Translations under genes and position numbers: made by a program | Notes under the pieces: model-generated | The model's input: the letters and a program-made list of their open reading frames with translations, nothing else | Told to the model about the DNA's origin: nothing | The model's database searches: none | Part shown: piece by piece, positions 1 to 59,716 of the stretch | Layout of the letters: the number at the start of each line of letters is the position of its first letter | How positions within the stretch are numbered: position 1 is the stretch's first letter | From: a virus | IMG/VR virus record: IMGVR_UViG_3300022752_000076 | Span: 1-59,716 of that record | Reading direction: 5' to 3' (one strand) | DNA: 59,716 nucleotides

Positions 1-52
1 CTCCGACTAAAGGCTTGCAAAGCCCCTGTGCTACCATTATCACTACCAGCCC
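1..52 (-). tRNA. tRNA-Ala (anticodon UGC), 3' end cut by window edge
   Basis: The 5' acceptor strand (complement of 46-52), a D arm with GTG/CAC pairing and an anticodon arm GGGGC / loop TTTGCAA / GCCTT are visible on the minus strand. The loop places TGC at positions 34-36, so it should read GCA/GCG alanine codons. The T arm and CCA end lie outside the window. It is the last of three tandem tRNAs behind the promoter at 248-276. Confidence 0.8.
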
Positions 53-58
53 ATTGTT

Positions 59-132
59 TGGCTCCGAGGGAGGGAATCGAACCCCCACTAACGGTTTTGG
101 AGACCGCCGCACTGCCATTATACTACACCGGA
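59..132 (-). tRNA. tRNA-Trp (anticodon CCA)
   Basis: Cloverleaf on the minus strand: acceptor 126-132 with 63-69 (one mismatch), D arm, anticodon stem GCGGT/ACCGT around loop CTCCAAA (anticodon CCA), T arm with TTCGATT loop, and an encoded CCA at 59-61. It sits between tRNA-Ala and tRNA-Glu and is probably co-transcribed with them. Confidence 0.92.
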
Positions 133-138
133 GTTGTT

Positions 139-215
139 TGGCACACCGTACGGGATTCGAACCCGTGATCTACGCCGTGAAAGGGCGTTGTCCTAGACCG
201 CTAGACGAACGGTGC
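139..215 (-). tRNA. tRNA-Glu (anticodon UUC)
   Basis: Cloverleaf on the minus strand with a fully paired 7-bp acceptor (GCACCGT/ACGGTGT, one G-U), anticodon stem ACGCC/GGCGT around loop CTTTCAC (anticodon TTC), T loop TTCGAAT and an encoded CCA at 139-141. It is first in the tRNA-Glu/Trp/Ala transcript. Confidence 0.95.
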
Positions 216-247
216 GTTGTGTTTTGTTTAATCAATCAATATATAAT

Positions 248-276
248 ATTATAGAGAAGTTTGGCATGTGTGTCAA
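248..276 (-). promoter_or_regulatory. sigma70-type promoter of the tRNA cluster
   Basis: On the minus strand TTGACA (271-276) and TATAAT (248-253) are both full consensus with a 17-bp spacer. Predicted start is near 241, about 26 bases before the 5' end of tRNA-Glu. Confidence 0.85.
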
Positions 277-397
277 TACTATAATCTTCGACGTTTCCAC
301 CTATAGTACTCATAACCCCAAGCACCTGTTGCTACAACTATAGTTGTTATGGCAAACAACCATAGTTTTAAGGACATGATTTCCAAAAGCCCCTCAA

Positions 398-556
398 TCA
401 TTTGTCACTTTTTGGCCATGGCCAGGACTCGCTGTACTGTCGTTCAGTATGTGCGGCCCAAATGCGGCGCTCTTCCAATTCTTGGCTGACCCTAAGCCGC
501 CAAACTACTAAACCTACTATTAAAAAGAATATGCCGATTCCAAGTAGTATTTCCAT
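398..556 (-). CDS. small single-span membrane protein (52 aa)
   Basis: Short reading frame starting ATG two bases after the stop of the 559-1209 gene (TAACTATG), which suggests translational coupling. The N-terminus (MEILLGIGIFFLIVGLVVW) is one hydrophobic segment, followed by a charged tail ending PWPKSDK. No family recognised. The topology and coupling make it a plausible real gene, for example a membrane-active peptide, but no function can be assigned. Confidence 0.55.
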   Translation of the reverse strand: MEILLGIGIFFLIVGLVVWRLRVSQELEERRIWAAHTERQYSESWPWPKSDK

Positions 557-558
557 AG

Positions 559-1209
559 TTAGTCCCACAGTGCTTCATAGTATTTACCAAATAGTCTATA
601 GCCATTGCTTTTGCGAGCTTGCCAGGCGTCTAAGCCTTCATGATCAACCTTAATCAGCTCAATTTGTTCCTGAAAGCTCTTGCCAACCTTCTCCGCCTCA
701 GTAGGATGAGTATAAAACTGGTCGTCACCATTATTATCTAGTTTTTGTTCAAAGGCCCAAATCATCTCACCTAGTGCCCAGTCCCAGCGTTTAAAGTGAT
801 TGTCATCAACATCATAATCATGTTCTTTTGGAGGTGCACTAGTACTACGCAAGTGCTCTGGCACATCCTCATCATCTACCAGTGGGGCACCATGCTTAGT
901 TGCTTGCAATTGTTTAAGCATGGGTACAACTATGTGACTTAGGGTATGATCCATTGACCAAGTATCCCAAGGGTCAATCTTTACATACACTTGTCGTTCA
1001 CGCTTGCTATCTACCCATAACAAGAACTTATGTAGTAGAGTAGGGCTACCGTCCTTCTTCTCAGCAAGCCATTCGCCAAAGTTATGTACCCATTGTGGCT
1101 TGTCTAAGTTACCATCTTTGTCTTTAACTTCCTTGACCCACGAGCAAAGCAGGTCAGCTAGCTGATACGGGCCAAACCAGTCTCTATATGGGCCAATAAT
1201 TACTTTCAC
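559..1209 (-). CDS. conserved phage hypothetical protein (216 aa)
   Basis: Begins MKVIIGPYRDWFGPYQLADLL, a type of N-terminus I recall from many unrelated tailed phages and without a known function. The body is acidic and rich in Trp and Asp/Glu (for example the WSMDHTLSHIVVPMLKQL stretch) with no membrane segment or signal peptide, so a cytoplasmic soluble protein is expected. It is followed directly by the small membrane ORF at 398-556 and preceded by a zinc-finger-like protein. Function unknown; confident only that it is a gene. Confidence 0.75.
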   Translation of the reverse strand: MKVIIGPYRDWFGPYQLADLLCSWVKEVKDKDGNLDKPQWVHNFGEWLAEKKDGSPTLLHKFLLWVDSKRERQVYVKIDPWDTWSMDHTLSHIVVPMLKQLQATKHGAPLVDDEDVPEHLRSTSAPPKEHDYDVDDNHFKRWDWALGEMIWAFEQKLDNNGDDQFYTHPTEAEKVGKSFQEQIELIKVDHEGLDAWQARKSNGYRLFGKYYEALWD

Positions 1210-1219
1210 GTTAGTTCCT

Positions 1220-1525
1220 TTATGCTTGTTCTCTGCTTAAGTCTAGGTATGAGGCTGGTTGTACACTAGTAGAGGTTGCACGAGTGGGACAGCCAAAGTG
1301 TGGACATACGTAACCCATACTACGCTCAGTAGTCATGCCACATACTTGACAACCTCTGTAAGTTGCAGGTCGCACCGGCTGCACTGGTGGTATTAGTTTG
1401 TATACTAATTGCCTTAATTCCATGATCTCTTGCTCCAACTTGTATAGTTTAGTTTCTAGATCTTGCTGAGCACGAGTTTCCGGTGGTGGCATACCGCCCC
1501 ACATTTGTCCAAGATTACTTTTCAC
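1220..1525 (-). CDS. zinc-binding-type hypothetical protein (101 aa)
   Basis: Starts with GTG (1523-1525), overlapping the end of the upstream gene. Residues about 20-45 look like a short coiled coil (ETKLYKLEQEIMELRQLVYKL). Residues about 59-80 hold CQVC and a downstream CPHFGC, a cysteine arrangement typical of a small zinc ribbon. A role in nucleic acid or protein binding is inferred only from the finger. Confidence 0.6.
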   Translation of the reverse strand: MKSNLGQMWGGMPPPETRAQQDLETKLYKLEQEIMELRQLVYKLIPPVQPVRPATYRGCQVCGMTTERSMGYVCPHFGCPTRATSTSVQPASYLDLSREQA

Positions 1526-1718
1526 TGTCTAGCTCCTGCTGTGCTTTAGCACCTTGATGAAATGCTTCTTGTACCCAGTATTGTAGACTATCATGACTAA
1601 CATTACCACAATCTAACATTTCTTCTAAAAAGCCATTACGGTTTCGCTTACTATCATAGCTGGGAAAAGGTTTGTTGTAAAACCAGTCAATAAATTTCTT
1701 TTGTACAGGTATATCCAC
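1515..1718 (-). CDS. hypothetical protein (67 aa)
   Basis: The GTG start at 1716-1718 overlaps the stop of the preceding gene (TAGTG), with a GGAGAG ribosome site six bases upstream; this is a better start than the TTG two codons earlier. The product is hydrophilic with aromatic residues early and an acidic C-terminus. No domain recognised. It is part of a tightly packed minus-strand run of small genes. Confidence 0.55.
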   Translation of the reverse strand: MDIPVQKKFIDWFYNKPFPSYDSKRNRNGFLEEMLDCGNVSHDSLQYWVQEAFHQGAKAQQELDSEK

Positions 1719-1903
1719 TACCAACTCTCCACATCAGTTATATCTACGCTAGTATCACTGGTCTTGCCAAAAAGTGAAAATTTTACTTTTACAACTGGGC
1801 CAATGCCACTACTATGTTCTTCATACAGCTCATATAGTTCAACTTCCTGGAAGTGATCTACAATATCCGCTAATTGTTCAATTTGTTTTCTTGTTAACCG
1901 CAT
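1718..1903 (-). CDS. hypothetical protein (61 aa)
   Basis: Starts ATG at 1901-1903, directly after the stop of the 1905-2132 gene, whose last codons supply the ribosome site (GGAGG). The N-terminus MRLTRKQIEQLADIVDHF is helical, followed by a stretch with alternating hydrophobics (VVKVKFSLFGKTSDTSVDIT) that could be strands. No known family. Confidence 0.6.
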   Translation of the reverse strand: MRLTRKQIEQLADIVDHFQEVELYELYEEHSSGIGPVVKVKFSLFGKTSDTSVDITDVESW

Positions 1904-1904
1904 A

Positions 1905-2132
1905 TTACCTCCGCATTGCACTAATGTCACGGGCCTCTTGTTGGCTAAAGATAGGCACAGCATTTGATTTGTGTAGTGTACCAATACCAATAATATTGCC
2001 GCCGGTATAAACCGGACTTGCACGCTTAGCACCCACACCTACACCGCTATCGCGACTAGGAATGTGGTCATTCATAGTGCGACCTGGGGGCGGCACAAGT
2101 TTAGGAATCTTATTGGTGCGGTATTTTTTCAT
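1905..2132 (-). CDS. conserved phage protein of unknown function (75 aa)
   Basis: Very basic at the start (MKKYRTNKIPKLVPPPGR) followed by the run MNDHIPSRDSGVGVGAKRA, a pattern I associate with a small protein found widely in environmental phages; its function is not known. The Gly/Arg/Lys-rich character suggests an extended or assembled protein. Translation appears coupled to the downstream 61-aa gene. Confidence 0.65.
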   Translation of the reverse strand: MKKYRTNKIPKLVPPPGRTMNDHIPSRDSGVGVGAKRASPVYTGGNIIGIGTLHKSNAVPIFSQQEARDISAMRR

Positions 2133-2170
2133 GGCTATACTCGATCAAATAAAAATATATTATACATGGC

Positions 2171-2554
2171 CTAGGCATTGCCGTCAAGATTATATTTTTT
2201 CACTAATATCTTTAGTTGTTTACTAAGCCAATTAATCGCCGCAGTATAATTTTGTACTTGCAATACCTGACCTGGCAGCCACTCAGGTTTTAGTGTTAAT
2301 GCTAACACATCATCCTTAGTAACATATATCAGTTTTGTGTCACCATCGCTCCAACGCAAACGTTTTGCTTCAATAGTAACTGTTTCAGGACCCTCAACCG
2401 AGCCAACTGCCACCTTAGATATAAAATCAGGTGTAATAGGGCGTTTTACAGCAACCTTAATAGTGCCCTCTCGCTCTAGTGCTTCCAATAACCACATTGG
2501 TAGGTCTATAACTGTAATAGGCTCAAAATCATACGTGTACAGAACGATATTCAT
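2171..2554 (-). CDS. hypothetical protein (127 aa)
   Basis: Soluble alpha/beta-looking protein: an N-terminal strand-rich part (MNIVLYTYDFEPITVIDLP) resembling small phage proteins that act on or bind one another, and a C-terminal helical lysine-rich part (NWLSKQLKILVKKYNLDG). Overlaps the preceding gene by 26 bases. No family I can name. Confidence 0.6.
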   Translation of the reverse strand: MNIVLYTYDFEPITVIDLPMWLLEALEREGTIKVAVKRPITPDFISKVAVGSVEGPETVTIEAKRLRWSDGDTKLIYVTKDDVLALTLKPEWLPGQVLQVQNYTAAINWLSKQLKILVKKYNLDGNA

Positions 2555-2705
2555 TATTTTCGTTTAACTTTGCAAATCCCAGCAGTTTGTCTGTGCCGTA
2601 TTTTGCTTCAGCTAATAATTTAAGTTGATAATCACTATCTGCAAACATATCAGTTTCTAAAACTCCGGTTTCTTCTAATTTTAACCAAATTTTATACTTG
2701 TACAT
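2529..2705 (-). CDS. hypothetical protein (58 aa)
   Basis: The ATG at 2703-2705 has a GGAGAAG ribosome site six bases upstream, inside the end of thyX, so translation is probably coupled to thyX. An earlier in-frame ATG (2726) lies further inside thyX and lacks a good site. The product is small, acidic and soluble with no recognised domain. Confidence 0.6.
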   Translation of the reverse strand: MYKYKIWLKLEETGVLETDMFADSDYQLKLLAEAKYGTDKLLGFAKLNENNEYRSVHV

Positions 2706-3363
2706 CATCTTCTCCAAAAAATGCACTCATTGTTACAGGCGCAATATAGCATAGTTCATTATACGCACATTTAGCTATTAATCTATGCTCTTTTTGAGTA
2801 CTAGGATCTAGCCGCTGCTTTAGGTAGAATATCCAGCTGCGTAGTGTACCATTCATGTACATGCGACTAGGTGTTAATCCTTCTGGAAGTATTGCACGTG
2901 CTTGTTCCTTGGCAATGCCTGCACTAATAGCCCAATCGTAATGCCGTTGAACATCTTCTGCAATAGTCTTCAACCTATACTCCCACTGTGACCCTAATAT
3001 GCGATCTGCATCAACTAAGTAGTCTAGTGGTATACTATTCTGACGGTTCTTTTTATCTTGACGTCTAGGCTCGCGCGTTGTGTCTAACTGACCCAATTTT
3101 TCAACCGTTTGATAACGCTGCGAAAACTCCTGAAAACTAAACGACCTATGGCGTAGTATCTGACGAGCAATATCACGTGTTGTATTAATTTCCATGCAAA
3201 CATTAACCATTTCAAATGGACTAACATGGCCTTCCTTAATCATATACTTTAGTAATCCGCGATATTCACTATTCATTTGATTTTGTGGATTACTTACGCG
3301 CGCAATTTGCGCTATATTTTTATCTATTTCTGGTGTTGCCCACCAAATGTGTGCTGTATTCAT
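2692..3363 (-). CDS. thyX: flavin-dependent thymidylate synthase
   Basis: ThyX makes dTMP from dUMP using methylene-tetrahydrofolate, FAD and NADPH. The diagnostic RHRxxSxxxxSxR motif is present as RHRSFSFQEFSQRY near residue 70, followed by conserved Arg/Gln-rich segments (ARAILPEG, near residue 160). Length 223 aa is typical. It is the first gene after a promoter at 3391-3419 and has no clear Shine-Dalgarno in its roughly 20-base leader. It belongs functionally with the dUTPase and class II ribonucleotide reductase on the plus strand. The identification rests on the motif and overall pattern and is strong. Confidence 0.95.
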   Translation of the reverse strand: MNTAHIWWATPEIDKNIAQIARVSNPQNQMNSEYRGLLKYMIKEGHVSPFEMVNVCMEINTTRDIARQILRHRSFSFQEFSQRYQTVEKLGQLDTTREPRRQDKKNRQNSIPLDYLVDADRILGSQWEYRLKTIAEDVQRHYDWAISAGIAKEQARAILPEGLTPSRMYMNGTLRSWIFYLKQRLDPSTQKEHRLIAKCAYNELCYIAPVTMSAFFGEDDVQV

Positions 3364-3390
3364 AGTAGTTTTAAATTTTTAAGATTATAT

Positions 3391-3419
3391 ATTATACCAT
3401 CAATGCAAAGGGGTAGCAA
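3391..3419 (-). promoter_or_regulatory. sigma70-type promoter of thyX
   Basis: Minus strand: TTGCTA (3414-3419), 17-bp spacer, TATAAT (3391-3396). The -35 box is inside one arm of the inverted repeat 3410-3443, so terminator and promoter share sequence. Confidence 0.7.
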
Positions 3420-3443
3420 GCTAATATTTTAACTTGCTACCCC
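3410..3443 (-). terminator. hairpin terminator after the hydrolase gene
   Basis: Perfect 11-bp inverted repeat (GGGGTAGCAAG at 3410-3420 with its complement at 3433-3443) around a 12-base loop, starting four bases downstream of the hydrolase stop. No long U run follows on the minus strand, so termination efficiency is uncertain. Confidence 0.6.
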
Positions 3444-3447
3444 ACCA

Positions 3448-3930
3448 TTAAACATAAAATATGTGTTTGCCTATTGTACGTATATGCTTTTTATTAGTTC
3501 TCCAATACGGTTTAACATGCTGTGCATGAAAATATAGTGCATTAAAGTTTTCTAGGAAAATTCTTCCGCTAAGAACTCCTTGGGCAATATGTAAAGACGT
3601 CTCCCATTGTTTTGTGTCTAGAATAGCCTGTTTAGGCAACTTAGTCCAGCTAAACTGGTCAGGTTGGTAGACTACACCGCATATAGTCTTGCTAAAATCC
3701 TCTGGATGTTTAACACGGTTTAGGGTTACTTGGGCTACTGCTATTTTTCCTTTATAGCTTTCTCCACGCGCTTCAAAGTAAATGTTTTTTGCTAGGCAGT
3801 TTAGGTCTTGTTTTGTATGTGCTAAGGCATAATAATAGTTTATAGGTGTTTCACCAAATTTTATTGATACTTGTGGGAAAGACAGTAATAGGACAATAAC
3901 ACTAGCTATAAATAGCTGTGCTATGCTCAC
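3448..3930 (-). CDS. SleB/CwlJ-type cell wall hydrolase (Hydrolase_2)
   Basis: GTG start (3928-3930) with AAAGGAA seven bases upstream. Residues 5-20 are hydrophobic (LFIASVIVLLLSFPQV), a signal peptide or anchor, so the enzyme should reach the periplasm. The catalytic-type region begins near residue 43 (CLAKNIYFEARGES, then GKIAVAQVTLNRV), the hallmark of the SleB family with its conserved Glu, followed by CGVVYQPDQFSWT. It probably cleaves peptidoglycan and is separate from the GH19 endolysin at 43454, which lacks a signal. It has its own promoter and a terminator hairpin. Confidence 0.88.
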   Translation of the reverse strand: MSIAQLFIASVIVLLLSFPQVSIKFGETPINYYYALAHTKQDLNCLAKNIYFEARGESYKGKIAVAQVTLNRVKHPEDFSKTICGVVYQPDQFSWTKLPKQAILDTKQWETSLHIAQGVLSGRIFLENFNALYFHAQHVKPYWRTNKKHIRTIGKHIFYV

Positions 3931-3968
3931 TTGTGGTTCCTTTCTGTAATAAAAGTTGCGATAATTCT

Positions 3969-3997
3969 ATTATAGTTGATTGGCAAAAAAACTTCAA
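3969..3997 (-). promoter_or_regulatory. sigma70-type promoter of the hydrolase gene
   Basis: Minus strand TTGAAG (3992-3997), 17-bp spacer, TATAAT (3969-3974). It is divergent from the plus-strand promoter at 4042-4070. Confidence 0.78.
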
Positions 3998-4041
3998 GTA
4001 CAAATATCTTGTGGCCGGCGCCAACATGCAAAAAATTGTGC

Positions 4042-4070
4042 TAGACAAATGTTTGCCAGGCTGCTATAAT
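4042..4070 (+). promoter_or_regulatory. sigma70-type promoter, start of the plus-strand region
   Basis: TAGACA (4042-4047), 17-bp spacer, TATAAT (4065-4070); drives the 64-aa gene at 4091. Only 44 bases separate it from the divergent promoter, so a regulator could act on both. Confidence 0.75.
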
Positions 4071-4090
4071 ATAGTGAATGGAGGAAACAA

Positions 4091-4285
4091 ATGTCTAAAA
4101 TTGTCAATTACACGGCAGAGCTAGAACATCTTATAGTAAGCACCTTATTACCTGCATATGAAGATTACTGCAGGCGTTATCCATTTAGTCCACTAGCCAA
4201 AGAGATTAACTACGACATTGTTAGAGAAATTAAGCATACACGAGATTGTGGGGCGCTGCTCAAGCCTAGAAAAAATCTCACTTGA
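4091..4285 (+). CDS. hypothetical protein (64 aa)
   Basis: ATG preceded by GGAGG with good spacing and by the promoter at 4042-4070. The product is small, soluble and charged, with two predicted helices and three Cys/Tyr-rich spots (YEDYCRRYPF). As the first gene of the plus-strand region it could be early-expressed. No family recognised. Confidence 0.65.
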   Translation: MSKIVNYTAELEHLIVSTLLPAYEDYCRRYPFSPLAKEINYDIVREIKHTRDCGALLKPRKNLT

Positions 4286-4310
4286 AAAGTTTTATGATAA
4301 AAGGTATAAT
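4282..4310 (+). promoter_or_regulatory. sigma70-type promoter of the barrel protein gene
   Basis: TTGAAA (4282-4287), 17-bp spacer, TATAAT (4305-4310); the ATG at 4342 follows after a leader containing AAGG. Confidence 0.8.
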
Positions 4311-4341
4311 AGTAGTTCGGTTTAATTTTTAAGGTAAATTG

Positions 4342-4878
4342 ATGAAGAAAACAATTTTAAGTATTGCTATGGCTCTGGGATTTGGTACTGCACAAGCAGC
4401 GTGGATCAGTTATGATCTAGATAATGTAAAAGCAGATGCTAAAGGCGGCAGGGACAGTCAAGCACATTATATTCGTGCTGGCGGCGAAGTTATTGGACTA
4501 AATACAATGATGCAGGCTCGAACAGCTAGTTTTAGTGGCGGCGGCATGGTACACAGTGTAGAATTAACCGCAGGCAAGCCATTGGGTTTAGTTAGTCCAT
4601 TTGTTGGCATTGGTCACGATCTTGGATATAATGGAGCTAAAAGTTTTCAATACGGATTGTTAGGGGTTAGCGGTGGCATGCCTATTGGCAAATTATTTGC
4701 CTATGCTGGTGCTAAAACTCGCGTTAACTGGGACGATAACAACCCCAAGCAAACAGTAACTTTTATTGGTGTTAGCACGCCTATTACCAAACAGCTAAGT
4801 GCTAATTTTGGCATTAGCAAAAGTACGCAAGATATTAAGGAAACTGCTATTGGAGCAGGAGTACGCGTAAGTTTTTAA
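4342..4878 (+). CDS. exported outer-membrane beta-barrel-like protein (178 aa)
   Basis: ATG at 4342 with AAGG seven bases upstream. A classical signal peptide (MKKTILSIAMALGFGTAQAA) predicts cleavage after AQA. The mature part alternates polar and hydrophobic residues with many Gly/Asn turns and ends ...GAGVRVSF; a terminal Phe after a strand is the usual BAM recognition signal of outer-membrane barrels. It is therefore likely a small barrel placed in the host outer membrane by the phage. A role in superinfection exclusion or receptor masking is inference; no specific family recognised. Confidence 0.7.
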   Translation: MKKTILSIAMALGFGTAQAAWISYDLDNVKADAKGGRDSQAHYIRAGGEVIGLNTMMQARTASFSGGGMVHSVELTAGKPLGLVSPFVGIGHDLGYNGAKSFQYGLLGVSGGMPIGKLFAYAGAKTRVNWDDNNPKQTVTFIGVSTPITKQLSANFGISKSTQDIKETAIGAGVRVSF

Positions 4879-4927
4879 ACGTAGTGTTAGGCTGTTGACT
4901 ACGTACATATTAAACAACTCAACAAGC

Positions 4928-4933
4928 TATAAT
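4928..4933 (+). promoter_or_regulatory. possible -10 box (TATAAT) before the structured RNA
   Basis: A TATAAT at 4928-4933 precedes the RNA candidate, but no good -35 sits at 16-18 bp (the hexamer there is ACATAT). TTGACT at 4895 is 27 bp away. Weak evidence for a promoter. Confidence 0.35.
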
Positions 4934-4935
4934 CT

Positions 4936-5067
4936 AGTATCGAAGGCTGCTACAGTAATAGAGTCCGGGACAACTAGATGCCGAGATTAAAAATCCCTTT
5001 ACTGAGGGTTGCTCACTATAAAGTCAGAGGCTAGCTGGAAGGTAAGCTAGGAAAACCCCTTCATACT
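4936..5067 (+). ncRNA. candidate structured RNA upstream of hsp20
   Basis: About 130 non-coding bases closed by pairing of AGTAT+GAAGG (4936-4946, one bulged C) with CCTTC+ATACT (5058-5067). Inside are a hairpin AATCCCT/AGGGTT (4992-5010) and a perfect 6-bp hairpin CTAGCT/AGCTAG (5031-5050, loop GGAAGGTA). It ends 24 bases before the hsp20 ATG, whose AAGGAG site lies outside the closed structure. It could be a leader element (thermosensor or attenuator) or a free small RNA. No known class recognised. Confidence 0.45.
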
Positions 5068-5090
5068 CGCTTAGTAAACAAGGAGAAATT

Positions 5091-5492
5091 ATGACACAAT
5101 TAGATTTAGTAAACCATGCTTTAATCGGATTCGACAGAATCTTTAATCAACTGGATAATGTTCGTGCTAGTACAAAAACTTATCCACCACACAATGTAGT
5201 AAAAATTGATGATGATAATTGGCTTGTAGAGTTAGCAGCTGCTGGATTTTCACGGGACGAGCTAACTGTAGAACTTCACGAGAACACATTGACAATCCGC
5301 GGTCGTAAAGTGGAGCAAGCAGGTAGACAATACTTGTATAGAGGATTGGCAATGCGTAGTTTTGAGAAGAGCTTGTATATACAAGACCATATTAAAATTA
5401 AACATGCAGAATATAAAGACGGTATGCTTAACATCTATCTAGAACAAATAGTTCCTGATAGTAAAAAACCTAAATTAATTACAATTAACTAA
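5091..5492 (+). CDS. hsp20: Hsp20/alpha-crystallin small heat shock protein
   Basis: ATG with AAGGAG upstream. An alpha-crystallin domain spans about residues 35-130: the segment from residue 37 (VKIDDDNWLVELAAAGFSRDEL), then VELHENTLTIRGRK and the terminal-domain YKDGMLNIYLEQ (the usual GvL strand appears as GML). The length of 133 aa is normal. Small heat shock proteins hold unfolding proteins; phage copies are known in T4-like cyanophages, where a role in assembly is assumed. It is a single gene between the structured RNA and a strong terminator. Confidence 0.93.
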   Translation: MTQLDLVNHALIGFDRIFNQLDNVRASTKTYPPHNVVKIDDDNWLVELAAAGFSRDELTVELHENTLTIRGRKVEQAGRQYLYRGLAMRSFEKSLYIQDHIKIKHAEYKDGMLNIYLEQIVPDSKKPKLITIN

Positions 5493-5495
5493 CCT

Positions 5496-5518
5496 AGGGG
5501 GCGCTAGCCCCCTTTTTA
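5496..5518 (+). terminator. rho-independent terminator after hsp20
   Basis: AGGGGGC (5496-5502), loop GCTA, GCCCCCT (5507-5513) followed by TTTT: a short, very stable hairpin with a U run, four bases after the hsp20 stop. Confidence 0.9.
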
Positions 5519-5523
5519 CTATT

Positions 5524-6189
5524 ATGCCTAAACACGAACAATTTTCAGAAGATCAGCAGCTAAATTTATTTTTTAATACTACTGTACCACCAGCTAATAG
5601 CGCAACGGCTAAAAAATTAGTTGAAGAAGCCCCATACCATCCTGGATATGAAGGAGCAGTATTTACTACTAGTATATATAATGATATTACTCCTAGTACA
5701 TTAAGCTATTCAAGCTATGGAGCAGAAGATATTATTAGTATTAGCGGCTGGGCTGCGCAACCTACAATTAACGTAAACACAGACCCTAGTCCACAAAATA
5801 TTTCCTTTGACTGGAATAAGATGACCACTTCTAACAAGACAGTTGCAGGTGGTGGCAGTGCAATGAAGTTTGATAGCGGTAAGCTGCCTGTTAACTTATT
5901 GAGTAGTGAAGCGCTCCTACAAACAGCAGCAGTATTAAAATTTGGTGCTGATAAATATCATGCACACAACTGGCGTGATGGTTTTGCCTGGAGCAGACCA
6001 CTAGCCGCAGCAATGCGACATATTATGGCCTACAATGACGGCGAAGACAAAGACCCTGAGTCGGGGCTTAGTCATCTAGCACATGCAGCCTGTTGCATTA
6101 TGTTCCTACTAGAATTTGAGAAAACACATCCTGAGCTGGATGACCGTTATAAAGTAGATGTACACAAAACTAAAGAACAATCTAAATAA
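5524..6189 (+). CDS. DUF5664-type dATP/dGTP diphosphohydrolase-like protein (221 aa)
   Basis: The second half (from about residue 115) matches the DUF5664 (dGTP_diPhyd_N) pattern: KFDSGKLPVNLL, VLKFGADKYHAHNW, RHIMAYNDGEDKDPESG, LSHLAHAACCIMFLLEF. Some members of this family are reported as MazZ-type dNTP pyrophosphohydrolases, so a role in the dNTP pool is likely. The first 110 residues are low-complexity and not part of the domain, and the ATG at 5524 lacks a Shine-Dalgarno, so the true start may be internal. It lies directly after the hsp20 terminator. Confidence 0.75.
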   Translation: MPKHEQFSEDQQLNLFFNTTVPPANSATAKKLVEEAPYHPGYEGAVFTTSIYNDITPSTLSYSSYGAEDIISISGWAAQPTINVNTDPSPQNISFDWNKMTTSNKTVAGGGSAMKFDSGKLPVNLLSSEALLQTAAVLKFGADKYHAHNWRDGFAWSRPLAAAMRHIMAYNDGEDKDPESGLSHLAHAACCIMFLLEFEKTHPELDDRYKVDVHKTKEQSK

Positions 6190-6373
6190 AACCTACAAAC
6201 CTCTATACCAGGTTTGTAAAGATCTTGGTATAGACATGGATACCATAGATGTTCACGAGTTAACCAAACACATAGATCAGTGCACACACTGTGGTGTTTG
6301 GTCAACCAAACTAATACCAGACTTAGACGATAATCCTATATGTGGCTATTGCGCTAAGTTAATTGGCCTATAA
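6158..6373 (+). CDS. small zinc-finger-like protein (71 aa)
   Basis: Overlaps the previous gene by 32 bases. CTHC near residue 42 and CGYC near residue 63 form a CxxC-x17-CxxC ribbon, typical of small zinc-binding phage proteins. The exact start is uncertain because the ATG lies inside the upstream gene without a clear ribosome site. Function unknown. Confidence 0.55.
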   Translation: MYTKLKNNLNKTYKPLYQVCKDLGIDMDTIDVHELTKHIDQCTHCGVWSTKLIPDLDDNPICGYCAKLIGL

Positions 6374-6422
6374 AATTTGTCCGAAATTTGTATACAAACT
6401 TCAAACAATTAGATTTTTTAAC

Positions 6423-6451
6423 TTGACCCTAAACCTCCGCCATGATATAAT
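6423..6451 (+). promoter_or_regulatory. sigma70-type promoter
   Basis: TTGACC (6423-6428), 17-bp spacer, TATAAT (6446-6451), upstream of the 67-aa gene. The -35 box overlaps a copy of the dispersed motif GACCCTAAAC (6425-6434). Confidence 0.82.
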
Positions 6452-6475
6452 TGTTATTCATTCTAGGAGTTTAAC

Positions 6476-6679
6476 ATGGCAGGTTATACACGAGAATTTT
6501 TAATTGATGCCTACTTATGGCGTTTTACTAAAGTGCCATCAATAGATATTGAGGGGTTATTACGTCTTGAACAAATTGCCAACAAGACCTATGATACATA
6601 TGGCAAAGATAAGTTTCGTGATTATGCATCTCTAGATGCAGAGTATATTCGTAACTATAAGGCAAACCTTAAACGATGA
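6476..6679 (+). CDS. hypothetical protein (67 aa)
   Basis: Preceded by AGGAG and the promoter at 6423-6451. Basic, helical, no membrane segment (MAGYTREFLIDAYLWRF at the start). Its stop overlaps the next gene start (ATGA). No known family. Confidence 0.65.
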   Translation: MAGYTREFLIDAYLWRFTKVPSIDIEGLLRLEQIANKTYDTYGKDKFRDYASLDAEYIRNYKANLKR

Positions 6680-6867
6680 GTAAAATAGTATTATTACACG
6701 ATGTATATGCTATTAAAGAACAAAAAGAAAAGGAGCTAGCCTACTACCGCGAGCAGCTTGAGATAATTACTGAAAAGTTAATATGGATTGAGCGCGAGTA
6801 TAAGCTAACTAAGGATATTATAAAAATGATTGAACAAGAAAGTGTTGTTGCAATCAAACCAAACTAA
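6676..6867 (+). CDS. small coiled-coil protein (63 aa)
   Basis: Starts in the ATGA overlap with the gene before. Residues about 13-55 have a high Glu/Lys content with heptad-like hydrophobics (EKELAYYREQLEIITEKL), so a dimeric coiled coil is likely. It is followed six bases later by a tRNA gene. Function unknown. Confidence 0.6.
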   Translation: MSKIVLLHDVYAIKEQKEKELAYYREQLEIITEKLIWIEREYKLTKDIIKMIEQESVVAIKPN

Positions 6868-6872
6868 TAATT

Positions 6873-6950
6873 GCCCATGTAACCCAATTGGTATGAGGTA
6901 CTTCGCTTAGAACGAAGGTCGTGTCAGTTCGAATCTGACCATGGGTACCA
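6873..6950 (+). tRNA. tRNA with anticodon UAG (Leu, CUA codon), class I shape
   Basis: Acceptor GCCCATG pairs with CATGGGT, discriminator A, encoded CCA. The anticodon stem CTTCG/CGAAG holds loop CTTAGAA, so the anticodon is UAG. The variable loop is only about five bases (GTCGT) and the T arm is GTCAG/CTGAC. Bacterial leucine tRNAs normally carry a long class II variable arm, so this one is atypical. CTA is a common codon here and appears at conserved Leu positions (for example the Walker B region of the gp46-like protein), so Leu decoding remains likely. Confidence 0.85.
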
Positions 6951-6961
6951 AAAATTTTAAA

Positions 6962-6990
6962 TTGAAAATTTGATATACACGTAGTATAAT
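6962..6990 (+). promoter_or_regulatory. sigma70-type promoter of the HNH endonuclease gene
   Basis: TTGAAA (6962-6967), 17-bp spacer, TATAAT (6985-6990), then ATG at 7016 with AAGGAA upstream. The homing endonuclease carries its own promoter. Confidence 0.85.
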
Positions 6991-7015
6991 ATAAATATTA
7001 CGAAGGAATTTTAAA

Positions 7016-7678
7016 ATGTATGTATATCAAATATTAGATAAATTAAATTTGTTTTACGACGATGTAGCTAAGCAAAAACACGGAAATTGTCTAGAGATTA
7101 CCTATGGGCAATTAATAGAAAGAATTATAGAAAGTAATGGTAAAATACCGGCATTTAAATGCTTTCCAGAAATTGGTGAACAAACTTTTCATAGAGTTAT
7201 GAAAAGAAACTTTCCAGAAGTTAAATTAAACGGCGGCGAAGAAACTTGGTTTTACTATTTTTTGTCAATTATAGAGTACAAATTATGTGGTAAATGTAAT
7301 CAAATAAAGCCATACTCTGAATACTATAAAGATGTTAATAATATTTCTGGTATAACTAGTCACTGCAAAATTTGCAGAGCAGCTCAAGCCGAAGGAAGTT
7401 ATTCCAAATATTATGCCAGTCATCAAAAATCATACACTAAAAATGCTGGCAAAATTAAAGCTAGAAATGCTGTAGCTAAATTTAAAAGAAAACAACGAGC
7501 TGTTTCCTGGACAGAAACTGACGAAATTAATCAATTTTATGCAAATTGTCCACAAGGTTATCATGTTGACCATATCATACCTCTAATAGGTAAAACTGTT
7601 AGTGGTTTACATGTATTAGCAAATTTACAGTATTTACCTGCAAAAGAAAATTTTATTAAAGGAAACAGGTACGGTTAA
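7016..7678 (+). CDS. HNH homing endonuclease with zinc ribbon
   Basis: Product of 220 aa. A zinc-ribbon pair CGKC (about residue 93) and CKIC (about residue 119) precedes a C-terminal HNH-type nuclease core HVDHIIPL ... GLHVLANLQYLPAKENFIKGN (about residues 182-217). The rest is Lys/Asn-rich and strongly AT-biased compared with neighbours, as is usual for mobile endonuclease genes. The reading frame ends inside a tRNA 3' remnant (7665-7712), which suggests it inserted into, or moved with, a tRNA gene. It has its own promoter. Confidence 0.88.
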   Translation: MYVYQILDKLNLFYDDVAKQKHGNCLEITYGQLIERIIESNGKIPAFKCFPEIGEQTFHRVMKRNFPEVKLNGGEETWFYYFLSIIEYKLCGKCNQIKPYSEYYKDVNNISGITSHCKICRAAQAEGSYSKYYASHQKSYTKNAGKIKARNAVAKFKRKQRAVSWTETDEINQFYANCPQGYHVDHIIPLIGKTVSGLHVLANLQYLPAKENFIKGNRYG

Positions 7679-7712
7679 CGGCGTGGGAGTTCGAGTCTCG
7701 CCTGGGGCACCA
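7665..7712 (+). pseudogene. 3' remnant of a tRNA next to the HNH gene
   Basis: A T arm (GGGAG / TTCGAGT / CTCGC, one mismatch), a 3' acceptor strand CTGGGGC, discriminator A and encoded CCA end at 7712. The bases GTTAA before it resemble an Asn anticodon loop, but the variable region is too short and no matching 5' half (GCCCCAG...) is seen nearby. The HNH coding end overlaps its start. Interpreted as a broken tRNA. Confidence 0.6.
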
Positions 7713-7718
7713 ATAACT

Positions 7719-7880
7719 ATGGAACAACAACAAACACTCTATGCAGTGCGAACAAAAATCTGTAATACTTGTAGTAGCTATAACAAGATTATGGATACCT
7801 GTCAGCAAACCGAAAAAATAGTTTCAATCTATAACAAACGAATAACTAATGGTTGCCCACTTAATCGTTGGCCACAATAA
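7719..7880 (+). CDS. cysteine-rich hypothetical protein (53 aa)
   Basis: ATG at 7719, seven bases after the CCA of the tRNA remnant, with no strong ribosome site. Four Cys residues (CNTCSS, then C near residue 28 and C near residue 46) could bind zinc. It ends two bases before the start of the uvdE-like gene, suggesting coupling. Function unknown. Confidence 0.5.
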   Translation: MEQQQTLYAVRTKICNTCSSYNKIMDTCQQTEKIVSIYNKRITNGCPLNRWPQ

Positions 7881-7882
7881 TA

Positions 7883-8899
7883 ATGCACACATTTGATATA
7901 CAACAACCACGCGTAGGTTTTGCTTGCAAGATTCAAACCGAGCATGACAAAGCCGATAAAAAATTAAATACAACTACTACAACACTAACATATCTTAACA
8001 AGCAAACTAAGGATAAAGCAGCAGAAAAAATCTGGACAATTATACACCACAACTGCGAAACACTGAAGCGACAGGTAGAGTGGGTTGGTAACCTGCCTAG
8101 GGATCAGCGTCAGTTTCGCATTAGCAGCGACCTATTTCCAGCTTATACACACGAAGACTGGATGTGGTTTTACTTTCAAAGTGATGTAGTTGCCTACCTA
8201 GAAAAACACCTAGGCAAAGTAGGCGATATTGCACGAGGCAAAGACGTACGCCTCAGTTTCCACCCTGGACAATTTTGTGTATTGGCAAGTGAAAATGATG
8301 GAATTGTTGATAACAGCATTGTTGAGTTTGAGTATCATACTGACATCGCCCGTTACATGGGCTATGGCCGTAAGTTTCAGGACTTTAAGTGTAATGTTCA
8401 TATTGGCGGCAAACGCGGGCCAGCTGGAATTATACAAGCGTGTAGTAAACTAAGTCCAGAAGCACGTAATATTATCACAATTGAAAATGCAGAATATACC
8501 TGGGGTCTAGAGCATAGTCTAGAACTCGTAGATCACTGTGCCCTAGTCCTAGACATACACCACCACTGGATATACAGCAAAGGAGAATACATTGAGCCTG
8601 ACGACAAGCGAATTAGACTGGTTAAAGATTCGTGGCGAGGTATTAGACCTGTTGTACACTATTCAGTATCCAGAGAAGATGTGCTTGTCGACCACACAGC
8701 AGACGAACTGCCCGACTACAAACTACTTACAAGCATGGGTTTTACGTCAGCTAAATTGCGAGCACATAGTGATTACTACTGGAACCACAGGGTAAATGAG
8801 TGGGCTGCTAGCCATAGTAGTTGGGCAGACATTATGTGCGAGAGTAAGCAGAAAAATCTTGCATCACGGGCATTTGTAAAATGGACGCAAAAATCCTAG
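7883..8899 (+). CDS. uvdE: UV damage endonuclease, UvdE family
   Basis: UvdE cuts DNA 5' of UV photoproducts and other lesions in an ATP-independent repair route. The 338-aa product has the family layout: an N-terminal RVGFACKIQ strand, helices with the TLTYLNKQTKDKA segment, FRISSDLFPAY, the metal-binding FHPGQFCVLASE loop, CNVHIGGKRG, IENAEYTW, LDIHHHWIY and VHYSVSRED, all TIM-barrel metal sites. It starts at ATG 7883, right after the previous stop. A phage-borne repair gene fits sunlight-exposed water, which is inference. Confidence 0.92.
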   Translation: MHTFDIQQPRVGFACKIQTEHDKADKKLNTTTTTLTYLNKQTKDKAAEKIWTIIHHNCETLKRQVEWVGNLPRDQRQFRISSDLFPAYTHEDWMWFYFQSDVVAYLEKHLGKVGDIARGKDVRLSFHPGQFCVLASENDGIVDNSIVEFEYHTDIARYMGYGRKFQDFKCNVHIGGKRGPAGIIQACSKLSPEARNIITIENAEYTWGLEHSLELVDHCALVLDIHHHWIYSKGEYIEPDDKRIRLVKDSWRGIRPVVHYSVSREDVLVDHTADELPDYKLLTSMGFTSAKLRAHSDYYWNHRVNEWAASHSSWADIMCESKQKNLASRAFVKWTQKS

Positions 8900-9039
8900 A
8901 AAGAATTTGTTACTATCTTGCCGAGAATATGTTATTACGACAAGATAGATTATACGAATTAGTTGAAAATGACATTGGTTGTACTAAAGAAGAATTTGAT
9001 TTAGTATTTCAACAAGTAGTACAGGCCTACACTAAGTAG
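8881..9039 (+). CDS. small helical protein (52 aa)
   Basis: Reading frame starting ATG 8881 inside the end of uvdE and running to TAG at 9037-9039. The sequence (MDAKILERICYYLAENMLL..., ending VVQAYTK) is amphipathic and helical, resembling a small winged-helix or HTH-like module but too short to assign. It directly precedes the candidate structured RNA at 9044. Confidence 0.5.
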   Translation: MDAKILERICYYLAENMLLRQDRLYELVENDIGCTKEEFDLVFQQVVQAYTK

Positions 9040-9043
9040 GCCG

Positions 9044-9226
9044 TATTGTGGTGCTCTTTGCTCGTAGCCGGATGAACCGGAACATTGCAGAGTCTGTTGT
9101 TAGCGAAGACCGGAATAGTAGCTAGTAATCGTGTCTGACCCTAAAGTATAGCAAACCGTCATGAAGTTATGTAAGTTTAGGGCACGGGCTTAGCGGCCTA
9201 GGTAGTAAACAGAGGGTACCACAATA
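9044..9226 (+). ncRNA. candidate structured RNA of about 180 nt
   Basis: No coding frame. A perfect 9-bp stem (TATTGTGGT 9044-9052 with ACCACAATA 9218-9226) closes the region. Inside are CCGG-ATGAA-CCGG hairpin arms (near 9070-9082), CTCT/AGAG pairing and a 7-bp pairing CCCTAAA (9139-9145) with TTTAGGG (9176-9182). It ends right before the TGGAGG ribosome site of the next gene, so it may be a cis-regulatory leader, or a processed small RNA. The segment GTTTAGGG is complementary to the dispersed motif GACCCTAAAC. No known RNA class recognised. Confidence 0.5.
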
Positions 9227-9238
9227 TGGAGGATTGAT

Positions 9239-9550
9239 ATGGACAGAATCTATGAACTAGAATTTTACAATACAATGATTAATGCTGTGCAAAAAGCCAA
9301 ACCTGGCACTGTAAAACGTGGAGATAGTGTTAGTTGGTCGTCAAGCGGTGGTACAGCTCGTGGTAAAATTACTAGAATAATTACCAGTGGTGAAGCAGAC
9401 ATACCTGGTAGTAGCTTTAAAATTACTGGCACACCTGAAGATCCTGGTGCGCTTATACGCGTCTATCAAAAGGATGGTGATGGCTATAAACCTAGCGATA
9501 CTATTGTTGGACATAAGGTTAAAACACTAACAAAAATAGATCCACTATAA
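9239..9550 (+). CDS. HVA1/TUDOR-like (DUF2945-type) protein (103 aa)
   Basis: Residues about 22-80 look like the hypervirulence-associated Tudor-like fold: KRGDSVSWSSSGGTARGKI, followed by polar strands and a C-terminal VGHKVKTLTKIDPL. Members are found in bacteria and phages; binding partner unknown. Strong ribosome site TGGAGG just after the structured RNA. The stop overlaps the next start (TAATG). Confidence 0.6.
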   Translation: MDRIYELEFYNTMINAVQKAKPGTVKRGDSVSWSSSGGTARGKITRIITSGEADIPGSSFKITGTPEDPGALIRVYQKDGDGYKPSDTIVGHKVKTLTKIDPL

Positions 9551-9756
9551 TGCCTTGTTATAAATGTAGTAATGGTAAATATAAGTATGGCAAAGCAGGT
9601 AATTGCCAGTTTGATACACTAGGTGCTTGCAAAGAAGCTGAGCAAGCTATTCATGCTAGAGAAAATGCAAAAGGAACTGATATGGCTAAAAAACCTTATG
9701 ATAAAGAACCAATGAAGCCTGAAAAGAAACCAGACAAAAAGAAACCAAAGATGTAA
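9550..9756 (+). CDS. small Cys/Lys-rich protein (68 aa)
   Basis: Begins MPCYKCSNGKYKYGKAG and has two more Cys (CQFDTLGACKEAE), a four-Cys small domain I associate with phage proteins of unknown role. The C-terminus is a Lys/Pro tail (KPEKKPDKKKPKM) likely to bind nucleic acid or acidic partners. Coupled to the upstream gene. Confidence 0.6.
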   Translation: MPCYKCSNGKYKYGKAGNCQFDTLGACKEAEQAIHARENAKGTDMAKKPYDKEPMKPEKKPDKKKPKM

Positions 9757-9805
9757 AAACTAGTAGCTAGTCTAGTTAAAACTAGCAACACACACGGAGG
9801 TAAAT

Positions 9806-9910
9806 ATGCCTAAACAAATATGCTATTGGTGCAAAAAGATATTTCATGCACTAGAGCAAAGTGGACAAGCCAGAGCACGCCGCTACATGAACTATAGGGG
9901 TTGGCAATGA
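9806..9910 (+). CDS. very small basic CxxC protein (34 aa)
   Basis: ATG with a strong CGGAGG site five bases upstream. It encodes MPKQICYWCKKIFHALEQSG and a basic tail, with one CxxC pair. The ATGA overlap with the next ORF and the good ribosome site argue it is translated. Function unknown. Confidence 0.55.
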   Translation: MPKQICYWCKKIFHALEQSGQARARRYMNYRGWQ

Positions 9911-10020
9911 ACTGGTGGGCAACATTTTGCCAAGCACTATGGGCAACCCAACTAACACGTAGCGGTCAGTGGCGTAAAGCTCAACGTTTAATGAACACAC
10001 AACACAAGGACAACCTATGA
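9907..10020 (+). CDS. very small protein (37 aa)
   Basis: Starts in an ATGA overlap with the previous ORF and ends in an ATGA overlap with the next. The sequence starts MNWWATFCQALWATQLTRSG, aromatic and amphipathic, with a basic C-terminus. Supported only by the tight overlaps on both sides. Confidence 0.45.
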   Translation: MNWWATFCQALWATQLTRSGQWRKAQRLMNTQHKDNL

Positions 10021-10241
10021 ATCCATTTGAAATTCGCGCTCAATTGCTGGACATGAGCAAGCAGTACCTAGACAAGCAGTTTGAAATCAATACAGAATTT
10101 GCTCGCAAAGCATTTGACGAAGCACTAAAAAATGGCATTGCCGTACAGCAAAAGTACGAAGAATTTATGCCAAAAATGTATAGCTTTGAAGATGTTATTG
10201 AGCAGGCTAAAAAGCTGTATGGTTTCGTTAATAGTAAGTGA
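10017..10241 (+). CDS. hypothetical protein (74 aa), paralog of 10420-10653
   Basis: All-helical, charged protein. It aligns end to end with the 77-aa product at 10420: both have LL..S/A..YLD.QF, FA...F(D/E)., FMP.(M/I)Y..., and a C-terminal helix ending NSK. This indicates a tandem duplication. Similar small proteins occur in large marine phages, with no assigned function that I know. Confidence 0.65.
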   Translation: MNPFEIRAQLLDMSKQYLDKQFEINTEFARKAFDEALKNGIAVQQKYEEFMPKMYSFEDVIEQAKKLYGFVNSK

Positions 10242-10383
10242 GCTTTGGCAGCGAGTACAGGAATATTTCAGCCAGCCTTATTCGCTACAAAAATTTATAG
10301 AAGATAACAACCCAAAGTCAATGGCTGACATAGAATACCTAGAGCGTGTTTGGTATCACCATACTGATCCACGCAGCTGGTAA
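10219..10383 (+). CDS. hypothetical protein (54 aa)
   Basis: The ATG at 10219 overlaps the end of the previous gene. The product contains MADIEYLERVWYHH, similar to SIRDIEYLRSSYNRVY in the 71-aa protein at 10751, so the two share a small motif. Start uncertain: no ribosome site is obvious and the overlap is 23 bases. Confidence 0.5.
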   Translation: MVSLIVSELWQRVQEYFSQPYSLQKFIEDNNPKSMADIEYLERVWYHHTDPRSW

Positions 10384-10419
10384 GTGCCGTGCCGATAATA
10401 AAAATAAAAAGGGGCTACA

Positions 10420-10653
10420 ATGGCAGATATACATGAATTACGTGAAGAACTACTAGAGGAAGCAATGGAATACTTAGATTGCAAGTTTCGTACTCAAAAG
10501 AAATTTGCAATGCTTTACTTTGAGTATAAACTTAAACAAGGTATTCCTATAGACAACTATACAACTTTTATGCCAACAATATATACTCCGCAAGAAGCTA
10601 TAGACTTAGCTAAAGCTATGGAAACATATGTAGTTGGTGGTAACAGTAAGTAG
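10420..10653 (+). CDS. hypothetical protein (77 aa), paralog of 10017-10241
   Basis: Preceded by AAGGGG. Acidic, helical, aligned with the 74-aa product at 10017 (see there). It is followed immediately by a strong hairpin, so this pair of paralogs ends a transcription unit. Confidence 0.65.
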   Translation: MADIHELREELLEEAMEYLDCKFRTQKKFAMLYFEYKLKQGIPIDNYTTFMPTIYTPQEAIDLAKAMETYVVGGNSK

Positions 10654-10655
10654 CT

Positions 10656-10690
10656 GTTGCGGAGGCCTTAACCTCCGCAACAAAATTTTT
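10656..10690 (+). terminator. hairpin terminator
   Basis: GTTGCGGAGG (10656-10665), loop CCTTAA, CCTCCGCAAC (10672-10681): a perfect 10-bp stem followed by AAAATTTTT. Confidence 0.8.
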
Positions 10691-10694
10691 ACAG

Positions 10695-10723
10695 TTGATT
10701 TATTTTCCTTTAGGGTGTATAAT
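10695..10723 (+). promoter_or_regulatory. sigma70-type promoter
   Basis: TTGATT (10695-10700), 17-bp spacer, TATAAT (10718-10723) followed by ATTAT; drives the 71-aa gene and the downstream tRNA-Leu. Confidence 0.82.
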
Positions 10724-10750
10724 ATTATTTTACACAGTAAAGGAAAGCAA

Positions 10751-10966
10751 ATGGCTGTACAGCAACTACTTGACAACCTATACTTAACGCCAGCTCCCTG
10801 GCGAAAATGGATGCAAACCCGTGAAGAGATTATCGAAGATTGGAAGGCGGGTAAAGACTTTCGTATTCAATCTGGACCATATTGTAGTATTCGTGATATT
10901 GAATATTTACGTAGCAGCTATAATCGCGTATACATTATACACAGTCGTGGCAGTATTGAAGTCTAG
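10751..10966 (+). CDS. hypothetical protein (71 aa)
   Basis: ATG with AGGAAA upstream, behind a consensus promoter. It contains the SIRDIEYL motif shared with the 54-aa protein at 10219, and is rich in Trp and Arg. Four bases before tRNA-Leu, so probably co-transcribed with it. No known family. Confidence 0.6.
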   Translation: MAVQQLLDNLYLTPAPWRKWMQTREEIIEDWKAGKDFRIQSGPYCSIRDIEYLRSSYNRVYIIHSRGSIEV

Positions 10967-10969
10967 TTT

Positions 10970-11054
10970 GGGGATGTGGTGAAACAGGTAGACACAATTG
11001 ACTTAAAATCAATCGCTGAAAGGCGTACCGGTTCGACTCCGGTCTTCCCTACCA
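10970..11054 (+). tRNA. tRNA-Leu (anticodon UAA)
   Basis: A regular class II leucine tRNA: acceptor GGGGATG/TTCCCT with one mismatch, anticodon stem ATTGA/TCAAT around CTTAAAA, a 13-base variable arm (CGC TGAAA GGCG), T loop TTCGACT, encoded CCA. It contrasts with the class I-shaped UAG tRNA at 6873. Confidence 0.93.
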
Positions 11055-11063
11055 AGGAAAACT

Positions 11064-11255
11064 ATGAGAACTATTGAAGAAAAAGCAAATAGCATTTTAC
11101 GAGCACTATTAGGTAGTGATGAGCTAGTAGCACGTTGGTGGGCTAGTCCTAATCGTGCTTTTGATATGGAAACGCCAGACGATTTATGGCATACTAGCAG
11201 TGGGCGAACCAAGGTATATAATTACTTATTAGATCAAATGGAAGCTCCACACTAA
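11064..11255 (+). CDS. lone DUF2384 (MbcA/ParS/Xre antitoxin-type) domain protein (63 aa)
   Basis: AAGGAAA precedes the ATG. The whole protein follows the DUF2384 pattern: a helical ILRALLGSDELVARWWASPN, then a hydrophobic xxTPxDLxxTxxGRxxVYxxL segment (METPDDLWHTSSGRTKVYNYL). In bacteria this domain is the toxin-binding C-terminal part of antitoxins paired with RES-type toxins. Here there is no HTH part and no RES toxin nearby, so a free-standing toxin inhibitor or decoy is conceivable (inference). Confidence 0.65.
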   Translation: MRTIEEKANSILRALLGSDELVARWWASPNRAFDMETPDDLWHTSSGRTKVYNYLLDQMEAPH

Positions 11256-11292
11256 ATAAATATGGTTTATAATAAAAATAATAAGGAAAACC

Positions 11293-11514
11293 ATGAAGGA
11301 AAAATTTACACAAGAAATGGAGTGCTGTAGACTAAGCGTTCCACTGTTATTGCGACTGTTTGAGTTTATTAGAGAAGAAAAAACTAGTGATGAAGATCTA
11401 CACTTTATGGCTGAACGCATAAGCGAAATGGCAGAAGGTGGAGTGCGATTAACAATGAATCACTATGAAAGTATAATTCCTAAACAAAAAATGTTTGAAG
11501 CTACTATACAGTAG
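11293..11514 (+). CDS. hypothetical protein (73 aa)
   Basis: AAGGAAAA before the ATG. Acidic, helical protein with two Cys near the start (MECCRLSVPLLLRLFEFI). It is followed by an inverted repeat. Size and position next to the DUF2384 gene are all that can be said. Confidence 0.55.
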   Translation: MKEKFTQEMECCRLSVPLLLRLFEFIREEKTSDEDLHFMAERISEMAEGGVRLTMNHYESIIPKQKMFEATIQ

Positions 11515-11517
11515 CTT

Positions 11518-11544
11518 TTACTGGCATGAGTTACCTGCCAGTAA
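11518..11544 (+). terminator. inverted repeat, possible terminator
   Basis: TTACTGGCA (11518-11526) pairs perfectly with TGCCAGTAA (11536-11544). No U run follows, so termination is uncertain and it might be an RNA-stabilising end. Confidence 0.45.
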
Positions 11545-11589
11545 CACATGCCAAATCTCCATTATAATTATAAAAACAAGGAGTTTAAA

Positions 11590-12348
11590 ATGGCAGAAAG
11601 TATTACACCAGCTGGTATGATGATGAGTGGCGGCGACGGCCTATTTGGCGGTGGTGGCCTTATTGGTGGTCTTATCCTAGGATCACTACTGCGTAACAAC
11701 GGTAACCTATTTGGTAGTGATGGTGCTGGAGGTGGTGCAGTTCTGCGCAATCCACCCGAGCAAGATCAAGCCAACATGAGCCTAATGCAAAGTATTGGTC
11801 AAGTTGACAAAGCCGTTGCTGTTGGTACAGCCGCTATGGAAGCTAGCCAAGCAGCACAAAGCGCAGCTATTACAGCACAACTTAATAGTGTCACTAGTAG
11901 CCTAGCTGCTCGTACAGATAGTGTTAAAGAGGCTGTTAATGCCGGTACAATGGTACTCGCACAACAGTTAAATGGTCTACAGCAGCAAGTAATGGAAAAC
12001 CGCTATGAACTTAGCAAAGACATTACTAATGATGGCGACAAGACTCGTGCTCTTATCACACAACAGTATGAGGCGACCCTAAACCGTCAACTTACAGACG
12101 CTAACGCAGCTATTATTGCTCTGCAAGCTAAGCTAGACACAGGTGCAGCTACCCGTGGCGTTGAAGTTACCACAACCAATAACATCAACCAGATGCAACA
12201 ACAGCAACAGCAACAAGCACAGTGGGGACAGCTCTACAATGTGCTTTGGGGTCTTGCACAAAACATTCAAAGCACTAATAGTGCCATTAATGTTGGTAGT
12301 GGAACACAAACCGCTAACCCAGCAAACACAAACACAAATATTCGATAA
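11590..12348 (+). CDS. Gly-rich/coiled-coil protein, possibly structural (252 aa)
   Basis: ATG at 11590 with AAGGAG upstream. Residues 1-50 are rich in Gly and Met (MMMSGGDGLFGGGGLIGGLI); residues 65-190 are Ala/Gln/Ser-rich heptads predicting a long coiled coil; residues 200-225 carry a Gln run. No signal peptide or membrane span beyond the glycine segment. It could be a virion spike, scaffold or internal protein. Bounded by an inverted repeat before it and a hairpin terminator after it, so it looks like its own transcription unit. Confidence 0.6.
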   Translation: MAESITPAGMMMSGGDGLFGGGGLIGGLILGSLLRNNGNLFGSDGAGGGAVLRNPPEQDQANMSLMQSIGQVDKAVAVGTAAMEASQAAQSAAITAQLNSVTSSLAARTDSVKEAVNAGTMVLAQQLNGLQQQVMENRYELSKDITNDGDKTRALITQQYEATLNRQLTDANAAIIALQAKLDTGAATRGVEVTTTNNINQMQQQQQQQAQWGQLYNVLWGLAQNIQSTNSAINVGSGTQTANPANTNTNIR

Positions 12349-12364
12349 CCTTTAATATTTGATT

Positions 12365-12398
12365 GCCTCCATAACCAAAAGTTATGGAGGCGCTTTAT
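12365..12398 (+). terminator. hairpin terminator
   Basis: GCCTCCATAAC (12365-12375), loop CAAAA, GTTATGGAGGC (12381-12391), an 11-bp perfect stem followed by GCTTTATT. Confidence 0.75.
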
Positions 12399-12408
12399 TG
12401 GAGGTTAT

Positions 12409-13047
12409 ATGTATCAGAATCAAATGTTTTTTCCACCGCCATGGTTCTTCAGTGCACCTCCACCAGTATTTGTACCGCAAGGTCAAACTGCAAACGATAA
12501 TGATGTTATAATTAATACAGGTGGTAGTGGGGAATCAGGGCCGCAGGGACCACAAGGTTCGCAGGGTAATATGGGCTTGCAGGGGCCACAAGGTAATAGT
12601 GGTACTCAAGGCGCACAAGGCAGCAGCGGTCAACAAGGGCCGCAGGGTACGCAAGGGCCGCAGGGCCAACAAGGACAAACAATTGTTGGTACACAAGGAC
12701 CACAAGGTGCGCAAGGTGCGCAAGGCAGTAATGGCTCTAGTACAGCTAGTTGTATACTACCTACTCGTATAATAAAAGAAACTTACTATGTTCAACCAGA
12801 TGATTGTTACATTGGAGTATTAAACGAAAAAAGCATAGAAATATATTTACCAGAAAATCCGCCTATAGGCAAAATGCTTATAATCAAAGCACAGCAAAAG
12901 CAGATTGGAAATAAGAAAATCTATATAGTAACACAAAATGGAGATAAGATTGACGACGGTGATGAGATCGTATTACAATCTCCATATGAATCTATAACAT
13001 TAATCTTCAACGACAGTTGGCATATAACAGGGCAGGCACAGGTGTAA
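12409..13047 (+). CDS. collagen-like fibre or decoration protein (212 aa)
   Basis: GGAGG before the ATG. Residues about 44-105 are Gly-X-Y triplets ([19 protein letters not shown] type), expected to form a trimeric collagen-like rod. The N-terminus is Pro/Phe-rich ([13 protein letters not shown]), and the C-terminal 90 residues look like a small beta domain ([15 protein letters not shown] ... [16 protein letters not shown]). It resembles the Gly-X-Y parts of the tail genes on the minus strand but lies far from them, among small accessory genes. Confidence 0.75.
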
Positions 13048-13048
13048 A

Positions 13049-13270
13049 ATGAGCAGTATAAAAGTATATCCACAAAATTGTAAGCAACATACCCAAGATT
13101 TTAACATTATAATGAGTGGGATAGATGATGTAGGAGCATCAGCCCTAGCACTAGCAAGTAATGGTGCTCAAGCTTATACTCAATTTATAGAATCTAGAGA
13201 AAACTTTATATTAATGGTTAAAGAAATATCTAGAAATTATAGATATGTAAAAGTTGAGGCCGACGAATAG
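13049..13270 (+). CDS. hypothetical protein (73 aa)
   Basis: Starts one base after the collagen-like gene. Soluble, mixed composition (MSSIKVYPQNCKQHTQDFNI at the start, charged helix at the end). Possibly translated with the collagen-like protein. No known family. Confidence 0.5.
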   Translation: MSSIKVYPQNCKQHTQDFNIIMSGIDDVGASALALASNGAQAYTQFIESRENFILMVKEISRNYRYVKVEADE

Positions 13271-13298
13271 AGTTTTACTATAGCCACCTTAAATTAAG

Positions 13299-13799
13299 AT
13301 GGCTATACTAAAAAGCTATGAGAATAAAATGAAACAGTTCAATATTAACGAAGTAAAAGAGTACATTAGACAAAGTAGTTATGAAAGCAAAATCTACTTG
13401 GGTGCAGACAGTGAGCGTACCCGTCATGAAAAAGTTTGGTGGGCTGACTACACAGTTGCCATTGTAGTGCATATTGATGGTAAACACGGTTGTAAGATAT
13501 TTGGTTATCATGTTCGTGAACGTGATTACGATCAAAAACGCAATAGGCCTAGTATTAGATTGATGACTGAAGTTTATAAAGTTAGTGAAATCTTTTTAGA
13601 GCTTAAAGATGTAATTGAGGATCGTCATGTAGAAATACACCTAGATCTTAATCCGCAAGAATGTTTTGCTAGTAATCAAGTAGTGCAACAAGCTATAGGA
13701 TATATTCGTGGTACTTGTAGCGTTGATGCAATGATTAAACCAGATGCTTTTGCTGCAAGCTATGCAGCTGACAGACTAAAATTTATACTAAACAGATGA
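13299..13799 (+). CDS. YkuK/DUF458-type RNase H-like protein (166 aa)
   Basis: The central part KIYLGADSERTR (about residues 31-42) with a first-strand Asp, and later HVEIHLDLNP and DAMIKPDAFAASYAADRL, match the RNase H-like fold of the YkuK/DUF458 family, whose activity is not settled. A second ATG at 13329 (MKQFNINEV) may be the real start; neither has a strong ribosome site. The stop overlaps the next start (ATGA). Confidence 0.65.
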   Translation: MAILKSYENKMKQFNINEVKEYIRQSSYESKIYLGADSERTRHEKVWWADYTVAIVVHIDGKHGCKIFGYHVRERDYDQKRNRPSIRLMTEVYKVSEIFLELKDVIEDRHVEIHLDLNPQECFASNQVVQQAIGYIRGTCSVDAMIKPDAFAASYAADRLKFILNR

Positions 13800-14011
13800 A
13801 ATACGACCGATTTGACCTAGAACAATTAATACTTAAAAACTGGGAAGTAGTTACGGAGATTAAACACTTACGTGAACACATGGAAACTAATCCAACCCAA
13901 GATCAGATTGAAAATTATTTACTTGGCCTAGAAACTATTTATGAAGTAAAATTTAATAAATTGTGGGATTGTTTTGAAGAACTTTGCCAACATCAAAAGA
14001 TCATTACTTAA
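13796..14011 (+). CDS. hypothetical protein (71 aa)
   Basis: Coupled to the RNase H-like gene. Acidic helical protein (KYDRFDLEQLILKNWEVV at the start). Followed by the tRNA-Thr/tmRNA region. Function unknown. Confidence 0.6.
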   Translation: MKYDRFDLEQLILKNWEVVTEIKHLREHMETNPTQDQIENYLLGLETIYEVKFNKLWDCFEELCQHQKIIT

Positions 14012-14114
14012 TTTTTATAATCATCAACCATTTACTGTATTAGAAGCCGTTAGCCTAATATTCGTACTAGGCTATACAGGCTATTACATTATTGCTGAAT
14101 TAGCTCAGTGGTAG
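13974..14114 (+). CDS. possible small membrane ORF ending in tRNA-Thr (46 aa)
   Basis: A TTG-started frame with a hydrophobic middle (EAVSLIFVLGYTGYYIIAE) whose stop TAG is the TAG of the tRNA-Thr D loop (14112-14114). No clear ribosome site, overlap of 38 bases with the previous gene. It may be accidental, but a membrane-span composition in this gap is noteworthy. Confidence 0.3.
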   Translation: MKNFANIKRSLLNFYNHQPFTVLEAVSLIFVLGYTGYYIIAELAQW

Positions 14115-14168
14115 AGCAACCGCCTTGTAAGCGGTAGGTCATCAGTTCAAATCCGATATTCAGCACCA
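14094..14168 (+). tRNA. tRNA-Thr (anticodon UGU)
   Basis: Regular cloverleaf: acceptor GCTGAAT/ATTCAGC, D arm AGCTC/GAGC, anticodon stem ACCGC/GCGGT around CTTGTAA, T loop TTCAAAT and encoded CCA. It is directly upstream of the permuted tmRNA and probably part of the same transcript. Confidence 0.95.
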
Positions 14169-14506
14169 AGTTATAGTTGTATGAAGCTAATAGAAAAGTA
14201 CTGCGGACGCGGGTTCGACTCCCGCCTGGTCCACCAGAAGTATATTGCACTTCACTGATAAGGAAGACTGGTCGGCTGTATTCAACTGGCTAGTGCAGTA
14301 TACTTCTGATGGGCCAGACATGGTTTCGACGGGGTAAAGAGTATTGTAGCAGACAACTCGGCAATGCAGAAGCTGTAGGGTTAGCACTAGCTAGCCGTAG
14401 ACGCAAACAAAATAAATGCCAACGATGAGGTATTTGCCTTAGCAGCATAAGCTAGGCTGGGGTTTAGGCGGTTGACCTTATTAGCCAACAACCGCCACAC
14501 AACACA
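14169..14506 (+). ncRNA. ssrA: circularly permuted (two-piece) tmRNA
   Basis: tmRNA rescues stalled ribosomes and tags their products. Here the 3' (acceptor) piece comes first: T arm GCGGG/TTCGACT/CCCGC (14209-14225), acceptor strand CTGGTCC and CCA ending 14236. The coding piece follows at 14311 with GGGCCAGACATGGTTTCGACGG; its first seven bases pair fully with the acceptor strand. The 74-base spacer forms a 15-bp hairpin (14236-14250 with 14293-14307) to be removed by processing. The tag starts at the GCA at 14403 after a GTAGAC context and reads ANKINANDEVFALAA, stop at 14448. Further pairings across the pieces: AGTACT (14197-14202)/AGTATT (14340-14345) and GCTAATA (14186-14192)/TATTAGC (14479-14485, displayed in the loop of the hairpin GGCGGTTG/CAACCGCC). 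Outer ends are approximate. No smpB gene is seen in the window. Confidence 0.93.
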
Positions 14507-14520
14507 ACCAAAGGATAAAT

Positions 14521-14730
14521 ATGGAACTAGAGTTTAAACATGCAGGTATGAGTGTTAGTTTTGAGTGTGATGGAGACGATCACTATGATCACGTTGATCT
14601 CCTACACAAGATCGCAGCTCTAGTTGAAGAGCTTGCCAGTCATACAGGCGTTAGTCTTGTAGTAATGAGCGACTATAAAGAATCAGATGAAGATGATAGT
14701 GAACAAGACGACAACAACTGGGAAGATTGA
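14521..14730 (+). CDS. acidic small protein (69 aa)
   Basis: ATG with AAAGGA upstream, just after the tmRNA. The product is acidic, with a DDHYDHVDLLHKIAALVEEL segment and a C-terminal run of Asp/Glu (EDDSEQDDNNWED). Such tails are common on proteins that mimic or compete with nucleic acids, or bind basic partners; no function known. Confidence 0.6.
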   Translation: MELEFKHAGMSVSFECDGDDHYDHVDLLHKIAALVEELASHTGVSLVVMSDYKESDEDDSEQDDNNWED

Positions 14731-14845
14731 TAAAATAGAGTTTATTAAATTAACCGACCCTAAACTGCTACTGCGTTGGTACTTGGATAAGTATAACTTT
14801 GTTAAAGTAGATTTAGTAAAAATCGCAGATGTAACTCAACGGTAG
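14693..14845 (+). CDS. possible small protein ending in tRNA-Gly (50 aa)
   Basis: ATG at 14693 inside the acidic gene; the frame reads through 14760-14820 as IEFIKLTDPKLLLRWYLDKY and ends at the TAG in the D loop of tRNA-Gly. Its composition is protein-like, but there is no clear ribosome site. It contains the GACCCTAAAC motif as Asp-Pro-Lys. Confidence 0.4.
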   Translation: MIVNKTTTTGKIDKIEFIKLTDPKLLLRWYLDKYNFVKVDLVKIADVTQR

Positions 14846-14899
14846 AGTGTCAGCCTTCCAAGCTGTTCGTTGCAGGTTCGAGTCCTGTCATCTGCTCCA
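14825..14899 (+). tRNA. tRNA-Gly (anticodon UCC)
   Basis: Cloverleaf with acceptor GCAGATG/CATCTGC, anticodon stem TCAGC/GCTGT around CTTCCAA, T loop TTCGAGT and encoded CCA. The rubrerythrin ATG follows 18 bases later. Confidence 0.95.
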
Positions 14900-14917
14900 C
14901 ACACCACAAGGACAACT

Positions 14918-15370
14918 ATGAGTGTAACAATTAAAAATTTAGAGAGTGCGCTAGCTGGTGAAAGCATGGCACACATCAAGTACCGATACTTTGCTAAAAT
15001 ATGTCGTGAAGCTGGTATGGAAGACGTTGCCCAACATTTTGAGCACACAGCAGACCAAGAAATCTTACATGCTTGGGGTCATCTTAAACTAATATATGGC
15101 GATTTAAATCCAATAACTTGCCTAGAGATGGCTATTGCAGGTGAAACCTACGAGTATACAGAAATGTATCCGCAGTTTGAGGCAATTGCTAGAGCCGAAA
15201 GGGATACCATTGCTCTTAACGAGTTTAGAAATCAAATACTAGAAAGCAGCCAACATGCTGAAGAATTTAAGCAACGATTAGCTAAAGCTGAAAAAGTATT
15301 TGCTGCACTTAAGCAAGTAGAAGAAAAGCATGCCAATCAATATAAGCAAGTACTAGCAAAGGTGGCATAA
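14918..15370 (+). CDS. rubrerythrin-like ferritin-family protein (150 aa)
   Basis: Rubrerythrins reduce hydrogen peroxide at a di-iron site fed by rubredoxin. The product is a four-helix bundle with SALAGESMAHIKYRYFA (first Glu ligand), EHTADQEILHAWGH (ExxH pair), and in the second half MAIAGETYEYTEMYPQF and SSQHAEEFKQRL (second ligand set). It has no C-terminal rubredoxin domain, but a separate rubredoxin gene follows with an overlapping TAATG. ATG at 14918 has AAGGAC upstream, so this start is preferred to the earlier frame inside the tRNA. Confidence 0.88.
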   Translation: MSVTIKNLESALAGESMAHIKYRYFAKICREAGMEDVAQHFEHTADQEILHAWGHLKLIYGDLNPITCLEMAIAGETYEYTEMYPQFEAIARAERDTIALNEFRNQILESSQHAEEFKQRLAKAEKVFAALKQVEEKHANQYKQVLAKVA

Positions 15371-15519
15371 TGAGTAATGAAATTCACGTTTGTCCAGTAT
15401 GTGACTATGTTTATGAGAATGATCCTGACCGTACCGTACCCTTTGCAGAACTACCAGAAGATTACTTATGTCCGGCTTGTAGTGTAGAAAAAAGCTGGTT
15501 TGAAACACAATACACTTAA
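15370..15519 (+). CDS. rubredoxin (49 aa)
   Basis: A CPVCDYVY knuckle near residue 8 and CPACSVEKSWF near residue 34 give the two CxxC iron-binding pairs of a rubredoxin, with PFAELPEDYL between, as in classic rubredoxins (FxxLPxDxxCPxC). Its ATG overlaps the rubrerythrin stop, so the pair is translationally coupled and probably works as an electron donor and peroxidase. The stop is directly followed by tRNA-Met. Confidence 0.9.
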   Translation: MSNEIHVCPVCDYVYENDPDRTVPFAELPEDYLCPACSVEKSWFETQYT

Positions 15520-15598
<79 letters not shown>

Positions 15599-15604
15599 AA
15601 CACC

Positions 15605-15630
15605 AAACCCAGCTTAAGCTGGGTTTTTTG
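15605..15630 (+). terminator. rho-independent terminator after tRNA-Met
   Basis: AAACCCAGCTTAAGCTGGGTTT palindrome followed by further T residues. Confidence 0.88.
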
Positions 15631-15646
15631 TTGTAAAAAAATTATA

Positions 15647-15675
15647 TTGACATGTTGTCCACAGTTTGCTATAAT
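15647..15675 (+). promoter_or_regulatory. full-consensus sigma70-type promoter
   Basis: TTGACA (15647-15652), 17-bp spacer, TATAAT (15670-15675); drives the genes from 15703. Confidence 0.9.
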
Positions 15676-15702
15676 ATTTATTCGATATTCAAGGAAAGGA
15701 CT

Positions 15703-15912
15703 ATGAAACAAGATAAACAATATGTGGTAGCTTTTCAACATCCTCAAGATATGGGCATTGATCTAGAGATCGTCTTTGGTACAGATCCACTAGATGCAAT
15801 GTTAAACTTCTTAGACTATGATCACGTACCAGAAGGTATTGACAGCGCTATTGACCTACAGGACTGGTTGTGGGACACTGAGGAATCATTAATTAATTGT
15901 ATTGAGGTGTAA
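15703..15912 (+). CDS. acidic hypothetical protein (69 aa)
   Basis: ATG with AAGGAAAGG upstream, first gene behind the strongest promoter in this part. Compact acidic protein starting MKQDKQYVVAFQHPQ and ending DTEESLINCIEV. The next gene starts on the base after its stop. Function unknown. Confidence 0.62.
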   Translation: MKQDKQYVVAFQHPQDMGIDLEIVFGTDPLDAMLNFLDYDHVPEGIDSAIDLQDWLWDTEESLINCIEV

Positions 15913-16320
15913 ATGGCCAAGGGTAAAACGAGCAGTAAAAGTGACCAGAACTATTGGTCACGCTATAAAAGTAACAAAGTTTGGGAAACAAATCGCAAAC
16001 GCAAATTAACACGACACATAAAAAAGCATCCAAATGACACAATTGCTGTTAAAGCCACACAAAATATTAAATATAGGCGTGGCACTCCTAAAGATCCGCA
16101 GTGGACTCCTGGAAATATCCGTATTGCTAAACTGTTCAAGGAGTTTGCAGGATTTGTTAATCGTGATATGTTCAACAGCAATCATAAGATTCAGCTAGAT
16201 GCACTAAACACCTATAATAAATCTGCAAAATTTGTCAAGGTCAATCAAACTAGTAGAGTAGACTTCACACTTGGTGCCAGAGCGCACGATAGGTATGGCC
16301 GACAAGCATGGATGCGCTAA
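15913..16320 (+). CDS. basic hypothetical protein (135 aa)
   Basis: Strongly basic (KGKTSSKSDQNYWSRY at the start and RKRKLTRHIKKH near residue 28), suggesting nucleic acid binding. The middle part (TPKDPQWTPGNIRIAKLFKEF) looks like a small domain. No family recognised. Confidence 0.6.
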   Translation: MAKGKTSSKSDQNYWSRYKSNKVWETNRKRKLTRHIKKHPNDTIAVKATQNIKYRRGTPKDPQWTPGNIRIAKLFKEFAGFVNRDMFNSNHKIQLDALNTYNKSAKFVKVNQTSRVDFTLGARAHDRYGRQAWMR

Positions 16321-16568
16321 CACTATACCTAGTATTTGCAGTAACTACAGGTATATGTTGTTGGTTGTTCTTTTATGTACCCATAGTCGGTGAAGCTAGA
16401 CGTCTAGGTATAGACAATACATTTACTCGCAGCCCGATATTAAGCAGTGCTGTTTATATTTGTGTATCTATACTTGTAGCACCTAGCTTGTTTATACCAA
16501 TCTTTAGTGAGGAAAAAGGTAAACTATTCCGTCAAGCACTAAGAAGCGAGATCTTAAAACAAGAATAA
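16308..16568 (+). CDS. two-span membrane protein (86 aa)
   Basis: Overlaps the previous gene by 13 bases. Two hydrophobic segments: residues about 3-25 (LYLVFAVTTGICCWLFFYV) and about 45-66 (SAVYICVSILVAPSLFIPIF). A small inner-membrane protein; holin-like topology is possible but no lysis gene is adjacent. Confidence 0.55.
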   Translation: MDALTLYLVFAVTTGICCWLFFYVPIVGEARRLGIDNTFTRSPILSSAVYICVSILVAPSLFIPIFSEEKGKLFRQALRSEILKQE

Positions 16569-16579
16569 AAAATTTTTAT

Positions 16580-16608
16580 TTGATTTTGTCTACTGAACAC
16601 TGTATAAT
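16580..16608 (+). promoter_or_regulatory. sigma70-type promoter
   Basis: TTGATT (16580-16585), 17-bp spacer, TATAAT (16603-16608) followed by ATTAT. Confidence 0.85.
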
Positions 16609-16638
16609 ATTATTTCTGTTGACGATAAAAGGCTATCA

Positions 16639-16911
16639 ATGAAACTCTTAGAATTTACTTATACTAAACAAGCAGGTGAAGTTAGTAAGCGTGCCGTTAT
16701 CGAGCTAGTAACGCCTACCAAATTTGTAGAAGGTTGGGACGTAACCAGCTTAGATAACAATGAATTTGCCAATTTTGCCCAAGCTATGGGCGAACTACGT
16801 CGTCGTCAACATGACGAAACTATGCAACTGTTACAGGACTTTGATCTCAAGCATAACTACAGGCGTTTCAAGCCTGAAAGTATGAGTGATATTCAAGTAG
16901 AATATGTCTAA
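16639..16911 (+). CDS. hypothetical protein (90 aa)
   Basis: AAAGG upstream, behind the promoter at 16580. It begins with a strand-like MKLLEFTYTKQAGEVSKRAV followed by helices. The stop overlaps the next gene by eight bases. No family recognised. Confidence 0.6.
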   Translation: MKLLEFTYTKQAGEVSKRAVIELVTPTKFVEGWDVTSLDNNEFANFAQAMGELRRRQHDETMQLLQDFDLKHNYRRFKPESMSDIQVEYV

Positions 16912-17161
16912 ACCATTTAGAATATGGGATAGTATAACACTTCAACAAAGTGCTGAATTGGCTATACAATTAAAATCTAAAATAGAAGAACTATGTAAGG
17001 CCAATCATTGTTTTCCACACGATCTACCGGACAGTCTAATATCTAGTAATGAGTTATACATACTTGTCACTAGCTATGAGGCAGCATATACCAAGCTATT
17101 AAACCTAGATTTAGTACAAACTGGTAGATTTCCTACAGATTATCCACAGAACTTACATTAA
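16904..17161 (+). CDS. hypothetical protein (85 aa)
   Basis: Helical soluble protein (SITLQQSAELAIQLKSKIEEL) with one Cys pair region (CKANHC). Overlaps its upstream neighbour, so it is likely part of the same operon. Confidence 0.55.
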   Translation: MSKPFRIWDSITLQQSAELAIQLKSKIEELCKANHCFPHDLPDSLISSNELYILVTSYEAAYTKLLNLDLVQTGRFPTDYPQNLH

Positions 17162-17174
17162 TAAGGAAATAGCT

Positions 17175-17366
17175 ATGGCTATAAACACTAAACTATCAAA
17201 AGTTGTACCAGGATTTAGAGTTCAAGTTTATGATCAAGGTTTTTTATTTGAGTGCGACGGTTTTGCTATTACTGAAGGTAATATGGTTACCTACAGAGCA
17301 GTTGCAAGCAGCTTAACAGAACTACAAGCCAAAATCAACGAATTTTTAGAAATGCCCAAAATCTAA
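17175..17366 (+). CDS. hypothetical protein (63 aa)
   Basis: AAGGAA upstream of the ATG. A small beta-rich protein (GFRVQVYDQGFLFECDGFAI) ending in a helix. No known family. Confidence 0.58.
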   Translation: MAINTKLSKVVPGFRVQVYDQGFLFECDGFAITEGNMVTYRAVASSLTELQAKINEFLEMPKI

Positions 17367-17399
17367 ACTAAATAAACTAATTTATACAAGGACAAATAA

Positions 17400-17774
17400 A
17401 TGGCAACTCAATCACAGTGGACAGATGAACTCAAAGCTAAAGTTATTGAAATGTATGAACAGGCAGGTCCAACTCCTGAAAGTTCAACTGAAATCATCAA
17501 AGACATCGCAGAGGAAATTGAAATGTCACCGAACGGCGTACGCATGGTGCTCGTACAGGCTGGAGTATATGTTAAAAAAGACTCCAGTGCCGGTTCAGCT
17601 AAGACAACTAAAACTGCGTCAAGCGAAGGTAGTAAACGCGTCTCAAAAGAAGATTCAATCGCATCGCTCAGGGCAGCCATTGAAGCTAAGGGAGCTCCTA
17701 TTGACGACGACATCCTTGGTAAACTTACCGGCAAAGCTGCGGTTTATTTCGCTACTGTATTGAAAGCAGCATAA
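17400..17774 (+). CDS. small DNA-binding-like protein, related to 21322-22074 (124 aa)
   Basis: AAGGAC before the ATG. Residues 6-58 form a helical unit starting QWTDELKAKVIEMYEQAG and ending in a helix SPNGVRMVLVQAGVYVKK; the WTDEL and xxGVRxxL pattern recalls SANT/HTH-type repeats. A Ser/Thr/Lys linker follows and then a C-terminal helical domain. Its codon use is richer in GC-ending codons than its neighbours and it has a strong terminator of its own, pointing to high expression. Possibly an abundant nucleoid or DNA-organising protein. Confidence 0.6.
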   Translation: MATQSQWTDELKAKVIEMYEQAGPTPESSTEIIKDIAEEIEMSPNGVRMVLVQAGVYVKKDSSAGSAKTTKTASSEGSKRVSKEDSIASLRAAIEAKGAPIDDDILGKLTGKAAVYFATVLKAA

Positions 17775-17779
17775 CTTTA

Positions 17780-17800
17780 GGCGGCCTTGTGCCGCCTTTT
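17780..17800 (+). terminator. rho-independent terminator
   Basis: GGCGGC (17780-17785), loop CTTGT, GCCGCC (17791-17796) and TTTT. Confidence 0.88.
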
Positions 17801-17816
17801 ACTTCTGGAGAGATAA

Positions 17817-18443
17817 ATGGCTAGAGTGCGTAAAAAGACTGAGCTTGAAGAAGAAAAAATGACGGACAGTAACCTTAGCCGCGTTATTAGATTGTTAGAG
17901 CCAGAAGAAGGTAAAAAACCTATTACTAAAAAAGATGCTTGCCAAATGCTTGGCATGACGTATAATACTACTAGGCTTGCTGCAATCATTGAGCAGTTTA
18001 AGGAACGTCAGCGTAGAAGCGCTGAACAGCGCGCTAAACTGCGTGGTAAGGCTGTTACCAAAGATGAAAAGATATTTATTATACAAGAATATCTTAGTGG
18101 TGCTACTATTGATAGTATTACTAAAAGTACTTATCGCGGAGTAACTATAGTTAAACAGGTACTAGAAGAATATAACGTGCCGCTTCGCATACCAGGTCAA
18201 ACGTATTTTAATCCACAGCTTGTACCAGATGGAGCTATGCGCGATCGGTTTGAGATTGGCGAAACAGTTTGGAGCACTCGCTACGTTAGTCTAGCTAAAG
18301 TGCATAGTGAAAAGCTTGACCCTAAACATGGGCATATTTATCATCTTTGGCTAATGGATGATAAGCAGCGTCAATACTGTTGGCAACCACACTATGAATT
18401 GGCCAGCCTACAACAAGTTCGTGAACTTGGAGTGCAAGTATAG
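17817..18443 (+). CDS. HTH-like DNA-binding protein (208 aa)
   Basis: The N-terminal 70 residues are charged and helical, with KKDACQMLGMTYNTTRLAAII looking like a helix-turn-helix. A second such element appears around residue 87-112 (IQEYLSGATIDSITKSTYRG). The C-terminal part (FEIGETVWSTRYVSLAKV ... HIYHLWLMDD) looks like a small beta domain. A transcription or replication regulator is plausible but unproven. Contains the GACCCTAAAC motif as DPK. Confidence 0.58.
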   Translation: MARVRKKTELEEEKMTDSNLSRVIRLLEPEEGKKPITKKDACQMLGMTYNTTRLAAIIEQFKERQRRSAEQRAKLRGKAVTKDEKIFIIQEYLSGATIDSITKSTYRGVTIVKQVLEEYNVPLRIPGQTYFNPQLVPDGAMRDRFEIGETVWSTRYVSLAKVHSEKLDPKHGHIYHLWLMDDKQRQYCWQPHYELASLQQVRELGVQV

Positions 18444-18727
18444 TGGACAGTAATATACTCTACGAACGCTTAATCGAAGAAAACTTAGAAAAAGGTTTTC
18501 AGGTTAAGCTAGTAGTAAATGATTTTAGAGAAGTTACCTATATACAACTACGCAAGTATTTTCTTAGTTATAGTGGAGAGTGGCATGCTTCCAGAGAAGG
18601 CGTTAGTATACCAGCTAGTATAGAAAATATATATAATTTATTAGATGGCTTATTAGACATTTGTAGTAAAGCTGAGGGTGAACAAATTATATTGGCATAT
18701 TATAAAAAAATTATTGAGAGGGAATAA
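18443..18727 (+). CDS. hypothetical protein (94 aa)
   Basis: GTG start overlapping the previous stop (TAGTG). Acidic alpha/beta protein (MDSNILYERLIEENLEKGF). No known family. Ends before the promoter of the first GIY-YIG gene. Confidence 0.58.
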   Translation: MDSNILYERLIEENLEKGFQVKLVVNDFREVTYIQLRKYFLSYSGEWHASREGVSIPASIENIYNLLDGLLDICSKAEGEQIILAYYKKIIERE

Positions 18728-18736
18728 AAATTCCTC

Positions 18737-18765
18737 TTGATAAAGATATGTACCTATGTTAAAAT
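18737..18765 (+). promoter_or_regulatory. sigma70-type promoter of the GIY-YIG gene
   Basis: TTGATA (18737-18742), 17-bp spacer, TAAAAT (18760-18765), close to the endonuclease start. Confidence 0.75.
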
Positions 18766-18780
18766 ATAAGTAAACATAGG
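18753..18780 (+). promoter_or_regulatory. inverted repeat over promoter and start region, candidate operator
   Basis: CCTATGTT (18753-18760) and AACATAGG (18773-18780) form an 8-bp perfect inverted repeat spanning the -10 box and predicted start point and running into the GGAGAG ribosome site. Its placement suits a repressor site for the endonuclease. Confidence 0.45.
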
Positions 18781-18791
18781 AGAGTATAAAT

Positions 18792-19484
18792 ATGACAATA
18801 GGAATTTACTGTTTATCGTTTAATAATACTGATAAAGTATATATAGGAAAATCAATTACACTAGAAACTAGACTATATGTTCATTTATGGAATATGAGAA
18901 GGAATCAATCAGCAAAGAAACTACAAGAAGCCTATAATACATATGGCGAGCCAACTTTTAATATTCTTGTAGAATGTGCGGAACACGAAATATATAAATT
19001 AGAAAAATTTTATATTCAGGAGTTTGATTCTTATAATAATGGATTTAATACATCCCCAGGAGGAGAAGCAGGAAATATTTCACCTGGAGAATTAAATGCT
19101 AGAGCTACAAGTAGTAATAAGAATTACTTAGAAGCATTAAAATTATTAGTAACAACTAATTTAACTGGCGCGCAAATTGCAGAAATGACTAATTTATCTA
19201 AATCTATTATATCACATATTTCATCTGGCGAAGGACATAAATGGATGAAAGAAGCGGCTCCAGAATTGTATAATAAATTAATAGAAAATAAGAAAAATAG
19301 ACGAATTCGTACAAATAGTACAAAACGACCCTTTAATAAATTAAGAGCACCTGATGGCACAATTTATGATCTTACAGACGTAGGAGTTAATAACTTTTGT
19401 GAAAAGTACAATTTAAGCCCCTCTAAGGTATCATTAGTGCTTAATGGACGGGCTGATTCTACTAAAGGTTGGACACCAGTATAA
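18792..19484 (+). CDS. GIY-YIG homing endonuclease (230 aa)
   Basis: N-terminal GIY-YIG nuclease: GIYCLSFNNTDKVYIGKS near residues 4-21, RLYVHLWNMR and the catalytic-type Glu region (AEHEIYKLEKFYIQEFDSY). Residues about 105-150 and 180-230 are NUMOD/IENR-type DNA-binding repeats (LSKSIISHISSGEGHKW and APDGTIYDLTDVGVNNFCEK). A paralog lies at 22442-23131. Very AT-rich, with its own promoter, and free-standing between two genes without obvious damage to them. Confidence 0.9.
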   Translation: MTIGIYCLSFNNTDKVYIGKSITLETRLYVHLWNMRRNQSAKKLQEAYNTYGEPTFNILVECAEHEIYKLEKFYIQEFDSYNNGFNTSPGGEAGNISPGELNARATSSNKNYLEALKLLVTTNLTGAQIAEMTNLSKSIISHISSGEGHKWMKEAAPELYNKLIENKKNRRIRTNSTKRPFNKLRAPDGTIYDLTDVGVNNFCEKYNLSPSKVSLVLNGRADSTKGWTPV

Positions 19485-19492
19485 AAAGTAAC

Positions 19493-19521
19493 TTGAAACA
19501 CAGACCCTAAACTGCTATAAT
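19493..19521 (+). promoter_or_regulatory. sigma70-type promoter of the ligase N-part
   Basis: TTGAAA (19493-19498), 17-bp spacer, TATAAT (19516-19521). The ATG is at 19529, about where transcription should start, so the mRNA would be leaderless. The spacer holds GACCCTAAAC (19503-19512). Confidence 0.82.
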
Positions 19522-19528
19522 ATTATTT

Positions 19529-20485
19529 ATGAATAAATTACATAAACTATTAGACAAAGCAAGTGAGGCCTACTATGCCGGTACGCCCACTATTCCAGAT
19601 TACATGTTTGATATGCTAGCAGAGGGTTGCGGCTATAACAAGGTTGGTGCAGCAGTACACGGCAACAAAGCCAAGCATACGCATCGCATGTATAGTCTGC
19701 AAAAGTTTTATGAAGATGAAGGTAAGGCCGACCCACTAGCAGGCCTAGACGTTACTACCAGCATTAAACTAGACGGTGCAGCTATTAGCCTATTATACGT
19801 AGACGGCGTACTAGTACAAGCGCTTACTCGTGGTGACGGCATTGAAGGTCAAGTTATCACAGATAAAATGTATGAGCACGGTAGCCTAGTACCACTAAGA
19901 ATTAATCTTGGTAATGTAACGGTGCAAATCACTGGCGAGATTGTAGCCCCACTGCACGTAGAAAATAGTCGTAACTATGCAGCAGGCAGCTTAAATCTCA
20001 AAGACTTGCAGGAGTTCAAAACCAGAGCAATTGAGTTCTTTGCCTATCAAATAACACCAAACCTAGACCCAACCTGGTCTGGTGATATGCGTGTGCTTAA
20101 ACAACTAGGATTTAACACTGTACTAGAACCTGAACTTGCCAAGATTTATCCTAGTGATGGCATTGTTGTTAGACTAAATAATAATCATCAGTTTGAACAA
20201 TTAGGCTATACTAGCAAGCATCCCCGTGGTGCATATGCACGCAAAGAACGTGCCGCCCATGTAGAAACTAAATTACTTGGCGTAGAATGGAATGTAGGCA
20301 AAACCGGCAAAGTAACACCAACAGCTATTCTAGAGCCAGTTAAAATTGGCGATGCTCTAGTAAGCCGAGCCACACTCAACAATCCTGGGTTTATCGAAGC
20401 ACTAGACCTACAGATTGGCGATACAGTGGCAGTTGTAAGAAGCGGAGAAATAATACCTTGCATACTACACAAGGTTGATGCCTAA
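19529..20485 (+). CDS. ligA: NAD-dependent DNA ligase, N-terminal half (adenylation and OB domains)
   Basis: LigA seals nicks using NAD+. This 318-aa product has the Ia domain pattern (YYAGTPTIPDYMFDMLAE near residue 15), adenylation motif I KLDGAA (about residue 80) with RGDGIEGQ after it, motif IV SDGIVVRLNN (about residue 210), and an OB fold (VGKTGKVTPTAILEPVKIG...VVRSGEIIPCI) at the end. The zinc finger, HhH and BRCT parts are missing here and are encoded by the next gene. Normal LigA is one chain of about 670 aa; the two parts together are about 570. Confidence 0.93.
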   Translation: MNKLHKLLDKASEAYYAGTPTIPDYMFDMLAEGCGYNKVGAAVHGNKAKHTHRMYSLQKFYEDEGKADPLAGLDVTTSIKLDGAAISLLYVDGVLVQALTRGDGIEGQVITDKMYEHGSLVPLRINLGNVTVQITGEIVAPLHVENSRNYAAGSLNLKDLQEFKTRAIEFFAYQITPNLDPTWSGDMRVLKQLGFNTVLEPELAKIYPSDGIVVRLNNNHQFEQLGYTSKHPRGAYARKERAAHVETKLLGVEWNVGKTGKVTPTAILEPVKIGDALVSRATLNNPGFIEALDLQIGDTVAVVRSGEIIPCILHKVDA

Positions 20486-20517
20486 ATTTCTGCTGCCAAG
20501 GCAACAAAAATTTTAGC

Positions 20518-20546
20518 TTGTAACGCACTACTCAATACTGTATAAT
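20518..20546 (+). promoter_or_regulatory. sigma70-type promoter of the ligase C-part
   Basis: TTGTAA (20518-20523), 17-bp spacer, TATAAT (20541-20546) in the 85-base gap between the two ligase genes. Confidence 0.75.
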
Positions 20547-20570
20547 AATATCTTAGGTTAATTAATACAC

Positions 20571-21329
20571 ATGAAGATTGAAATACCCACACATTGTCCC
20601 TGTTGCAACTACAAACTAGAACTGGTTAACGATCAGTTGTTTTGTCGCAACCAGGCTTGTGATGCTCAACTTAGTAAGCGTGTAGAACACTTTTGCAAAA
20701 CTATGAACATCAAGGGTATGGGCGCAAAAACTATTGAAAAACTAGGATTAGCAGATATTACAGAGTTATACTACTTAGAATTAGATGAAGTCAGTGACTT
20801 ACTAGGTAGTATAAAAGTAGCAGAAAAACTCTTAGCAGAAATAGATAAAAGTCGCAGCGCTCCACTCAATCAAGTACTAGCAAGTTTTAGTATTCCACTA
20901 GTAGGTAATACGGCTAGCGCTAAGATTAGCGGTGTAGTTAGTCATATAGACGAAATTAACTTAGAAACTTGCAAACAAGCCGGACTAGGTGATAAAGTAA
21001 CACAAAATCTCCTAGGCTGGTTAGAACTGGATTTCAAAGAAATTAGAGAGTTTTTACCCTTTACATTTCGCAGTGAAACACCTGTGGCAAATACCACTGG
21101 ACCGGTGGTGTGTGTTACAGGTAAATTATCTTCTTATAAAACCAAAGCCGAAGCCTACAAGCAATTAACAGAACACGGATTTCGTATAAGCGAATCAGTA
21201 ACAAAAACTACGGATTATTTAGTTGACGAAGAAGATAAAAGTAGTACAAAACGTAAAAAAGCCGACACTCTCGGCATTAAAATTATCACAAACTTAAATA
21301 CTTTTTTAAGAGAACAAATCAATGACTGA
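20571..21329 (+). CDS. ligA: NAD-dependent DNA ligase, C-terminal half (Zn finger, HhH, BRCT)
   Basis: 252 aa. CPCC and CRNQACD near residues 8-30 give the ligase Cys4 zinc finger, and VEHFCKTMNIKGMGAKTIEKL starts the helix-hairpin-helix domain with further repeats to about residue 160. A BRCT domain follows (PVVCVTGKLSSYKTKAEAYKQL ... TTDYLVDEEDKSS, about residues 177-245). It has its own promoter and starts a separate protein. Whether the halves assemble into one ligase is inference. Confidence 0.9.
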   Translation: MKIEIPTHCPCCNYKLELVNDQLFCRNQACDAQLSKRVEHFCKTMNIKGMGAKTIEKLGLADITELYYLELDEVSDLLGSIKVAEKLLAEIDKSRSAPLNQVLASFSIPLVGNTASAKISGVVSHIDEINLETCKQAGLGDKVTQNLLGWLELDFKEIREFLPFTFRSETPVANTTGPVVCVTGKLSSYKTKAEAYKQLTEHGFRISESVTKTTDYLVDEEDKSSTKRKKADTLGIKIITNLNTFLREQIND

Positions 21330-22074
21330 AAAAGCCAAAAAATGGTCTGACGCTACTGTTGACCAACTTATGAAACTTGTTGGTAGCCAGCGTCCTGTTA
21401 GTGCTGCTACTGTTGAAAGTGCTGCTAATGCTCTTGGCGGGGACTTTACAGCACGTAGTGTTGCTAGCAAATTGCGTCAACTTGAAGTAGAAGTTGCTAG
21501 CATGGCCAAAGAAAAGACTAGTGCATTTACTGAAGATGAAGGTGCTGAGCTTGCAGAGTTTGTAGTTAGCAATACAGGCGAGCTTACCTACAAGCAAATT
21601 GCCGAACAATTTATGGACGGCAAGTTTACCGCAAAACAAATTCAAGGCAAATTACTAGCACTTGAGCTTACAGGCAGTGTTAAACCTGCTGAAAAAGTTG
21701 AAGTAGCTCGTAGCTATACCGACGCCGAAGAAGCAAAATTTATTGCTATGGCTGAAAAAGGTGCATTTATCGAGGACATTGCCGCAGCCCTTAACAAAAC
21801 TGTAGCAAGTGTTCGCGGCAAAGCTCTTAGCCTTACTCGCAAGGGTCAAATTGCTAAGATTCCTGCTCAAAAGAACAGCTATGCCAAAGAGAATTTAGAC
21901 CCAGTTAATCAGCTTGGGGCAAAAATTCATAGTATGACTGTTGCAGAAATTGCTGCCGCTATTGATAAAACAGAGCGCGGTCTTAAAACTCTACTTACAC
22001 GTCGTGGAATCAAAGTTGCTGACTATGACGGGGCTAGTAAAAAGGATAAAGCAGAAGCAAAACGCGCTGCCTAA
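21322..22074 (+). CDS. repeat protein with SANT/HTH-like units (250 aa)
   Basis: Overlaps the ligase stop. Four related helical units of about 50 residues (starting KKWSDATVDQLMKLVGSQ, FTEDEGAELAEFVVSN, YTDAEEAKFIAMAEKG and MTVAEIAAAIDKTERG), each ending in a helix with K(L/A)xxLxxxG, resemble Myb/SANT-type DNA-binding repeats. Codons are biased towards a smaller, host-like set and a strong terminator follows, suggesting high expression. Related to the 124-aa protein at 17400. A DNA-coating role is inference. Confidence 0.62.
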   Translation: MTEKAKKWSDATVDQLMKLVGSQRPVSAATVESAANALGGDFTARSVASKLRQLEVEVASMAKEKTSAFTEDEGAELAEFVVSNTGELTYKQIAEQFMDGKFTAKQIQGKLLALELTGSVKPAEKVEVARSYTDAEEAKFIAMAEKGAFIEDIAAALNKTVASVRGKALSLTRKGQIAKIPAQKNSYAKENLDPVNQLGAKIHSMTVAEIAAAIDKTERGLKTLLTRRGIKVADYDGASKKDKAEAKRAA

Positions 22075-22091
22075 TTAAGCAATAAAACCCA

Positions 22092-22124
22092 GGCCGGGAG
22101 AGGTAAAATGCTCCCGGCCTTTTC
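22092..22124 (+). terminator. rho-independent terminator
   Basis: GGCCGGGAG (22092-22100), loop AGGTAAAATG, CTCCCGGCC (22111-22119), then TTTT. Confidence 0.9.
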
Positions 22125-22140
22125 TACTTTTAGGTCAAGT

Positions 22141-22440
22141 ATGAAAGTTACAATTACCTATCACGATAATCAAAGTTTTACTGTAGAAGAAGTAGTAAAG
22201 TTGGCTACAGATAATTATGGAAAAACTGCTCAAGTTGAGGTAATGCCTGAGTCAACAATGGCCTATGACCATATTTACTTTGGCCTACAGCAACTAATAA
22301 CACATGAACAACTTAGTCTCCTATTTGAACGAGACGCAAGCTATCAGCAAGATATTAAAAAATTACGACAAGAAGTACTTTATAAAGTAACGGAAATTAT
22401 AGATCAAGTAATTATAGACAATGAATCGAAAGTAGGTTAA
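22141..22440 (+). CDS. hypothetical protein (99 aa)
   Basis: ATG at 22141 just after the terminator. A strand-rich N-terminus (MKVTITYHDNQSFTVEEV) followed by helices with Lys/Glu. Its stop is four bases before the second GIY-YIG gene. In related phages this slot would lead straight into the helicase, which seems to have been interrupted here. Confidence 0.6.
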   Translation: MKVTITYHDNQSFTVEEVVKLATDNYGKTAQVEVMPESTMAYDHIYFGLQQLITHEQLSLLFERDASYQQDIKKLRQEVLYKVTEIIDQVIIDNESKVG

Positions 22441-22441
22441 T

Positions 22442-23131
22442 ATGACTTCTGGTATATATGCGTTAGTATTTACTAATTGTGACCTAATATATATAGGCCA
22501 ATCTATTAATATTGAAAAAAGATTCAAAGAACATATATATTCGTTTAATAGAGGCGACGCTAATAAAAAATTATTAGAAGCATATAAAACATACAATACG
22601 CCAGAATTATTTATTTTGGAAGAAACCTGCCAAGATTTAGATTCTTTAGAGCTGCATTATATATCAAAATTTGATACTGTAAAAAATGGCTTAAATGAAT
22701 GGGCCGGGCCAATAAAAGTATTACGTGGGCAGGCACATCCAAATAGTAAATATACGAACAAACAAATAGAAGATATAATTATACTACTTTCGTCAGATGA
22801 AATATTGTCTTTCAAAGAAATAGCTAAGATAGTAAATGTGCCTATTTCTACAGTACAAAATGTATCCTCGGGAAAAGTTGGCTCACATTTAAAAAATTCT
22901 TTTCCTAAAGAATATACTATTTTAGAAAATAGACGGAATAATAGAATTTCGGAGGCTAGTTCCGCTAGAGGACGAGGTATATCTTACCCTATAATATTAT
23001 CACCTAATGGCGAAGAATATAACATAGAAAATATCACTAAATTTGCAGAAAAATGGGGACTAAATAGGAGTCACCTATGCGGAGTATTAAATGGTGTTAG
23101 AAAATCGCACAAAGGGTGGAGGCTTAAATAA
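22442..23131 (+). CDS. GIY-YIG homing endonuclease, second copy (229 aa)
   Basis: N-terminal SGIYALVFTNCDLIYIGQSI (GIY-YIG), RFKEHIYSFNRGDANKKLLEAY, EETCQDLDSLELHYISKFD, then DNA-binding repeats (FKEIAKIVNVPISTVQNVSSG and SPNGEEYNIENITKFAEK). Paralogous to 18792-19484. Its stop is 12 bases before the open start of the helicase frame, and its frame is the same as the helicase frame. Confidence 0.9.
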   Translation: MTSGIYALVFTNCDLIYIGQSINIEKRFKEHIYSFNRGDANKKLLEAYKTYNTPELFILEETCQDLDSLELHYISKFDTVKNGLNEWAGPIKVLRGQAHPNSKYTNKQIEDIIILLSSDEILSFKEIAKIVNVPISTVQNVSSGKVGSHLKNSFPKEYTILENRRNNRISEASSARGRGISYPIILSPNGEEYNIENITKFAEKWGLNRSHLCGVLNGVRKSHKGWRLK

Positions 23132-23143
23132 GGGAGATATACT

Positions 23144-24523
23144 ATAGACACCTCTGCCGTCGTACTAAATAAACTACTAGCAGAGCAAAACCTAGAATTA
23201 TGGGCACGGCTCAAACTAGTATTTTTAGACCCTGCGTATAGCTCTCTTTACAGTGCAATCAATAAGCATTACGAAAAGTACCATCAAGTACCAAGTTTTG
23301 ATGATCTAGCATTAACTATAAGGGAGGGTCCAGCGTCTAAAACGTTAGCAACTCTCCGCTTAACTGAGGTTCCTGACGTTAGTGCAGAAATAGCATTAGA
23401 TGCATTAATAGATCAATATACACAAAACGAAACAGTAAAATTACTAGATAAATTTGTAGATAAATTACCATTATACGACACAAATGAAATAAAAGAGAAC
23501 TTGTCTACTATAGCAATGACTATAGAAGAAAAGACACATACCAGTGAAAAAGTGTTTACTATGGCTGATATGATGTTATTTAGGCATCCCGATGATTTGG
23601 AGAAAGAACGTGTTTATTTGGGACTTAATAATACTTTTGATGCTGTACTTGGCGGTGTGGCTAGACAAGAACTCATACTCATCGGCGGTAAACGAGGCAG
23701 CGGCAAAAGTATTACTAGTAGTAATATTTTTATTAATCAGTATGAGAATGGGAATAGTTCTATATATTTCTCAATTGAGATGACCGCTTACGAGGTTATG
23801 GAACGAAATCTTAGTATACTAGCAAATGTAGATTTACAGCGATTAAAGCAAAATAAACTAACTGATGATGAAGTATTAAAAGTAGTAAAAGCTAGAGCAG
23901 GCATGTTTCAAGAAGCAGATCAAACTGTGTTAGACTTTTTACGTCATCGCGACAGATTCAAGTTTGAGGAACAACTAGTACGTAATCACCAATTAAAATC
24001 AGATAATCAAATGATTATTGTTGATGACCGAGATTTAACTATTAGTAGCATAGATTTACATATTGGCAAGGCTAAAGCTAAATTTGGTGATAAATTGCAA
24101 GTTGTAGTAGTAGACTACTTAAATCAAATTGTAATTGAAGGCGCTGATATGTACGACTGGAAGCCTCAGATTGAAGTATCGAAAAAACTAAAAAATCTAG
24201 CTAGAAAGTATGAAATTGTGCTAGTAAGTCCATATCAAATTGATGCAACTGGCGAAGCAAGATTTGCCAAAGGCATCTTAGATGCCGCAGATATTGCACT
24301 AGTAATGGAGGCACATGATAAAAGTAGTAATGCAATTAGTTTTGAAACTACTAAAATTCGTGGCGGAAAAGAGATGAAGTTTACCAGCCCAATAGATTGG
24401 GAAACTCTTAGAATTAGTCCGCAAAGTATAGATAAACCACAAGAAAAAGAAACTATTAAAAAAGCCGGAAAGAAAAATCTTAAACAAGACGACACAGCAG
24501 CAGACTTACCCTGGGACACCTAA
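23144..24523 (+). CDS. replicative DNA helicase, DnaB-like; start codon unclear
   Basis: The RecA-like helicase core is clear: Walker A GGKRGSGKS near 23691, SIEMTAYEVMERN, Walker B-type LQVVVVDYLNQIV, then VSPYQIDATGEARFAKG and TTKIRGGKEMKF. From 23144 to 23500 the frame stays open and codes a plausible N-terminal helical domain (VLNKLLAEQNLELWARLKLV ...), yet no ATG, GTG or TTG occurs until the TTG at 23501. An AAGGGAG ribosome-site-like stretch lies seven bases before ATA at 23144, so initiation may be at AUA, or the true start was lost to the upstream endonuclease insertion. The first part of the coordinates is therefore tentative. Confidence 0.85.
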   Translation: MDTSAVVLNKLLAEQNLELWARLKLVFLDPAYSSLYSAINKHYEKYHQVPSFDDLALTIREGPASKTLATLRLTEVPDVSAEIALDALIDQYTQNETVKLLDKFVDKLPLYDTNEIKENLSTIAMTIEEKTHTSEKVFTMADMMLFRHPDDLEKERVYLGLNNTFDAVLGGVARQELILIGGKRGSGKSITSSNIFINQYENGNSSIYFSIEMTAYEVMERNLSILANVDLQRLKQNKLTDDEVLKVVKARAGMFQEADQTVLDFLRHRDRFKFEEQLVRNHQLKSDNQMIIVDDRDLTISSIDLHIGKAKAKFGDKLQVVVVDYLNQIVIEGADMYDWKPQIEVSKKLKNLARKYEIVLVSPYQIDATGEARFAKGILDAADIALVMEAHDKSSNAISFETTKIRGGKEMKFTSPIDWETLRISPQSIDKPQEKETIKKAGKKNLKQDDTAADLPWDT

Positions 24524-24525
24524 AT

Positions 24526-25374
24526 ATGAGCGATCCAATTCTAGAACTACTGCAAAAGAACGGCCTAGGCTATAGTGTAAGTGGCCGTGATTACTTAATT
24601 AAATGTTTAAATCCAGAGCATGAAGATAATAATCCTAGTTTTAGAATCGATCGTGTTAGTGGTGCTGCCCATTGTTTTAGTTGTGGGTTTAAAACTAACA
24701 TCTTTAAATATTTTGGGGTCTTTACTAATCCTGTGCCACTTAGGATTGCTAATCTCAAGAAGAAATTACAAGAACTCAGTACAACACAAGAATTAGCTAT
24801 TCCACTAGGGCACACTCCTTGGACTAAACCATTTCGTGGAATCAGTTCTAGTACACTAAAACATTTTAGCGCATTTTATACCAATCAAGTAGAAAAACTA
24901 CAAGATCGTATAGTGTTTCCTATACGAGATGTAACTAATCAAATAAAAGTATTTGTTGGCAGACATACACTAAGTAACGTAAATCCTAGATATATAAATT
25001 ATCCTAGCGGAGTGCAACTGCCACTATTTCCTAGTTATTTAGAATCACCTAGTCGTAGTATTGTGTTAGTAGAGGGCGTATTTGACATGCTTAATCTTTA
25101 CGACAAAGGAATTAAAAATGCAATCTGTTGTTTTGGCACAAATACATTGCAAAATACTGCAAAACAAAAACTCTTGCCATTTAAAGCACAAGGTGTTACA
25201 AATATATACATCTTATTTGACGGCGATGAAGCAGGCGAAAAAGCAGCAAAACAGCTAAAACCTGTACTAGAAGAAGATGATTTTATAGTAGAAATAATGA
25301 AACTGCCAGACGGTGTTGATCCTGGTGAATTAGACCAACAAGACGTACAAAGTATAAAAGAGTATATTCAATGA
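24526..25374 (+). CDS. DnaG-like DNA primase (282 aa)
   Basis: Residues 20-50 hold a CHC2-like zinc finger (CLNPEHEDNNPSF then CFSCG). The TOPRIM region starts at about residue 180 (VLVEGVFDMLNLYDKG, later ILFDGDEAGEKAAKQL), with the catalytic Glu and DGD. The size of 282 aa is shorter than bacterial DnaG (no helicase-binding domain). It follows the helicase with a gap of two bases and overlaps polA (ATGA), as usual in phage replisomes. Confidence 0.93.
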   Translation: MSDPILELLQKNGLGYSVSGRDYLIKCLNPEHEDNNPSFRIDRVSGAAHCFSCGFKTNIFKYFGVFTNPVPLRIANLKKKLQELSTTQELAIPLGHTPWTKPFRGISSSTLKHFSAFYTNQVEKLQDRIVFPIRDVTNQIKVFVGRHTLSNVNPRYINYPSGVQLPLFPSYLESPSRSIVLVEGVFDMLNLYDKGIKNAICCFGTNTLQNTAKQKLLPFKAQGVTNIYILFDGDEAGEKAAKQLKPVLEEDDFIVEIMKLPDGVDPGELDQQDVQSIKEYIQ

Positions 25375-27650
25375 AAATTGCTGTAATTGATAAAGCCCCT
25401 AATAGAACCAGATATAAAGATTATTTTCAGTTTGACTTTGAGCATTTTCACATGAGTTCAAAGCCAATTACTAAATTGCTGAAAAAAGACGTTGATCTTG
25501 ATATAGATACTGATCTCTATGACCTAGTGATCTTGGTAGGCGCAGAAGCGGCTAAAGAATATGCCAAAATTACTAGCGTTACTAATTATGCTGGTCAATT
25601 GGTAAACGAAAAGTTTATACCTATTAGCAATCCTGCAATGCTGGCATTTAAGCCAGAGGGAAAGCCAGACTTTGAGCGTGCTCTAGATAAAATACATAAA
25701 CATATTAATGGTGAAGTTAAGGGCGTTAAGCAAGGCGATTTTGCTGGTATTGATGATGAAGAACAGGCACGTGAGTTTTTTCAAGAAGTATTAGAAAATG
25801 CACAAGGTGTAGTAGCTATAGACACAGAAACTACTGGCTTATACCCGCGTGACGGTTATGTGCTAGGCATTAGCATGAGTTACAAACCAAATCACGGCAG
25901 ATATATTAGTTGTGATTGTATTGGTGAGAGTACATTTGAATTACTAAAAGAAATTTGCAGCCGTTTTACAATCATATTTCATAATATGAAATTTGACTAT
26001 AAAATGCTGAAATATCATCTAGATCTAGACTTTGACCGTACACGAGTACATGACACAATGGTTATGCACTACGTCCTAGACGAAACTGATGGTCATGGTC
26101 TAAAAGATTTAGCACTAAAATATACCGATTATGGTGACTATGACGCTAAACTGGATGAATTTAAGAAAGAGTATTGTCGTCAACATGGTATGCTCAACGA
26201 GAACTTTACCTACGACCTAATTCCCTTTGATATTATCAGCGAATATGCTAGTATAGATACGGCTGTTACACTAGAACTATTCAACAAGTTCTGGCCAATC
26301 GTTCAAAAGAACGACAACTTACGCAAAGTATACACAGAAATACTAATTCCAGGTACTCTATTTTTAATGGACATGGAAGAAGTAGGCATACCTATTAGTC
26401 GTGAGCGTATGCAGCTTGCTGATACTTATCTAACTACCAAGATTGAAGAAGCTAAACAGCATATTTATACTTTTGACGAAGTTAAGTTGTTTGAGAGTAA
26501 TGAACAGAAAATGTTCAATCCTAATAGTGTTATGCAGCTGCGTAGTATACTATTTGACTATGTAGGCTTAACGCCAACTGGCAAGAAAACTAGTACAGGT
26601 GCTATTAGCACAGATGCAGAAGTCCTAGAGCAATTAAGTGAAGAACATGAGCTTCCTAAAGCGATCCTACAAGTACGTAAACTATCCAAAATCCAAAACA
26701 CATATATACATAAAATACTTCCTGAGCTTGATAGGGATGATAGGATTCGTACTAATTTTAATCTTATCTTTACCACTAGTGGCCGTCTTAGTAGTAGTGG
26801 AAAGTTTAATGCGCAACAAATACCGCGTGATGACCCTATTATCAAAGGTTGCATCAAAGCTCCGCAGGGCTATAAAATAGTTTCGCAAGACTTAAGAACT
26901 GCTGAAATGTACTATGCTGCCGTACTGTCGGGAGACAAGAATCTACAAAAAGTATTTACCGATGGCGGTGACTTTCACAGCAGTATCGCTAAAATGGTGT
27001 TTGATTTACCTTGCGATGTTGACCAGGTAAAGAAAATTTATCCAGATATGCGTCAAAGTGCTAAGGCTATTAGCTTTGGTATATTATACGGATCGGGTGC
27101 TGATAAAGTTAGCGTAACAGTTACTAAAGCAACAGGCCAACACTATCCTGTAGACCGTGCCCGTGATGATATTAAGCAGTACTTTACAACTTTCAAAAAA
27201 CTTAAACAGTGGTTAGACACGCGCAAGGAATTTATTCAACAAAATGGATATACTTACTCGTTTTTTGGCCGAAAAAGACGGCTTCCTAACGTATTCAGCA
27301 GTGACAAAGGAATCGCAGCCCACGAAGTACGAAGTGGAATTAATTCAGAAATCCAATCGCTGGCAAGTGACGTTAACTTACTCGGAGCTATTGGAACTGC
27401 TAGAGAAATTGAGCAGTGCGGACTTGACGCAAGAATCTTCATGCTTGTCCATGACTCAATCGTGGCACTTGTTAAGACCGAGCATGTAGAACAATATTGT
27501 GAAATATTACAAAAGAATACGCAGTACAACTGGGGCTGCAACATTAGCGGATTCCCTATTGGTGTAGATCAAGACATTGGAGATGACTATAGCTTTGGAC
27601 ACTTTGAGGAAACCTATAGAGTTGACGGCAATAGTCTGGCCCGTATTTAG
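25371..27650 (+). CDS. polA: family A DNA polymerase with 3'-5' exonuclease
   Basis: 759 aa. The exonuclease domain (from about residue 140) has AIDTETTGL (Exo I), FHNMKFDYKML (Exo II) and YASIDTAVTLELF (Exo III). The polymerase part has the motif A region KIVSQDLRTAEM, motif B RQSAKAISFGILYGSG and motif C FMLVHDSI. The residue equivalent to E. coli Phe762 is Phe (KAISFG). There is no 5'-3' exonuclease domain; that activity is encoded separately at 34125. Length fits phage polA proteins. Confidence 0.96.
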   Translation: MKIAVIDKAPNRTRYKDYFQFDFEHFHMSSKPITKLLKKDVDLDIDTDLYDLVILVGAEAAKEYAKITSVTNYAGQLVNEKFIPISNPAMLAFKPEGKPDFERALDKIHKHINGEVKGVKQGDFAGIDDEEQAREFFQEVLENAQGVVAIDTETTGLYPRDGYVLGISMSYKPNHGRYISCDCIGESTFELLKEICSRFTIIFHNMKFDYKMLKYHLDLDFDRTRVHDTMVMHYVLDETDGHGLKDLALKYTDYGDYDAKLDEFKKEYCRQHGMLNENFTYDLIPFDIISEYASIDTAVTLELFNKFWPIVQKNDNLRKVYTEILIPGTLFLMDMEEVGIPISRERMQLADTYLTTKIEEAKQHIYTFDEVKLFESNEQKMFNPNSVMQLRSILFDYVGLTPTGKKTSTGAISTDAEVLEQLSEEHELPKAILQVRKLSKIQNTYIHKILPELDRDDRIRTNFNLIFTTSGRLSSSGKFNAQQIPRDDPIIKGCIKAPQGYKIVSQDLRTAEMYYAAVLSGDKNLQKVFTDGGDFHSSIAKMVFDLPCDVDQVKKIYPDMRQSAKAISFGILYGSGADKVSVTVTKATGQHYPVDRARDDIKQYFTTFKKLKQWLDTRKEFIQQNGYTYSFFGRKRRLPNVFSSDKGIAAHEVRSGINSEIQSLASDVNLLGAIGTAREIEQCGLDARIFMLVHDSIVALVKTEHVEQYCEILQKNTQYNWGCNISGFPIGVDQDIGDDYSFGHFEETYRVDGNSLARI

Positions 27651-28140
27651 ACTAGGAGAACGTGAGCCACAGCAGTTGGGTGGCCTAGTATTTTACCGCA
27701 AAGAATATGTAGATCAAGATACCGTTGTTTATAGTAACAACTATCGCGTAATAGATGATAAAAACATAGATAAACCTACGCTTGGTCTACGTAGACTACA
27801 AATAGGTGATAGCTTATACCCTATAGGCACGGCTATCTACTTTTTACAAGATGTAATAAAATTAGCAAAAAGTACTACGTGGTTTATAGACAGCCACGGA
27901 CAATTATTTCAACATAAAAAAACCAGGCGCGCCAAGCTGGCTACACATAGGCTAAAACAAGTTTTCCCTGCGCAGGGCATTGGGTGTATTTTAGAGGTTG
28001 AGGGTCTAGCTGAGCGATTTAAGAGTCTACAAGTACCACAAGATACCGAACTGTATGCCGGAATACTTAGCTATAGTGGTAAAAATTTATTATATGGATA
28101 TTATAGTGAGCCAATTAAACCAACCTGGAGGCTAGTGTGA
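27622..28140 (+). CDS. hypothetical protein (172 aa)
   Basis: A TTG at 27622, inside the end of polA, has GAGGAAA upstream and is the most plausible start. The protein is soluble, with a Lys/Arg-rich middle (HKKTRRAKLATHRLKQVF) and a C-terminal beta-rich part (ELYAGILSYSGKNLLYGYY). It is coupled to polA and to the next gene (GTGA overlap), but no known domain is seen. Confidence 0.6.
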   Translation: MTAIVWPVFRLGEREPQQLGGLVFYRKEYVDQDTVVYSNNYRVIDDKNIDKPTLGLRRLQIGDSLYPIGTAIYFLQDVIKLAKSTTWFIDSHGQLFQHKKTRRAKLATHRLKQVFPAQGIGCILEVEGLAERFKSLQVPQDTELYAGILSYSGKNLLYGYYSEPIKPTWRLV

Positions 28141-29429
28141 AAGCTATTATTAGCAATAGAATTTACATGGATAATCCAGGTACAGCAGCTAGTAAATTTA
28201 TTATGAATACGCTTACCTATAAAATTCATAAAAATACTGGATCGAAAAAGTTTGTTAGTGTAGAAACTATTAAAAATTATAAAAGCTATAGTGCAGGTAT
28301 ACTTAGTGTGCCTCAGGGTCGTACAGATCTAATTCCTGAAGGATATGCTATAGTAGACAAACGCATAGTTAATCCAGTGCCTTTTCCAGCAGCTAAATAT
28401 GATCTAAGACCAGATCAACAAGAAATATACGATCAGGTTACAGATACATGTTTTATCAATGCTCTAGTAGGATGGGGTAAAACCTTTACAGCCCTACACA
28501 TTGCTCGTAAATGGGGTCAAAAAACACTAGTAATTACACATACTACTGCACTACGAGATCAATGGTACGAAGAAATAGGTGCACTGTTTGGTATTAGCCC
28601 TGGTGTAATAGGCAGCGGCAGCTTTGACATAGAAGATCACTTTATTGTAGTTGGCAATGTACAAAGCATAGTTAAAAACTTAGATAAAATTAACAAAGAG
28701 TTTGGGACTATAATCCTAGATGAAGCACATCACTGTCCAGCTACAACATTTAGCCAAACTATAGATAGTTTTCATGCTAGATATAGATTGGCACTTAGTG
28801 GTACAATGCAACGAAAAGATGGCAAACATGTATTATTTCAGGATTATTTTGGTACAACCATATTTAAACCTGAACAAGCTAATACTATTAATCCAGTAGT
28901 ACATCTAGTAAAAAGTAACATTGCGCTAAAGCACAATGTACCTTGGGTAGAAAAAATCAATGAACTAACGCAAAGCGAATATTATAGACGATATATTAGT
29001 GCGCTTGCTACATATCATATACAACATGGTCATAGTGTACTTGTTGTAGCAGATCGTGTTGAATTTTTGGAGAAAGTAAAAGAATATGTTGGAGAAACGT
29101 GTTTGTTGGTTACTGGCGACACCAGCTTTGAAGAACGGCAATATGCAAAAGAACAAATCCTCAGCAAAGCAAAAATGTGCATTGCTGGTAGCCGTCAAAT
29201 CTTCAGTGAAGGAATCTCAATCAACATACTTAGCTGCGTTATCCTAGCAGTACCAATGAGTAATGATAGTTTACTAGAACAGATTGTAGGCCGTATTATG
29301 CGACCACATCCAGGTAAGTTAGACCCTATAGTAGTAGACATTCAATTTAGTGGATGGGCTGATAAAAAGCAAAATACTGATAGGCTAGGCCTTTACATGA
29401 AAAAAGGCTGGGAAACTATATCGGTATAG
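28137..29429 (+). CDS. superfamily 2 DNA/RNA helicase, UvsW-like (430 aa)
   Basis: GTG start overlapping the previous stop. Motif Q/I region RPDQQEIYDQV then VGWGKTFTALHIA (Walker A), motif II ILDEAHHCPATTF (DEAH), motif III LSGTMQR, and late motifs LVVADRVEFLEKV, IAGSRQIFSEGISI and QIVGRIMRPHPGK (motif VI). T4 UvsW, which unwinds recombination intermediates, has the same layout and size. It is probably used in recombination-dependent replication along with the gp46/gp47-like proteins. Confidence 0.88.
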   Translation: MKAIISNRIYMDNPGTAASKFIMNTLTYKIHKNTGSKKFVSVETIKNYKSYSAGILSVPQGRTDLIPEGYAIVDKRIVNPVPFPAAKYDLRPDQQEIYDQVTDTCFINALVGWGKTFTALHIARKWGQKTLVITHTTALRDQWYEEIGALFGISPGVIGSGSFDIEDHFIVVGNVQSIVKNLDKINKEFGTIILDEAHHCPATTFSQTIDSFHARYRLALSGTMQRKDGKHVLFQDYFGTTIFKPEQANTINPVVHLVKSNIALKHNVPWVEKINELTQSEYYRRYISALATYHIQHGHSVLVVADRVEFLEKVKEYVGETCLLVTGDTSFEERQYAKEQILSKAKMCIAGSRQIFSEGISINILSCVILAVPMSNDSLLEQIVGRIMRPHPGKLDPIVVDIQFSGWADKKQNTDRLGLYMKKGWETISV

Positions 29430-29439
29430 AAATTTTAAC

Positions 29440-29468
29440 TTGTAGTAGTTAGTGTATTGTGTTATAAT
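29440..29468 (+). promoter_or_regulatory. sigma70-type promoter
   Basis: TTGTAG (29440-29445), 17-bp spacer, TATAAT (29463-29468). The ATG at 29474 coincides with the predicted start point, a second leaderless candidate. Confidence 0.78.
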
Positions 29469-29473
29469 ATATT

Positions 29474-29830
29474 ATGAATCAAAGAAAAAGTTTTCGTTTC
29501 AGCCTTGATAAATTGCTAAAATTAGCAAAAGGTGATGCAATAAAATTAGTTGAAATACTTGAAGCATATTACAAAGGATTTCAACATAACTTATCTGGTA
29601 GTAGTTATTTAACTAGTCCAGGACAACTATTCTTTGATCGTAACACAGATATACTATTTAAATCGCAGTATATACAACTAGCGGCACGTAGAAGTTATCA
29701 GCAATACATAGATTTAGGTTACAAACACTTAGACTTATCTTATTATCCAGACCTAAAAATAGACGCAATAAAATACAATCCGCTACTAACAATTGACAAC
29801 AATAAATTATATTTCAAATACGAGGAATAA
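29474..29830 (+). CDS. hypothetical protein (118 aa)
   Basis: Basic N-terminus (MNQRKSFRFSLDKLLKLAKG) and aromatic C-terminal half (LDLSYYPDLKIDAIKYNPLL). Directly upstream of the probable SSB, whose ATG follows its stop immediately. Unknown family; possibly a replication accessory factor by position. Confidence 0.6.
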   Translation: MNQRKSFRFSLDKLLKLAKGDAIKLVEILEAYYKGFQHNLSGSSYLTSPGQLFFDRNTDILFKSQYIQLAARRSYQQYIDLGYKHLDLSYYPDLKIDAIKYNPLLTIDNNKLYFKYEE

Positions 29831-30469
29831 ATGGCACTTAGCTTTAAACAAACAAAAGGTAAAGCAGCTACAAACAAAGTAGAAACTTACGAATATAAAG
29901 ACGGTGAAAATACCGTTAGACTAGTTGGCGGAGTTTTGCCACGTTATATTTACTGGACTAAAGGCACTAATAACAAGGATATTCCTATCGAGTGCTTGGC
30001 CTTTAGCCGTGACAAAGAGAAGTTTGACAATCTAGAAAAAGATCATGTGCCCGATTATTTTCCAGATTTGAAATGCAGCTGGAGCTACTCAATTAATTGT
30101 ATCGATCCTAAAGATGGTCGTGTTAAGGCACTAAATCTTAAAAAGAAATTGTTTGAACAAATTCTTACAGCAGCAGAAGATTTAGGTGATCCTACAGACT
30201 ATGATACAGGTTGGGACGTAGTATTTAAGCGTAATAAAACTGGCCCACTTGCATTTAATGTTGAATATACACTACAAGTATTACGTTGCAAGCCTCGTGC
30301 CCTTAGTGACAGCGAAAGAGCAGCAGCTGATAGTGCACAAAACATTGATGAAAAGTTTCCAAGACCTACAGCAGATGAAGTCAAAGCTCTTCTAGAAAAG
30401 ATTACCACTGCTCAGGATGATGACGGTGGTGATGCATCAGAGCAAGAAGCTATCAAAGAGTTAGGTTAA
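29831..30469 (+). CDS. probable single-stranded DNA-binding protein (212 aa)
   Basis: ATG with GAGGAA upstream. The N-terminus is basic (MALSFKQTKGKAATNKVETY); a middle OB-like region has many strands (ENTVRLVGGVLPRYIYWTKG, VEYTLQVLRC); and the C-terminus is acidic (TTAQDDDGGDASEQEAIKEL), as in T4 gp32 and T7 gp2.5, where the tail binds partners. Position between the helicase and the gp47/gp46-like genes and a terminator of its own fit an abundant SSB. The family match itself is only inferred. Confidence 0.65.
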   Translation: MALSFKQTKGKAATNKVETYEYKDGENTVRLVGGVLPRYIYWTKGTNNKDIPIECLAFSRDKEKFDNLEKDHVPDYFPDLKCSWSYSINCIDPKDGRVKALNLKKKLFEQILTAAEDLGDPTDYDTGWDVVFKRNKTGPLAFNVEYTLQVLRCKPRALSDSERAAADSAQNIDEKFPRPTADEVKALLEKITTAQDDDGGDASEQEAIKELG

Positions 30470-30474
30470 CATGT

Positions 30475-30506
30475 GGCCCAGTAATTTCGGTTACTGGGCC
30501 ATTCTA
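30475..30506 (+). terminator. hairpin terminator after the SSB gene
   Basis: GGCCCAGTAA (30475-30484), loop TTTCGG, TTACTGGGCC (30491-30500), followed by ATTCTATTT. Confidence 0.8.
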
Positions 30507-30518
30507 TTTGGAACTACA

Positions 30519-31478
30519 ATGAAAGTACTATTTACAGCAGATATACATATAAAATTAGGACAGAAAAATGTGCCACAAGATTGGGCTAGAAATAGGTACA
30601 ATTTATTGTGGCAACAACTAGCAGTGCAACAAATTAAAGCCGACCTATTTGTTATAGGCGGCGATGTATTTGATAAATTGCCTAGTATGGAAGAACTGGA
30701 AATTTACTTTGACTTAATCAATCATTGTAATATTAATACAATTATTTATAGCGGTAACCATGAAGCCGTTAAAAAGTCTACAACTTTTATGACTAATTTG
30801 GCTAAAGCTACTAATAAAATGAACAGAAAAGTTATTGTAGTAGACGATTACTATAGTGACTACGGTATTGAATTTGTTCCCTACAATAAACTAAAAGACT
30901 TTGAACAGGCTAATCCGTGGCCAGAAGGTGGACAAATATTATGTACACATGTTCGTGGAGCTATTCCACCACATGTAACCCCCGAAGTAGATTTAAATAT
31001 TTTTAGCGGCTGGGATGTTGTCCTAGCCGGAGACTTACACAGTTATGAAAATTGTCAGCTCAATATTCTCTATCCCGGTAGTCCTGTTACTACTAGCTTT
31101 CATCGTCAACTTGTTGACACAGGTGTTATCTTACTAGATACAGATACACTAAAACATCAGTGGCTAAAACTAGAGCTGCCTCAGCTTATAAGAAAAACAG
31201 TTAGCGCTAGTGACCCTAAACCGCCAACACCGTATCATCATACAATTTATCAAGTTGAGGGTGATTTACAGGAGTTGGGGGAATTAGAGGACAGCGAACT
31301 AATTGATCGTAAGGTAATTAAACGTACCAGCGATGTACAACTTATGTTAGACAATAATATGAGTTTGCTAGAAGAAGTAAGAGAATACTTGCGCTATATA
31401 CTTGCCCTGCCTGAAGAAGTTGTAGAGCGTGCTGCAGTTGAGGTGCAAAATCAGTTGGATAAAATAGAACATGACTGA
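30519..31478 (+). CDS. SbcD/gp47-like recombination nuclease subunit (319 aa)
   Basis: Metallophosphatase motifs in order: FTADIHIKLG, VIGGDVFDKLP, YSGNHEAVKK, then ILCTHVRGAIPPH and LAGDLHSYENC. These are the Mre11/SbcD/T4 gp47 signatures with metal-binding Asp, His, Asn and Asp. It pairs with the SbcC/gp46-like ATPase at 31634 to process DNA ends. The ATG at 30519 follows the terminator of the SSB gene. Confidence 0.92.
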   Translation: MKVLFTADIHIKLGQKNVPQDWARNRYNLLWQQLAVQQIKADLFVIGGDVFDKLPSMEELEIYFDLINHCNINTIIYSGNHEAVKKSTTFMTNLAKATNKMNRKVIVVDDYYSDYGIEFVPYNKLKDFEQANPWPEGGQILCTHVRGAIPPHVTPEVDLNIFSGWDVVLAGDLHSYENCQLNILYPGSPVTTSFHRQLVDTGVILLDTDTLKHQWLKLELPQLIRKTVSASDPKPPTPYHHTIYQVEGDLQELGELEDSELIDRKVIKRTSDVQLMLDNNMSLLEEVREYLRYILALPEEVVERAAVEVQNQLDKIEHD

Positions 31479-31665
31479 GTTTTATCATCCTAATATGATT
31501 TATGTAGCTAAAATAATTGCTGAACGACACTGCGGTAAGCAAGAATGTTGGCCTGACTACTATGATGAAGCCACTAATATTATATTGCTTGTAGAACAAT
31601 TGGGCTTTTTAAATAAAAAGAAATTCTGGAAAAATGATAACAATCAAAGAACTACGTTGGAGTAA
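31471..31665 (+). CDS. hypothetical protein (64 aa)
   Basis: Sits between and overlaps both the gp47- and gp46-like genes. Small and soluble (HPNMIYVAKIIAERHCG, WPDYYDEATNIILLVEQL). The tight overlaps support a real gene, perhaps with a role in the same complex. No family recognised. Confidence 0.55.
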   Translation: MTEFYHPNMIYVAKIIAERHCGKQECWPDYYDEATNIILLVEQLGFLNKKKFWKNDNNQRTTLE

Positions 31666-33436
31666 TTGTTTTAGTTATGGAGCTAACAATGTTATCAACT
31701 TTGTAAAAGCTCCATTAACGCAATTAGTTGGAAAAAATGGGCACGGTAAAAGCAGTATTGCCCTAATACTAGAAGAAGTGCTGTTTAATAAAAACAGTAA
31801 GGGTATTAAAAAGTCCGACATACTTAACAGATATATCAAAGAAAAAACTTATAGTATTGAGCTTGACCTAGAACGGGATGGAAACGAGTATACTATTCGC
31901 TGTACTCGTGGCACGCAACAAACAGTTAAATTATTAAAAAATGGTCAAGATATTAGTGCACACACTGCTACACAAACCTATAAAATTGTAGAAGATATTA
32001 TAGGCATTGATCATAAAAGTTTTGCACAAATTGTTTACCAATCAAATGCTAGCAGCTTAGAGTTTTTAACTAGTGCTGATACGGCTCGCAAAAAGTTTTT
32101 AATTGAAATATTAAACTTAACTAAATATACTAAAGCCAGTGAAGTATTTAAAGATATTTCTCTAGAGCTAGGCAAAGAAATTAGTGAGTGTCAAGCCAAA
32201 ATTACTACTATTAATAATTGGTTAAACAAGTATGAAAACAGTGATTTAACTACTAAAAGTTTTCAACTAGTAGATACCGTAGACGATAAATTGCCCAGGC
32301 AAGTAACAGAGCTAGAATTAGAAATTGCTAATCTAGATAAAACAAATCGCAAGATTATACAAAATAATACCTATAAGCAGCAACTAGCTAATATAGATTT
32401 AGCTATTCCTGGGCCGGCTAAAGTAAGTTTACAGCGTATTAAAGAATTGCAACAAGCTCAGGCTGAGCACATGAAAACTGTGCGTGATGGTGAAGCGTTT
32501 ATTAAAAAGTTAAATAGCTTACACGGTGTTTGTCCAACTTGTTTTAGTAACATTGATGAAAATAAAGTTGCAGAACTAGTCAATGAAAAAACTAGTGAAG
32601 TAGAAAGTGCTAGAGCTAGTGCAGCCAATGCACTAATAATTAGCAATGAACTAGAACAGCAGGACAAAGCCTATCAACACTCTGTTAAACAACAAACAGA
32701 GTGGGAAAAATTACACTTATTAATAGACAATACTCTGCCGGAAAAGACTGTATTAAAAGACGAGCTACAAACAAAGTATAACCTATTAGCTAAAACGCTG
32801 CAAGAAACGCAACAGCGAATTAAGCAAGCTGAAGAACATAATTTAAAAGTTCAACAGCATAATAGCCGTGTAGACACTATTAAGCAACAGCTTAAAGAAA
32901 TGTCAGAAGAGCTAGAAGAGCACAGCTACCAGCTAAATATTATGAATGAGCGAATGAGTATACTACAAGTACTCACCAAGACTTTTTCAACTACTGGACT
33001 AGTAGCATATAAGATAGAGTGTTTAGTAAAAGACCTAGAAGATATAACTAATCGCTATTTAGTTGATCTTAGTGATGGCAGATTTCAAATTAGCTTTAAG
33101 GTAAATAGTAGTGATAAACTAAATGTTATTGTTACAGATAATGGTAAAGACATAGACATAAATGCACTTAGTGGTGGCGAAAAAGCCAGGGTAAATGTAG
33201 CAACATTACTAGCAATTAGAAAACTAATGCAAACACTCAGTAGCAGCCGTATCAACCTACTTATCTTAGATGAAACCGTAGAAGCGCTAGATGTGGACGG
33301 TAAAGAAAAACTAGTAGAAGTATTATTAGGTGAAGAACACCTAAATACGTTTTTAGTTAGTCACGGCTTCAGCCACCCATTGTTAGAGAAGATTAATGTT
33401 GTCAAGCGTAATAACCTATCTCGTATTGAAGGATAA
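31634..33436 (+). CDS. SbcC/gp46-like recombination ATPase (600 aa)
   Basis: N-terminal Walker A VGKNGHGKSSIALILEEVLF (about residues 33-52), then coiled coil arms around a CPTCF zinc-hook-like motif near residue 300, and a C-terminal ABC signature LSGGEKARVNVATLLA with Walker B LLILDETVEALD. This is the Rad50/SbcC layout in the shorter T4 gp46 form. It forms a nuclease complex with the gp47-like protein and is needed for recombination-dependent replication and host DNA breakdown in T4 (family knowledge). Confidence 0.93.
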   Translation: MITIKELRWSNCFSYGANNVINFVKAPLTQLVGKNGHGKSSIALILEEVLFNKNSKGIKKSDILNRYIKEKTYSIELDLERDGNEYTIRCTRGTQQTVKLLKNGQDISAHTATQTYKIVEDIIGIDHKSFAQIVYQSNASSLEFLTSADTARKKFLIEILNLTKYTKASEVFKDISLELGKEISECQAKITTINNWLNKYENSDLTTKSFQLVDTVDDKLPRQVTELELEIANLDKTNRKIIQNNTYKQQLANIDLAIPGPAKVSLQRIKELQQAQAEHMKTVRDGEAFIKKLNSLHGVCPTCFSNIDENKVAELVNEKTSEVESARASAANALIISNELEQQDKAYQHSVKQQTEWEKLHLLIDNTLPEKTVLKDELQTKYNLLAKTLQETQQRIKQAEEHNLKVQQHNSRVDTIKQQLKEMSEELEEHSYQLNIMNERMSILQVLTKTFSTTGLVAYKIECLVKDLEDITNRYLVDLSDGRFQISFKVNSSDKLNVIVTDNGKDIDINALSGGEKARVNVATLLAIRKLMQTLSSSRINLLILDETVEALDVDGKEKLVEVLLGEEHLNTFLVSHGFSHPLLEKINVVKRNNLSRIEG

Positions 33437-33437
33437 T

Positions 33438-33623
33438 ATGAGCAAAAAGCATTATGAAAAGATTATGAGTCGTCGTGGTAAACGCGTAGAAAAAGTAGTA
33501 GAACTACTAGAGCAACAAGCACTAGATGATATTGAACCAAAAACACTTTATACAGATAGTAGTGGTAATATAGACTGGACTAGGCTAGCTAAACATGTTC
33601 GTGAGGCCACTAGTGGTAGATAG
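33438..33623 (+). CDS. hypothetical basic protein (61 aa)
   Basis: AAGGA upstream of the ATG. Begins MSKKHYEKIMSRRGKRVEKV; a small basic helical protein. Its end overlaps the nuclease gene. It could bind DNA, but nothing more can be said. Confidence 0.58.
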   Translation: MSKKHYEKIMSRRGKRVEKVVELLEQQALDDIEPKTLYTDSSGNIDWTRLAKHVREATSGR

Positions 33624-34074
33624 TCGTCAAAAGGGTGCACGCACAGAAACACTAGCACGTGACATGTTGCGTAAGCATACCGGCTTAAATTGGGAAAGAG
33701 TACCTGGGTCAGGTGCTCTTGACCCTAAACATCAGCTTAAAGGTGATCTTTACGTGCCAGGGCATACAAATAGGTTTTGTGTTGAGGTAAAAGGCTATGC
33801 TGACGATCATATTAACAGCGGGTTATTAACTCATAAAACTCCACAGTTAATCGAGTGGTGGCAGCAAACGCAGCGTCAAGCCCTACAAGTAGATAAACTA
33901 CCACTACTTATATTTAAGCATGACCGCAGCAAATTGTTTGTGGCTACCGTAGTATTTGACGATGATGCATTATTGGAGAAACGCTGGCTAATGTATAATG
34001 CAGAAGACTATGAGTTTTATATTTTCCTATTAGAAGATTGGCTTAACATAAGCACACTTAAATTTATATCTTGA
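33613..34074 (+). CDS. PD-(D/E)xK nuclease, probable Holliday junction resolvase-type (153 aa)
   Basis: GTG at 33613 has GAGG six bases upstream; an earlier ATG (33595) is possible. The fold signature is clear: SRQKGARTETLARDMLRKH (helix with Glu), NWERVPGSGALDPKHQLKGDLYV (catalytic Asp) and RFCVEVKGYAD (ExK). Similar phage and archaeal enzymes are Hjc-like resolvases or general nucleases. Located with the recombination genes, it likely resolves branched DNA. Confidence 0.75.
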   Translation: MVDSRQKGARTETLARDMLRKHTGLNWERVPGSGALDPKHQLKGDLYVPGHTNRFCVEVKGYADDHINSGLLTHKTPQLIEWWQQTQRQALQVDKLPLLIFKHDRSKLFVATVVFDDDALLEKRWLMYNAEDYEFYIFLLEDWLNISTLKFIS

Positions 34075-34099
34075 TTTTATTTATCAACAGTGATATAAT
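34071..34099 (+). promoter_or_regulatory. sigma70-type promoter
   Basis: TTGATT (34071-34076), 17-bp spacer, TATAAT (34094-34099), overlapping the resolvase stop; drives exonuclease, dUTPase and RNR. Confidence 0.78.
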
Positions 34100-34124
34100 A
34101 ATAGATTACACTCTAAAAAATGAT

Positions 34125-34961
34125 ATGAAACCTTTCAAACAATTTGAAACAACTGAAAACACATTGATGATAGTCGATGCACTTAATCTTGCGTTTCGTT
34201 ATAAACATAATAACGCTAGAGATTTTGCCGAGGACTACTTACGCACTGTTGAAAGCCTAAAAAAGAGCTATAAAGCCAAGTGGGTTATTATTGCCGCAGA
34301 TCAAGGATCTAGCAGCTACAGAAAAAATATTTATCCACTGTACAAACAAAATCGCAAAGATAAGTATGATAGTCAAACTGAGGCCGAACGCCTAGAGTTT
34401 GAATTGTTTTTTGAAGATTTTACTAGTACACTTGAACTATTAACTGAACACTATCCAGTATTAAGATTTCAAGGTGTTGAAGCAGATGACATTGCTGCTT
34501 ATATTGTCAGCAAAAAACGTAGATTAGCACTTGATGAAATTTGGTTAATGAGCAGTGATAAAGATTGGGATTTACTAATTAAACCAGGAGTTAACAGATT
34601 TAGTTATGTTACAAGAAAAGAAACTACTTGGGAAACTTGGAGCGATCAGTACCCATTTGAACCCGAACAATATATTTCTGTTAAGTGTCTTATGGGCGAT
34701 AGTGGCGATAATGTCCCTGGTATTGCTGGCGTTGGACCTAAACGTGCTCAGCAGCTTGTTGAAGAGTATGGTACTACCTGGGATATTATTAACAGTATTC
34801 CTCTACAAGGTCGCTATAAATATATCCAAGCAATCAATGAAAACAGAGAACAACTAGAACTCAACTACCAACTTATGGATCTTGTTACCTATTGTAAGGA
34901 TGCAATAGGTACTGAGAATTGTAAACAAATTGACGAAATCTTAGAGTTAGCTATAAAATGA
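34125..34961 (+). CDS. 5'-3' exonuclease / flap endonuclease (278 aa)
   Basis: PIN/FEN fold: LMIVDALNLAFRYKH (first Asp), IIAADQGSSSYRKNIYPLYKQNRKD, QGVEADDIAAYIVS (catalytic acids), LMSSDKDWDLLI, CLMGDSGDNVPGIAGVGPKRAQQL (metal site and H3TH). This is the separate equivalent of the exonuclease domain missing in the phage PolA, like T4 RNase H or T5 D15. The ATG at 34125 lies downstream of a promoter, so the longer upstream frame is not used here. Confidence 0.92.
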   Translation: MKPFKQFETTENTLMIVDALNLAFRYKHNNARDFAEDYLRTVESLKKSYKAKWVIIAADQGSSSYRKNIYPLYKQNRKDKYDSQTEAERLEFELFFEDFTSTLELLTEHYPVLRFQGVEADDIAAYIVSKKRRLALDEIWLMSSDKDWDLLIKPGVNRFSYVTRKETTWETWSDQYPFEPEQYISVKCLMGDSGDNVPGIAGVGPKRAQQLVEEYGTTWDIINSIPLQGRYKYIQAINENREQLELNYQLMDLVTYCKDAIGTENCKQIDEILELAIK

Positions 34962-35443
34962 AACAAACTACAGAATTTTTTAATATTAATAAAAACTACG
35001 ATCATAACCGTGATGCAGTAATTACACAAGTTGTAGAGTGCAGAGTAGACAATGCTGCCTACTTGCCCAAACGTGCTAATGCTACAGATGCAGGAGCAGA
35101 CTTACGCAGCACCGAAAAGTGTGAAATTTATCCTGGAGAAACAAAACTCTTAGATACTGGTGTAGCGGTCAAAATTCCACAGGGCTACGGCGGGTTCATC
35201 TTTAATAGATCGGGACAAGGCCTCAAGGGAATTATTCTGCTTAATGGCGTAGGCGTTATTGACAGTGATTATCGTGGAAATATAAAAATCGCACTAAAAA
35301 ATATTAGTGAAAACAGATACCAAATAGAAGTTGGCGAGAGAATTGCACAATTGGTTATTATGCCAATTATTTTATGCGATTTTGTCGACAGCTGGAATGA
35401 TACAGAACGCGGTACTGGAGGATTTGGCAGTACCGGAAAATAG
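34958..35443 (+). CDS. dut: dUTP diphosphatase
   Basis: All five trimeric dUTPase motifs are present: ATDAGADLRS, NRSGQGLKGI, GVIDSDYRG, ERIAQLVIMP and RGTGGFGSTG (C-terminal P-loop-like). It turns dUTP into dUMP, feeding ThyX and preventing uracil incorporation. 161 aa, with about 30 extra N-terminal residues. ATGA overlap with the exonuclease gene. Confidence 0.96.
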   Translation: MKQTTEFFNINKNYDHNRDAVITQVVECRVDNAAYLPKRANATDAGADLRSTEKCEIYPGETKLLDTGVAVKIPQGYGGFIFNRSGQGLKGIILLNGVGVIDSDYRGNIKIALKNISENRYQIEVGERIAQLVIMPIILCDFVDSWNDTERGTGGFGSTGK

Positions 35444-35451
35444 GAGATATT

Positions 35452-37416
35452 ATGCAGGTAAGCACACGCGCACAGGTAATTACTCGTCGAACCTATAACA
35501 GGCCCACTAGCGACGACGGTAAACAATTTGAAACATGGGCACAAACAATCAGACGAGTACGTGATCATCAACACTGGCTGTGGGAGCGCAGCGTAGGTCG
35601 TCAGCTATACTTTAATGAAGTAGCCGAACTAGAACAGCTAGAAGAACTAATGCTAGCTAGAAAAGTATTAATGAGTGGGCGCACATTATGGCTAGGTGGT
35701 ACAGCTGTAGCACAAACTCGTGAAGCATCGCAGTTTAATTGTAGCTTTACACAGGTAGAAACAGTATATGATGTAGTTGACGTATTATGGTTGTTGCTAC
35801 AAGGTTGTGGTGTAGGGTTCAAACCCATTGTAGGTACACTTAATGGATTCTCAAAGCCAATCAAAAATATTCAAGTTGTTAAAAGCCAACGAACAGCTAA
35901 GGGCGGACTTGAACACAATGTTGAAACCTGGGATAACAACACAAAAACTTGGACAATACAAGTTGGAGACAGTGCAGAAGCCTGGGCTAAATCTATCGGC
36001 AAGCTCCTTGCTGGCAAATGGCCTGCTGATACTCTTGTGCTTGATTTTAGTCAGCTCAGACCTGCTGGGGAAAGGTTAAAAGGATATGGATGGATTAGCA
36101 GTGGTGACAGTGCTATCTCAAAAGCTTATGTTGCAATTGCCAACATACTTAATGGTAGGGCTGATAGCCTTCTCACTAGGATGGATATTCTGGATATTGT
36201 TAACCATCTCGGAACGATCTTGTCCAGTCGTAGATCGGCTGAAATTGCTCTTTTCGACTATGGTCAACCGGAGTGGGAAGAATTTGCAATAGCTAAAAAA
36301 GATTTTTGGTTGTATGGTCGTGAGCATCGTCAGCAGTCAAATAATAGTCTTGTATTCAAAGAAAAGCCTACTAGAAGTGAATTAAAGCATATATTTAATC
36401 TTATGCAGGAGGCTGGCGGTAGTGAGCCAGGATTTATCAATGAACAAGAAGCTCTTAGACGTGCTCCGTGGTTTAAAGGAGCGAATCCCTGTGTCGAAAT
36501 CTTATTGGGAAACAAAAGCTTCTGTAACCTTACAGAAACGGACATCTCCAAGTTTAAAGGTGATACTGCCGGATTACATGATGCGATCAGACTCGCTGCC
36601 AGGGCAAATTATCGTCAGACCTGTGTTAATCTTAAAGACGGGATCTTACAAGAAGCGTGGCACCTTAACAACTATTTCCTACGTCTCTGCGGGGTTGGTT
36701 TAACAGGTATTGCAATGCGTCCAGATATGAATAGCTATGACTATGAATATCTTAAACGCACGGCAACTAGTGCAGCTATTAGCATGGCGGATGAATTAGG
36801 CCTACCACGTCCTAAAAATGTTACCTGCGTTAAGCCGTCTGGAACATTATCAAAGATCATGGACTGTACAGAAGGCGTGCACAAGCCACTAGGCAAATAC
36901 ATTTTCAATAATGTGCAATTTAGTACTTATGATCCTGTTATTCCACTAATGCGTGAAGCAGGCTATAAAGTAATGAATCATCCAACTGATCCTACTGGCG
37001 TTCTAGTAACATTCCCAGTAGAATGGAAAGATGTACCATTTCATAAGGAAAACGGCAAAGAAGTTAATCTTGAAAGTGCAGTGCATCAACTAGAGCGGTA
37101 CAAAATGTTACAAACTAGTTGGACGCAACAAAATACATCGGTAACTATTAGTTATGACACTAGTGAGGTTAATGATATTATAGATTGGTTGTTGAATAAC
37201 TGGGACTGTTATGTAGGTGTTAGTTTCATCTATAGAACTGATCCAACTAAAACAGCTAAAGATTTAGGGTATTTATACCTACCTCAAGAAGTTGTAGATG
37301 AGTACACGTTTAAACACTATGTACAAGACCTAAAACCTGTTAGTTTAGAAAACGCTAATAGTTTTGACGAATTGTTAGATGATGAGTGCGTTAGCGGAGT
37401 TTGTCCCGTTAAATAA
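35452..37416 (+). CDS. nrdJ: class II (B12-dependent) ribonucleotide reductase
   Basis: 654 aa. The reductase barrel shows MSGRTLWLGGTAVA, REASQFNCSF (first redox Cys), the LLLQGCGVGF segment, NPCVEILLGNKSFCNL (N-C-E active site, second Cys), KPSGTLSKIMDC, and at the end DDECVSGVCPVK (C-terminal redox Cys pair). This matches monomeric adenosylcobalamin-dependent enzymes that reduce NTPs. There is no second subunit gene in the window, consistent with class II. It depends on B12 supplied by the host. A terminator follows. Confidence 0.93.
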   Translation: MQVSTRAQVITRRTYNRPTSDDGKQFETWAQTIRRVRDHQHWLWERSVGRQLYFNEVAELEQLEELMLARKVLMSGRTLWLGGTAVAQTREASQFNCSFTQVETVYDVVDVLWLLLQGCGVGFKPIVGTLNGFSKPIKNIQVVKSQRTAKGGLEHNVETWDNNTKTWTIQVGDSAEAWAKSIGKLLAGKWPADTLVLDFSQLRPAGERLKGYGWISSGDSAISKAYVAIANILNGRADSLLTRMDILDIVNHLGTILSSRRSAEIALFDYGQPEWEEFAIAKKDFWLYGREHRQQSNNSLVFKEKPTRSELKHIFNLMQEAGGSEPGFINEQEALRRAPWFKGANPCVEILLGNKSFCNLTETDISKFKGDTAGLHDAIRLAARANYRQTCVNLKDGILQEAWHLNNYFLRLCGVGLTGIAMRPDMNSYDYEYLKRTATSAAISMADELGLPRPKNVTCVKPSGTLSKIMDCTEGVHKPLGKYIFNNVQFSTYDPVIPLMREAGYKVMNHPTDPTGVLVTFPVEWKDVPFHKENGKEVNLESAVHQLERYKMLQTSWTQQNTSVTISYDTSEVNDIIDWLLNNWDCYVGVSFIYRTDPTKTAKDLGYLYLPQEVVDEYTFKHYVQDLKPVSLENANSFDELLDDECVSGVCPVK

Positions 37417-37452
37417 AAAAAGCCCAGTAGATTGCTCTACTGGGCTTTTTTC
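37415..37452. terminator. bidirectional terminator between opposing gene blocks
   Basis: A run of A, AAGCCCAGTAGA (37420-37431), loop TTGC, TCTACTGGGCTT (37436-37447), then T run. It can end both the RNR transcript (plus) and the tail/lysis block (minus). Confidence 0.92.
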
Positions 37453-37454
37453 TT

Positions 37455-38090
37455 TTATAGTGGTGTATCTAAAGTACTATCTTCATTATCTACGTTATTA
37501 GGATCATGTATGTTGTCTAGTTCATGAAATATTGTAATTAGTATATCTCGATAAGGCTGCTCTACACGATGTAAGTCTAGTAGATAAATATCTAGGTGAT
37601 CATTGCGTAATAATTCTGCATGATACATGAATTGACCAAAAGCTTCTAGATCTTCGCTAATATTTTGATTAGCATAATCTTCTATTGTTTGAGCAGCCAT
37701 TAATCGTAATGGTTTGCTAAGCATGCCTTTTTCTGTAAGTTTTATTAGTTGTAACGCTTTACCCTCACGCTCTCGCATAATTTGATCGCGTTTAGCACTA
37801 CTCCAACTATATCCACCGTCGCCGCCCCAAAGATCCCATGCTACTCTACCTTTACTAGGGAAACCTTCTTCACCACTGTTAAATCCTGTAGCGCGTTTAT
37901 CTACTTCATGACGACTAAAAAAGCTGTACATGCGTAGTACTACACTTGCTGATAGTGGTTCGCGGTCTTTTAACTGATTGGCTCTGGCTAAGCCAACAAG
38001 TGTGCCCCCAGGTTTGCCTTCATCTTTCCACTTAAGTGCTCTGCGTGCGGCACTAGCCATGCCACTTGTTGGTTTGTATGTCTTAGCCAT
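37455..38090 (-). CDS. conserved phage protein (211 aa)
   Basis: The N-terminal half (MAKTYKPTSGMASAARRALKW ... then ARANQLKDREPLSASVVLRMY and GRVAWDLWGGDGGYSWS) is a pattern I associate with conserved, functionally unassigned phage proteins near structural or PhoH genes. The C-terminal half is an acidic helical extension (DILITIFHELDNIHDPNNVD). Last gene of the minus-strand block. Confidence 0.62.
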   Translation of the reverse strand: MAKTYKPTSGMASAARRALKWKDEGKPGGTLVGLARANQLKDREPLSASVVLRMYSFFSRHEVDKRATGFNSGEEGFPSKGRVAWDLWGGDGGYSWSSAKRDQIMREREGKALQLIKLTEKGMLSKPLRLMAAQTIEDYANQNISEDLEAFGQFMYHAELLRNDHLDIYLLDLHRVEQPYRDILITIFHELDNIHDPNNVDNEDSTLDTPL

Positions 38091-38098
38091 TACTATTC

Positions 38099-38782
38099 CT
38101 ATTTATATGCTAAAATTATTTGTTTACATAGTTTGCTACGTACAATATCTTCATCACGAAATCTAACAACTTCAATGCCTTCTATACGCTCAAGTCTAGT
38201 TGTTGCGTCTAGGAGTCCACTGTTGCTAATATCGCTTTGATCTTGGTCGCCACTAATTATTATTTTACAGTTTTTACCAATGCGTGACAAGATCATTTTC
38301 ATTTCATCCCTAGTAGCATTTTGTGCTTCGTCAAGTAAAACTATACAATCATCAAATGTAGTTCCACGCATAAATCCTAATGGTTTAGGTTCTATTTGTT
38401 TTTTATTTAGTGCATATTCATAAAACCCACGACCTAGGCTATTAGTAAAGATTTGGTCAAATGGTTCTAAATAAGGAGCATATTTTTCTTCTAGTGTGCC
38501 TGGTAGAAAACCGAGTCCGCGACCAGTTTCTACATTAGGTCTTGTTAGTATAATCTTTTTAACGCGGCGATGAAATAATTCACCTGCTGCGTATGTTGCT
38601 GCTATATAGGTTTTACCAGTGCCTGCGCTACCTATACCAAAGATTATACTGTTTTCATGTATGGCCCTTAAATATTCTTCTTGAATGTAATTTAGTGGTT
38701 TTACATTTTCAAAGCCTATTTCCAGGGGAACAACATTGTCACGTTGTACGCTGCGTAATTTTTTAGCACTGCTCTTGGCCAT
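38099..38782 (-). CDS. phoH: PhoH-like ATPase
   Basis: Walker A FGIGSAGTGKTYIAA (about residues 50-65), the PhoH segment ILTRPNVETGRGLGFLPG, and CIVLLDEAQNATRDEMKM (Walker B) and ISGDQDQSDI are all in place. PhoH-like genes are common in phages; their biochemical role is not settled (an RNA helicase/ATPase role is proposed). The length of 227 aa is typical of the phage form. Confidence 0.94.
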   Translation of the reverse strand: MAKSSAKKLRSVQRDNVVPLEIGFENVKPLNYIQEEYLRAIHENSIIFGIGSAGTGKTYIAATYAAGELFHRRVKKIILTRPNVETGRGLGFLPGTLEEKYAPYLEPFDQIFTNSLGRGFYEYALNKKQIEPKPLGFMRGTTFDDCIVLLDEAQNATRDEMKMILSRIGKNCKIIISGDQDQSDISNSGLLDATTRLERIEGIEVVRFRDEDIVRSKLCKQIILAYK

Positions 38783-38804
38783 ATTATATTCCTAGTAGTT
38801 AAAG

Positions 38805-39053
38805 TTACTTCTTTTCCGGTACTTTGTGACCATCCAATTTTTCGTGTACTTTAACTTCCTTACAAACTTGCTCTGGCTTACCATCTTTGCCAATAACAGG
38901 CTTACCATCTTTTACTTTATCAATACAAGCTTTTTCCTTTTTAGCTGGAGCTTTTTCTTCTTTTTTAGCTGGTTCATCCTTTTTTGCATCTGCTGCATAT
39001 ACTGATCCTGCTAAAAATACTGAAGTTAAAAGTGCTAATAGAATTTTAGTCAT
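38805..39053 (-). CDS. exported lysine-rich small protein (82 aa)
   Basis: Signal peptide MTKILLALLTSVFLAGSVYAA, followed by a Lys/Ala/Pro-rich segment (AKKDEPAKKEEKAPAKKEK) and two Cys bounding a DGKPVIGKDGKPEQ repeat. It should be periplasmic. Similar low-complexity exported proteins are found next to phage lysis genes. No function known. Confidence 0.65.
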   Translation of the reverse strand: MTKILLALLTSVFLAGSVYAADAKKDEPAKKEEKAPAKKEKACIDKVKDGKPVIGKDGKPEQVCKEVKVHEKLDGHKVPEKK

Positions 39054-39064
39054 ATAGGTTCCTA

Positions 39065-39511
39065 TTATAGTTCTGGAAATGGTTGTTGTGGAGGCGCTGC
39101 TTTGCCACCAAAACCAACAGTTACTTGATTACCACCAGTTGATGGACCTATACTAACACTGCCATTACTGCCTAAGGTAACTGTTGGCATAGGTGTTGGG
39201 CTTGGTGGTTTATCCCAACCTTTATTTGCAGCTTTAAGTGCTTCACGCTGCCCTTCTTTATCACCACTAGCTAACATAATACCACTAAGTGTGCCTGTTA
39301 AAAAAGTAGCAATAGGAATAATTAATTCAAAAAATTTATTATCTACAGGACTCATACCGTTCATAGGTTGAGTAACAAATATTAAGCTGTAGAGAACAAC
39401 AAATACAATACCAAACAGTGTTAGTGCTAATATCATACCAATAAAAAACTTAAGCCTAGCCATTAACTCATCTTCAGTATAGCGCGGGCCTTCCCATAGG
39501 TCTTTAATCAT
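39065..39511 (-). CDS. membrane protein, two spans, possible holin-like (148 aa)
   Basis: Residues about 20-45 (RLKFFIGMILALTLFGIVFVV and more) and about 62-82 (LIIPIATFLTGTLSGIMLAS) are hydrophobic spans, followed by a Pro/Gly/Thr-rich tail. Size and topology are compatible with a class II-type holin, but there is no sequence match. ATGA overlap with the lipoprotein gene. Confidence 0.55.
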   Translation of the reverse strand: MIKDLWEGPRYTEDELMARLKFFIGMILALTLFGIVFVVLYSLIFVTQPMNGMSPVDNKFFELIIPIATFLTGTLSGIMLASGDKEGQREALKAANKGWDKPPSPTPMPTVTLGSNGSVSIGPSTGGNQVTVGFGGKAAPPQQPFPEL

Positions 39512-39723
39512 CTACAATCCTTTTGAGTTTGAACTGGCAGGGACTTATTAGAGTTATTTACTCTGTCTTTTTCATATGGTGTTAAATCTTCGGGGCAAGT
39601 GCCATTTGCACTGCAATATGGTCGTTTACAAACTTTGTGATCCCAATTATCTGGATTCTGACAAGGATACCTATACATATCACTACAACCGGATAATAGT
39701 ATAGTTAGTAATAATATTCGCAT
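39508..39723 (-). CDS. small lipoprotein (71 aa)
   Basis: Begins MRILLLTILLSGCSDMYRY: hydrophobic stretch and lipobox LLSGC, so the mature protein starts at Cys12 and is anchored in a membrane. The mature part has several further Cys (PCQNPD, VCKRPYC, TCPED) that could form disulfides in the periplasm. A role in lysis or surface exclusion is possible but unproven. Confidence 0.62.
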   Translation of the reverse strand: MRILLLTILLSGCSDMYRYPCQNPDNWDHKVCKRPYCSANGTCPEDLTPYEKDRVNNSNKSLPVQTQKDCR

Positions 39724-39730
39724 TAGTCAC

Positions 39731-40387
39731 CTACTTATTAGCTAGCGGATTATCAAGTGCCCGTTTAAGATCTTCTGCTAATTTCTTGTCCAAGGCTTTT
39801 AATTTACTATCTACTTCTCTATCTTGAGCACGAAGTTGTTGCTCAGTATTTCTAATTGCTGCACTAACGTCTTTATTTAGTTGTGTACTGGCACTGTCAA
39901 CTTGTTTTTGTGCTGCACGTATTTCAGTTTTAGCCTCTGCTACAGCCTTATCTACATCACGACTAATTTGTTTATTACTGCGCTCTACTTCTTCTACTAC
40001 TTTTTCTAGCCTGCGTATATCACCTTTAAGATCATTTTTAATATCACGAGTATATTCAGCAGTTTTATCACTACCTTCTTGAACAGCTTGAGCAGTTTTT
40101 GTAGCATTTTCTTCAATAACTGCTAGCCGCTTATCAAATTCACTAAAGTCTGGGCTTACATATTCGGCAATTTTTTTCTTCATGCCCATATAATCTTTGT
40201 AAACTTCAAATACACCATATAATCCGCCTAAAGTACTACTAACTATTGTAGCAGCGACCATTAGTTTAGCAGGAGTAAAATCATAGCCGCCTATACTAAT
40301 AACAGTATCTTTGCTAGCATATTTTTTAGCAGCAGCTTCTAGGTCATCAACCTTTTTGTCTAAGTTTACCTTTTCATCACTCATCAT
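39731..40387 (-). CDS. membrane-anchored coiled-coil protein (218 aa)
   Basis: A short helix, a hydrophobic segment near residues 42-62 (LMVAATIVSSTLGGLYGVF) and then about 120 residues of charged heptads (KDLKGDIRRLEKVVEEVERSN ...), predicting a long coiled coil. Overlaps the start of the small membrane gene before it. It may span the inner membrane with a coiled-coil stalk, spanin-like in layout, but lies apart from the better spanin candidates. Confidence 0.58.
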   Translation of the reverse strand: MMSDEKVNLDKKVDDLEAAAKKYASKDTVISIGGYDFTPAKLMVAATIVSSTLGGLYGVFEVYKDYMGMKKKIAEYVSPDFSEFDKRLAVIEENATKTAQAVQEGSDKTAEYTRDIKNDLKGDIRRLEKVVEEVERSNKQISRDVDKAVAEAKTEIRAAQKQVDSASTQLNKDVSAAIRNTEQQLRAQDREVDSKLKALDKKLAEDLKRALDNPLANK

Positions 40388-40481
40388 CTTTTTCCTTAAA
40401 TGAAGTTGCTAGTATCCATAAACCAAATATAAATAAAATTACATGTAATAATGCTGTATAGTTTGTATTAACTATTTCCAT
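40377..40481 (-). CDS. very small membrane protein (34 aa)
   Basis: ATG at 40479-40481 with AGAGG five bases upstream. It encodes one hydrophobic span (TALLHVILFIFGLWILATSF) and an acidic tail. The stop overlaps the next gene. The good ribosome site and topology support a real gene, perhaps holin-like. Confidence 0.58.
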   Translation of the reverse strand: MEIVNTNYTALLHVILFIFGLWILATSFKEKDDE

Positions 40482-40482
40482 A

Positions 40483-42210
40483 TTACCTCTTATATTGTTG
40501 ATCAATCATTTGTTGATGCACGCTATCACTACTAAGTTGTCTCAGTACTCTGGAGTTATCAACTATTCGTTGATTTCTGTAAACCTCTTTAACGGGGTAA
40601 AATGAAGCATCTTGTAATACAAAATTTAAGTATTGGTTATATCCAGTAGGAGCAGTAGCCAGTTGAGTTAATGGTATACCTGTTGCTAATTCATTATCAG
40701 TAGTATTAGATTTTATTTGTTGTGTTGTTTGTTTAGTTTCGGTTTCATTAAGTTGAGGTTTTGAGTCAACAATTTGGTTAATTGGGTCTGCCTTATTAGT
40801 TAAAAAATTTTGTTGTTGTGTGGGTACTTCTGTAGTTTGATTAGCAAGTGGATTTATTAGTGCTAATTGATTACCTGGACTAGTATTTTGAGTACTAGTT
40901 TGCTGAATTTGTTGAAAATTAGGTATTATAGTATTTATTGTTTGCTGTACACTTGTAACTTGTTGTAAGCTATTTGTACTAGTACTAGAACTATTAGTTT
41001 TTGGTAGTTCAATTAGTTGAACAGAGTTTATTTGAGTAGATTCTACTACGCCAGGTAGTTGTAGTAGATTAATTTGTTGGTTAGTATTTAATTGAAATAA
41101 ATTTTGTTGATTAATGCTACTACTTTGAAATAATGATAAAGATTGTTCAGTTTTATTTTCTTTTTGTTTAACTTCTGCTTGTAACTGCTGTTGTTGAACT
41201 ATATTCAAATCAAAACTTTGTCTAATACTTCTATTAGCAATTTGCTCGGCTTGACGTAATACTTGCTGACTAACTTTATCAGTCTCATTAATAGCCGTAT
41301 TTGCTACATCTGTTGCTATTGATTGCTCTCGCTGTTGGTTGTCTTGTATTTTAAATAATGTATCAAGTAATCTATCAATGCCATCAAAAGCATATTGCTC
41401 CTCTAACTCTGTATTTCTACCTTCTTGCAAATTTTCTTCAATATATTTTATTGGTTTATTTCCACCACTACTTTGATCACTAGTATAGTCTATATTAGTT
41501 GGCTTAATAGTTGAATTGTCTACTGTATAACTTTCAGAATTTTTTGCTAGCGTTTCCTGAAATTTAGGGCATTCAGGGCTGTACAGTGGATTATTAACAC
41601 AAGGATCTGGTTTATATCGTAGTCTAAAATTAACATTTGTTATTTCTGGACCATAAGGTCCCGTCCAATAGTTATTATCTTTACCACTAAATCCAAATAA
41701 TACATTAGCTAAATCATCCGGTCTACGTCCTTTACTCCAATCTTGCGACCAAGTAAAATCAGTCCAATCGTGTAAAAAATTAAGATTATAACCAAAGTTT
41801 TCTATCCACTTACCGCTTTTAGTATACCCTTGTACATATGCACTTAATTGATCTAAGCTGCCGTTATCCCAACCATTTCCATTTTTACTACGCCAACTAA
41901 ATGTAAATCCAGTAGTAATAAGGCCGCTACCATTATTGGGTAGAGCCTTACTTACATTTACTATCTGATACAATTCAGTATAATTATAGCTAAAATTTAT
42001 ATTACCATCAGGTCGTAGATACGGAGTGCCAGGACTACAATTTGGATCTCCACCTTTCCAACACTCTAAACTGTTAACAAATTTGGCATTTTGCCAAGTA
42101 GATGTTATAGTTGTTGCAGTTGTAGTATTATTTACTAAGTTACCCGTAATGTCTATAGTTTGGGCTGTAGCGGTATTAAATAACAATAGTAGTATAGCCA
42201 GCCATTTCAT
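40483..42210 (-). CDS. exported protein with lectin-like N-part and Gln/Asn-rich stalk (575 aa)
   Basis: Signal peptide MKWLAILLLLFNTATAQ. Residues about 25-215 contain many aromatic/Gly strands (ECWKGGDPNCSPGTPYLRP, FTFSWRSKNGNGWDNG, LRYKPDPCVNNPLYSPECP) with paired Cys, like a carbohydrate-binding or jelly-roll domain. From about residue 270 to 500 it becomes a long Gln/Asn/Ser-rich region predicted as extended or coiled coil. It is exported rather than being part of the classical tail, an unusual type for a phage. No family name is certain. Confidence 0.6.
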   Translation of the reverse strand: MKWLAILLLLFNTATAQTIDITGNLVNNTTTATTITSTWQNAKFVNSLECWKGGDPNCSPGTPYLRPDGNINFSYNYTELYQIVNVSKALPNNGSGLITTGFTFSWRSKNGNGWDNGSLDQLSAYVQGYTKSGKWIENFGYNLNFLHDWTDFTWSQDWSKGRRPDDLANVLFGFSGKDNNYWTGPYGPEITNVNFRLRYKPDPCVNNPLYSPECPKFQETLAKNSESYTVDNSTIKPTNIDYTSDQSSGGNKPIKYIEENLQEGRNTELEEQYAFDGIDRLLDTLFKIQDNQQREQSIATDVANTAINETDKVSQQVLRQAEQIANRSIRQSFDLNIVQQQQLQAEVKQKENKTEQSLSLFQSSSINQQNLFQLNTNQQINLLQLPGVVESTQINSVQLIELPKTNSSSTSTNSLQQVTSVQQTINTIIPNFQQIQQTSTQNTSPGNQLALINPLANQTTEVPTQQQNFLTNKADPINQIVDSKPQLNETETKQTTQQIKSNTTDNELATGIPLTQLATAPTGYNQYLNFVLQDASFYPVKEVYRNQRIVDNSRVLRQLSSDSVHQQMIDQQYKR

Positions 42211-43433
42211 CTAAACCAACCTACTGGTTTAACTGTAGTAGGAACTTCGGCTATAGTCTTGTAATCATATTGAGGTATTTTTTGCGGATTAGACGCCCAC
42301 AATTCTTTAGCCTGTTCGCCTATTTTACCTTCATATGGGCAAGGCGTACCAGCAGCTAGCATAGCTTCAAAAATTCTGCGATCCTGACACATAGTAGCTA
42401 CAGCAGCTACCTTCATTCCCATGTCATAAAGAGTTTTACTTAGTTTTAGTCGTTCGCAGTTTAGATCACGCTGTGTTCCACCAAGTGCCATACCTAAAAA
42501 TTGTGTTTGAACGGCCCCACTACTACCAGTTGTACAAAGATCTGCTCCTCCGCCACTCATCATTGCTGGCGCTATTGCTGTAGGAGGTGGCTGTATAACT
42601 CGCTGAGTAATACTAGTTTCGTTAATATTACGATTAGTCATGTCGCCGGTTTGTACATTTTGATTTACGCTGGTACTAGTATTAACATTATTATTTTGAT
42701 TATTACTAGCAGTTATATTAGTATTAATATTACGATTAGTCATGTCGCCAGTTTGTACATTGTTTACTGTGCTATTACTAGTTGTATTATTATTATTGTT
42801 ATATGTCATAGTGCCAGTATTAATATTATTATTTGTATTTACGCTGTTGGTATTATTATTAAATGTTTGTGTACCACTATTAATATTTTCATTTCTAGTA
42901 GTTGTAGTATTAACATTATTATTATTGTATGTCATAGTGCCACTATTAACATTATTATTATTATATGTCATAGTACCACTATTAATATTATTATTGGTAT
43001 TAACGCTAGTAGTATTATTGTTATTATTGTAGGTAACGCTACCACTCATATTGTTGTTATTGTTATAAGTAACGGCTCCACTCATGTTATTGTTGTTATT
43101 ATACGTAACACTGCCACTCATACGATTATCATTAATATTAGTAGCTGTACCACTTTGTATATTGTTATTTGTATTAACATTAGTGCTGGTACTAACATTA
43201 TTATTAGTATTAATGTTATTGCTATTTACAGTACTAGTACTGGTAGCTGTGCTTGTGCTTGTGCTTGTATTATTTGTTGTCACAGTACTGGTGCTAGCAC
43301 TAGTACTATTAGTATCTACTAAGCTACGACCACCATCATAATTGCCTTGGTCAATTAATGGAGGATTTGTTTGAGCTATAGTTGCCGATACTAAGCTGAT
43401 TAAAGTTATTATAAAGGCTAATACTCTTTTCAT
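42207..43433 (-). CDS. exported Asn/Thr-rich repeat protein with conserved C-terminal domain (408 aa)
   Basis: Signal peptide MKRVLAFIITLISLVSATIAQ. Residues about 45-270 are tandem degenerate repeats of the type NNNNMSGSVTYNNN or NTNNNINSGTMTYNNN, which would build a beta-solenoid or amyloid-like fibre. The C-terminal 110 residues hold four Cys (DLCTTGSSG, LNCERLKLS, ATMCQDRRIF, AGTPCPYEG) and look like a folded domain. The next gene overlaps its stop. An extracellular or envelope-associated fibre is inferred. Confidence 0.65.
   Translation of the reverse strand: MKRVLAFIITLISLVSATIAQTNPPLIDQGNYDGGRSLVDTNSTSASTSTVTTNNTSTSTSTATSTSTVNSNNINTNNNVSTSTNVNTNNNIQSGTATNINDNRMSGSVTYNNNNNMSGAVTYNNNNNMSGSVTYNNNNNTTSVNTNNNINSGTMTYNNNNVNSGTMTYNNNNVNTTTTRNENINSGTQTFNNNTNSVNTNNNINTGTMTYNNNNNTTSNSTVNNVQTGDMTNRNINTNITASNNQNNNVNTSTSVNQNVQTGDMTNRNINETSITQRVIQPPPTAIAPAMMSGGGADLCTTGSSGAVQTQFLGMALGGTQRDLNCERLKLSKTLYDMGMKVAAVATMCQDRRIFEAMLAAGTPCPYEGKIGEQAKELWASNPQKIPQYDYKTIAEVPTTVKPVGWFR
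42740..43160 (-). repeat. tandem coding repeats in the Asn/Thr-rich gene
   Basis: A series of short repeats built on ATTATTATTATTG and CCACTCAT units on the plus strand, coding NNNN + MSG(A/S)VTY or SGTMTY blocks. Unit lengths vary, suggesting gain and loss of copies. Confidence 0.6.
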
Positions 43434-43453
43434 ATTAGTCTCCTTAGACTATT

Positions 43454-44068
43454 TTAGTGGCCTAGTATATGTAAGCAATGCTCGTAGTGCTTTTTCCTAT
43501 CTTCTAAGCCGATTGTTCCGCCATTAATGCGTTTTGTAAGTGTGAGTATGTCACGCTTGTCTGCCCATTGATTTAAATTGTTACTTTCCCAAAACCAGCA
43601 GGCGCTTTGTGCAGCACCTTCAAAGGTTTCCATATATTCTGATGCTTCTTCAGGACTAATCTGCAAACTAGCAGCAAACCAGCTATAGTTTTCTCGACCA
43701 GTTACTTGTATAAGTCCACGCCCGCAAAATCGCCAACCATCGCCCGACTCTTCAGGCCCATTGCCCATGCGGTTAGCATAAACACGATTAGCAATTTTTT
43801 GTGGTTGTTTTTCATATTGCTGCGCCAATGCATCCGTGGGAAAATACTTGGGAAAAACTTTACGCAAGCTTGCCCACTTGTAGTTTAAATTTTCTTTAAT
43901 AAAAACAAAACCACCTGACTCATGTGCACATTGTGCTAAAAACGCTGCTATACGTTCCGCAGTATTAATTTCATATTGAGGTAGTAGTTGCGCTAGTGCA
44001 TCGTGCCAATAGCTAACATATTGATTTTTTGGTATAACTTGTTTTAATTGATCTAGTGTTAATTCCAC
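43454..44068 (-). CDS. endolysin, GH19 chitinase/lysozyme-like (204 aa)
   Basis: GTG start with AAGGAG upstream. Residues 35-70: ERIAAFLAQCAHESGGFVFIKENLNY with the HE catalytic pair, later RVYANRMGNGPEESGDGWRFCGRGLIQVTGRENY (second Glu and the GH19 GRGxxQxTG hallmark), and TKRINGGTIGLEDR. No signal peptide, so it needs a holin. It degrades peptidoglycan at the end of infection and lies next to the spanin-like genes. Confidence 0.93.
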   Translation of the reverse strand: MELTLDQLKQVIPKNQYVSYWHDALAQLLPQYEINTAERIAAFLAQCAHESGGFVFIKENLNYKWASLRKVFPKYFPTDALAQQYEKQPQKIANRVYANRMGNGPEESGDGWRFCGRGLIQVTGRENYSWFAASLQISPEEASEYMETFEGAAQSACWFWESNNLNQWADKRDILTLTKRINGGTIGLEDRKKHYEHCLHILGH

Positions 44069-44070
44069 TA

Positions 44071-44328
44071 CTACTCCTTATTAAAAATTCGTTGCTGTGT
44101 TGTATACCACTCTATCCAAGCACTATTATTTCCACTACATATATAATACTCTATGTAGTTTTCTACAACTATTTTAGTTAATTCGCTTAGCTGTACACCA
44201 CTGGGAGCAGTTTTTAATGGCTTGCAATGTTCAAGCAGTGGCTTAGGTGCTTGTGGAAATTGTTGCTTAACAGGCACAGTAGTAGAACAACTTGATAATA
44301 ATAAAACTAATATTAAAAAGTATTTCAT
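44071..44328 (-). CDS. outer-membrane lipoprotein, probable o-spanin (85 aa)
   Basis: MKYFLILVLLLSSCSTTVPV: lipobox LSSC, mature protein short and Pro-rich (QQFPQAPKPLLEHCKP) with a later helical part, like Rz1-type outer spanins though longer. Overlaps the i-spanin-like gene by four bases and precedes the endolysin. Confidence 0.7.
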   Translation of the reverse strand: MKYFLILVLLLSSCSTTVPVKQQFPQAPKPLLEHCKPLKTAPSGVQLSELTKIVVENYIEYYICSGNNSAWIEWYTTQQRIFNKE

Positions 44329-44735
44329 TGTTTTGCTGCCTTATTATGTGCTTCTACTACTGGTTCTGGTATTTTGCAATTTTCATCGTACTTGACAACT
44401 TCGCGATCTACATATTTAATTACTTCACTTCCTTGCAGTCTAACAAGCTCACGCTTAGTAACCACTTTTTCCACGATTTTAGTATTTTCTTTAGCACTTT
44501 CTGCTTGTGCCACTGCTAGTTGCTGTTCAACTTCTTTAACTTTTGCTAACCAATAATTATTATTCCAGTTTGCTCCTGTTAAAAATAAACTAATTACAAG
44601 TAGCACAACGCTAGCATAGTGCAGTAGTTGTACTTGTGGTAAGTTACGAATAAATTTAGTAGCAATAAATACTATAAGACTTAATGCCGCTAAACTAGGA
44701 AATAGCCAATCGGGTAAGAATTGAAGTAAAAACAT
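44325..44735 (-). CDS. membrane/coiled-coil protein, probable i-spanin or holin-spanin (136 aa)
   Basis: Two hydrophobic stretches: about residues 10-30 (LFPSLAALSLIVFIATKF) and 38-55 (HYASVVLLVISLFLTGAN), then a periplasmic-type coiled coil (VKEVEQQLAVAQAESAKENTK). Its position directly before the lipoprotein and endolysin genes matches an inner spanin; the first span could also be holin-like. Confidence 0.68.
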   Translation of the reverse strand: MFLLQFLPDWLFPSLAALSLIVFIATKFIRNLPQVQLLHYASVVLLVISLFLTGANWNNNYWLAKVKEVEQQLAVAQAESAKENTKIVEKVVTKRELVRLQGSEVIKYVDREVVKYDENCKIPEPVVEAHNKAAKQ

Positions 44736-44739
44736 AATA

Positions 44740-45999
44740 TTATATCTTTAACAATGAGGGTAATCTAACTCCATCTGGTTTAACAGCAGCTAACCAAGCA
44801 GTTACAATTGGTACATTAATACTGCGTAACCATTCATTGGGAAACCAAGTTTGCATCCTATAAGATTGAAATCGTATGGTTGTATTACGAATATACCTTG
44901 CTAAATTAGCATCAGTATAGTATAAGAAGCTATTTTCATTCCAATAACTAACGTGCGTAGGATCTTGAAATGCTCCACGACCATCAGTGCTAGGCACATC
45001 AATAAATGCCCAACCACCATGTGCAAGTACTCTATGTATCTCACTCATAGTTTTAGTTTTATCATATAAGTGCTCTATAACGTGACTAGCGTTAACAATA
45101 CCTACGCTATTATCATTAAGTGGAATACCCTTATTAAGATCACAGTTAATATGTGCACCTTCTTGATCTATAGTTATATATCCAGGTAATCCATTAATTC
45201 CGCCGCCTATGTCAACTTTTAACAATCCACGTAGCTCGCAATCTCGTTCAGCTAATTGTCTAGCATATTGATAGAATAGCTCAACGGTTTTTGATTGTAT
45301 TAGCGCATTTCGTTCTAGCCAAGTATTGTCACCAGTAATTCTATATACATATAATACTTTATCTATTTTCTTAAACTTAGTTACTAAGTACGTTCTAATC
45401 ATTAGCTCGTGATCATCGCATACAGATAGTTCAGGGTTATGACCACCAATTTCTCGATATACACTTGCACGCCAAGCACGAACATGATCAGGTGAATACC
45501 ATATAAAACCTACGCTGTGACTAGTAGCCGTAAATGGATTCATACTAAACAGTTCCATATCTCGAAACTTAACTGTTTTATGTGTCCAGCCAAATGCTTC
45601 ACTGTATGGCAAAAATTTATTTTCCATGTGATAGATAGCATCGTGGCTGTGTACAAAACCAATAGTATCATCAGCTAATAGTTCGCTGCAAATACTCTCT
45701 AGGCAATCTGGTGTTATAATATCATCATGATCTACTTCTACTAAGACGTCGCCACTGGCTAAATTAAAAGCACAATTTTTTAAGTAACCTACATTTGTAT
45801 TAGCACTAGTATCTCTGTGAATTTTAACCCTAGCATCAGCTTTAATCGTTTCAGGTAAATCTTGTGCTGTAATTAAACCATTTAAATATACTACCCACTC
45901 CCAATTAGTATACGTTTGATCTAAAATACTTTCATATAATTCTAATAAGTATGGTATGTTTTTAACACTATGAGTTGGAGTTATAATACTAGCTAACAT
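44740..45999 (-). CDS. fused glycosyltransferase family 2 / SAM-dependent methyltransferase (419 aa)
   Basis: The N-terminal 220 residues are a GT-A glycosyltransferase: MLASIITPTHSVKNIPYLLEL, the DXD-type DVLVEVDHDDIITPDCLE, and VCDDHELMIRTYLV. The C-terminal 180 residues are a class I methyltransferase: LKVDIGGGINGLPGYITID, NASHVIEHLYDKTKTMSEIHRVL (motif post I/II) and GGWAFIDVPSTDGRGAF. Such enzymes decorate phage or host glycans; the target is unknown. Overlaps the glycosyltransferase gene before it (TAATG). Confidence 0.85.
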   Translation of the reverse strand: MLASIITPTHSVKNIPYLLELYESILDQTYTNWEWVVYLNGLITAQDLPETIKADARVKIHRDTSANTNVGYLKNCAFNLASGDVLVEVDHDDIITPDCLESICSELLADDTIGFVHSHDAIYHMENKFLPYSEAFGWTHKTVKFRDMELFSMNPFTATSHSVGFIWYSPDHVRAWRASVYREIGGHNPELSVCDDHELMIRTYLVTKFKKIDKVLYVYRITGDNTWLERNALIQSKTVELFYQYARQLAERDCELRGLLKVDIGGGINGLPGYITIDQEGAHINCDLNKGIPLNDNSVGIVNASHVIEHLYDKTKTMSEIHRVLAHGGWAFIDVPSTDGRGAFQDPTHVSYWNENSFLYYTDANLARYIRNTTIRFQSYRMQTWFPNEWLRSINVPIVTAWLAAVKPDGVRLPSLLKI

Positions 46000-46898
46000 T
46001 AGGTTGTACTTTTAATATGTTTGGTTATGTTGGTAGTAATCTCATCTAACTGCTGTTTAGTAAAGTTTAATAGATTACCGTTTTCTAATTCTGCAAGATG
46101 CCACTCAAATTCAGCAAATCTAAATGGCATATATTTTTTATCTTTTATGTCATTGATAATGTTATAATGATCTGGATAACTGGCATTTATAACATTAGTT
46201 CCGCCAAATATTACGCTGCCGGGCTTATTAAAGCATCTGGCAATATGTTGTGCGCTGCTATCTATACCCAATAAATAGTCACAATTAGCTAGTATAGCTG
46301 CCAGAGCACGAACATCACTAGGCGCTACTGGTATAAAGTCGTCTTGAGATAAAAACCCAATTTGTTGATCAGTAACTAAAAATAGTGCATAGTCTCGTTT
46401 AAGCCTACTAACTAAGTATTTTATAGTTTCTGTATTTAATGACCTAACACTAGTATCTACTACTGTTTCGCCCTCTATTTTAGCAGTACTGCCCAGCGGC
46501 TGAAATGCTATTACTTTGCGACCATTAGCATATTTTCTTAGCTGTGCTGCATTGGCTAGTTCTGTGCTGCTTAAATATAGCTTGGGTATTCCCACAGGTT
46601 CTTTATCTAGATTAATTTCTTGATTAAACGCAGCTATAAGATGCGCACGCTCATTAATATAATCTATGTTATAGTAAGGCTCAGGTTTAATAATCTGTGT
46701 ATTGCGTATGCGCTGAAATAACCCTTTAGTAGTATTATCAAAAACTTTATCGGTTAATAGTTTATTACCCCACAATAGCTGCGTCCAGCCATAGGTTACT
46801 ATAGTAGTTTCCGGATGTTTTTGTACAAATCGTTCAAGAGCTGGTATAGCGCAAACTACTCTGCCCATGCCACCGTCTATTAGTAGTGTTTTATTCAT
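45999..46898 (-). CDS. glycosyltransferase, GT9/heptosyltransferase-like (299 aa)
   Basis: LLIDGGMGRVVCAIPALERF (nucleotide-binding loop), VTYGWTQLLWGNK, FQPLGSTAKIEGETVVD, and the late DYLLGIDSSAQHIARCFNKPGSVIFGGTN, which is the GT9 donor-site signature. In bacteria GT9 enzymes transfer heptose in LPS cores. In this phage cluster it probably works with the GT2/methyltransferase fusion. Confidence 0.78.
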   Translation of the reverse strand: MNKTLLIDGGMGRVVCAIPALERFVQKHPETTIVTYGWTQLLWGNKLLTDKVFDNTTKGLFQRIRNTQIIKPEPYYNIDYINERAHLIAAFNQEINLDKEPVGIPKLYLSSTELANAAQLRKYANGRKVIAFQPLGSTAKIEGETVVDTSVRSLNTETIKYLVSRLKRDYALFLVTDQQIGFLSQDDFIPVAPSDVRALAAILANCDYLLGIDSSAQHIARCFNKPGSVIFGGTNVINASYPDHYNIINDIKDKKYMPFRFAEFEWHLAELENGNLLNFTKQQLDEITTNITKHIKSTT

Positions 46899-47508
46899 GT
46901 CCCACGTTTCTTACAACAAGTTCAGTTAAATTTTTTGTATTGCCTAGTACGCCTACTGGAAAAGTATTGCAACTAATACTAATTCTAGTAGTTTCTGTCT
47001 CTACTCTATCTACAAAATGTGTTAGGCTAGAAGGAAAAATATATAAGGTATTTTCAGCTGCTTCTAACCACCAACTAGGAGAATTAAATTCGTTATAGTT
47101 TTTACTTTCAACTAATATTTGAGTATACTCATCTTTAACAAAATATATTCTATCCTTGCTGCTATCAGTTTGTACAAAAAATACACAGCTAATATAGCTA
47201 TTTGGATGTTTGTGCTGATGGTGACCCTGACCAGGCTGTGTGTAATTTGCCCAGCTTTGAGTAATAGCTATGTTAACATTACTAGCTGGGCAAATTATTT
47301 TATCAACATATTCATCTATACTGTCTACAAAAAATTGCTGTAATCTACTCAACTGTTTAGAGTTGAGTAGATAGTTATTCTCGCTAGTAATATTATACAT
47401 ATTCTGGCAAGAAGGTTGAGTTGTGATAAAGGTGATTTCTTCCTCAGTTAGCCCGTCTGCTAATTCAAATTGAGCTATTGCCTGAGGAAAAAGTGGGATC
47501 ATTTTCAT
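46891..47508 (-). CDS. 2OG-Fe(II) oxygenase-like protein (205 aa)
   Basis: The double-stranded beta-helix type motif appears as HHQHKHPNSYISCVFFVQ (HxH-type metal ligands), with a distal His (LTHFVDRVE) and an Arg that can bind 2-oxoglutarate (TTRISISCNT). The N-terminus starts MKMIPLFPQAIAQFEL as in phage 2OG-FeII_Oxy_5 proteins. Possibly hydroxylates a protein or sugar. Confidence 0.72.
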   Translation of the reverse strand: MKMIPLFPQAIAQFELADGLTEEEITFITTQPSCQNMYNITSENNYLLNSKQLSRLQQFFVDSIDEYVDKIICPASNVNIAITQSWANYTQPGQGHHQHKHPNSYISCVFFVQTDSSKDRIYFVKDEYTQILVESKNYNEFNSPSWWLEAAENTLYIFPSSLTHFVDRVETETTRISISCNTFPVGVLGNTKNLTELVVRNVGHE

Positions 47509-47528
47509 AAAAAATTATTAAACCTTAA

Positions 47529-47930
47529 TTATTCGACTACTTCTGTTATTGGTTGTTCAACGTGAGAAAACTCCCAGTTTAAAGTTTGCTCATTCCACAT
47601 CCAGACTTCGCCGTTAGGCGAATCTGGATACGGTTTAGGTGCTTTCCAAGCTAGATTAGGTAAGTCTAAAACCCAACTCGGATACAGTTTAGCTCCTATA
47701 AACACATCGGCTTCTGGTAGGTATACATCACCAGTTGCTGCATACTTATTCCTAAAACTGTTATTATAGCTAGTTTGTACCCACTTTCTATTTGTATTGT
47801 AAACAGTGTTTAAAAAATCGATACCTAGTTGTTCTTGTTCTATACCGTTGCTATCTAATAATACGGCATTATCAACAACTTCTACTCTAATAACTACATT
47901 ATTGTCATCTAATTTTGCAAAGTGTGCCAC
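47529..47930 (-). CDS. tail-associated conserved protein, paralog of 53311 (133 aa)
   Basis: GTG start (47928-47930) with AGGAG upstream. MAHFAKLDDNNVVIRVEVVD, YNNSFRNKYAATGDVYLPE, KLYPSWVLDLPNLAWKAPKP and WNEQTLNWEF align with the product at 53311. Such proteins are found next to tail fibre genes in marine phages; function unknown, perhaps a fibre-tip or assembly factor. Confidence 0.75.
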   Translation of the reverse strand: MAHFAKLDDNNVVIRVEVVDNAVLLDSNGIEQEQLGIDFLNTVYNTNRKWVQTSYNNSFRNKYAATGDVYLPEADVFIGAKLYPSWVLDLPNLAWKAPKPYPDSPNGEVWMWNEQTLNWEFSHVEQPITEVVE

Positions 47931-47946
47931 TAAACATAACTCCTAT

Positions 47947-50900
47947 TTAAAATACTAAATTTCCAGTTGCAATAAATTTGTGGTAAACATAACCATTTTG
48001 ACAGTATATTGTACCACCTGTTGCAGCAGAAACATTTGCACAATATCGGACTATAACTATTCCACTACCACCATTTTTACTAACTGCCGGTATTGCTGTG
48101 CCACCTGTAAGTCTGCCACCAGTATGGCTACTAGCACTACCGCCACCTCCAGTATTTGCCATACCATCAAAACCAGTGGTTACATTATTTACGAAATTAT
48201 AGCAGCCACCGCCACCATAATTTGGATACCCAAAGCTTTTAGAAATTCCGCCACTTTTAGCACCAGCACCGCCAGCTCCAAAGTATCCTCTATCACCACT
48301 ATTAGTATCTATAGCCCATTGCAAGAATAAACAGCCAATACCGCCTGGGTGAGTTGCATCTCCATTTGTAGCATTAAATTGTTGAGCAATATAATTGTTG
48401 CCTGGCCCATTAGCTCCGCCACCAGCCCCGGTATATGTGCTATAATTTGAAAAAGTACTACTACCTTCGTTAAGAGCACTAAGAAAAGTTGTTCCGCCGT
48501 TTCCTGCAGCGGTGCAAACAACCTTTCTAGCGGCAGCAGTACCACCTATACCAGCTTGTCCACCACCACCACCACCAAGTGTAGTTGCAGCATGTGCTAC
48601 AGCAGTACTTACTGTAGCGGAGGTATAAGTACAACCAGCACCTATGCCACCACCTACAGCGGTTATACCAAACACTGAACTAGGCTGTCCATTGCCAGGA
48701 TTTGCTCCTGTAGCGCTAGGCACACTAGCGCCACCACCACCAACAGTTACTGGACACGTTGTGCCAACTGTAACTGCTATAACACCGGAACATACTTGAC
48801 CACCTCCGCCGCCGCCGCTAGAGACTGCGGCATCATTACCGCCGGCTCCGCCACCACCAACAATTAAATATTCTACTTGATTATTTCCTGCTATGGTAAT
48901 AGACGAAAGCGAAGTTAACAGTGTATTAGATAGGTCTAATAAGTTAAATATAAATGTTTTGGTTGTTGTAGTAAATTTACGAAGTGTAGTAAATGTTAGT
49001 GAAGCAAAATTATCTGTAATTGTTACCGTACCACTGTTCACAGCCTCGGCAAAATCACTAGTACTACTGGTGCCCGTTTGAGTCCAGTTTAGTTGAGTGC
49101 CATTAGCTAATCCTTTGGTTATTATGTGAACAATTATTTTTTCGCCTTCAACATAGCTAGATTTATCTGTAGATAGATTATAGTTATCTGGAAACTCACT
49201 AGCAGCTATATTAAATGTTCCAGTACCTGTAAATCTATAGTATCTATGTGTTAAATCAGTACAATATGTTGGAGAACCAGTAACCGTAGCTGCTGGATAT
49301 TTTGCACTATATTTTATAAAAACAGCACCGCCGGTACCTTGACCGCTTAAACCTAACTGTGCTGCAGGAGAATTACTTATTTGAGTATTGCGCTTCCAGA
49401 CTCCTAGCCCACCACCACCGCTGCCCCAAGAGCAAGGATGTGCATTTTGTGGTCTAAGCATTGCAGGCGAATAAGTAGTATTAAATGATACACTGCCTGA
49501 TCCACCTAAACCGCAGCGATTATAGCTAAGATTAGTATTTCCGCCATAACTATAAAATGTTGTTTGGTCTTGGCTAGCTGTAGGAATATAAATAGCACCA
49601 CCGCCACCTGCTGCATAAGCATTTATATTTGTAAACGGCCAAATTGTAGCATTTACACAGCCATTACCACCAGTGCTAGTTAGTGTTGTTAATGCTCCTG
49701 CTGTGCTTGCACCGCCACCGCCGCCGGCTGCATATTGTATGCCCGTTCCACCACTATTACCACATAAACCAGTAATAAGCATACAATTACCAATACCAGC
49801 AGTAGTAAATGCAGTGCCGTAAGCAACACTAGTATCTGATGAACTAGCCATAAGCATTCCGGCTCCACCACCACCACTGCCGCCGTGACATCCACCGCTA
49901 TTAGTGGTATTTTCTAGGCTAGTTACATTAACTGATCTACTGCCGCCACCGCCACCACCATTGGCCATTATTTGACCAAAACATGTGCTTTGTCCGTTGT
50001 TGCCTACACGCCTAGCGGTTACATCAGCTGTTGCAGTCGTTCCAGCTGCAGCACCACCTGCACCAATAGAAATAGATATAGGAATATTTGGCAATAAATT
50101 AGTACTACTGCTTAAATACCCTCCAGCACCTCCACCACCGCCTAGATAAGAAGCATAAGCTCCTGTTGAGCTCATATTAGTATAATTAGGCTGTTCTACT
50201 ACGCTTGCTCCGCTGCCACCACCACCAACTACGACATATTCAATTGGTATAGTAGTAACGGCTTGGCCAAAGCATATTTGTCCAGTACCAGTAAAACATA
50301 GCACAGTATCACCGCCAACTGTTGAAACTGTAGGATTACCTGTACAAGTAACCGGCAATGCACCAGTTTTATATCTAAGTATAACTATGCCGCTGCCGCC
50401 ATGTCCGCCACGATGTAGGGCATCAAGTATCCACCGACCAGTTTTAGTAGAATATGATAGACAATTAGAACCGCTGCCACCACCGCCACCTCCACGATTA
50501 GCAGTACCATCAGTGGCTCCTGTAACGTTTCTACTACCACCATTGCCTCCACCACCTAAACCGCCTGGCCACAGTGTGCAATATCCGGGCCAGTTAGTAC
50601 ATAAAGTGGCTGTGCCTGAATAGGTAACACTGCCACCGCCACCACCGCCATAGTAGGTATTAGTTCCTGTTATACAAGAAGGTGTACCGTCCCCGCCTTT
50701 AGCACTAGCAATAGCGTGATAAACAAAGGTAGCAGCCGTAGCACATGCGGTGTTGTTTGTAGCGGCTTGTACAGTAATTGAAGTACTGCTATTAATGCAA
50801 GTTATTTTAGCAAAGTCACCAACACTGCCACCACCTGAGCCAGTTTTATATACACCTTGGCCTATAGCCATGCCCGCAGTACTAGATATAGTATTAATTA

Positions 50901-51699
50901 GAGTAGTTAAACCGGTTGTTACAACCTTGCCAGTAAACGTAGTTGTACCACTAGTATTACCATATAAAAATGGTCCGGTTGCTTCAGAAGTATTATTATA
51001 ACTACTACCACCAGCTGTACCAAGCGGTCCGCCGCCACCGCCTCCACCACCATATTGAAAATTTCCCATAGCGCCTAGAAAGGTGGGCCCGCTGCCACGT
51101 CCGCCACTAGCACCTTGTAGTGGGCTTGCCGCAGGAGTATTACCAGCACCACCATCAAGTATACCGCTAACCTCAACGGCACCCGTAGTGTTGGATATTT
51201 TTCTACTTGCACCACCTCCACCACTAGCGCCGGCTATGGCTAGGCGCTGCATAGAAGGAATAACACATACTCCCGAAACATCTGGATAACTAACGCCACC
51301 ACCGCCGCCAGCTACAACAAAACAATTATTGTCAGCATTTAAACTGCATAAAAAACTACAACCACCATTAGTACCTAAATTGCTAATTAATTTGGCAAAG
51401 CTATTAACAGTTAGAGCAGTAAGACTAGTTGAAAAAGTCTGGGATTCAAATATATATTCTCGGCAAGTAGTAGTATTATTAACTATGCTACCAGTACCAG
51501 CACCAGTACCACCGGCTCCAACACCTATTATAAATGCACAGCCAGCTTGTAGCGGTATTTGACCTTGCTTAACTCCACCGCCACCTCCACCACCGCCAGT
51601 TTCAGCACCTCCACCTCCACCTCCACCAACTATTAAGTAGTCTAGTGTTAGTGCCCCTTGTGGTGCTACCATTAAAGGACCTGCTAATACGCCTGCCAT
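47947..51699 (-). CDS. giant glycine-rich tail/adhesin protein (1250 aa)
   Basis: ATG at 51697-51699 has AGGAG seven bases upstream and overlaps the stop of the previous gene (TAATG). The sequence is built of Gly-rich blocks (VGGGGGGGAETGGGGGGG, SGGRGSGPTFLGAMG, GGGGGGSVTYSG) between beta-type strands ending in VxLRYKTG or IVRYCAN, repeated several times. Poly-glycine runs recall adhesins of phages such as Salmonella phage S16, where they pack as polyglycine II helices. Probably a receptor-binding or fibre protein. Confidence 0.78.
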   Translation of the reverse strand: MAGVLAGPLMVAPQGALTLDYLIVGGGGGGGAETGGGGGGGGVKQGQIPLQAGCAFIIGVGAGGTGAGTGSIVNNTTTCREYIFESQTFSTSLTALTVNSFAKLISNLGTNGGCSFLCSLNADNNCFVVAGGGGGVSYPDVSGVCVIPSMQRLAIAGASGGGGASRKISNTTGAVEVSGILDGGAGNTPAASPLQGASGGRGSGPTFLGAMGNFQYGGGGGGGGPLGTAGGSSYNNTSEATGPFLYGNTSGTTTFTGKVVTTGLTTLINTISSTAGMAIGQGVYKTGSGGGSVGDFAKITCINSSTSITVQAATNNTACATAATFVYHAIASAKGGDGTPSCITGTNTYYGGGGGGSVTYSGTATLCTNWPGYCTLWPGGLGGGGNGGSRNVTGATDGTANRGGGGGGSGSNCLSYSTKTGRWILDALHRGGHGGSGIVILRYKTGALPVTCTGNPTVSTVGGDTVLCFTGTGQICFGQAVTTIPIEYVVVGGGGSGASVVEQPNYTNMSSTGAYASYLGGGGGAGGYLSSSTNLLPNIPISISIGAGGAAAGTTATADVTARRVGNNGQSTCFGQIMANGGGGGGSRSVNVTSLENTTNSGGCHGGSGGGGAGMLMASSSDTSVAYGTAFTTAGIGNCMLITGLCGNSGGTGIQYAAGGGGGASTAGALTTLTSTGGNGCVNATIWPFTNINAYAAGGGGAIYIPTASQDQTTFYSYGGNTNLSYNRCGLGGSGSVSFNTTYSPAMLRPQNAHPCSWGSGGGGLGVWKRNTQISNSPAAQLGLSGQGTGGAVFIKYSAKYPAATVTGSPTYCTDLTHRYYRFTGTGTFNIAASEFPDNYNLSTDKSSYVEGEKIIVHIITKGLANGTQLNWTQTGTSSTSDFAEAVNSGTVTITDNFASLTFTTLRKFTTTTKTFIFNLLDLSNTLLTSLSSITIAGNNQVEYLIVGGGGAGGNDAAVSSGGGGGGQVCSGVIAVTVGTTCPVTVGGGGASVPSATGANPGNGQPSSVFGITAVGGGIGAGCTYTSATVSTAVAHAATTLGGGGGGQAGIGGTAAARKVVCTAAGNGGTTFLSALNEGSSTFSNYSTYTGAGGGANGPGNNYIAQQFNATNGDATHPGGIGCLFLQWAIDTNSGDRGYFGAGGAGAKSGGISKSFGYPNYGGGGCYNFVNNVTTGFDGMANTGGGGSASSHTGGRLTGGTAIPAVSKNGGSGIVIVRYCANVSAATGGTIYCQNGYVYHKFIATGNLVF

Positions 51700-53099
51700 T
51701 AACTTACTCCTATACCGGTAACGTACCAAGTAGTATTATTTACTCGTAGTAAAACTGCTTGGCCATAAGACACTATGGTTTTATTACCTAGACTACCTGC
51801 TGCTAGCCTTAAGTTTACTCCTGCAGCGGATTCTAAGATTAGTGTAGCAGTACTATCGTTGATAATTATTATAGTAGTACCCAATGGAAATACTGTAGCT
51901 GTTGAATCTACTGGTACGGTTATTGTTGCAGCACTGGTAAAATATAAGTGTTTACCACTGTCTGCCCCGACTAGTGTATATGTAGTTCCAGCCCCCATAG
52001 ACTTTTGAACTATTTCTCTAAATCCTAGTCTGTGCGCTGTACCTGTGTCGGCTACATCGTCATATAATTTTGAGTCAACACTAATGTACTTGCTGTAAAA
52101 TGAGTTTTTTGCTGGGTCAAAACTAATATCCGCATCATCTACTAGTTGACCATTAGCACCAGCTAGTACAACTCTGCCTATTGTAGCTAATGAACCTACA
52201 TTTACTTTTCCAGCACCTAGTGTATCTGTAGCGCTATCATAAGTTAGTGTACTATCATCAACTAGCTTTCCGCCAGTGGTTGCTACAACTACTCTGCCTG
52301 CGGTTAAGTTACCGGCAGCTATGTTAGCACTTAATAACGTGCTTGTACCAGTGTTAAAAGTAACGTCGCTGCTTGAAGCTAATTTTCCGCCAGCACCAAC
52401 AAATATTACTCCATTAGTAGTATTTGCAGCAGTTATAGCTACATTAGCAGCAGTTAATGTGTTATTAGCAAATGTAAGCCCTGAATCGTGACTAAAATTA
52501 TTGCTGTCATTTATTTGTACACTGCCTGTACTGCCAGATGCTGTAGCGTTTGAACCTTGTGGACCTGGTGCACCTTGATCGCCTTGGCTGCCTTGACTAC
52601 CCGTAGGGCCTTGAGCACCAGTAGCACCTTGAGCACCAGTAGCACCTTGAGCACCAGTAGTACCTTGAGCTCCAGTAGCACCTTGAGCTCCAGTATCACC
52701 TTGACTACCTTGTGGTCCCGTAACGCCTGCAAAACCTTGAGGACCTATAGGGCCTGCTGCACCTTGTGGTCCTGCTGCAGCTAATAAATCCCAAAACACA
52801 GTCCAGTTGTTTCCAAAATTTGGCTTATTTGTACTTGTTGCGCTGGTATGTTGTAGCTTACACATATAGCTACTACCATCTAATTGTACCATATCACCTT
52901 GGTTATAGCTAGTAAAATCAGTCCAAGTTCCGCGAGCAGATACAGTAGCATATGGTAAACTAGCCCAAGTAGTAATACCATTACCTACTTTAAATTTTGT
53001 AGTATCTAATTCAACGCCTAATTCACCTTCGGCTAAAACTGGATTACTACTAAGCCATTGTGAGGCTGTTCCTCTTCTAAGTTGTATTCGTTGTGGCAT
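51699..53099 (-). CDS. tail fibre with Mtd-type N-terminus and collagen-like stalk (466 aa)
   Basis: Begins MPQRIQLRRGTASQWLSSNP ... AEGELGVELDTTKFKVGNG, the N-terminal type seen in major tropism determinant and other phage fibre proteins. Residues about 113-182 are Gly-X-Y triplets (GPQGAAGPIGPQGFAGVTG, then GAQGAT repeats). The rest is a beta-rich head with repeats (GRVVVATTGGKLVDDSTLTYDS, GRVVLAGANGQLVDDADI). The Gly-X-Y part is a trimeric stalk. Confidence 0.85.
   Translation of the reverse strand: MPQRIQLRRGTASQWLSSNPVLAEGELGVELDTTKFKVGNGITTWASLPYATVSARGTWTDFTSYNQGDMVQLDGSSYMCKLQHTSATSTNKPNFGNNWTVFWDLLAAAGPQGAAGPIGPQGFAGVTGPQGSQGDTGAQGATGAQGTTGAQGATGAQGATGAQGPTGSQGSQGDQGAPGPQGSNATASGSTGSVQINDSNNFSHDSGLTFANNTLTAANVAITAANTTNGVIFVGAGGKLASSSDVTFNTGTSTLLSANIAAGNLTAGRVVVATTGGKLVDDSTLTYDSATDTLGAGKVNVGSLATIGRVVLAGANGQLVDDADISFDPAKNSFYSKYISVDSKLYDDVADTGTAHRLGFREIVQKSMGAGTTYTLVGADSGKHLYFTSAATITVPVDSTATVFPLGTTIIIINDSTATLILESAAGVNLRLAAGSLGNKTIVSYGQAVLLRVNNTTWYVTGIGVS
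52603..52700 (-). repeat. 18-bp tandem repeats coding Gly-Ala-Gln-Gly-Ala-Thr
   Basis: Units of the type GCACCAGTAGCACCTTGA on the plus strand repeat with slight changes, period 18. The same period and near-identical unit recur at 59605-59716. Confidence 0.75.
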
Positions 53100-53284
53100 T
53101 ATACGCCTCCTCCATCTAGGGCTGATAATCCAGAGTAACTAGAACCTGGGCCTCCGCCATCAACAACAACAGTAATAATAGAACCAGGAGCTCCTGGAAC
53201 ACCTTGGGGACCTTGTACGCCTTGAAAACCTTGGGGGCCTTGTGGCATAGTTGCTTGTAATAATGCGCTTGCTAGTTGTGGCAT
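53099..53284 (-). CDS. short collagen-like protein (61 aa)
   Basis: A short Gly-X-Y segment (MPQGPQGFQGVQGPQGVPG) followed by a conserved-looking end (VVVDGGGPGSSYSGLSAL). The stop overlaps the next ATG (TAATG). Likely a small tail-linked accessory protein. Confidence 0.68.
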   Translation of the reverse strand: MPQLASALLQATMPQGPQGFQGVQGPQGVPGAPGSIITVVVDGGGPGSSYSGLSALDGGGV

Positions 53285-53310
53285 AGTAGTTACCCTGCTG
53301 TTATATTAAA

Positions 53311-53724
53311 TTAAGGTGCCGGTTCTGGCTCTGGTGTTGGCTCTGGTGGTGGAACTATTTCAGTCCAATTTAGCACTGTTTCGTTCCACTCGTAGTATTT
53401 ATCAGGTTCTACTGGCGGTGCTGGTACTGGAGCTTTCCATGTGCAACTTGCGTCATCTAATACCCAGCTTGGATATGGTTTTGGCGGTATAAAACAATCT
53501 CTAGCAGGATCATAGCTATATCCTATAGCAGCGTAGTTTTTTCTGTAGGGTGTTCCGCCAGCAATGTGTACTCCAGCATAGGTATTATAACTAGTGCGTT
53601 TACAAGTTTGGCCTCTAAAACTACCATACCACTGTTCCCAGTCAATACCATCTTCGCCTTCATCTTTGCCAACAATTACTTCTGTGACAATATTGTTATT
53701 ATCTAAAAATGCATAATGTGCCAT
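53311..53724 (-). CDS. tail-associated conserved protein, paralog of 47529 (137 aa)
   Basis: AAAAGG upstream of the ATG. MAHYAFLDNNNIVTEVIVG, CKRTSYNTYAGVHIAGG, YRKNYAAIGYSYDPARDCF and PYPSWVLDDASCTWKAPVP align with the 133-aa protein at 47529. A Pro/Glu tail ends the protein. Duplicated within the tail gene cluster. Confidence 0.75.
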   Translation of the reverse strand: MAHYAFLDNNNIVTEVIVGKDEGEDGIDWEQWYGSFRGQTCKRTSYNTYAGVHIAGGTPYRKNYAAIGYSYDPARDCFIPPKPYPSWVLDDASCTWKAPVPAPPVEPDKYYEWNETVLNWTEIVPPPEPTPEPEPAP

Positions 53725-53739
53725 GTAAAAACCTTTTAC

Positions 53740-56700
53740 TTATGCGAATACTAATTTAAAAGTTCCTGTACCTGCTGTAATAGTACTAATTCTTGTACCT
53801 CCTGATACTGTACTTGAAATAGTTAAACCACTGCTAGTAATATTATAGGCGTTTGAATAACTAAGTATTAATACTCCGCTAGCACCGCTACCACCAGTTG
53901 CACCACTACCTGCAGGACTAGTTCCACCACCACCGCCGCCGCTACCAGTATTTATTGTACCTGCTGCTCCAGAAACACTATCACTATTACTACCTGCTCC
54001 ACCTATACCACTACTTCCTCCAGCACCAGCAGTACCAGCATTACTTCCACCGCCACCACCAGCAGCATATACTACACTACTACCGGTTATTGTGCTAGTT
54101 ATACCTGCTCCACCTGTGCCAGCAGTAGTACCACTAGCCGCTGTTCCAGCACTAAAAGTTCCGCCACCACCACCGCCACTACCAGTACCACCATTGCCAC
54201 CAGGCGTGCCAATAAAAATATTAGTACTAGTTACCAGTGCTCCTGTACCTACGGCATTAGGTGCTGTTGCACCTGCACCACCGCCACCACTACTACCCTG
54301 CTTAGCAATAACAACAGTAGTATTATTACTACCGCCACCGCCACCGCCTATTACTGGATATTGTAGTGCGCTAAAAGTAGTGTCATTGCCACTAGATCCT
54401 GAAAATGTTCTAGTGCTACTGCCGCTACCCCCTGCACCTATAGTAACACTGTAAGGATATTCAAGGCGTAAATTTAGTGTTCCAAATGTATAAGCACCGG
54501 CACCACCTCCACCACCTCGCTCACGACCGCCACCACCGCCACCACCTACAGCAACATAATTAGTAGCAACTGTAGCAAGTGTATTAAATTTAAGTGTACC
54601 AGTTCCACCAGTAAATTTATATATTTTATAACCACTATAAGTACTAGCATCTATGGTATATGTTAAACCAGAATCTATTTCACTAAAATAGCTGCTTTGT
54701 GGTACTTTAAACATAATTAAGCCGCTGCCGCCAGCTCCGCTACCTTTGGGTCCTATAGCCGTGGCCCCACTTCTGCCACCTGCTCCGCCACCGCTGCCAG
54801 TATTAGTAGCACCATCACCAAATCCAGTATAACCATAAGCACTACCATATGGTGCGTTCATATCTCCGCCACCTTTACCACCTATATTAGTGCCATTACC
54901 ACCACCACCAAAACCGCCGTTACCACTATCAGGATTTCCTGTAAAATAACTGCCTGAACCGCCACCGCCGCCACCAGCAAGCTCAACACCAAATAGTGTA
55001 ATACTGTTTCCACCACGTCCATTTGGCAGCTTAGTATCACCATTTTGATATATTCTATATGCACCTGTTCCGCTCATTGCTGGTGCACCTGCTCCGCCGG
55101 CTCCGCCGCCGCCACCACTATCTCCATAAGTTTGATGGTCTCCGCCTCTATGACCTTGATAGGCTGCTGCAGCTCCACTACCAATCTGATAACCGTTTCC
55201 ACCAGTACTACCGCCCCAGCTACCAGGACCATATTGTCCAGTACTATAACTATAACCATCTGGTGCAGTTTTGTTTGCAAATCCAGCGCTCATACCGTAT
55301 CCGCCACCAAATGCACGTATTGGTTGTTGTGTACCAACGGTTATGCTTGAGGTAACTCCATTGTTTCCATCTTGAGTATCACTAGCGTATACAGTAGAGG
55401 CTCCGCCTGCACCAACTGTAACTGTTAGTTGCTGGTTGGCTTCTAGGTCTAAATAACCTGTAACTACTCCACCGGCTCCTCCACCACCAACTCCACGAAA
55501 ACTATTGGTGTGCGCTCCACTAGCGCCGCCACCTACTGCTACATATTCTACTACGCTACTTACTGCTATTTGTGGTAGTTTTGTAGTTGCTGGCGTAAAG
55601 TTCTGTAGGTATCTGGCAATTTTACTGGCTCTAAACTCGTGTAAATATCCCCTATAAAATTCTGTGGTTAGTGCGGGACTAACACCTATAACACAAGCAC
55701 CATCAGTAAATGTTTGTGTGGTCAAATTCCATGTATTAGTACTTGCAGTGCCATTTATGTATATAGTTACTACATTTTCAAATCTAACTACCGCTACGTG
55801 GTTCCAAGCGTTTAACGTTAAACTGTTATTACTAGTTACTTGAAACGCGCTAGCACTATAAATAAATATCTGACCACTAACATTTAATCCTATATGAAAT
55901 CCGGTAGCGTTTGCTGCCGAATTACTTTGACAGTATACACTAATGTAATTAGCAAAAGTTTCTGGATATAACCACATTTCAACTGTAAAATCACCTAAAC
56001 CATAGCTGTGTAAGTTAGGATTATGAGATCTGGCACGAATATATGTACTAGTACCGTTGAAATATAGTGCTGTTTGACCTACGCGTTTTTGTTTGGTCGT
56101 TATTAGCGGATTACCTACTAATTCCAAAGTATTTTGTTCGGTTACATCATATGCACCTAATTGTAAACCATTAAGTAAAAGTACTGTTCTAGCAATTTTA
56201 GATGTTGAATAAAATGGAAGTAAGTTAGTAGTTGGCCTAGCAGGAGGTGAGTCGCTATAAGCTTGATTAGCTCCTTCAATAATCTGTAGGTTAGCTATAT
56301 ATCCATTCATAGGATTAGTAGAGCCGCCACGAGCACCCAAATATACAGCTTTAGTAGTAGTGCCAAATGCAGCTGCTGTACCATATGAACCAGTAGTATT
56401 AAATCCTGTGCCGTTAATATATCCGAAAATACTATTAGCACCAGCGGCAAGAGTTTGTCTAAAAATAGTTACATGATACCATTTTTTAGCTTGAATACCA
56501 GTATGACTTAATCTTAGTGTACTTCCATCTAAAAATACTTGTAGTGTTCCTGCAGTAGTTACTTCTATTACCCAATCAGTAGTAGCTGCTGCGGTATAAT
56601 TTCCTATCAAATGTTGTTGTGTGGCTAGTGTATTTAAATAAAACCAAAAACTAATACTAAAATCAGCTGGTGCAAATAAATTGCGAGTAGCTTGAGTTCT

Positions 56701-59070
56701 AAGTGTATCTCCAGTACCGTCAAAGTATATACTACCGCCCTGCAAATTAGTATCTCTAGCTCGATTAACACTGTTTAATGGTGTAAACGGCGTAGTAAAA
56801 ATATTAGTACCTGTTGGCGTAATATTCTTAGGTGTAGTAGCTATATTTAAATCGGTAATATCATGTCTGTATATAATACGTCTGGCACCTGTAGTACCCT
56901 GTCTATATCCACCTAGTAGCAGTGTTTGATTTGTGGTATTTTCACCTATAGGCAGCAAACTTGGTGTAAAAGTACTGGTATACTTTGCAGTGCCTGAAAG
57001 TATACTAACATTTGTAGCATATCCGGTAAATACGTTACTGCTATTCCATTGACCCATAGCTACAGTATTAGTTGTACCTCCTCTATTAGTAAGAGTAGTA
57101 GTTCCGGTTAAAGTTTGTTGTATTCCGTTGACATATAGTTGAATAGCATTGGCATTAACGCTAGCGGCAATATGTGTCCACTTATTTAGTGGAATAAATG
57201 TATTACCTGTGGCATTTTTAGCTACACTATCATACCAGTAGAGCTGCAAAAGATTACTATTATTGGGTCCGAAAGTTAACCAACTACTAGTAGAGGCAGG
57301 AGTCATATCTCCTATTAATCCTGGAATAGCAGTTGTAGGTGTTGCTGTTGGATAAATCCATGCTTCAATAGTAAATGTGCTAGTAGAGCTTGTTAATACT
57401 GCAGCATTACTAACTAAGTAATTACCAGCTCCTCCAAAGTACAGTGATAATTCACTGTCTACGCTGTTATAGGGACTGAAGGAACTTAGTGTAGTATTTC
57501 CTGTTTTAATTAGTCCCTGTGTATTTGATACATCAACTGGTAAATTAACTGGACTAACATTATTTTCGCAAGTTAATAACTGTGTGCCGCTAGTTGCTGT
57601 AACTGGCTGAGTTGGCACAGTAATAGTTGATCCAGTATATATGGCACTACCACCCACAAATTTTGCATTTGCTATATGCCCATTCCAATTTGGATTGGTG
57701 CCTGCATTAGCTCCACCTATACGAATAAATGTAGCAGTTTGACGTAATTGAGTAGATGTATATGTACTATTATTTAAAACTCGTGTGCCATTTATCCAAA
57801 GATTTAATGTGCCACTTTCTCTAGTAAATACTACGTGACACCATTCAAATAATCTAATAGTTGCGGATGTACTAGTACCACTGCCACCAAAAGCTGCACC
57901 ATTGACGCTATCAATACCATATACATTTAATGTAGTAGTAACACTAGCACTAGGATTTGCGCGTAACATTAAATCATCGTTACTACCAATACCAAATATA
58001 GCACAGCTATATTGTGGCCCACTAAAAGACAGTGGATATACCCATGCTTCAAAAGTAAAATCACCTAAGTCAGTAAAGAAACTAGAAATATTACCAATAG
58101 TTGCTTGTAGATAGTCACCGGTACCGTCAAAATAAGCACTACCAACAGTACTAGTTGACTCAACAAACGGCGCATAGTTTTCTATTCGCACTTCGCCAAA
58201 TACAGATATAGTGGCTGCTATGCTACTACCATCAACAAATCTATTTGTATGTAGTGCTAATAAATTAACGCTACCGGTGATGCTATTAGCTACACTAGCA
58301 CCTGTCCAACTTACACTACTAGTATTAACTGGTTGTTGTGGTGCAGTAAATCTAGTTGTACTTGCGTTTAGTGCTTGACCTTTTATATATCTAACGTTAC
58401 TTATATTGCCAATAAATAAATTAGTAATTGTGCTGCCTGGTGTTGCTGATTGTAGGTATCCGCCACCTAGTATAAATCCACTAGTAGATAAATAATTTCC
58501 AGTATCAGTATAATTTACTCCGCCTTGTACACCATCTACAAATAATCTAGTAACACCACTATTTCTAATAAGTGCTACGTGATACCAATCATTATAATTA
58601 AGTACTACTCCATGATTTATTCTATCAGCACCATTAGACCAAAATCTTACAGTTCTATTACTAGCCAAGTATAAATTTATGTATATGCCATTAGTACTTG
58701 CTGGACGCATGTCTAACAAATTATACCCGTTGGCACCAGGAACTCCTTGTATACTAATCCAAAATTCTATAGTAAAATCGCCTGTGCCAGGAGCATAATT
58801 TGTATTATTGGGTAGTGTTATATAGTCACCAGTTCCATCAAAGTAAGCGCTCCAATTCGTTTTATAGGGACTAAAACTAGTGCCTATTACATCTCCTACA
58901 GGAGTTAATACGAAACCATTAGTACTACTATCACTAAAAGTGTTAGTAGTACTTTGATTAGTTTCTAGTAGTAGAGTATTTCTGCTAAAATAAGGATCAG
59001 TTATAACGTAACTTTCCGCTGCAGATGCGGCCCTACCCAAACCTTGATTGACCTTAGTATGACTAAACAT
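53740..59070 (-). CDS. giant tail protein with repeated LamG-like domains and Gly-rich C-terminus (1776 aa)
   Basis: Five concanavalin-A/LamG-like domains repeat from the N-terminus (YFDGTGDYITLPNNTN, YFDGTGDYLQATIGN, YFGGAGNYLVSNAAV, YFDGTGDTLRTQAT, YFNGTSTYIRARS, each followed by an F(T/S)(I/F/V)(E/S)xW strand and a WxH(V/I) strand). They occupy roughly residues 70-1180. The remainder is Gly-rich (VAVGGGASGAHTNS, GGGGGAGGAGAPAM, GGGGGGTSPAGSGAT). LamG-like domains usually bind carbohydrates, so host surface recognition is likely. At about 5.3 kb it is the largest gene in the window. Confidence 0.82.
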   Translation of the reverse strand: MFSHTKVNQGLGRAASAAESYVITDPYFSRNTLLLETNQSTTNTFSDSSTNGFVLTPVGDVIGTSFSPYKTNWSAYFDGTGDYITLPNNTNYAPGTGDFTIEFWISIQGVPGANGYNLLDMRPASTNGIYINLYLASNRTVRFWSNGADRINHGVVLNYNDWYHVALIRNSGVTRLFVDGVQGGVNYTDTGNYLSTSGFILGGGYLQSATPGSTITNLFIGNISNVRYIKGQALNASTTRFTAPQQPVNTSSVSWTGASVANSITGSVNLLALHTNRFVDGSSIAATISVFGEVRIENYAPFVESTSTVGSAYFDGTGDYLQATIGNISSFFTDLGDFTFEAWVYPLSFSGPQYSCAIFGIGSNDDLMLRANPSASVTTTLNVYGIDSVNGAAFGGSGTSTSATIRLFEWCHVVFTRESGTLNLWINGTRVLNNSTYTSTQLRQTATFIRIGGANAGTNPNWNGHIANAKFVGGSAIYTGSTITVPTQPVTATSGTQLLTCENNVSPVNLPVDVSNTQGLIKTGNTTLSSFSPYNSVDSELSLYFGGAGNYLVSNAAVLTSSTSTFTIEAWIYPTATPTTAIPGLIGDMTPASTSSWLTFGPNNSNLLQLYWYDSVAKNATGNTFIPLNKWTHIAASVNANAIQLYVNGIQQTLTGTTTLTNRGGTTNTVAMGQWNSSNVFTGYATNVSILSGTAKYTSTFTPSLLPIGENTTNQTLLLGGYRQGTTGARRIIYRHDITDLNIATTPKNITPTGTNIFTTPFTPLNSVNRARDTNLQGGSIYFDGTGDTLRTQATRNLFAPADFSISFWFYLNTLATQQHLIGNYTAAATTDWVIEVTTAGTLQVFLDGSTLRLSHTGIQAKKWYHVTIFRQTLAAGANSIFGYINGTGFNTTGSYGTAAAFGTTTKAVYLGARGGSTNPMNGYIANLQIIEGANQAYSDSPPARPTTNLLPFYSTSKIARTVLLLNGLQLGAYDVTEQNTLELVGNPLITTKQKRVGQTALYFNGTSTYIRARSHNPNLHSYGLGDFTVEMWLYPETFANYISVYCQSNSAANATGFHIGLNVSGQIFIYSASAFQVTSNNSLTLNAWNHVAVVRFENVVTIYINGTASTNTWNLTTQTFTDGACVIGVSPALTTEFYRGYLHEFRASKIARYLQNFTPATTKLPQIAVSSVVEYVAVGGGASGAHTNSFRGVGGGGAGGVVTGYLDLEANQQLTVTVGAGGASTVYASDTQDGNNGVTSSITVGTQQPIRAFGGGYGMSAGFANKTAPDGYSYSTGQYGPGSWGGSTGGNGYQIGSGAAAAYQGHRGGDHQTYGDSGGGGGAGGAGAPAMSGTGAYRIYQNGDTKLPNGRGGNSITLFGVELAGGGGGGSGSYFTGNPDSGNGGFGGGGNGTNIGGKGGGDMNAPYGSAYGYTGFGDGATNTGSGGGAGGRSGATAIGPKGSGAGGSGLIMFKVPQSSYFSEIDSGLTYTIDASTYSGYKIYKFTGGTGTLKFNTLATVATNYVAVGGGGGGGRERGGGGGAGAYTFGTLNLRLEYPYSVTIGAGGSGSSTRTFSGSSGNDTTFSALQYPVIGGGGGGSNNTTVVIAKQGSSGGGGAGATAPNAVGTGALVTSTNIFIGTPGGNGGTGSGGGGGGTFSAGTAASGTTAGTGGAGITSTITGSSVVYAAGGGGGSNAGTAGAGGSSGIGGAGSNSDSVSGAAGTINTGSGGGGGGTSPAGSGATGGSGASGVLILSYSNAYNITSSGLTISSTVSGGTRISTITAGTGTFKLVFA

Positions 59071-59716
59071 TATGGCGTATATCCTTGACTAGGTGTTCCG
59101 TACCAATTTGTACCGTCGCTAATAAATGTAAAAATATCCATTGTACCAGCTGTACTAGTTACTACTGGCACTCCACTCCAAATAGGCCATTTAACACCAG
59201 TAAATGTAGCCGTACCATTACCAGTACTTGCAGCTTGTTTCAACATAACTACAAATGACTTACTGCTAGCAACTGCTGGCATTGTAAAAGTACAAGCCGT
59301 ACTAGCTGTTAGTGTAACTATTTGTACTGTTCCACTACTAATATTAAATGTATGTGAGCTTGTTACTGTGCCTACGTTTACTACTTGTTCTGTGTAATTT
59401 TGAACTATAGGATCTACAAGTGTTTTGTTGCTTAGAGTTTGTGCACTGCTTAAGTCTACACCACCACCGCCACCACCACCTGGTATATTTACAATTACAG
59501 CATTACTAGACTGTGTAGCTGTAACGCCTGCACCAATAAAATTAATACTAACTGGAGTAGCCGTTAGTGAAACGTCTTCGTCTAGTATTTGTATAGCACC
59601 ACCAGCACCAGTAGCTCCTTGAGCACCAGTAGCTCCTTGAGCACCAGTAGCTCCTTGAGCACCAGTAGCTCCTTGAGCACCAGTAGCTCCTTGAGCACCA
59701 GTAGCTCCTTGAGCAC
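59070..59716 (-). CDS. collagen-like tail protein, N-terminal part beyond the window
   Basis: The frame stays open from the window edge: Gly-X-Y repeats (GAQGATGAQGATGAQGAT), then a beta-type segment (IQILDEDVSLTATPVSINF, VVNVGTVTSSHTFNISSG) and a C-terminal domain (MPAVASSKSFVVMLKQAAST...). An internal ATG at 59282 would give only a 70-aa fragment and is probably not the real start. The stop overlaps the start of the LamG-like gene (TAATG). Probably a fibre stalk protein. Confidence 0.75.
   Translation of the reverse strand, partial: AQGATGAQGATGAQGATGAQGATGAQGATGAQGATGAGGAIQILDEDVSLTATPVSINFIGAGVTATQSSNAVIVNIPGGGGGGGVDLSSAQTLSNKTLVDPIVQNYTEQVVNVGTVTSSHTFNISSGTVQIVTLTASTACTFTMPAVASSKSFVVMLKQAASTGNGTATFTGVKWPIWSGVPVVTSTAGTMDIFTFISDGTNWYGTPSQGYTP
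59605..59716 (-). repeat. 18-bp tandem repeat at the window edge
   Basis: About six near-perfect units of AGTAGCTCCTTGAGCACC (plus strand), coding Gly-Ala-Gln-Gly-Ala-Thr on the minus strand; it continues past the window. Nearly the same unit as at 52603-52700. Confidence 0.9.

Follow-up and report, generated by a model that had tools for sequence, protein, structure and literature searches.

A co-conserved cassette of two predicted exported proteins and a membrane protein in aquatic phages is a candidate for an undescribed phage system

Three neighboring late genes of an uncultivated virus form a cassette that is a good candidate for an undescribed phage system. We refer to these genes as A, B, and C. 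The proteins encoded by A and B carry export signals; beyond those signals, we infer the properties of the system. Our general model, which we hold at slightly worse than even odds, is that A-B-C represents an undescribed, horizontally mobile, Sec-exported complex that is assembled in the periplasm, recognizes glycans through an exchangeable domain, and controls host-envelope events at the end of infection. Unrelated phages that infect SAR11, Roseobacter, and further marine and freshwater bacteria would have such a complex in common. The activity we favor, with a probability of roughly 40%, is that, late in infection, this mobile three-gene cassette affects the host envelope through receptor masking or exclusion. 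We found no description of the trio in the literature we searched, subscription journals being mostly outside its reach.

The window we analyzed is the whole stretch of 59,716 bases (G+C 38%) that makes up one uncultivated virus record. Its late genes lie on the minus strand and begin with structural and tail proteins (53740-59070 and 51699-53099). A 2OG-oxygenase and two ORFs that appear glycosyltransferase-like by reading only follow. The run continues with genes for an Rz-like inner-membrane spanin (44325..44735), an Rz1-like outer-membrane spanin lipoprotein (44071..44328), and an endolysin (43454..44068; phrog_181, with a weak GH19 Pfam match) for which no signal or SAR-type N-terminus was scored. 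The seven ORFs described below come next, and the run ends with an ORF that looks PhoH-like by eye and 37455. A terminator-like hairpin of 16 pairs (37416..37451), a pattern match reported on the plus strand but nearly symmetrical, closes the minus-strand operon at its 3' end. Between neighboring genes there is either an overlap of a few bases or a gap of about 2-30 bases; co-transcription and partial coupling are therefore probable.

The first-pass annotation had treated seven neighboring genes in this run, each with a signal peptide, lipobox, or membrane span, as one envelope-associated set. All seven ORFs (38805, 39065, 39508, 39731, 40377, 40483, and 42207) are present at these positions on the minus strand. 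The export or membrane features held for 42207, 40483, 38805, 39508, 39065, and, with a weak transmembrane (TM) segment, 39731. The exception is 40377 (40377..40505, minus strand), a doubtful 42-codon ORF with a TTG start between B and C, whose hydrophobic segment was read from hydropathy. It was matched in only one relative and is not a core member.

We examined whether the seven genes travel together by gathering loci from three independent starts, taking the best matches to each of the A domain, C, and the 39508 lipoprotein, and by adding matches to B. Every ORF of these loci was scored with profiles. Among 79 loci centered on 39508, 39065 was present in all 79, the endolysin in 63, and the spanins in 61-62, but A occurred in only 16 and C in 19. 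The commonest order, found in 31 loci, was Rz-Rz1-endolysin-39508-39065-38805, which lacks A, B, and C. The order of the window, Rz-Rz1-endolysin-A-B-C-39508-39065-38805-PhoH-37455, was found in 14 loci. The endolysin gene and 39508 practically abut in 44 of 50 cassette-free loci; where the cassette is present, they are mostly about 3.7-5.6 kb apart. These patterns indicate that A-B-C is a unit that was inserted into, or lost from, the lysis operon, and that 39508, 39065, and 38805 are part of that operon. Thus, A, B, and C form a separate cassette between the endolysin and 39508, and the cassette is dispensable, as lysis operons without it exist. A single seven-gene assembly is ruled out by the dozens of loci in which 39508-39065-38805 occurs without A-B-C. 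The idea of an envelope-type set in its own right survives for the co-conserved trio, which does not vary independently, but not for the seven-gene block, which splits into two modules.

The second module contains three minus-strand genes. The first codes for a small cysteine-containing lipoprotein (39508..39723) with the lipobox LLSGC, and 53 of 89 family members received a lipoprotein score in our home-made test. The second (39065..39511; phrog_25359) codes for a protein with two TM segments that we infer to be the best holin candidate. The third (38805..39053) codes for a lysine-rich, 82-residue exported protein with the signal peptide MTKILLALLTSVFLAGSVYA, followed by an Ala residue. The 38805 family was positive for signal peptides in 53 of 61 cases by the home-made test, compared to 5 of 61 when the first 70 residues were shuffled.

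Co-conservation of A, B, and C is solid. We counted loci that contained A and at least 4.5 kb of downstream sequence (n = 169). An ORF of at least 180 residues, in the position of B, directly followed A in all 169. An ORF with the C signature, an NP[LM]x0-6 ending, was present in 167 of 169, compared to 16 of 596 random anchors (2.7%). In an independent count, A was found in all 63 C-centered loci with 4 kb of upstream sequence. The A- and C-centered sets overlap in part, with 140 distinct A domains accompanied by C, and, because loci were chosen for their closeness to the window, these percentages lean towards its relatives.

The cassette is not confined to uncultivated viruses. A was found in 11 named phage records: the Pelagibacter (SAR11) phages HTVC115P, HTVC202P, HTVC023P, HTVC033P, Mosig, and Baldr, the Roseobacter phages CRP-207 and CRP-810, MedDCM-OCT-S28-C10, and two Manatee Spring genomes. 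In 10 of the 11 we read a C-like ORF whose terminus carries NPL or NPM; C was not identified by eye in ctXG6705. The order A-B-C was the same in all nine bacterial-assembly matches that we read, on contigs presumed to be viral, and carrier contigs reach 400 kb. A tblastn search with B returned no match among named phages because it is mainly the architecture and the tail motif of B that are common. Small extra genes lie between cassette members in HTVC115P and some other loci. A likely homolog of the 39508 lipoprotein, judged by eye, comes after the C gene of ct7L0027.

Gene A (42207..43433, minus strand; phrog_20531) codes for a 408-residue protein with a signal peptide (MKRVLAFIITLISLVSATIA, followed by Q), Asn/Thr/Ser repeats, and a conserved C-terminal domain with four cysteines. 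Signal peptides were called with a home-made heuristic test rather than SignalP, with shuffling of the first 70 residues as the control; 160 of 162 A proteins were positive, compared to 32 of 162 after shuffling. The four cysteines are present in 148 of 162 A domains, together with conserved blocks such as NCERLKLSKTLYDMGMKVAAVATMCQD. Roughly half of the A proteins have a hydrophobic tail at their end, which the A protein of the window lacks. Its repeats have a 12-residue period and contain 32% Asn, 21% Thr, and 11% Ser. Across the family the repeat region spans 21-521 residues, is minimal in several homologs, and is composed at the median of about 75% N, T, S, Q, and G. AlphaFold was confident only for helices of the C-terminal domain and rendered the repeats as low-confidence beta strands. 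Foldseek listed no PDB match for the structure at E values up to 10, and a PDB sequence search with A returned none.

Repeats of this kind could form curli-like fibers that clump host cells, making the cassette a source of phage-encoded surface fiber or amyloid. Clusters for curli and type VIII secretion have been published for related marine phages, including pelagiphages (PMC7029224, PMC9599517), and they resemble the cassette in placing exported repeat proteins in SAR11 phages. The 12-residue Asn/Thr period and the predicted strands fit such a fiber. However, Pfam searches (E up to 1) of A, B, C, and their neighbors detected no curlin repeats, CsgG, or CsgF, the cassette lacks a secretion channel, and the repeat region varies too widely among homologs to fit comfortably. 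We regard this explanation as highly improbable.

Gene B (40483..42210, minus strand) overlaps A by 4 bases and codes for a 575-residue protein with the signal peptide MKWLAILLLLFNTATA, followed by Q. A jelly-roll domain of the sugar-binding type (residues about 20-205) is followed by a coiled coil (278-349), a disordered linker rich in Gln and Asn, and a conserved C-terminal tail with the motif FYxxKEVYxxQ...HQxMIxQQY. AlphaFold modeled residues 21-205 with pLDDT values mostly above 90. The best fold matches of this domain were the sugar-binding F-box protein Fbs1 (Z 13), the K2-2 tailspike (Z 11), and CBM16 (Z 10), and matches overall ranged from Z 9.7 to 13 at 10-16% identity. Among viral structure models, B matched two full-length uncharacterised phage relatives, and the remaining matches were generic jelly-rolls. 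We interpret the N-domain model as a jelly-roll beta-sandwich of sugar-binding type, at the level of fold only. The same fold occurs in Cry toxin domains, ephrin receptors, and viral capsids, and is thus no proof that B binds sugar. The prediction of two large exported proteins, one with Asn/Thr repeats and one lectin-like, therefore holds for the export signals and the repeats, and for the lectin-like part at fold level. Modeling gave a confident structure for the B N-domain but not for most of A.

No part of the cassette is less conserved than the N-domain, whose median pairwise identity is 34%, compared to 68% for the A domain, 55% for C, and 54% for the B tail. Other phages carry in its place sequences with no detectable similarity to it, with A, C, and the B tail retained. 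We distinguished about a dozen N-domain types among 168, of which some are singletons or fragments. Low conservation and swapping are as expected for a domain that recognizes variable host surfaces. The export signal is retained through these exchanges: B proteins were signal-positive in 125 of 128 cases by the home-made test (26 of 128 after shuffling), and at least one member was positive in 11 of 14 N-domain types.

A constant tail joined to a variable domain is typical of receptor-binding proteins, and A and B may instead be virion components. They would then be receptor-binding or fiber proteins whose N-terminal hydrophobic segments are not functional signals, or which join the virion after lysis. 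The cassette lies among late structural genes, and the B N-domain resembles the carbohydrate-binding domains of tailspikes. In marine metaviromic islands, a "putative carbohydrate binding domain containing protein" tops the identifiable genes, and in the Mediterranean fosmid phages that carry it this gene was read as serving host recognition by the virion (PMC3909814). The B homologs of S28-C10 and HTVC033P bear the same label, and the two groups share high variability, though we liken them by label only. B has a signal peptide, and its jelly-roll differs from the known carbohydrate-binding domains of Fbs1, CBM16, and tailspike C-domains in being joined to that signal, a linker, and a constant tail. 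The near-universal signal peptides of A and B, as scored heuristically, argue against placement in the virion, as do the separate tail fiber genes nearby. The tail-fiber (51699) and structural (53740) proteins of the window are signal-negative, but 47947 scored positive on a TTG start, so the test is imperfect. We found no virion proteomics. On balance, we consider it unlikely that A and B are virion proteins.

Gene C (39731..40387, minus strand) codes for a 218-residue protein with one TM segment, a long coiled coil, and the conserved terminus DNPLANK. In the window the TM segment is weak and there is no signal peptide. NPL or NPM occurs near the C-terminus in 149 of 150 family members. The count of Lys and Arg favors a C-in orientation in 136 of 154 proteins, by which the coiled coil may be cytoplasmic; short marine C proteins appear opposite by eye. 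A PDB sequence search with C returned coiled-coil proteins only. The C proteins of CRP-207 and CRP-810 are labeled "lysozyme", which we reject because C is a TM coiled coil, and Pfam gave no hydrolase match for that of CRP-207. C resembles the Mu gp25 releasin (DUF2730; PMC9239132) in being a small, late-region protein with one TM segment and possibly an N-out/C-in topology, and the S28-C10 protein carries the DUF2730 label in GenBank. C differs in coming with A and B, and the window endolysin gave no score for a signal or SAR-type N-terminus. We rejected this assignment, as neither the window C nor six other C proteins matched PF10805 (Pfam, E up to 1).

The distances between proteins suggest how the members are related. 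A and B-tail distance matrices were correlated (Mantel test, r 0.61, above all 500 permutations), and the correlation was 0.48 within the 14 lysis-operon loci. C distances did not co-vary with those of A or B; within the same 14 loci they tracked 39508 (r 0.74) and 39065 (r 0.69). This leaves room for A and B as a functional pair with C as a looser partner.

We also considered that the cassette encodes an accessory lysis complex, in which A and B, bound to glycans of the envelope, would work with C to weaken or tether the outer envelope, making lysis or virion release faster or better timed. The window and 13 other loci have the cassette within their lysis operon, and the TM coiled coil of C is a common architecture of lysis proteins. 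Searching the named genomes for five families only, we found a Pfam-supported wall hydrolase or holin of unrelated family within about 1.1 kb of the cassette in 5 of 11: Amidase_2 in HTVC033P, M15 in HTVC023P, phage lysozyme in ctXG6705, GH19 in ct7L0027, and a GTA-type holin in Mosig. By a rough estimate, chance would place such a gene nearby in one of about 16 genomes, so linkage to lysis genes exceeds chance but is not a rule. The window and selected loci had initially suggested a universal linkage, which we discarded. In the other six genomes the nearest such gene found lies about 10 kb or more away. S28-C10 has an annotated amidase at about 4.6 kb without a match to the searched families. 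The window already contains an endolysin, Rz/Rz1, and a holin candidate, and cassette-free lysis operons are common; these points count against the lysis reading. Like A-B-C, Rz/Rz1 spanins are late, exported and membrane-anchored, and adjacent to the endolysin, and C shares a TM segment and coiled coil with them. A and B, however, are large, soluble-type exported proteins without a sequence match to spanins, and the actual spanins are 44071 and 44325. A lipobox as in a spanin partner was scored in one A and two B proteins, ordinary signal peptides in 159 of 162 and 123 of 128. We judge the lysis reading somewhat unlikely, ranking below receptor masking or exclusion and above a virion role. 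On other contigs the cassette is often accompanied by a member of the DUF4337 membrane protein family (41 of 140 loci, mostly downstream) or by a membrane protein of phrog_32327 (39 of 140).

The export signals of A and B, their late position, the sugar-binding-type fold, the rapid exchange of that domain, and the constancy of the partners together suggest that a variable glycan of the host envelope is recognized outside the cytoplasm. In the receptor-masking model, A and B would reach the periplasm via Sec and assemble through the B tail, with C perhaps serving as an inner-membrane anchor. B would bind a glycan of the host envelope, and late in infection or at lysis the complex would cover host surface glycans. 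With the infected cell and its debris masked, progeny would no longer be trapped and competitors would not be admitted. The dispensability of the cassette, the correlated distances of A and the B tail, and, by label only, the likeness of B to the metaviromic-island genes also favor masking. Several points count against masking. A or B would somehow have to cross the outer membrane before lysis, C does not co-vary with its partners, and its coiled coil may face the cytoplasm. In addition, the exclusion factors described so far are, for the most part, lone small proteins made early.

Aquatic phages whose genomes differ greatly in type, among them cultured phages of SAR11, retain A-B-C as a unit, which must therefore be useful. 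Current annotations call its members hypothetical proteins or assign them incorrectly to lysozyme, OmpA, or TonB. The cultured carriers HTVC023P, HTVC033P, CRP-207, and Mosig make the system testable. B, which changes fast and has a glycan-binding-type fold, may belong to the virome genes that have been read as mediating host recognition by virions. If the metaviromic-island genes are B homologs, the export signal of B calls for a second look at that reading.

The small lipoprotein of the lysis operon, found at 39508-39723 in the window and at 2834-3016 in the compared locus L134, carries the motif RYPCQ(N/D)PxNW...C..P.C...G.C..DL. A protein with two transmembrane segments follows lipoproteins of this type in all 79 loci of the set centred on the window's copy, so that the two make up a pair within the operon. 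Two putative glycosyltransferase-like ORFs (44740-46898), read by eye, adjoin the window operon on its upstream side.

On other contigs, DUF4337 membrane proteins repeatedly adjoin the A-B-C cassette (41 of 140 loci). In 11 loci, a nucleotide-cyclase-domain protein cluster is represented in the 4 kb that follow C. Examples of such neighbours are at 16794-17330 in locus L037 and 7259-8488 in locus L145. The C homologues of Roseobacter phages CRP-810 (L101, 7204-7626) and CRP-207 (L102, 3292-3873) are annotated as lysozymes, and A of CRP-810 is annotated as an OmpA family protein; these labels look wrong.

The window also encodes two phrog_7759 proteins (47529-47930 and 53311-53724). In both cases the gene just before it codes for a large protein of structural or tail type, and the two are perhaps assembly factors.

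A phage-encoded, permuted tmRNA was identified at 14112-14541 in the window (RF04321, 117.7 bits). The same interval matches the betaproteobacterial tmRNA model RF01850 above its gathering score, and the encoded tag is ANDEVFALAA. This tmRNA hints at a betaproteobacterial host.
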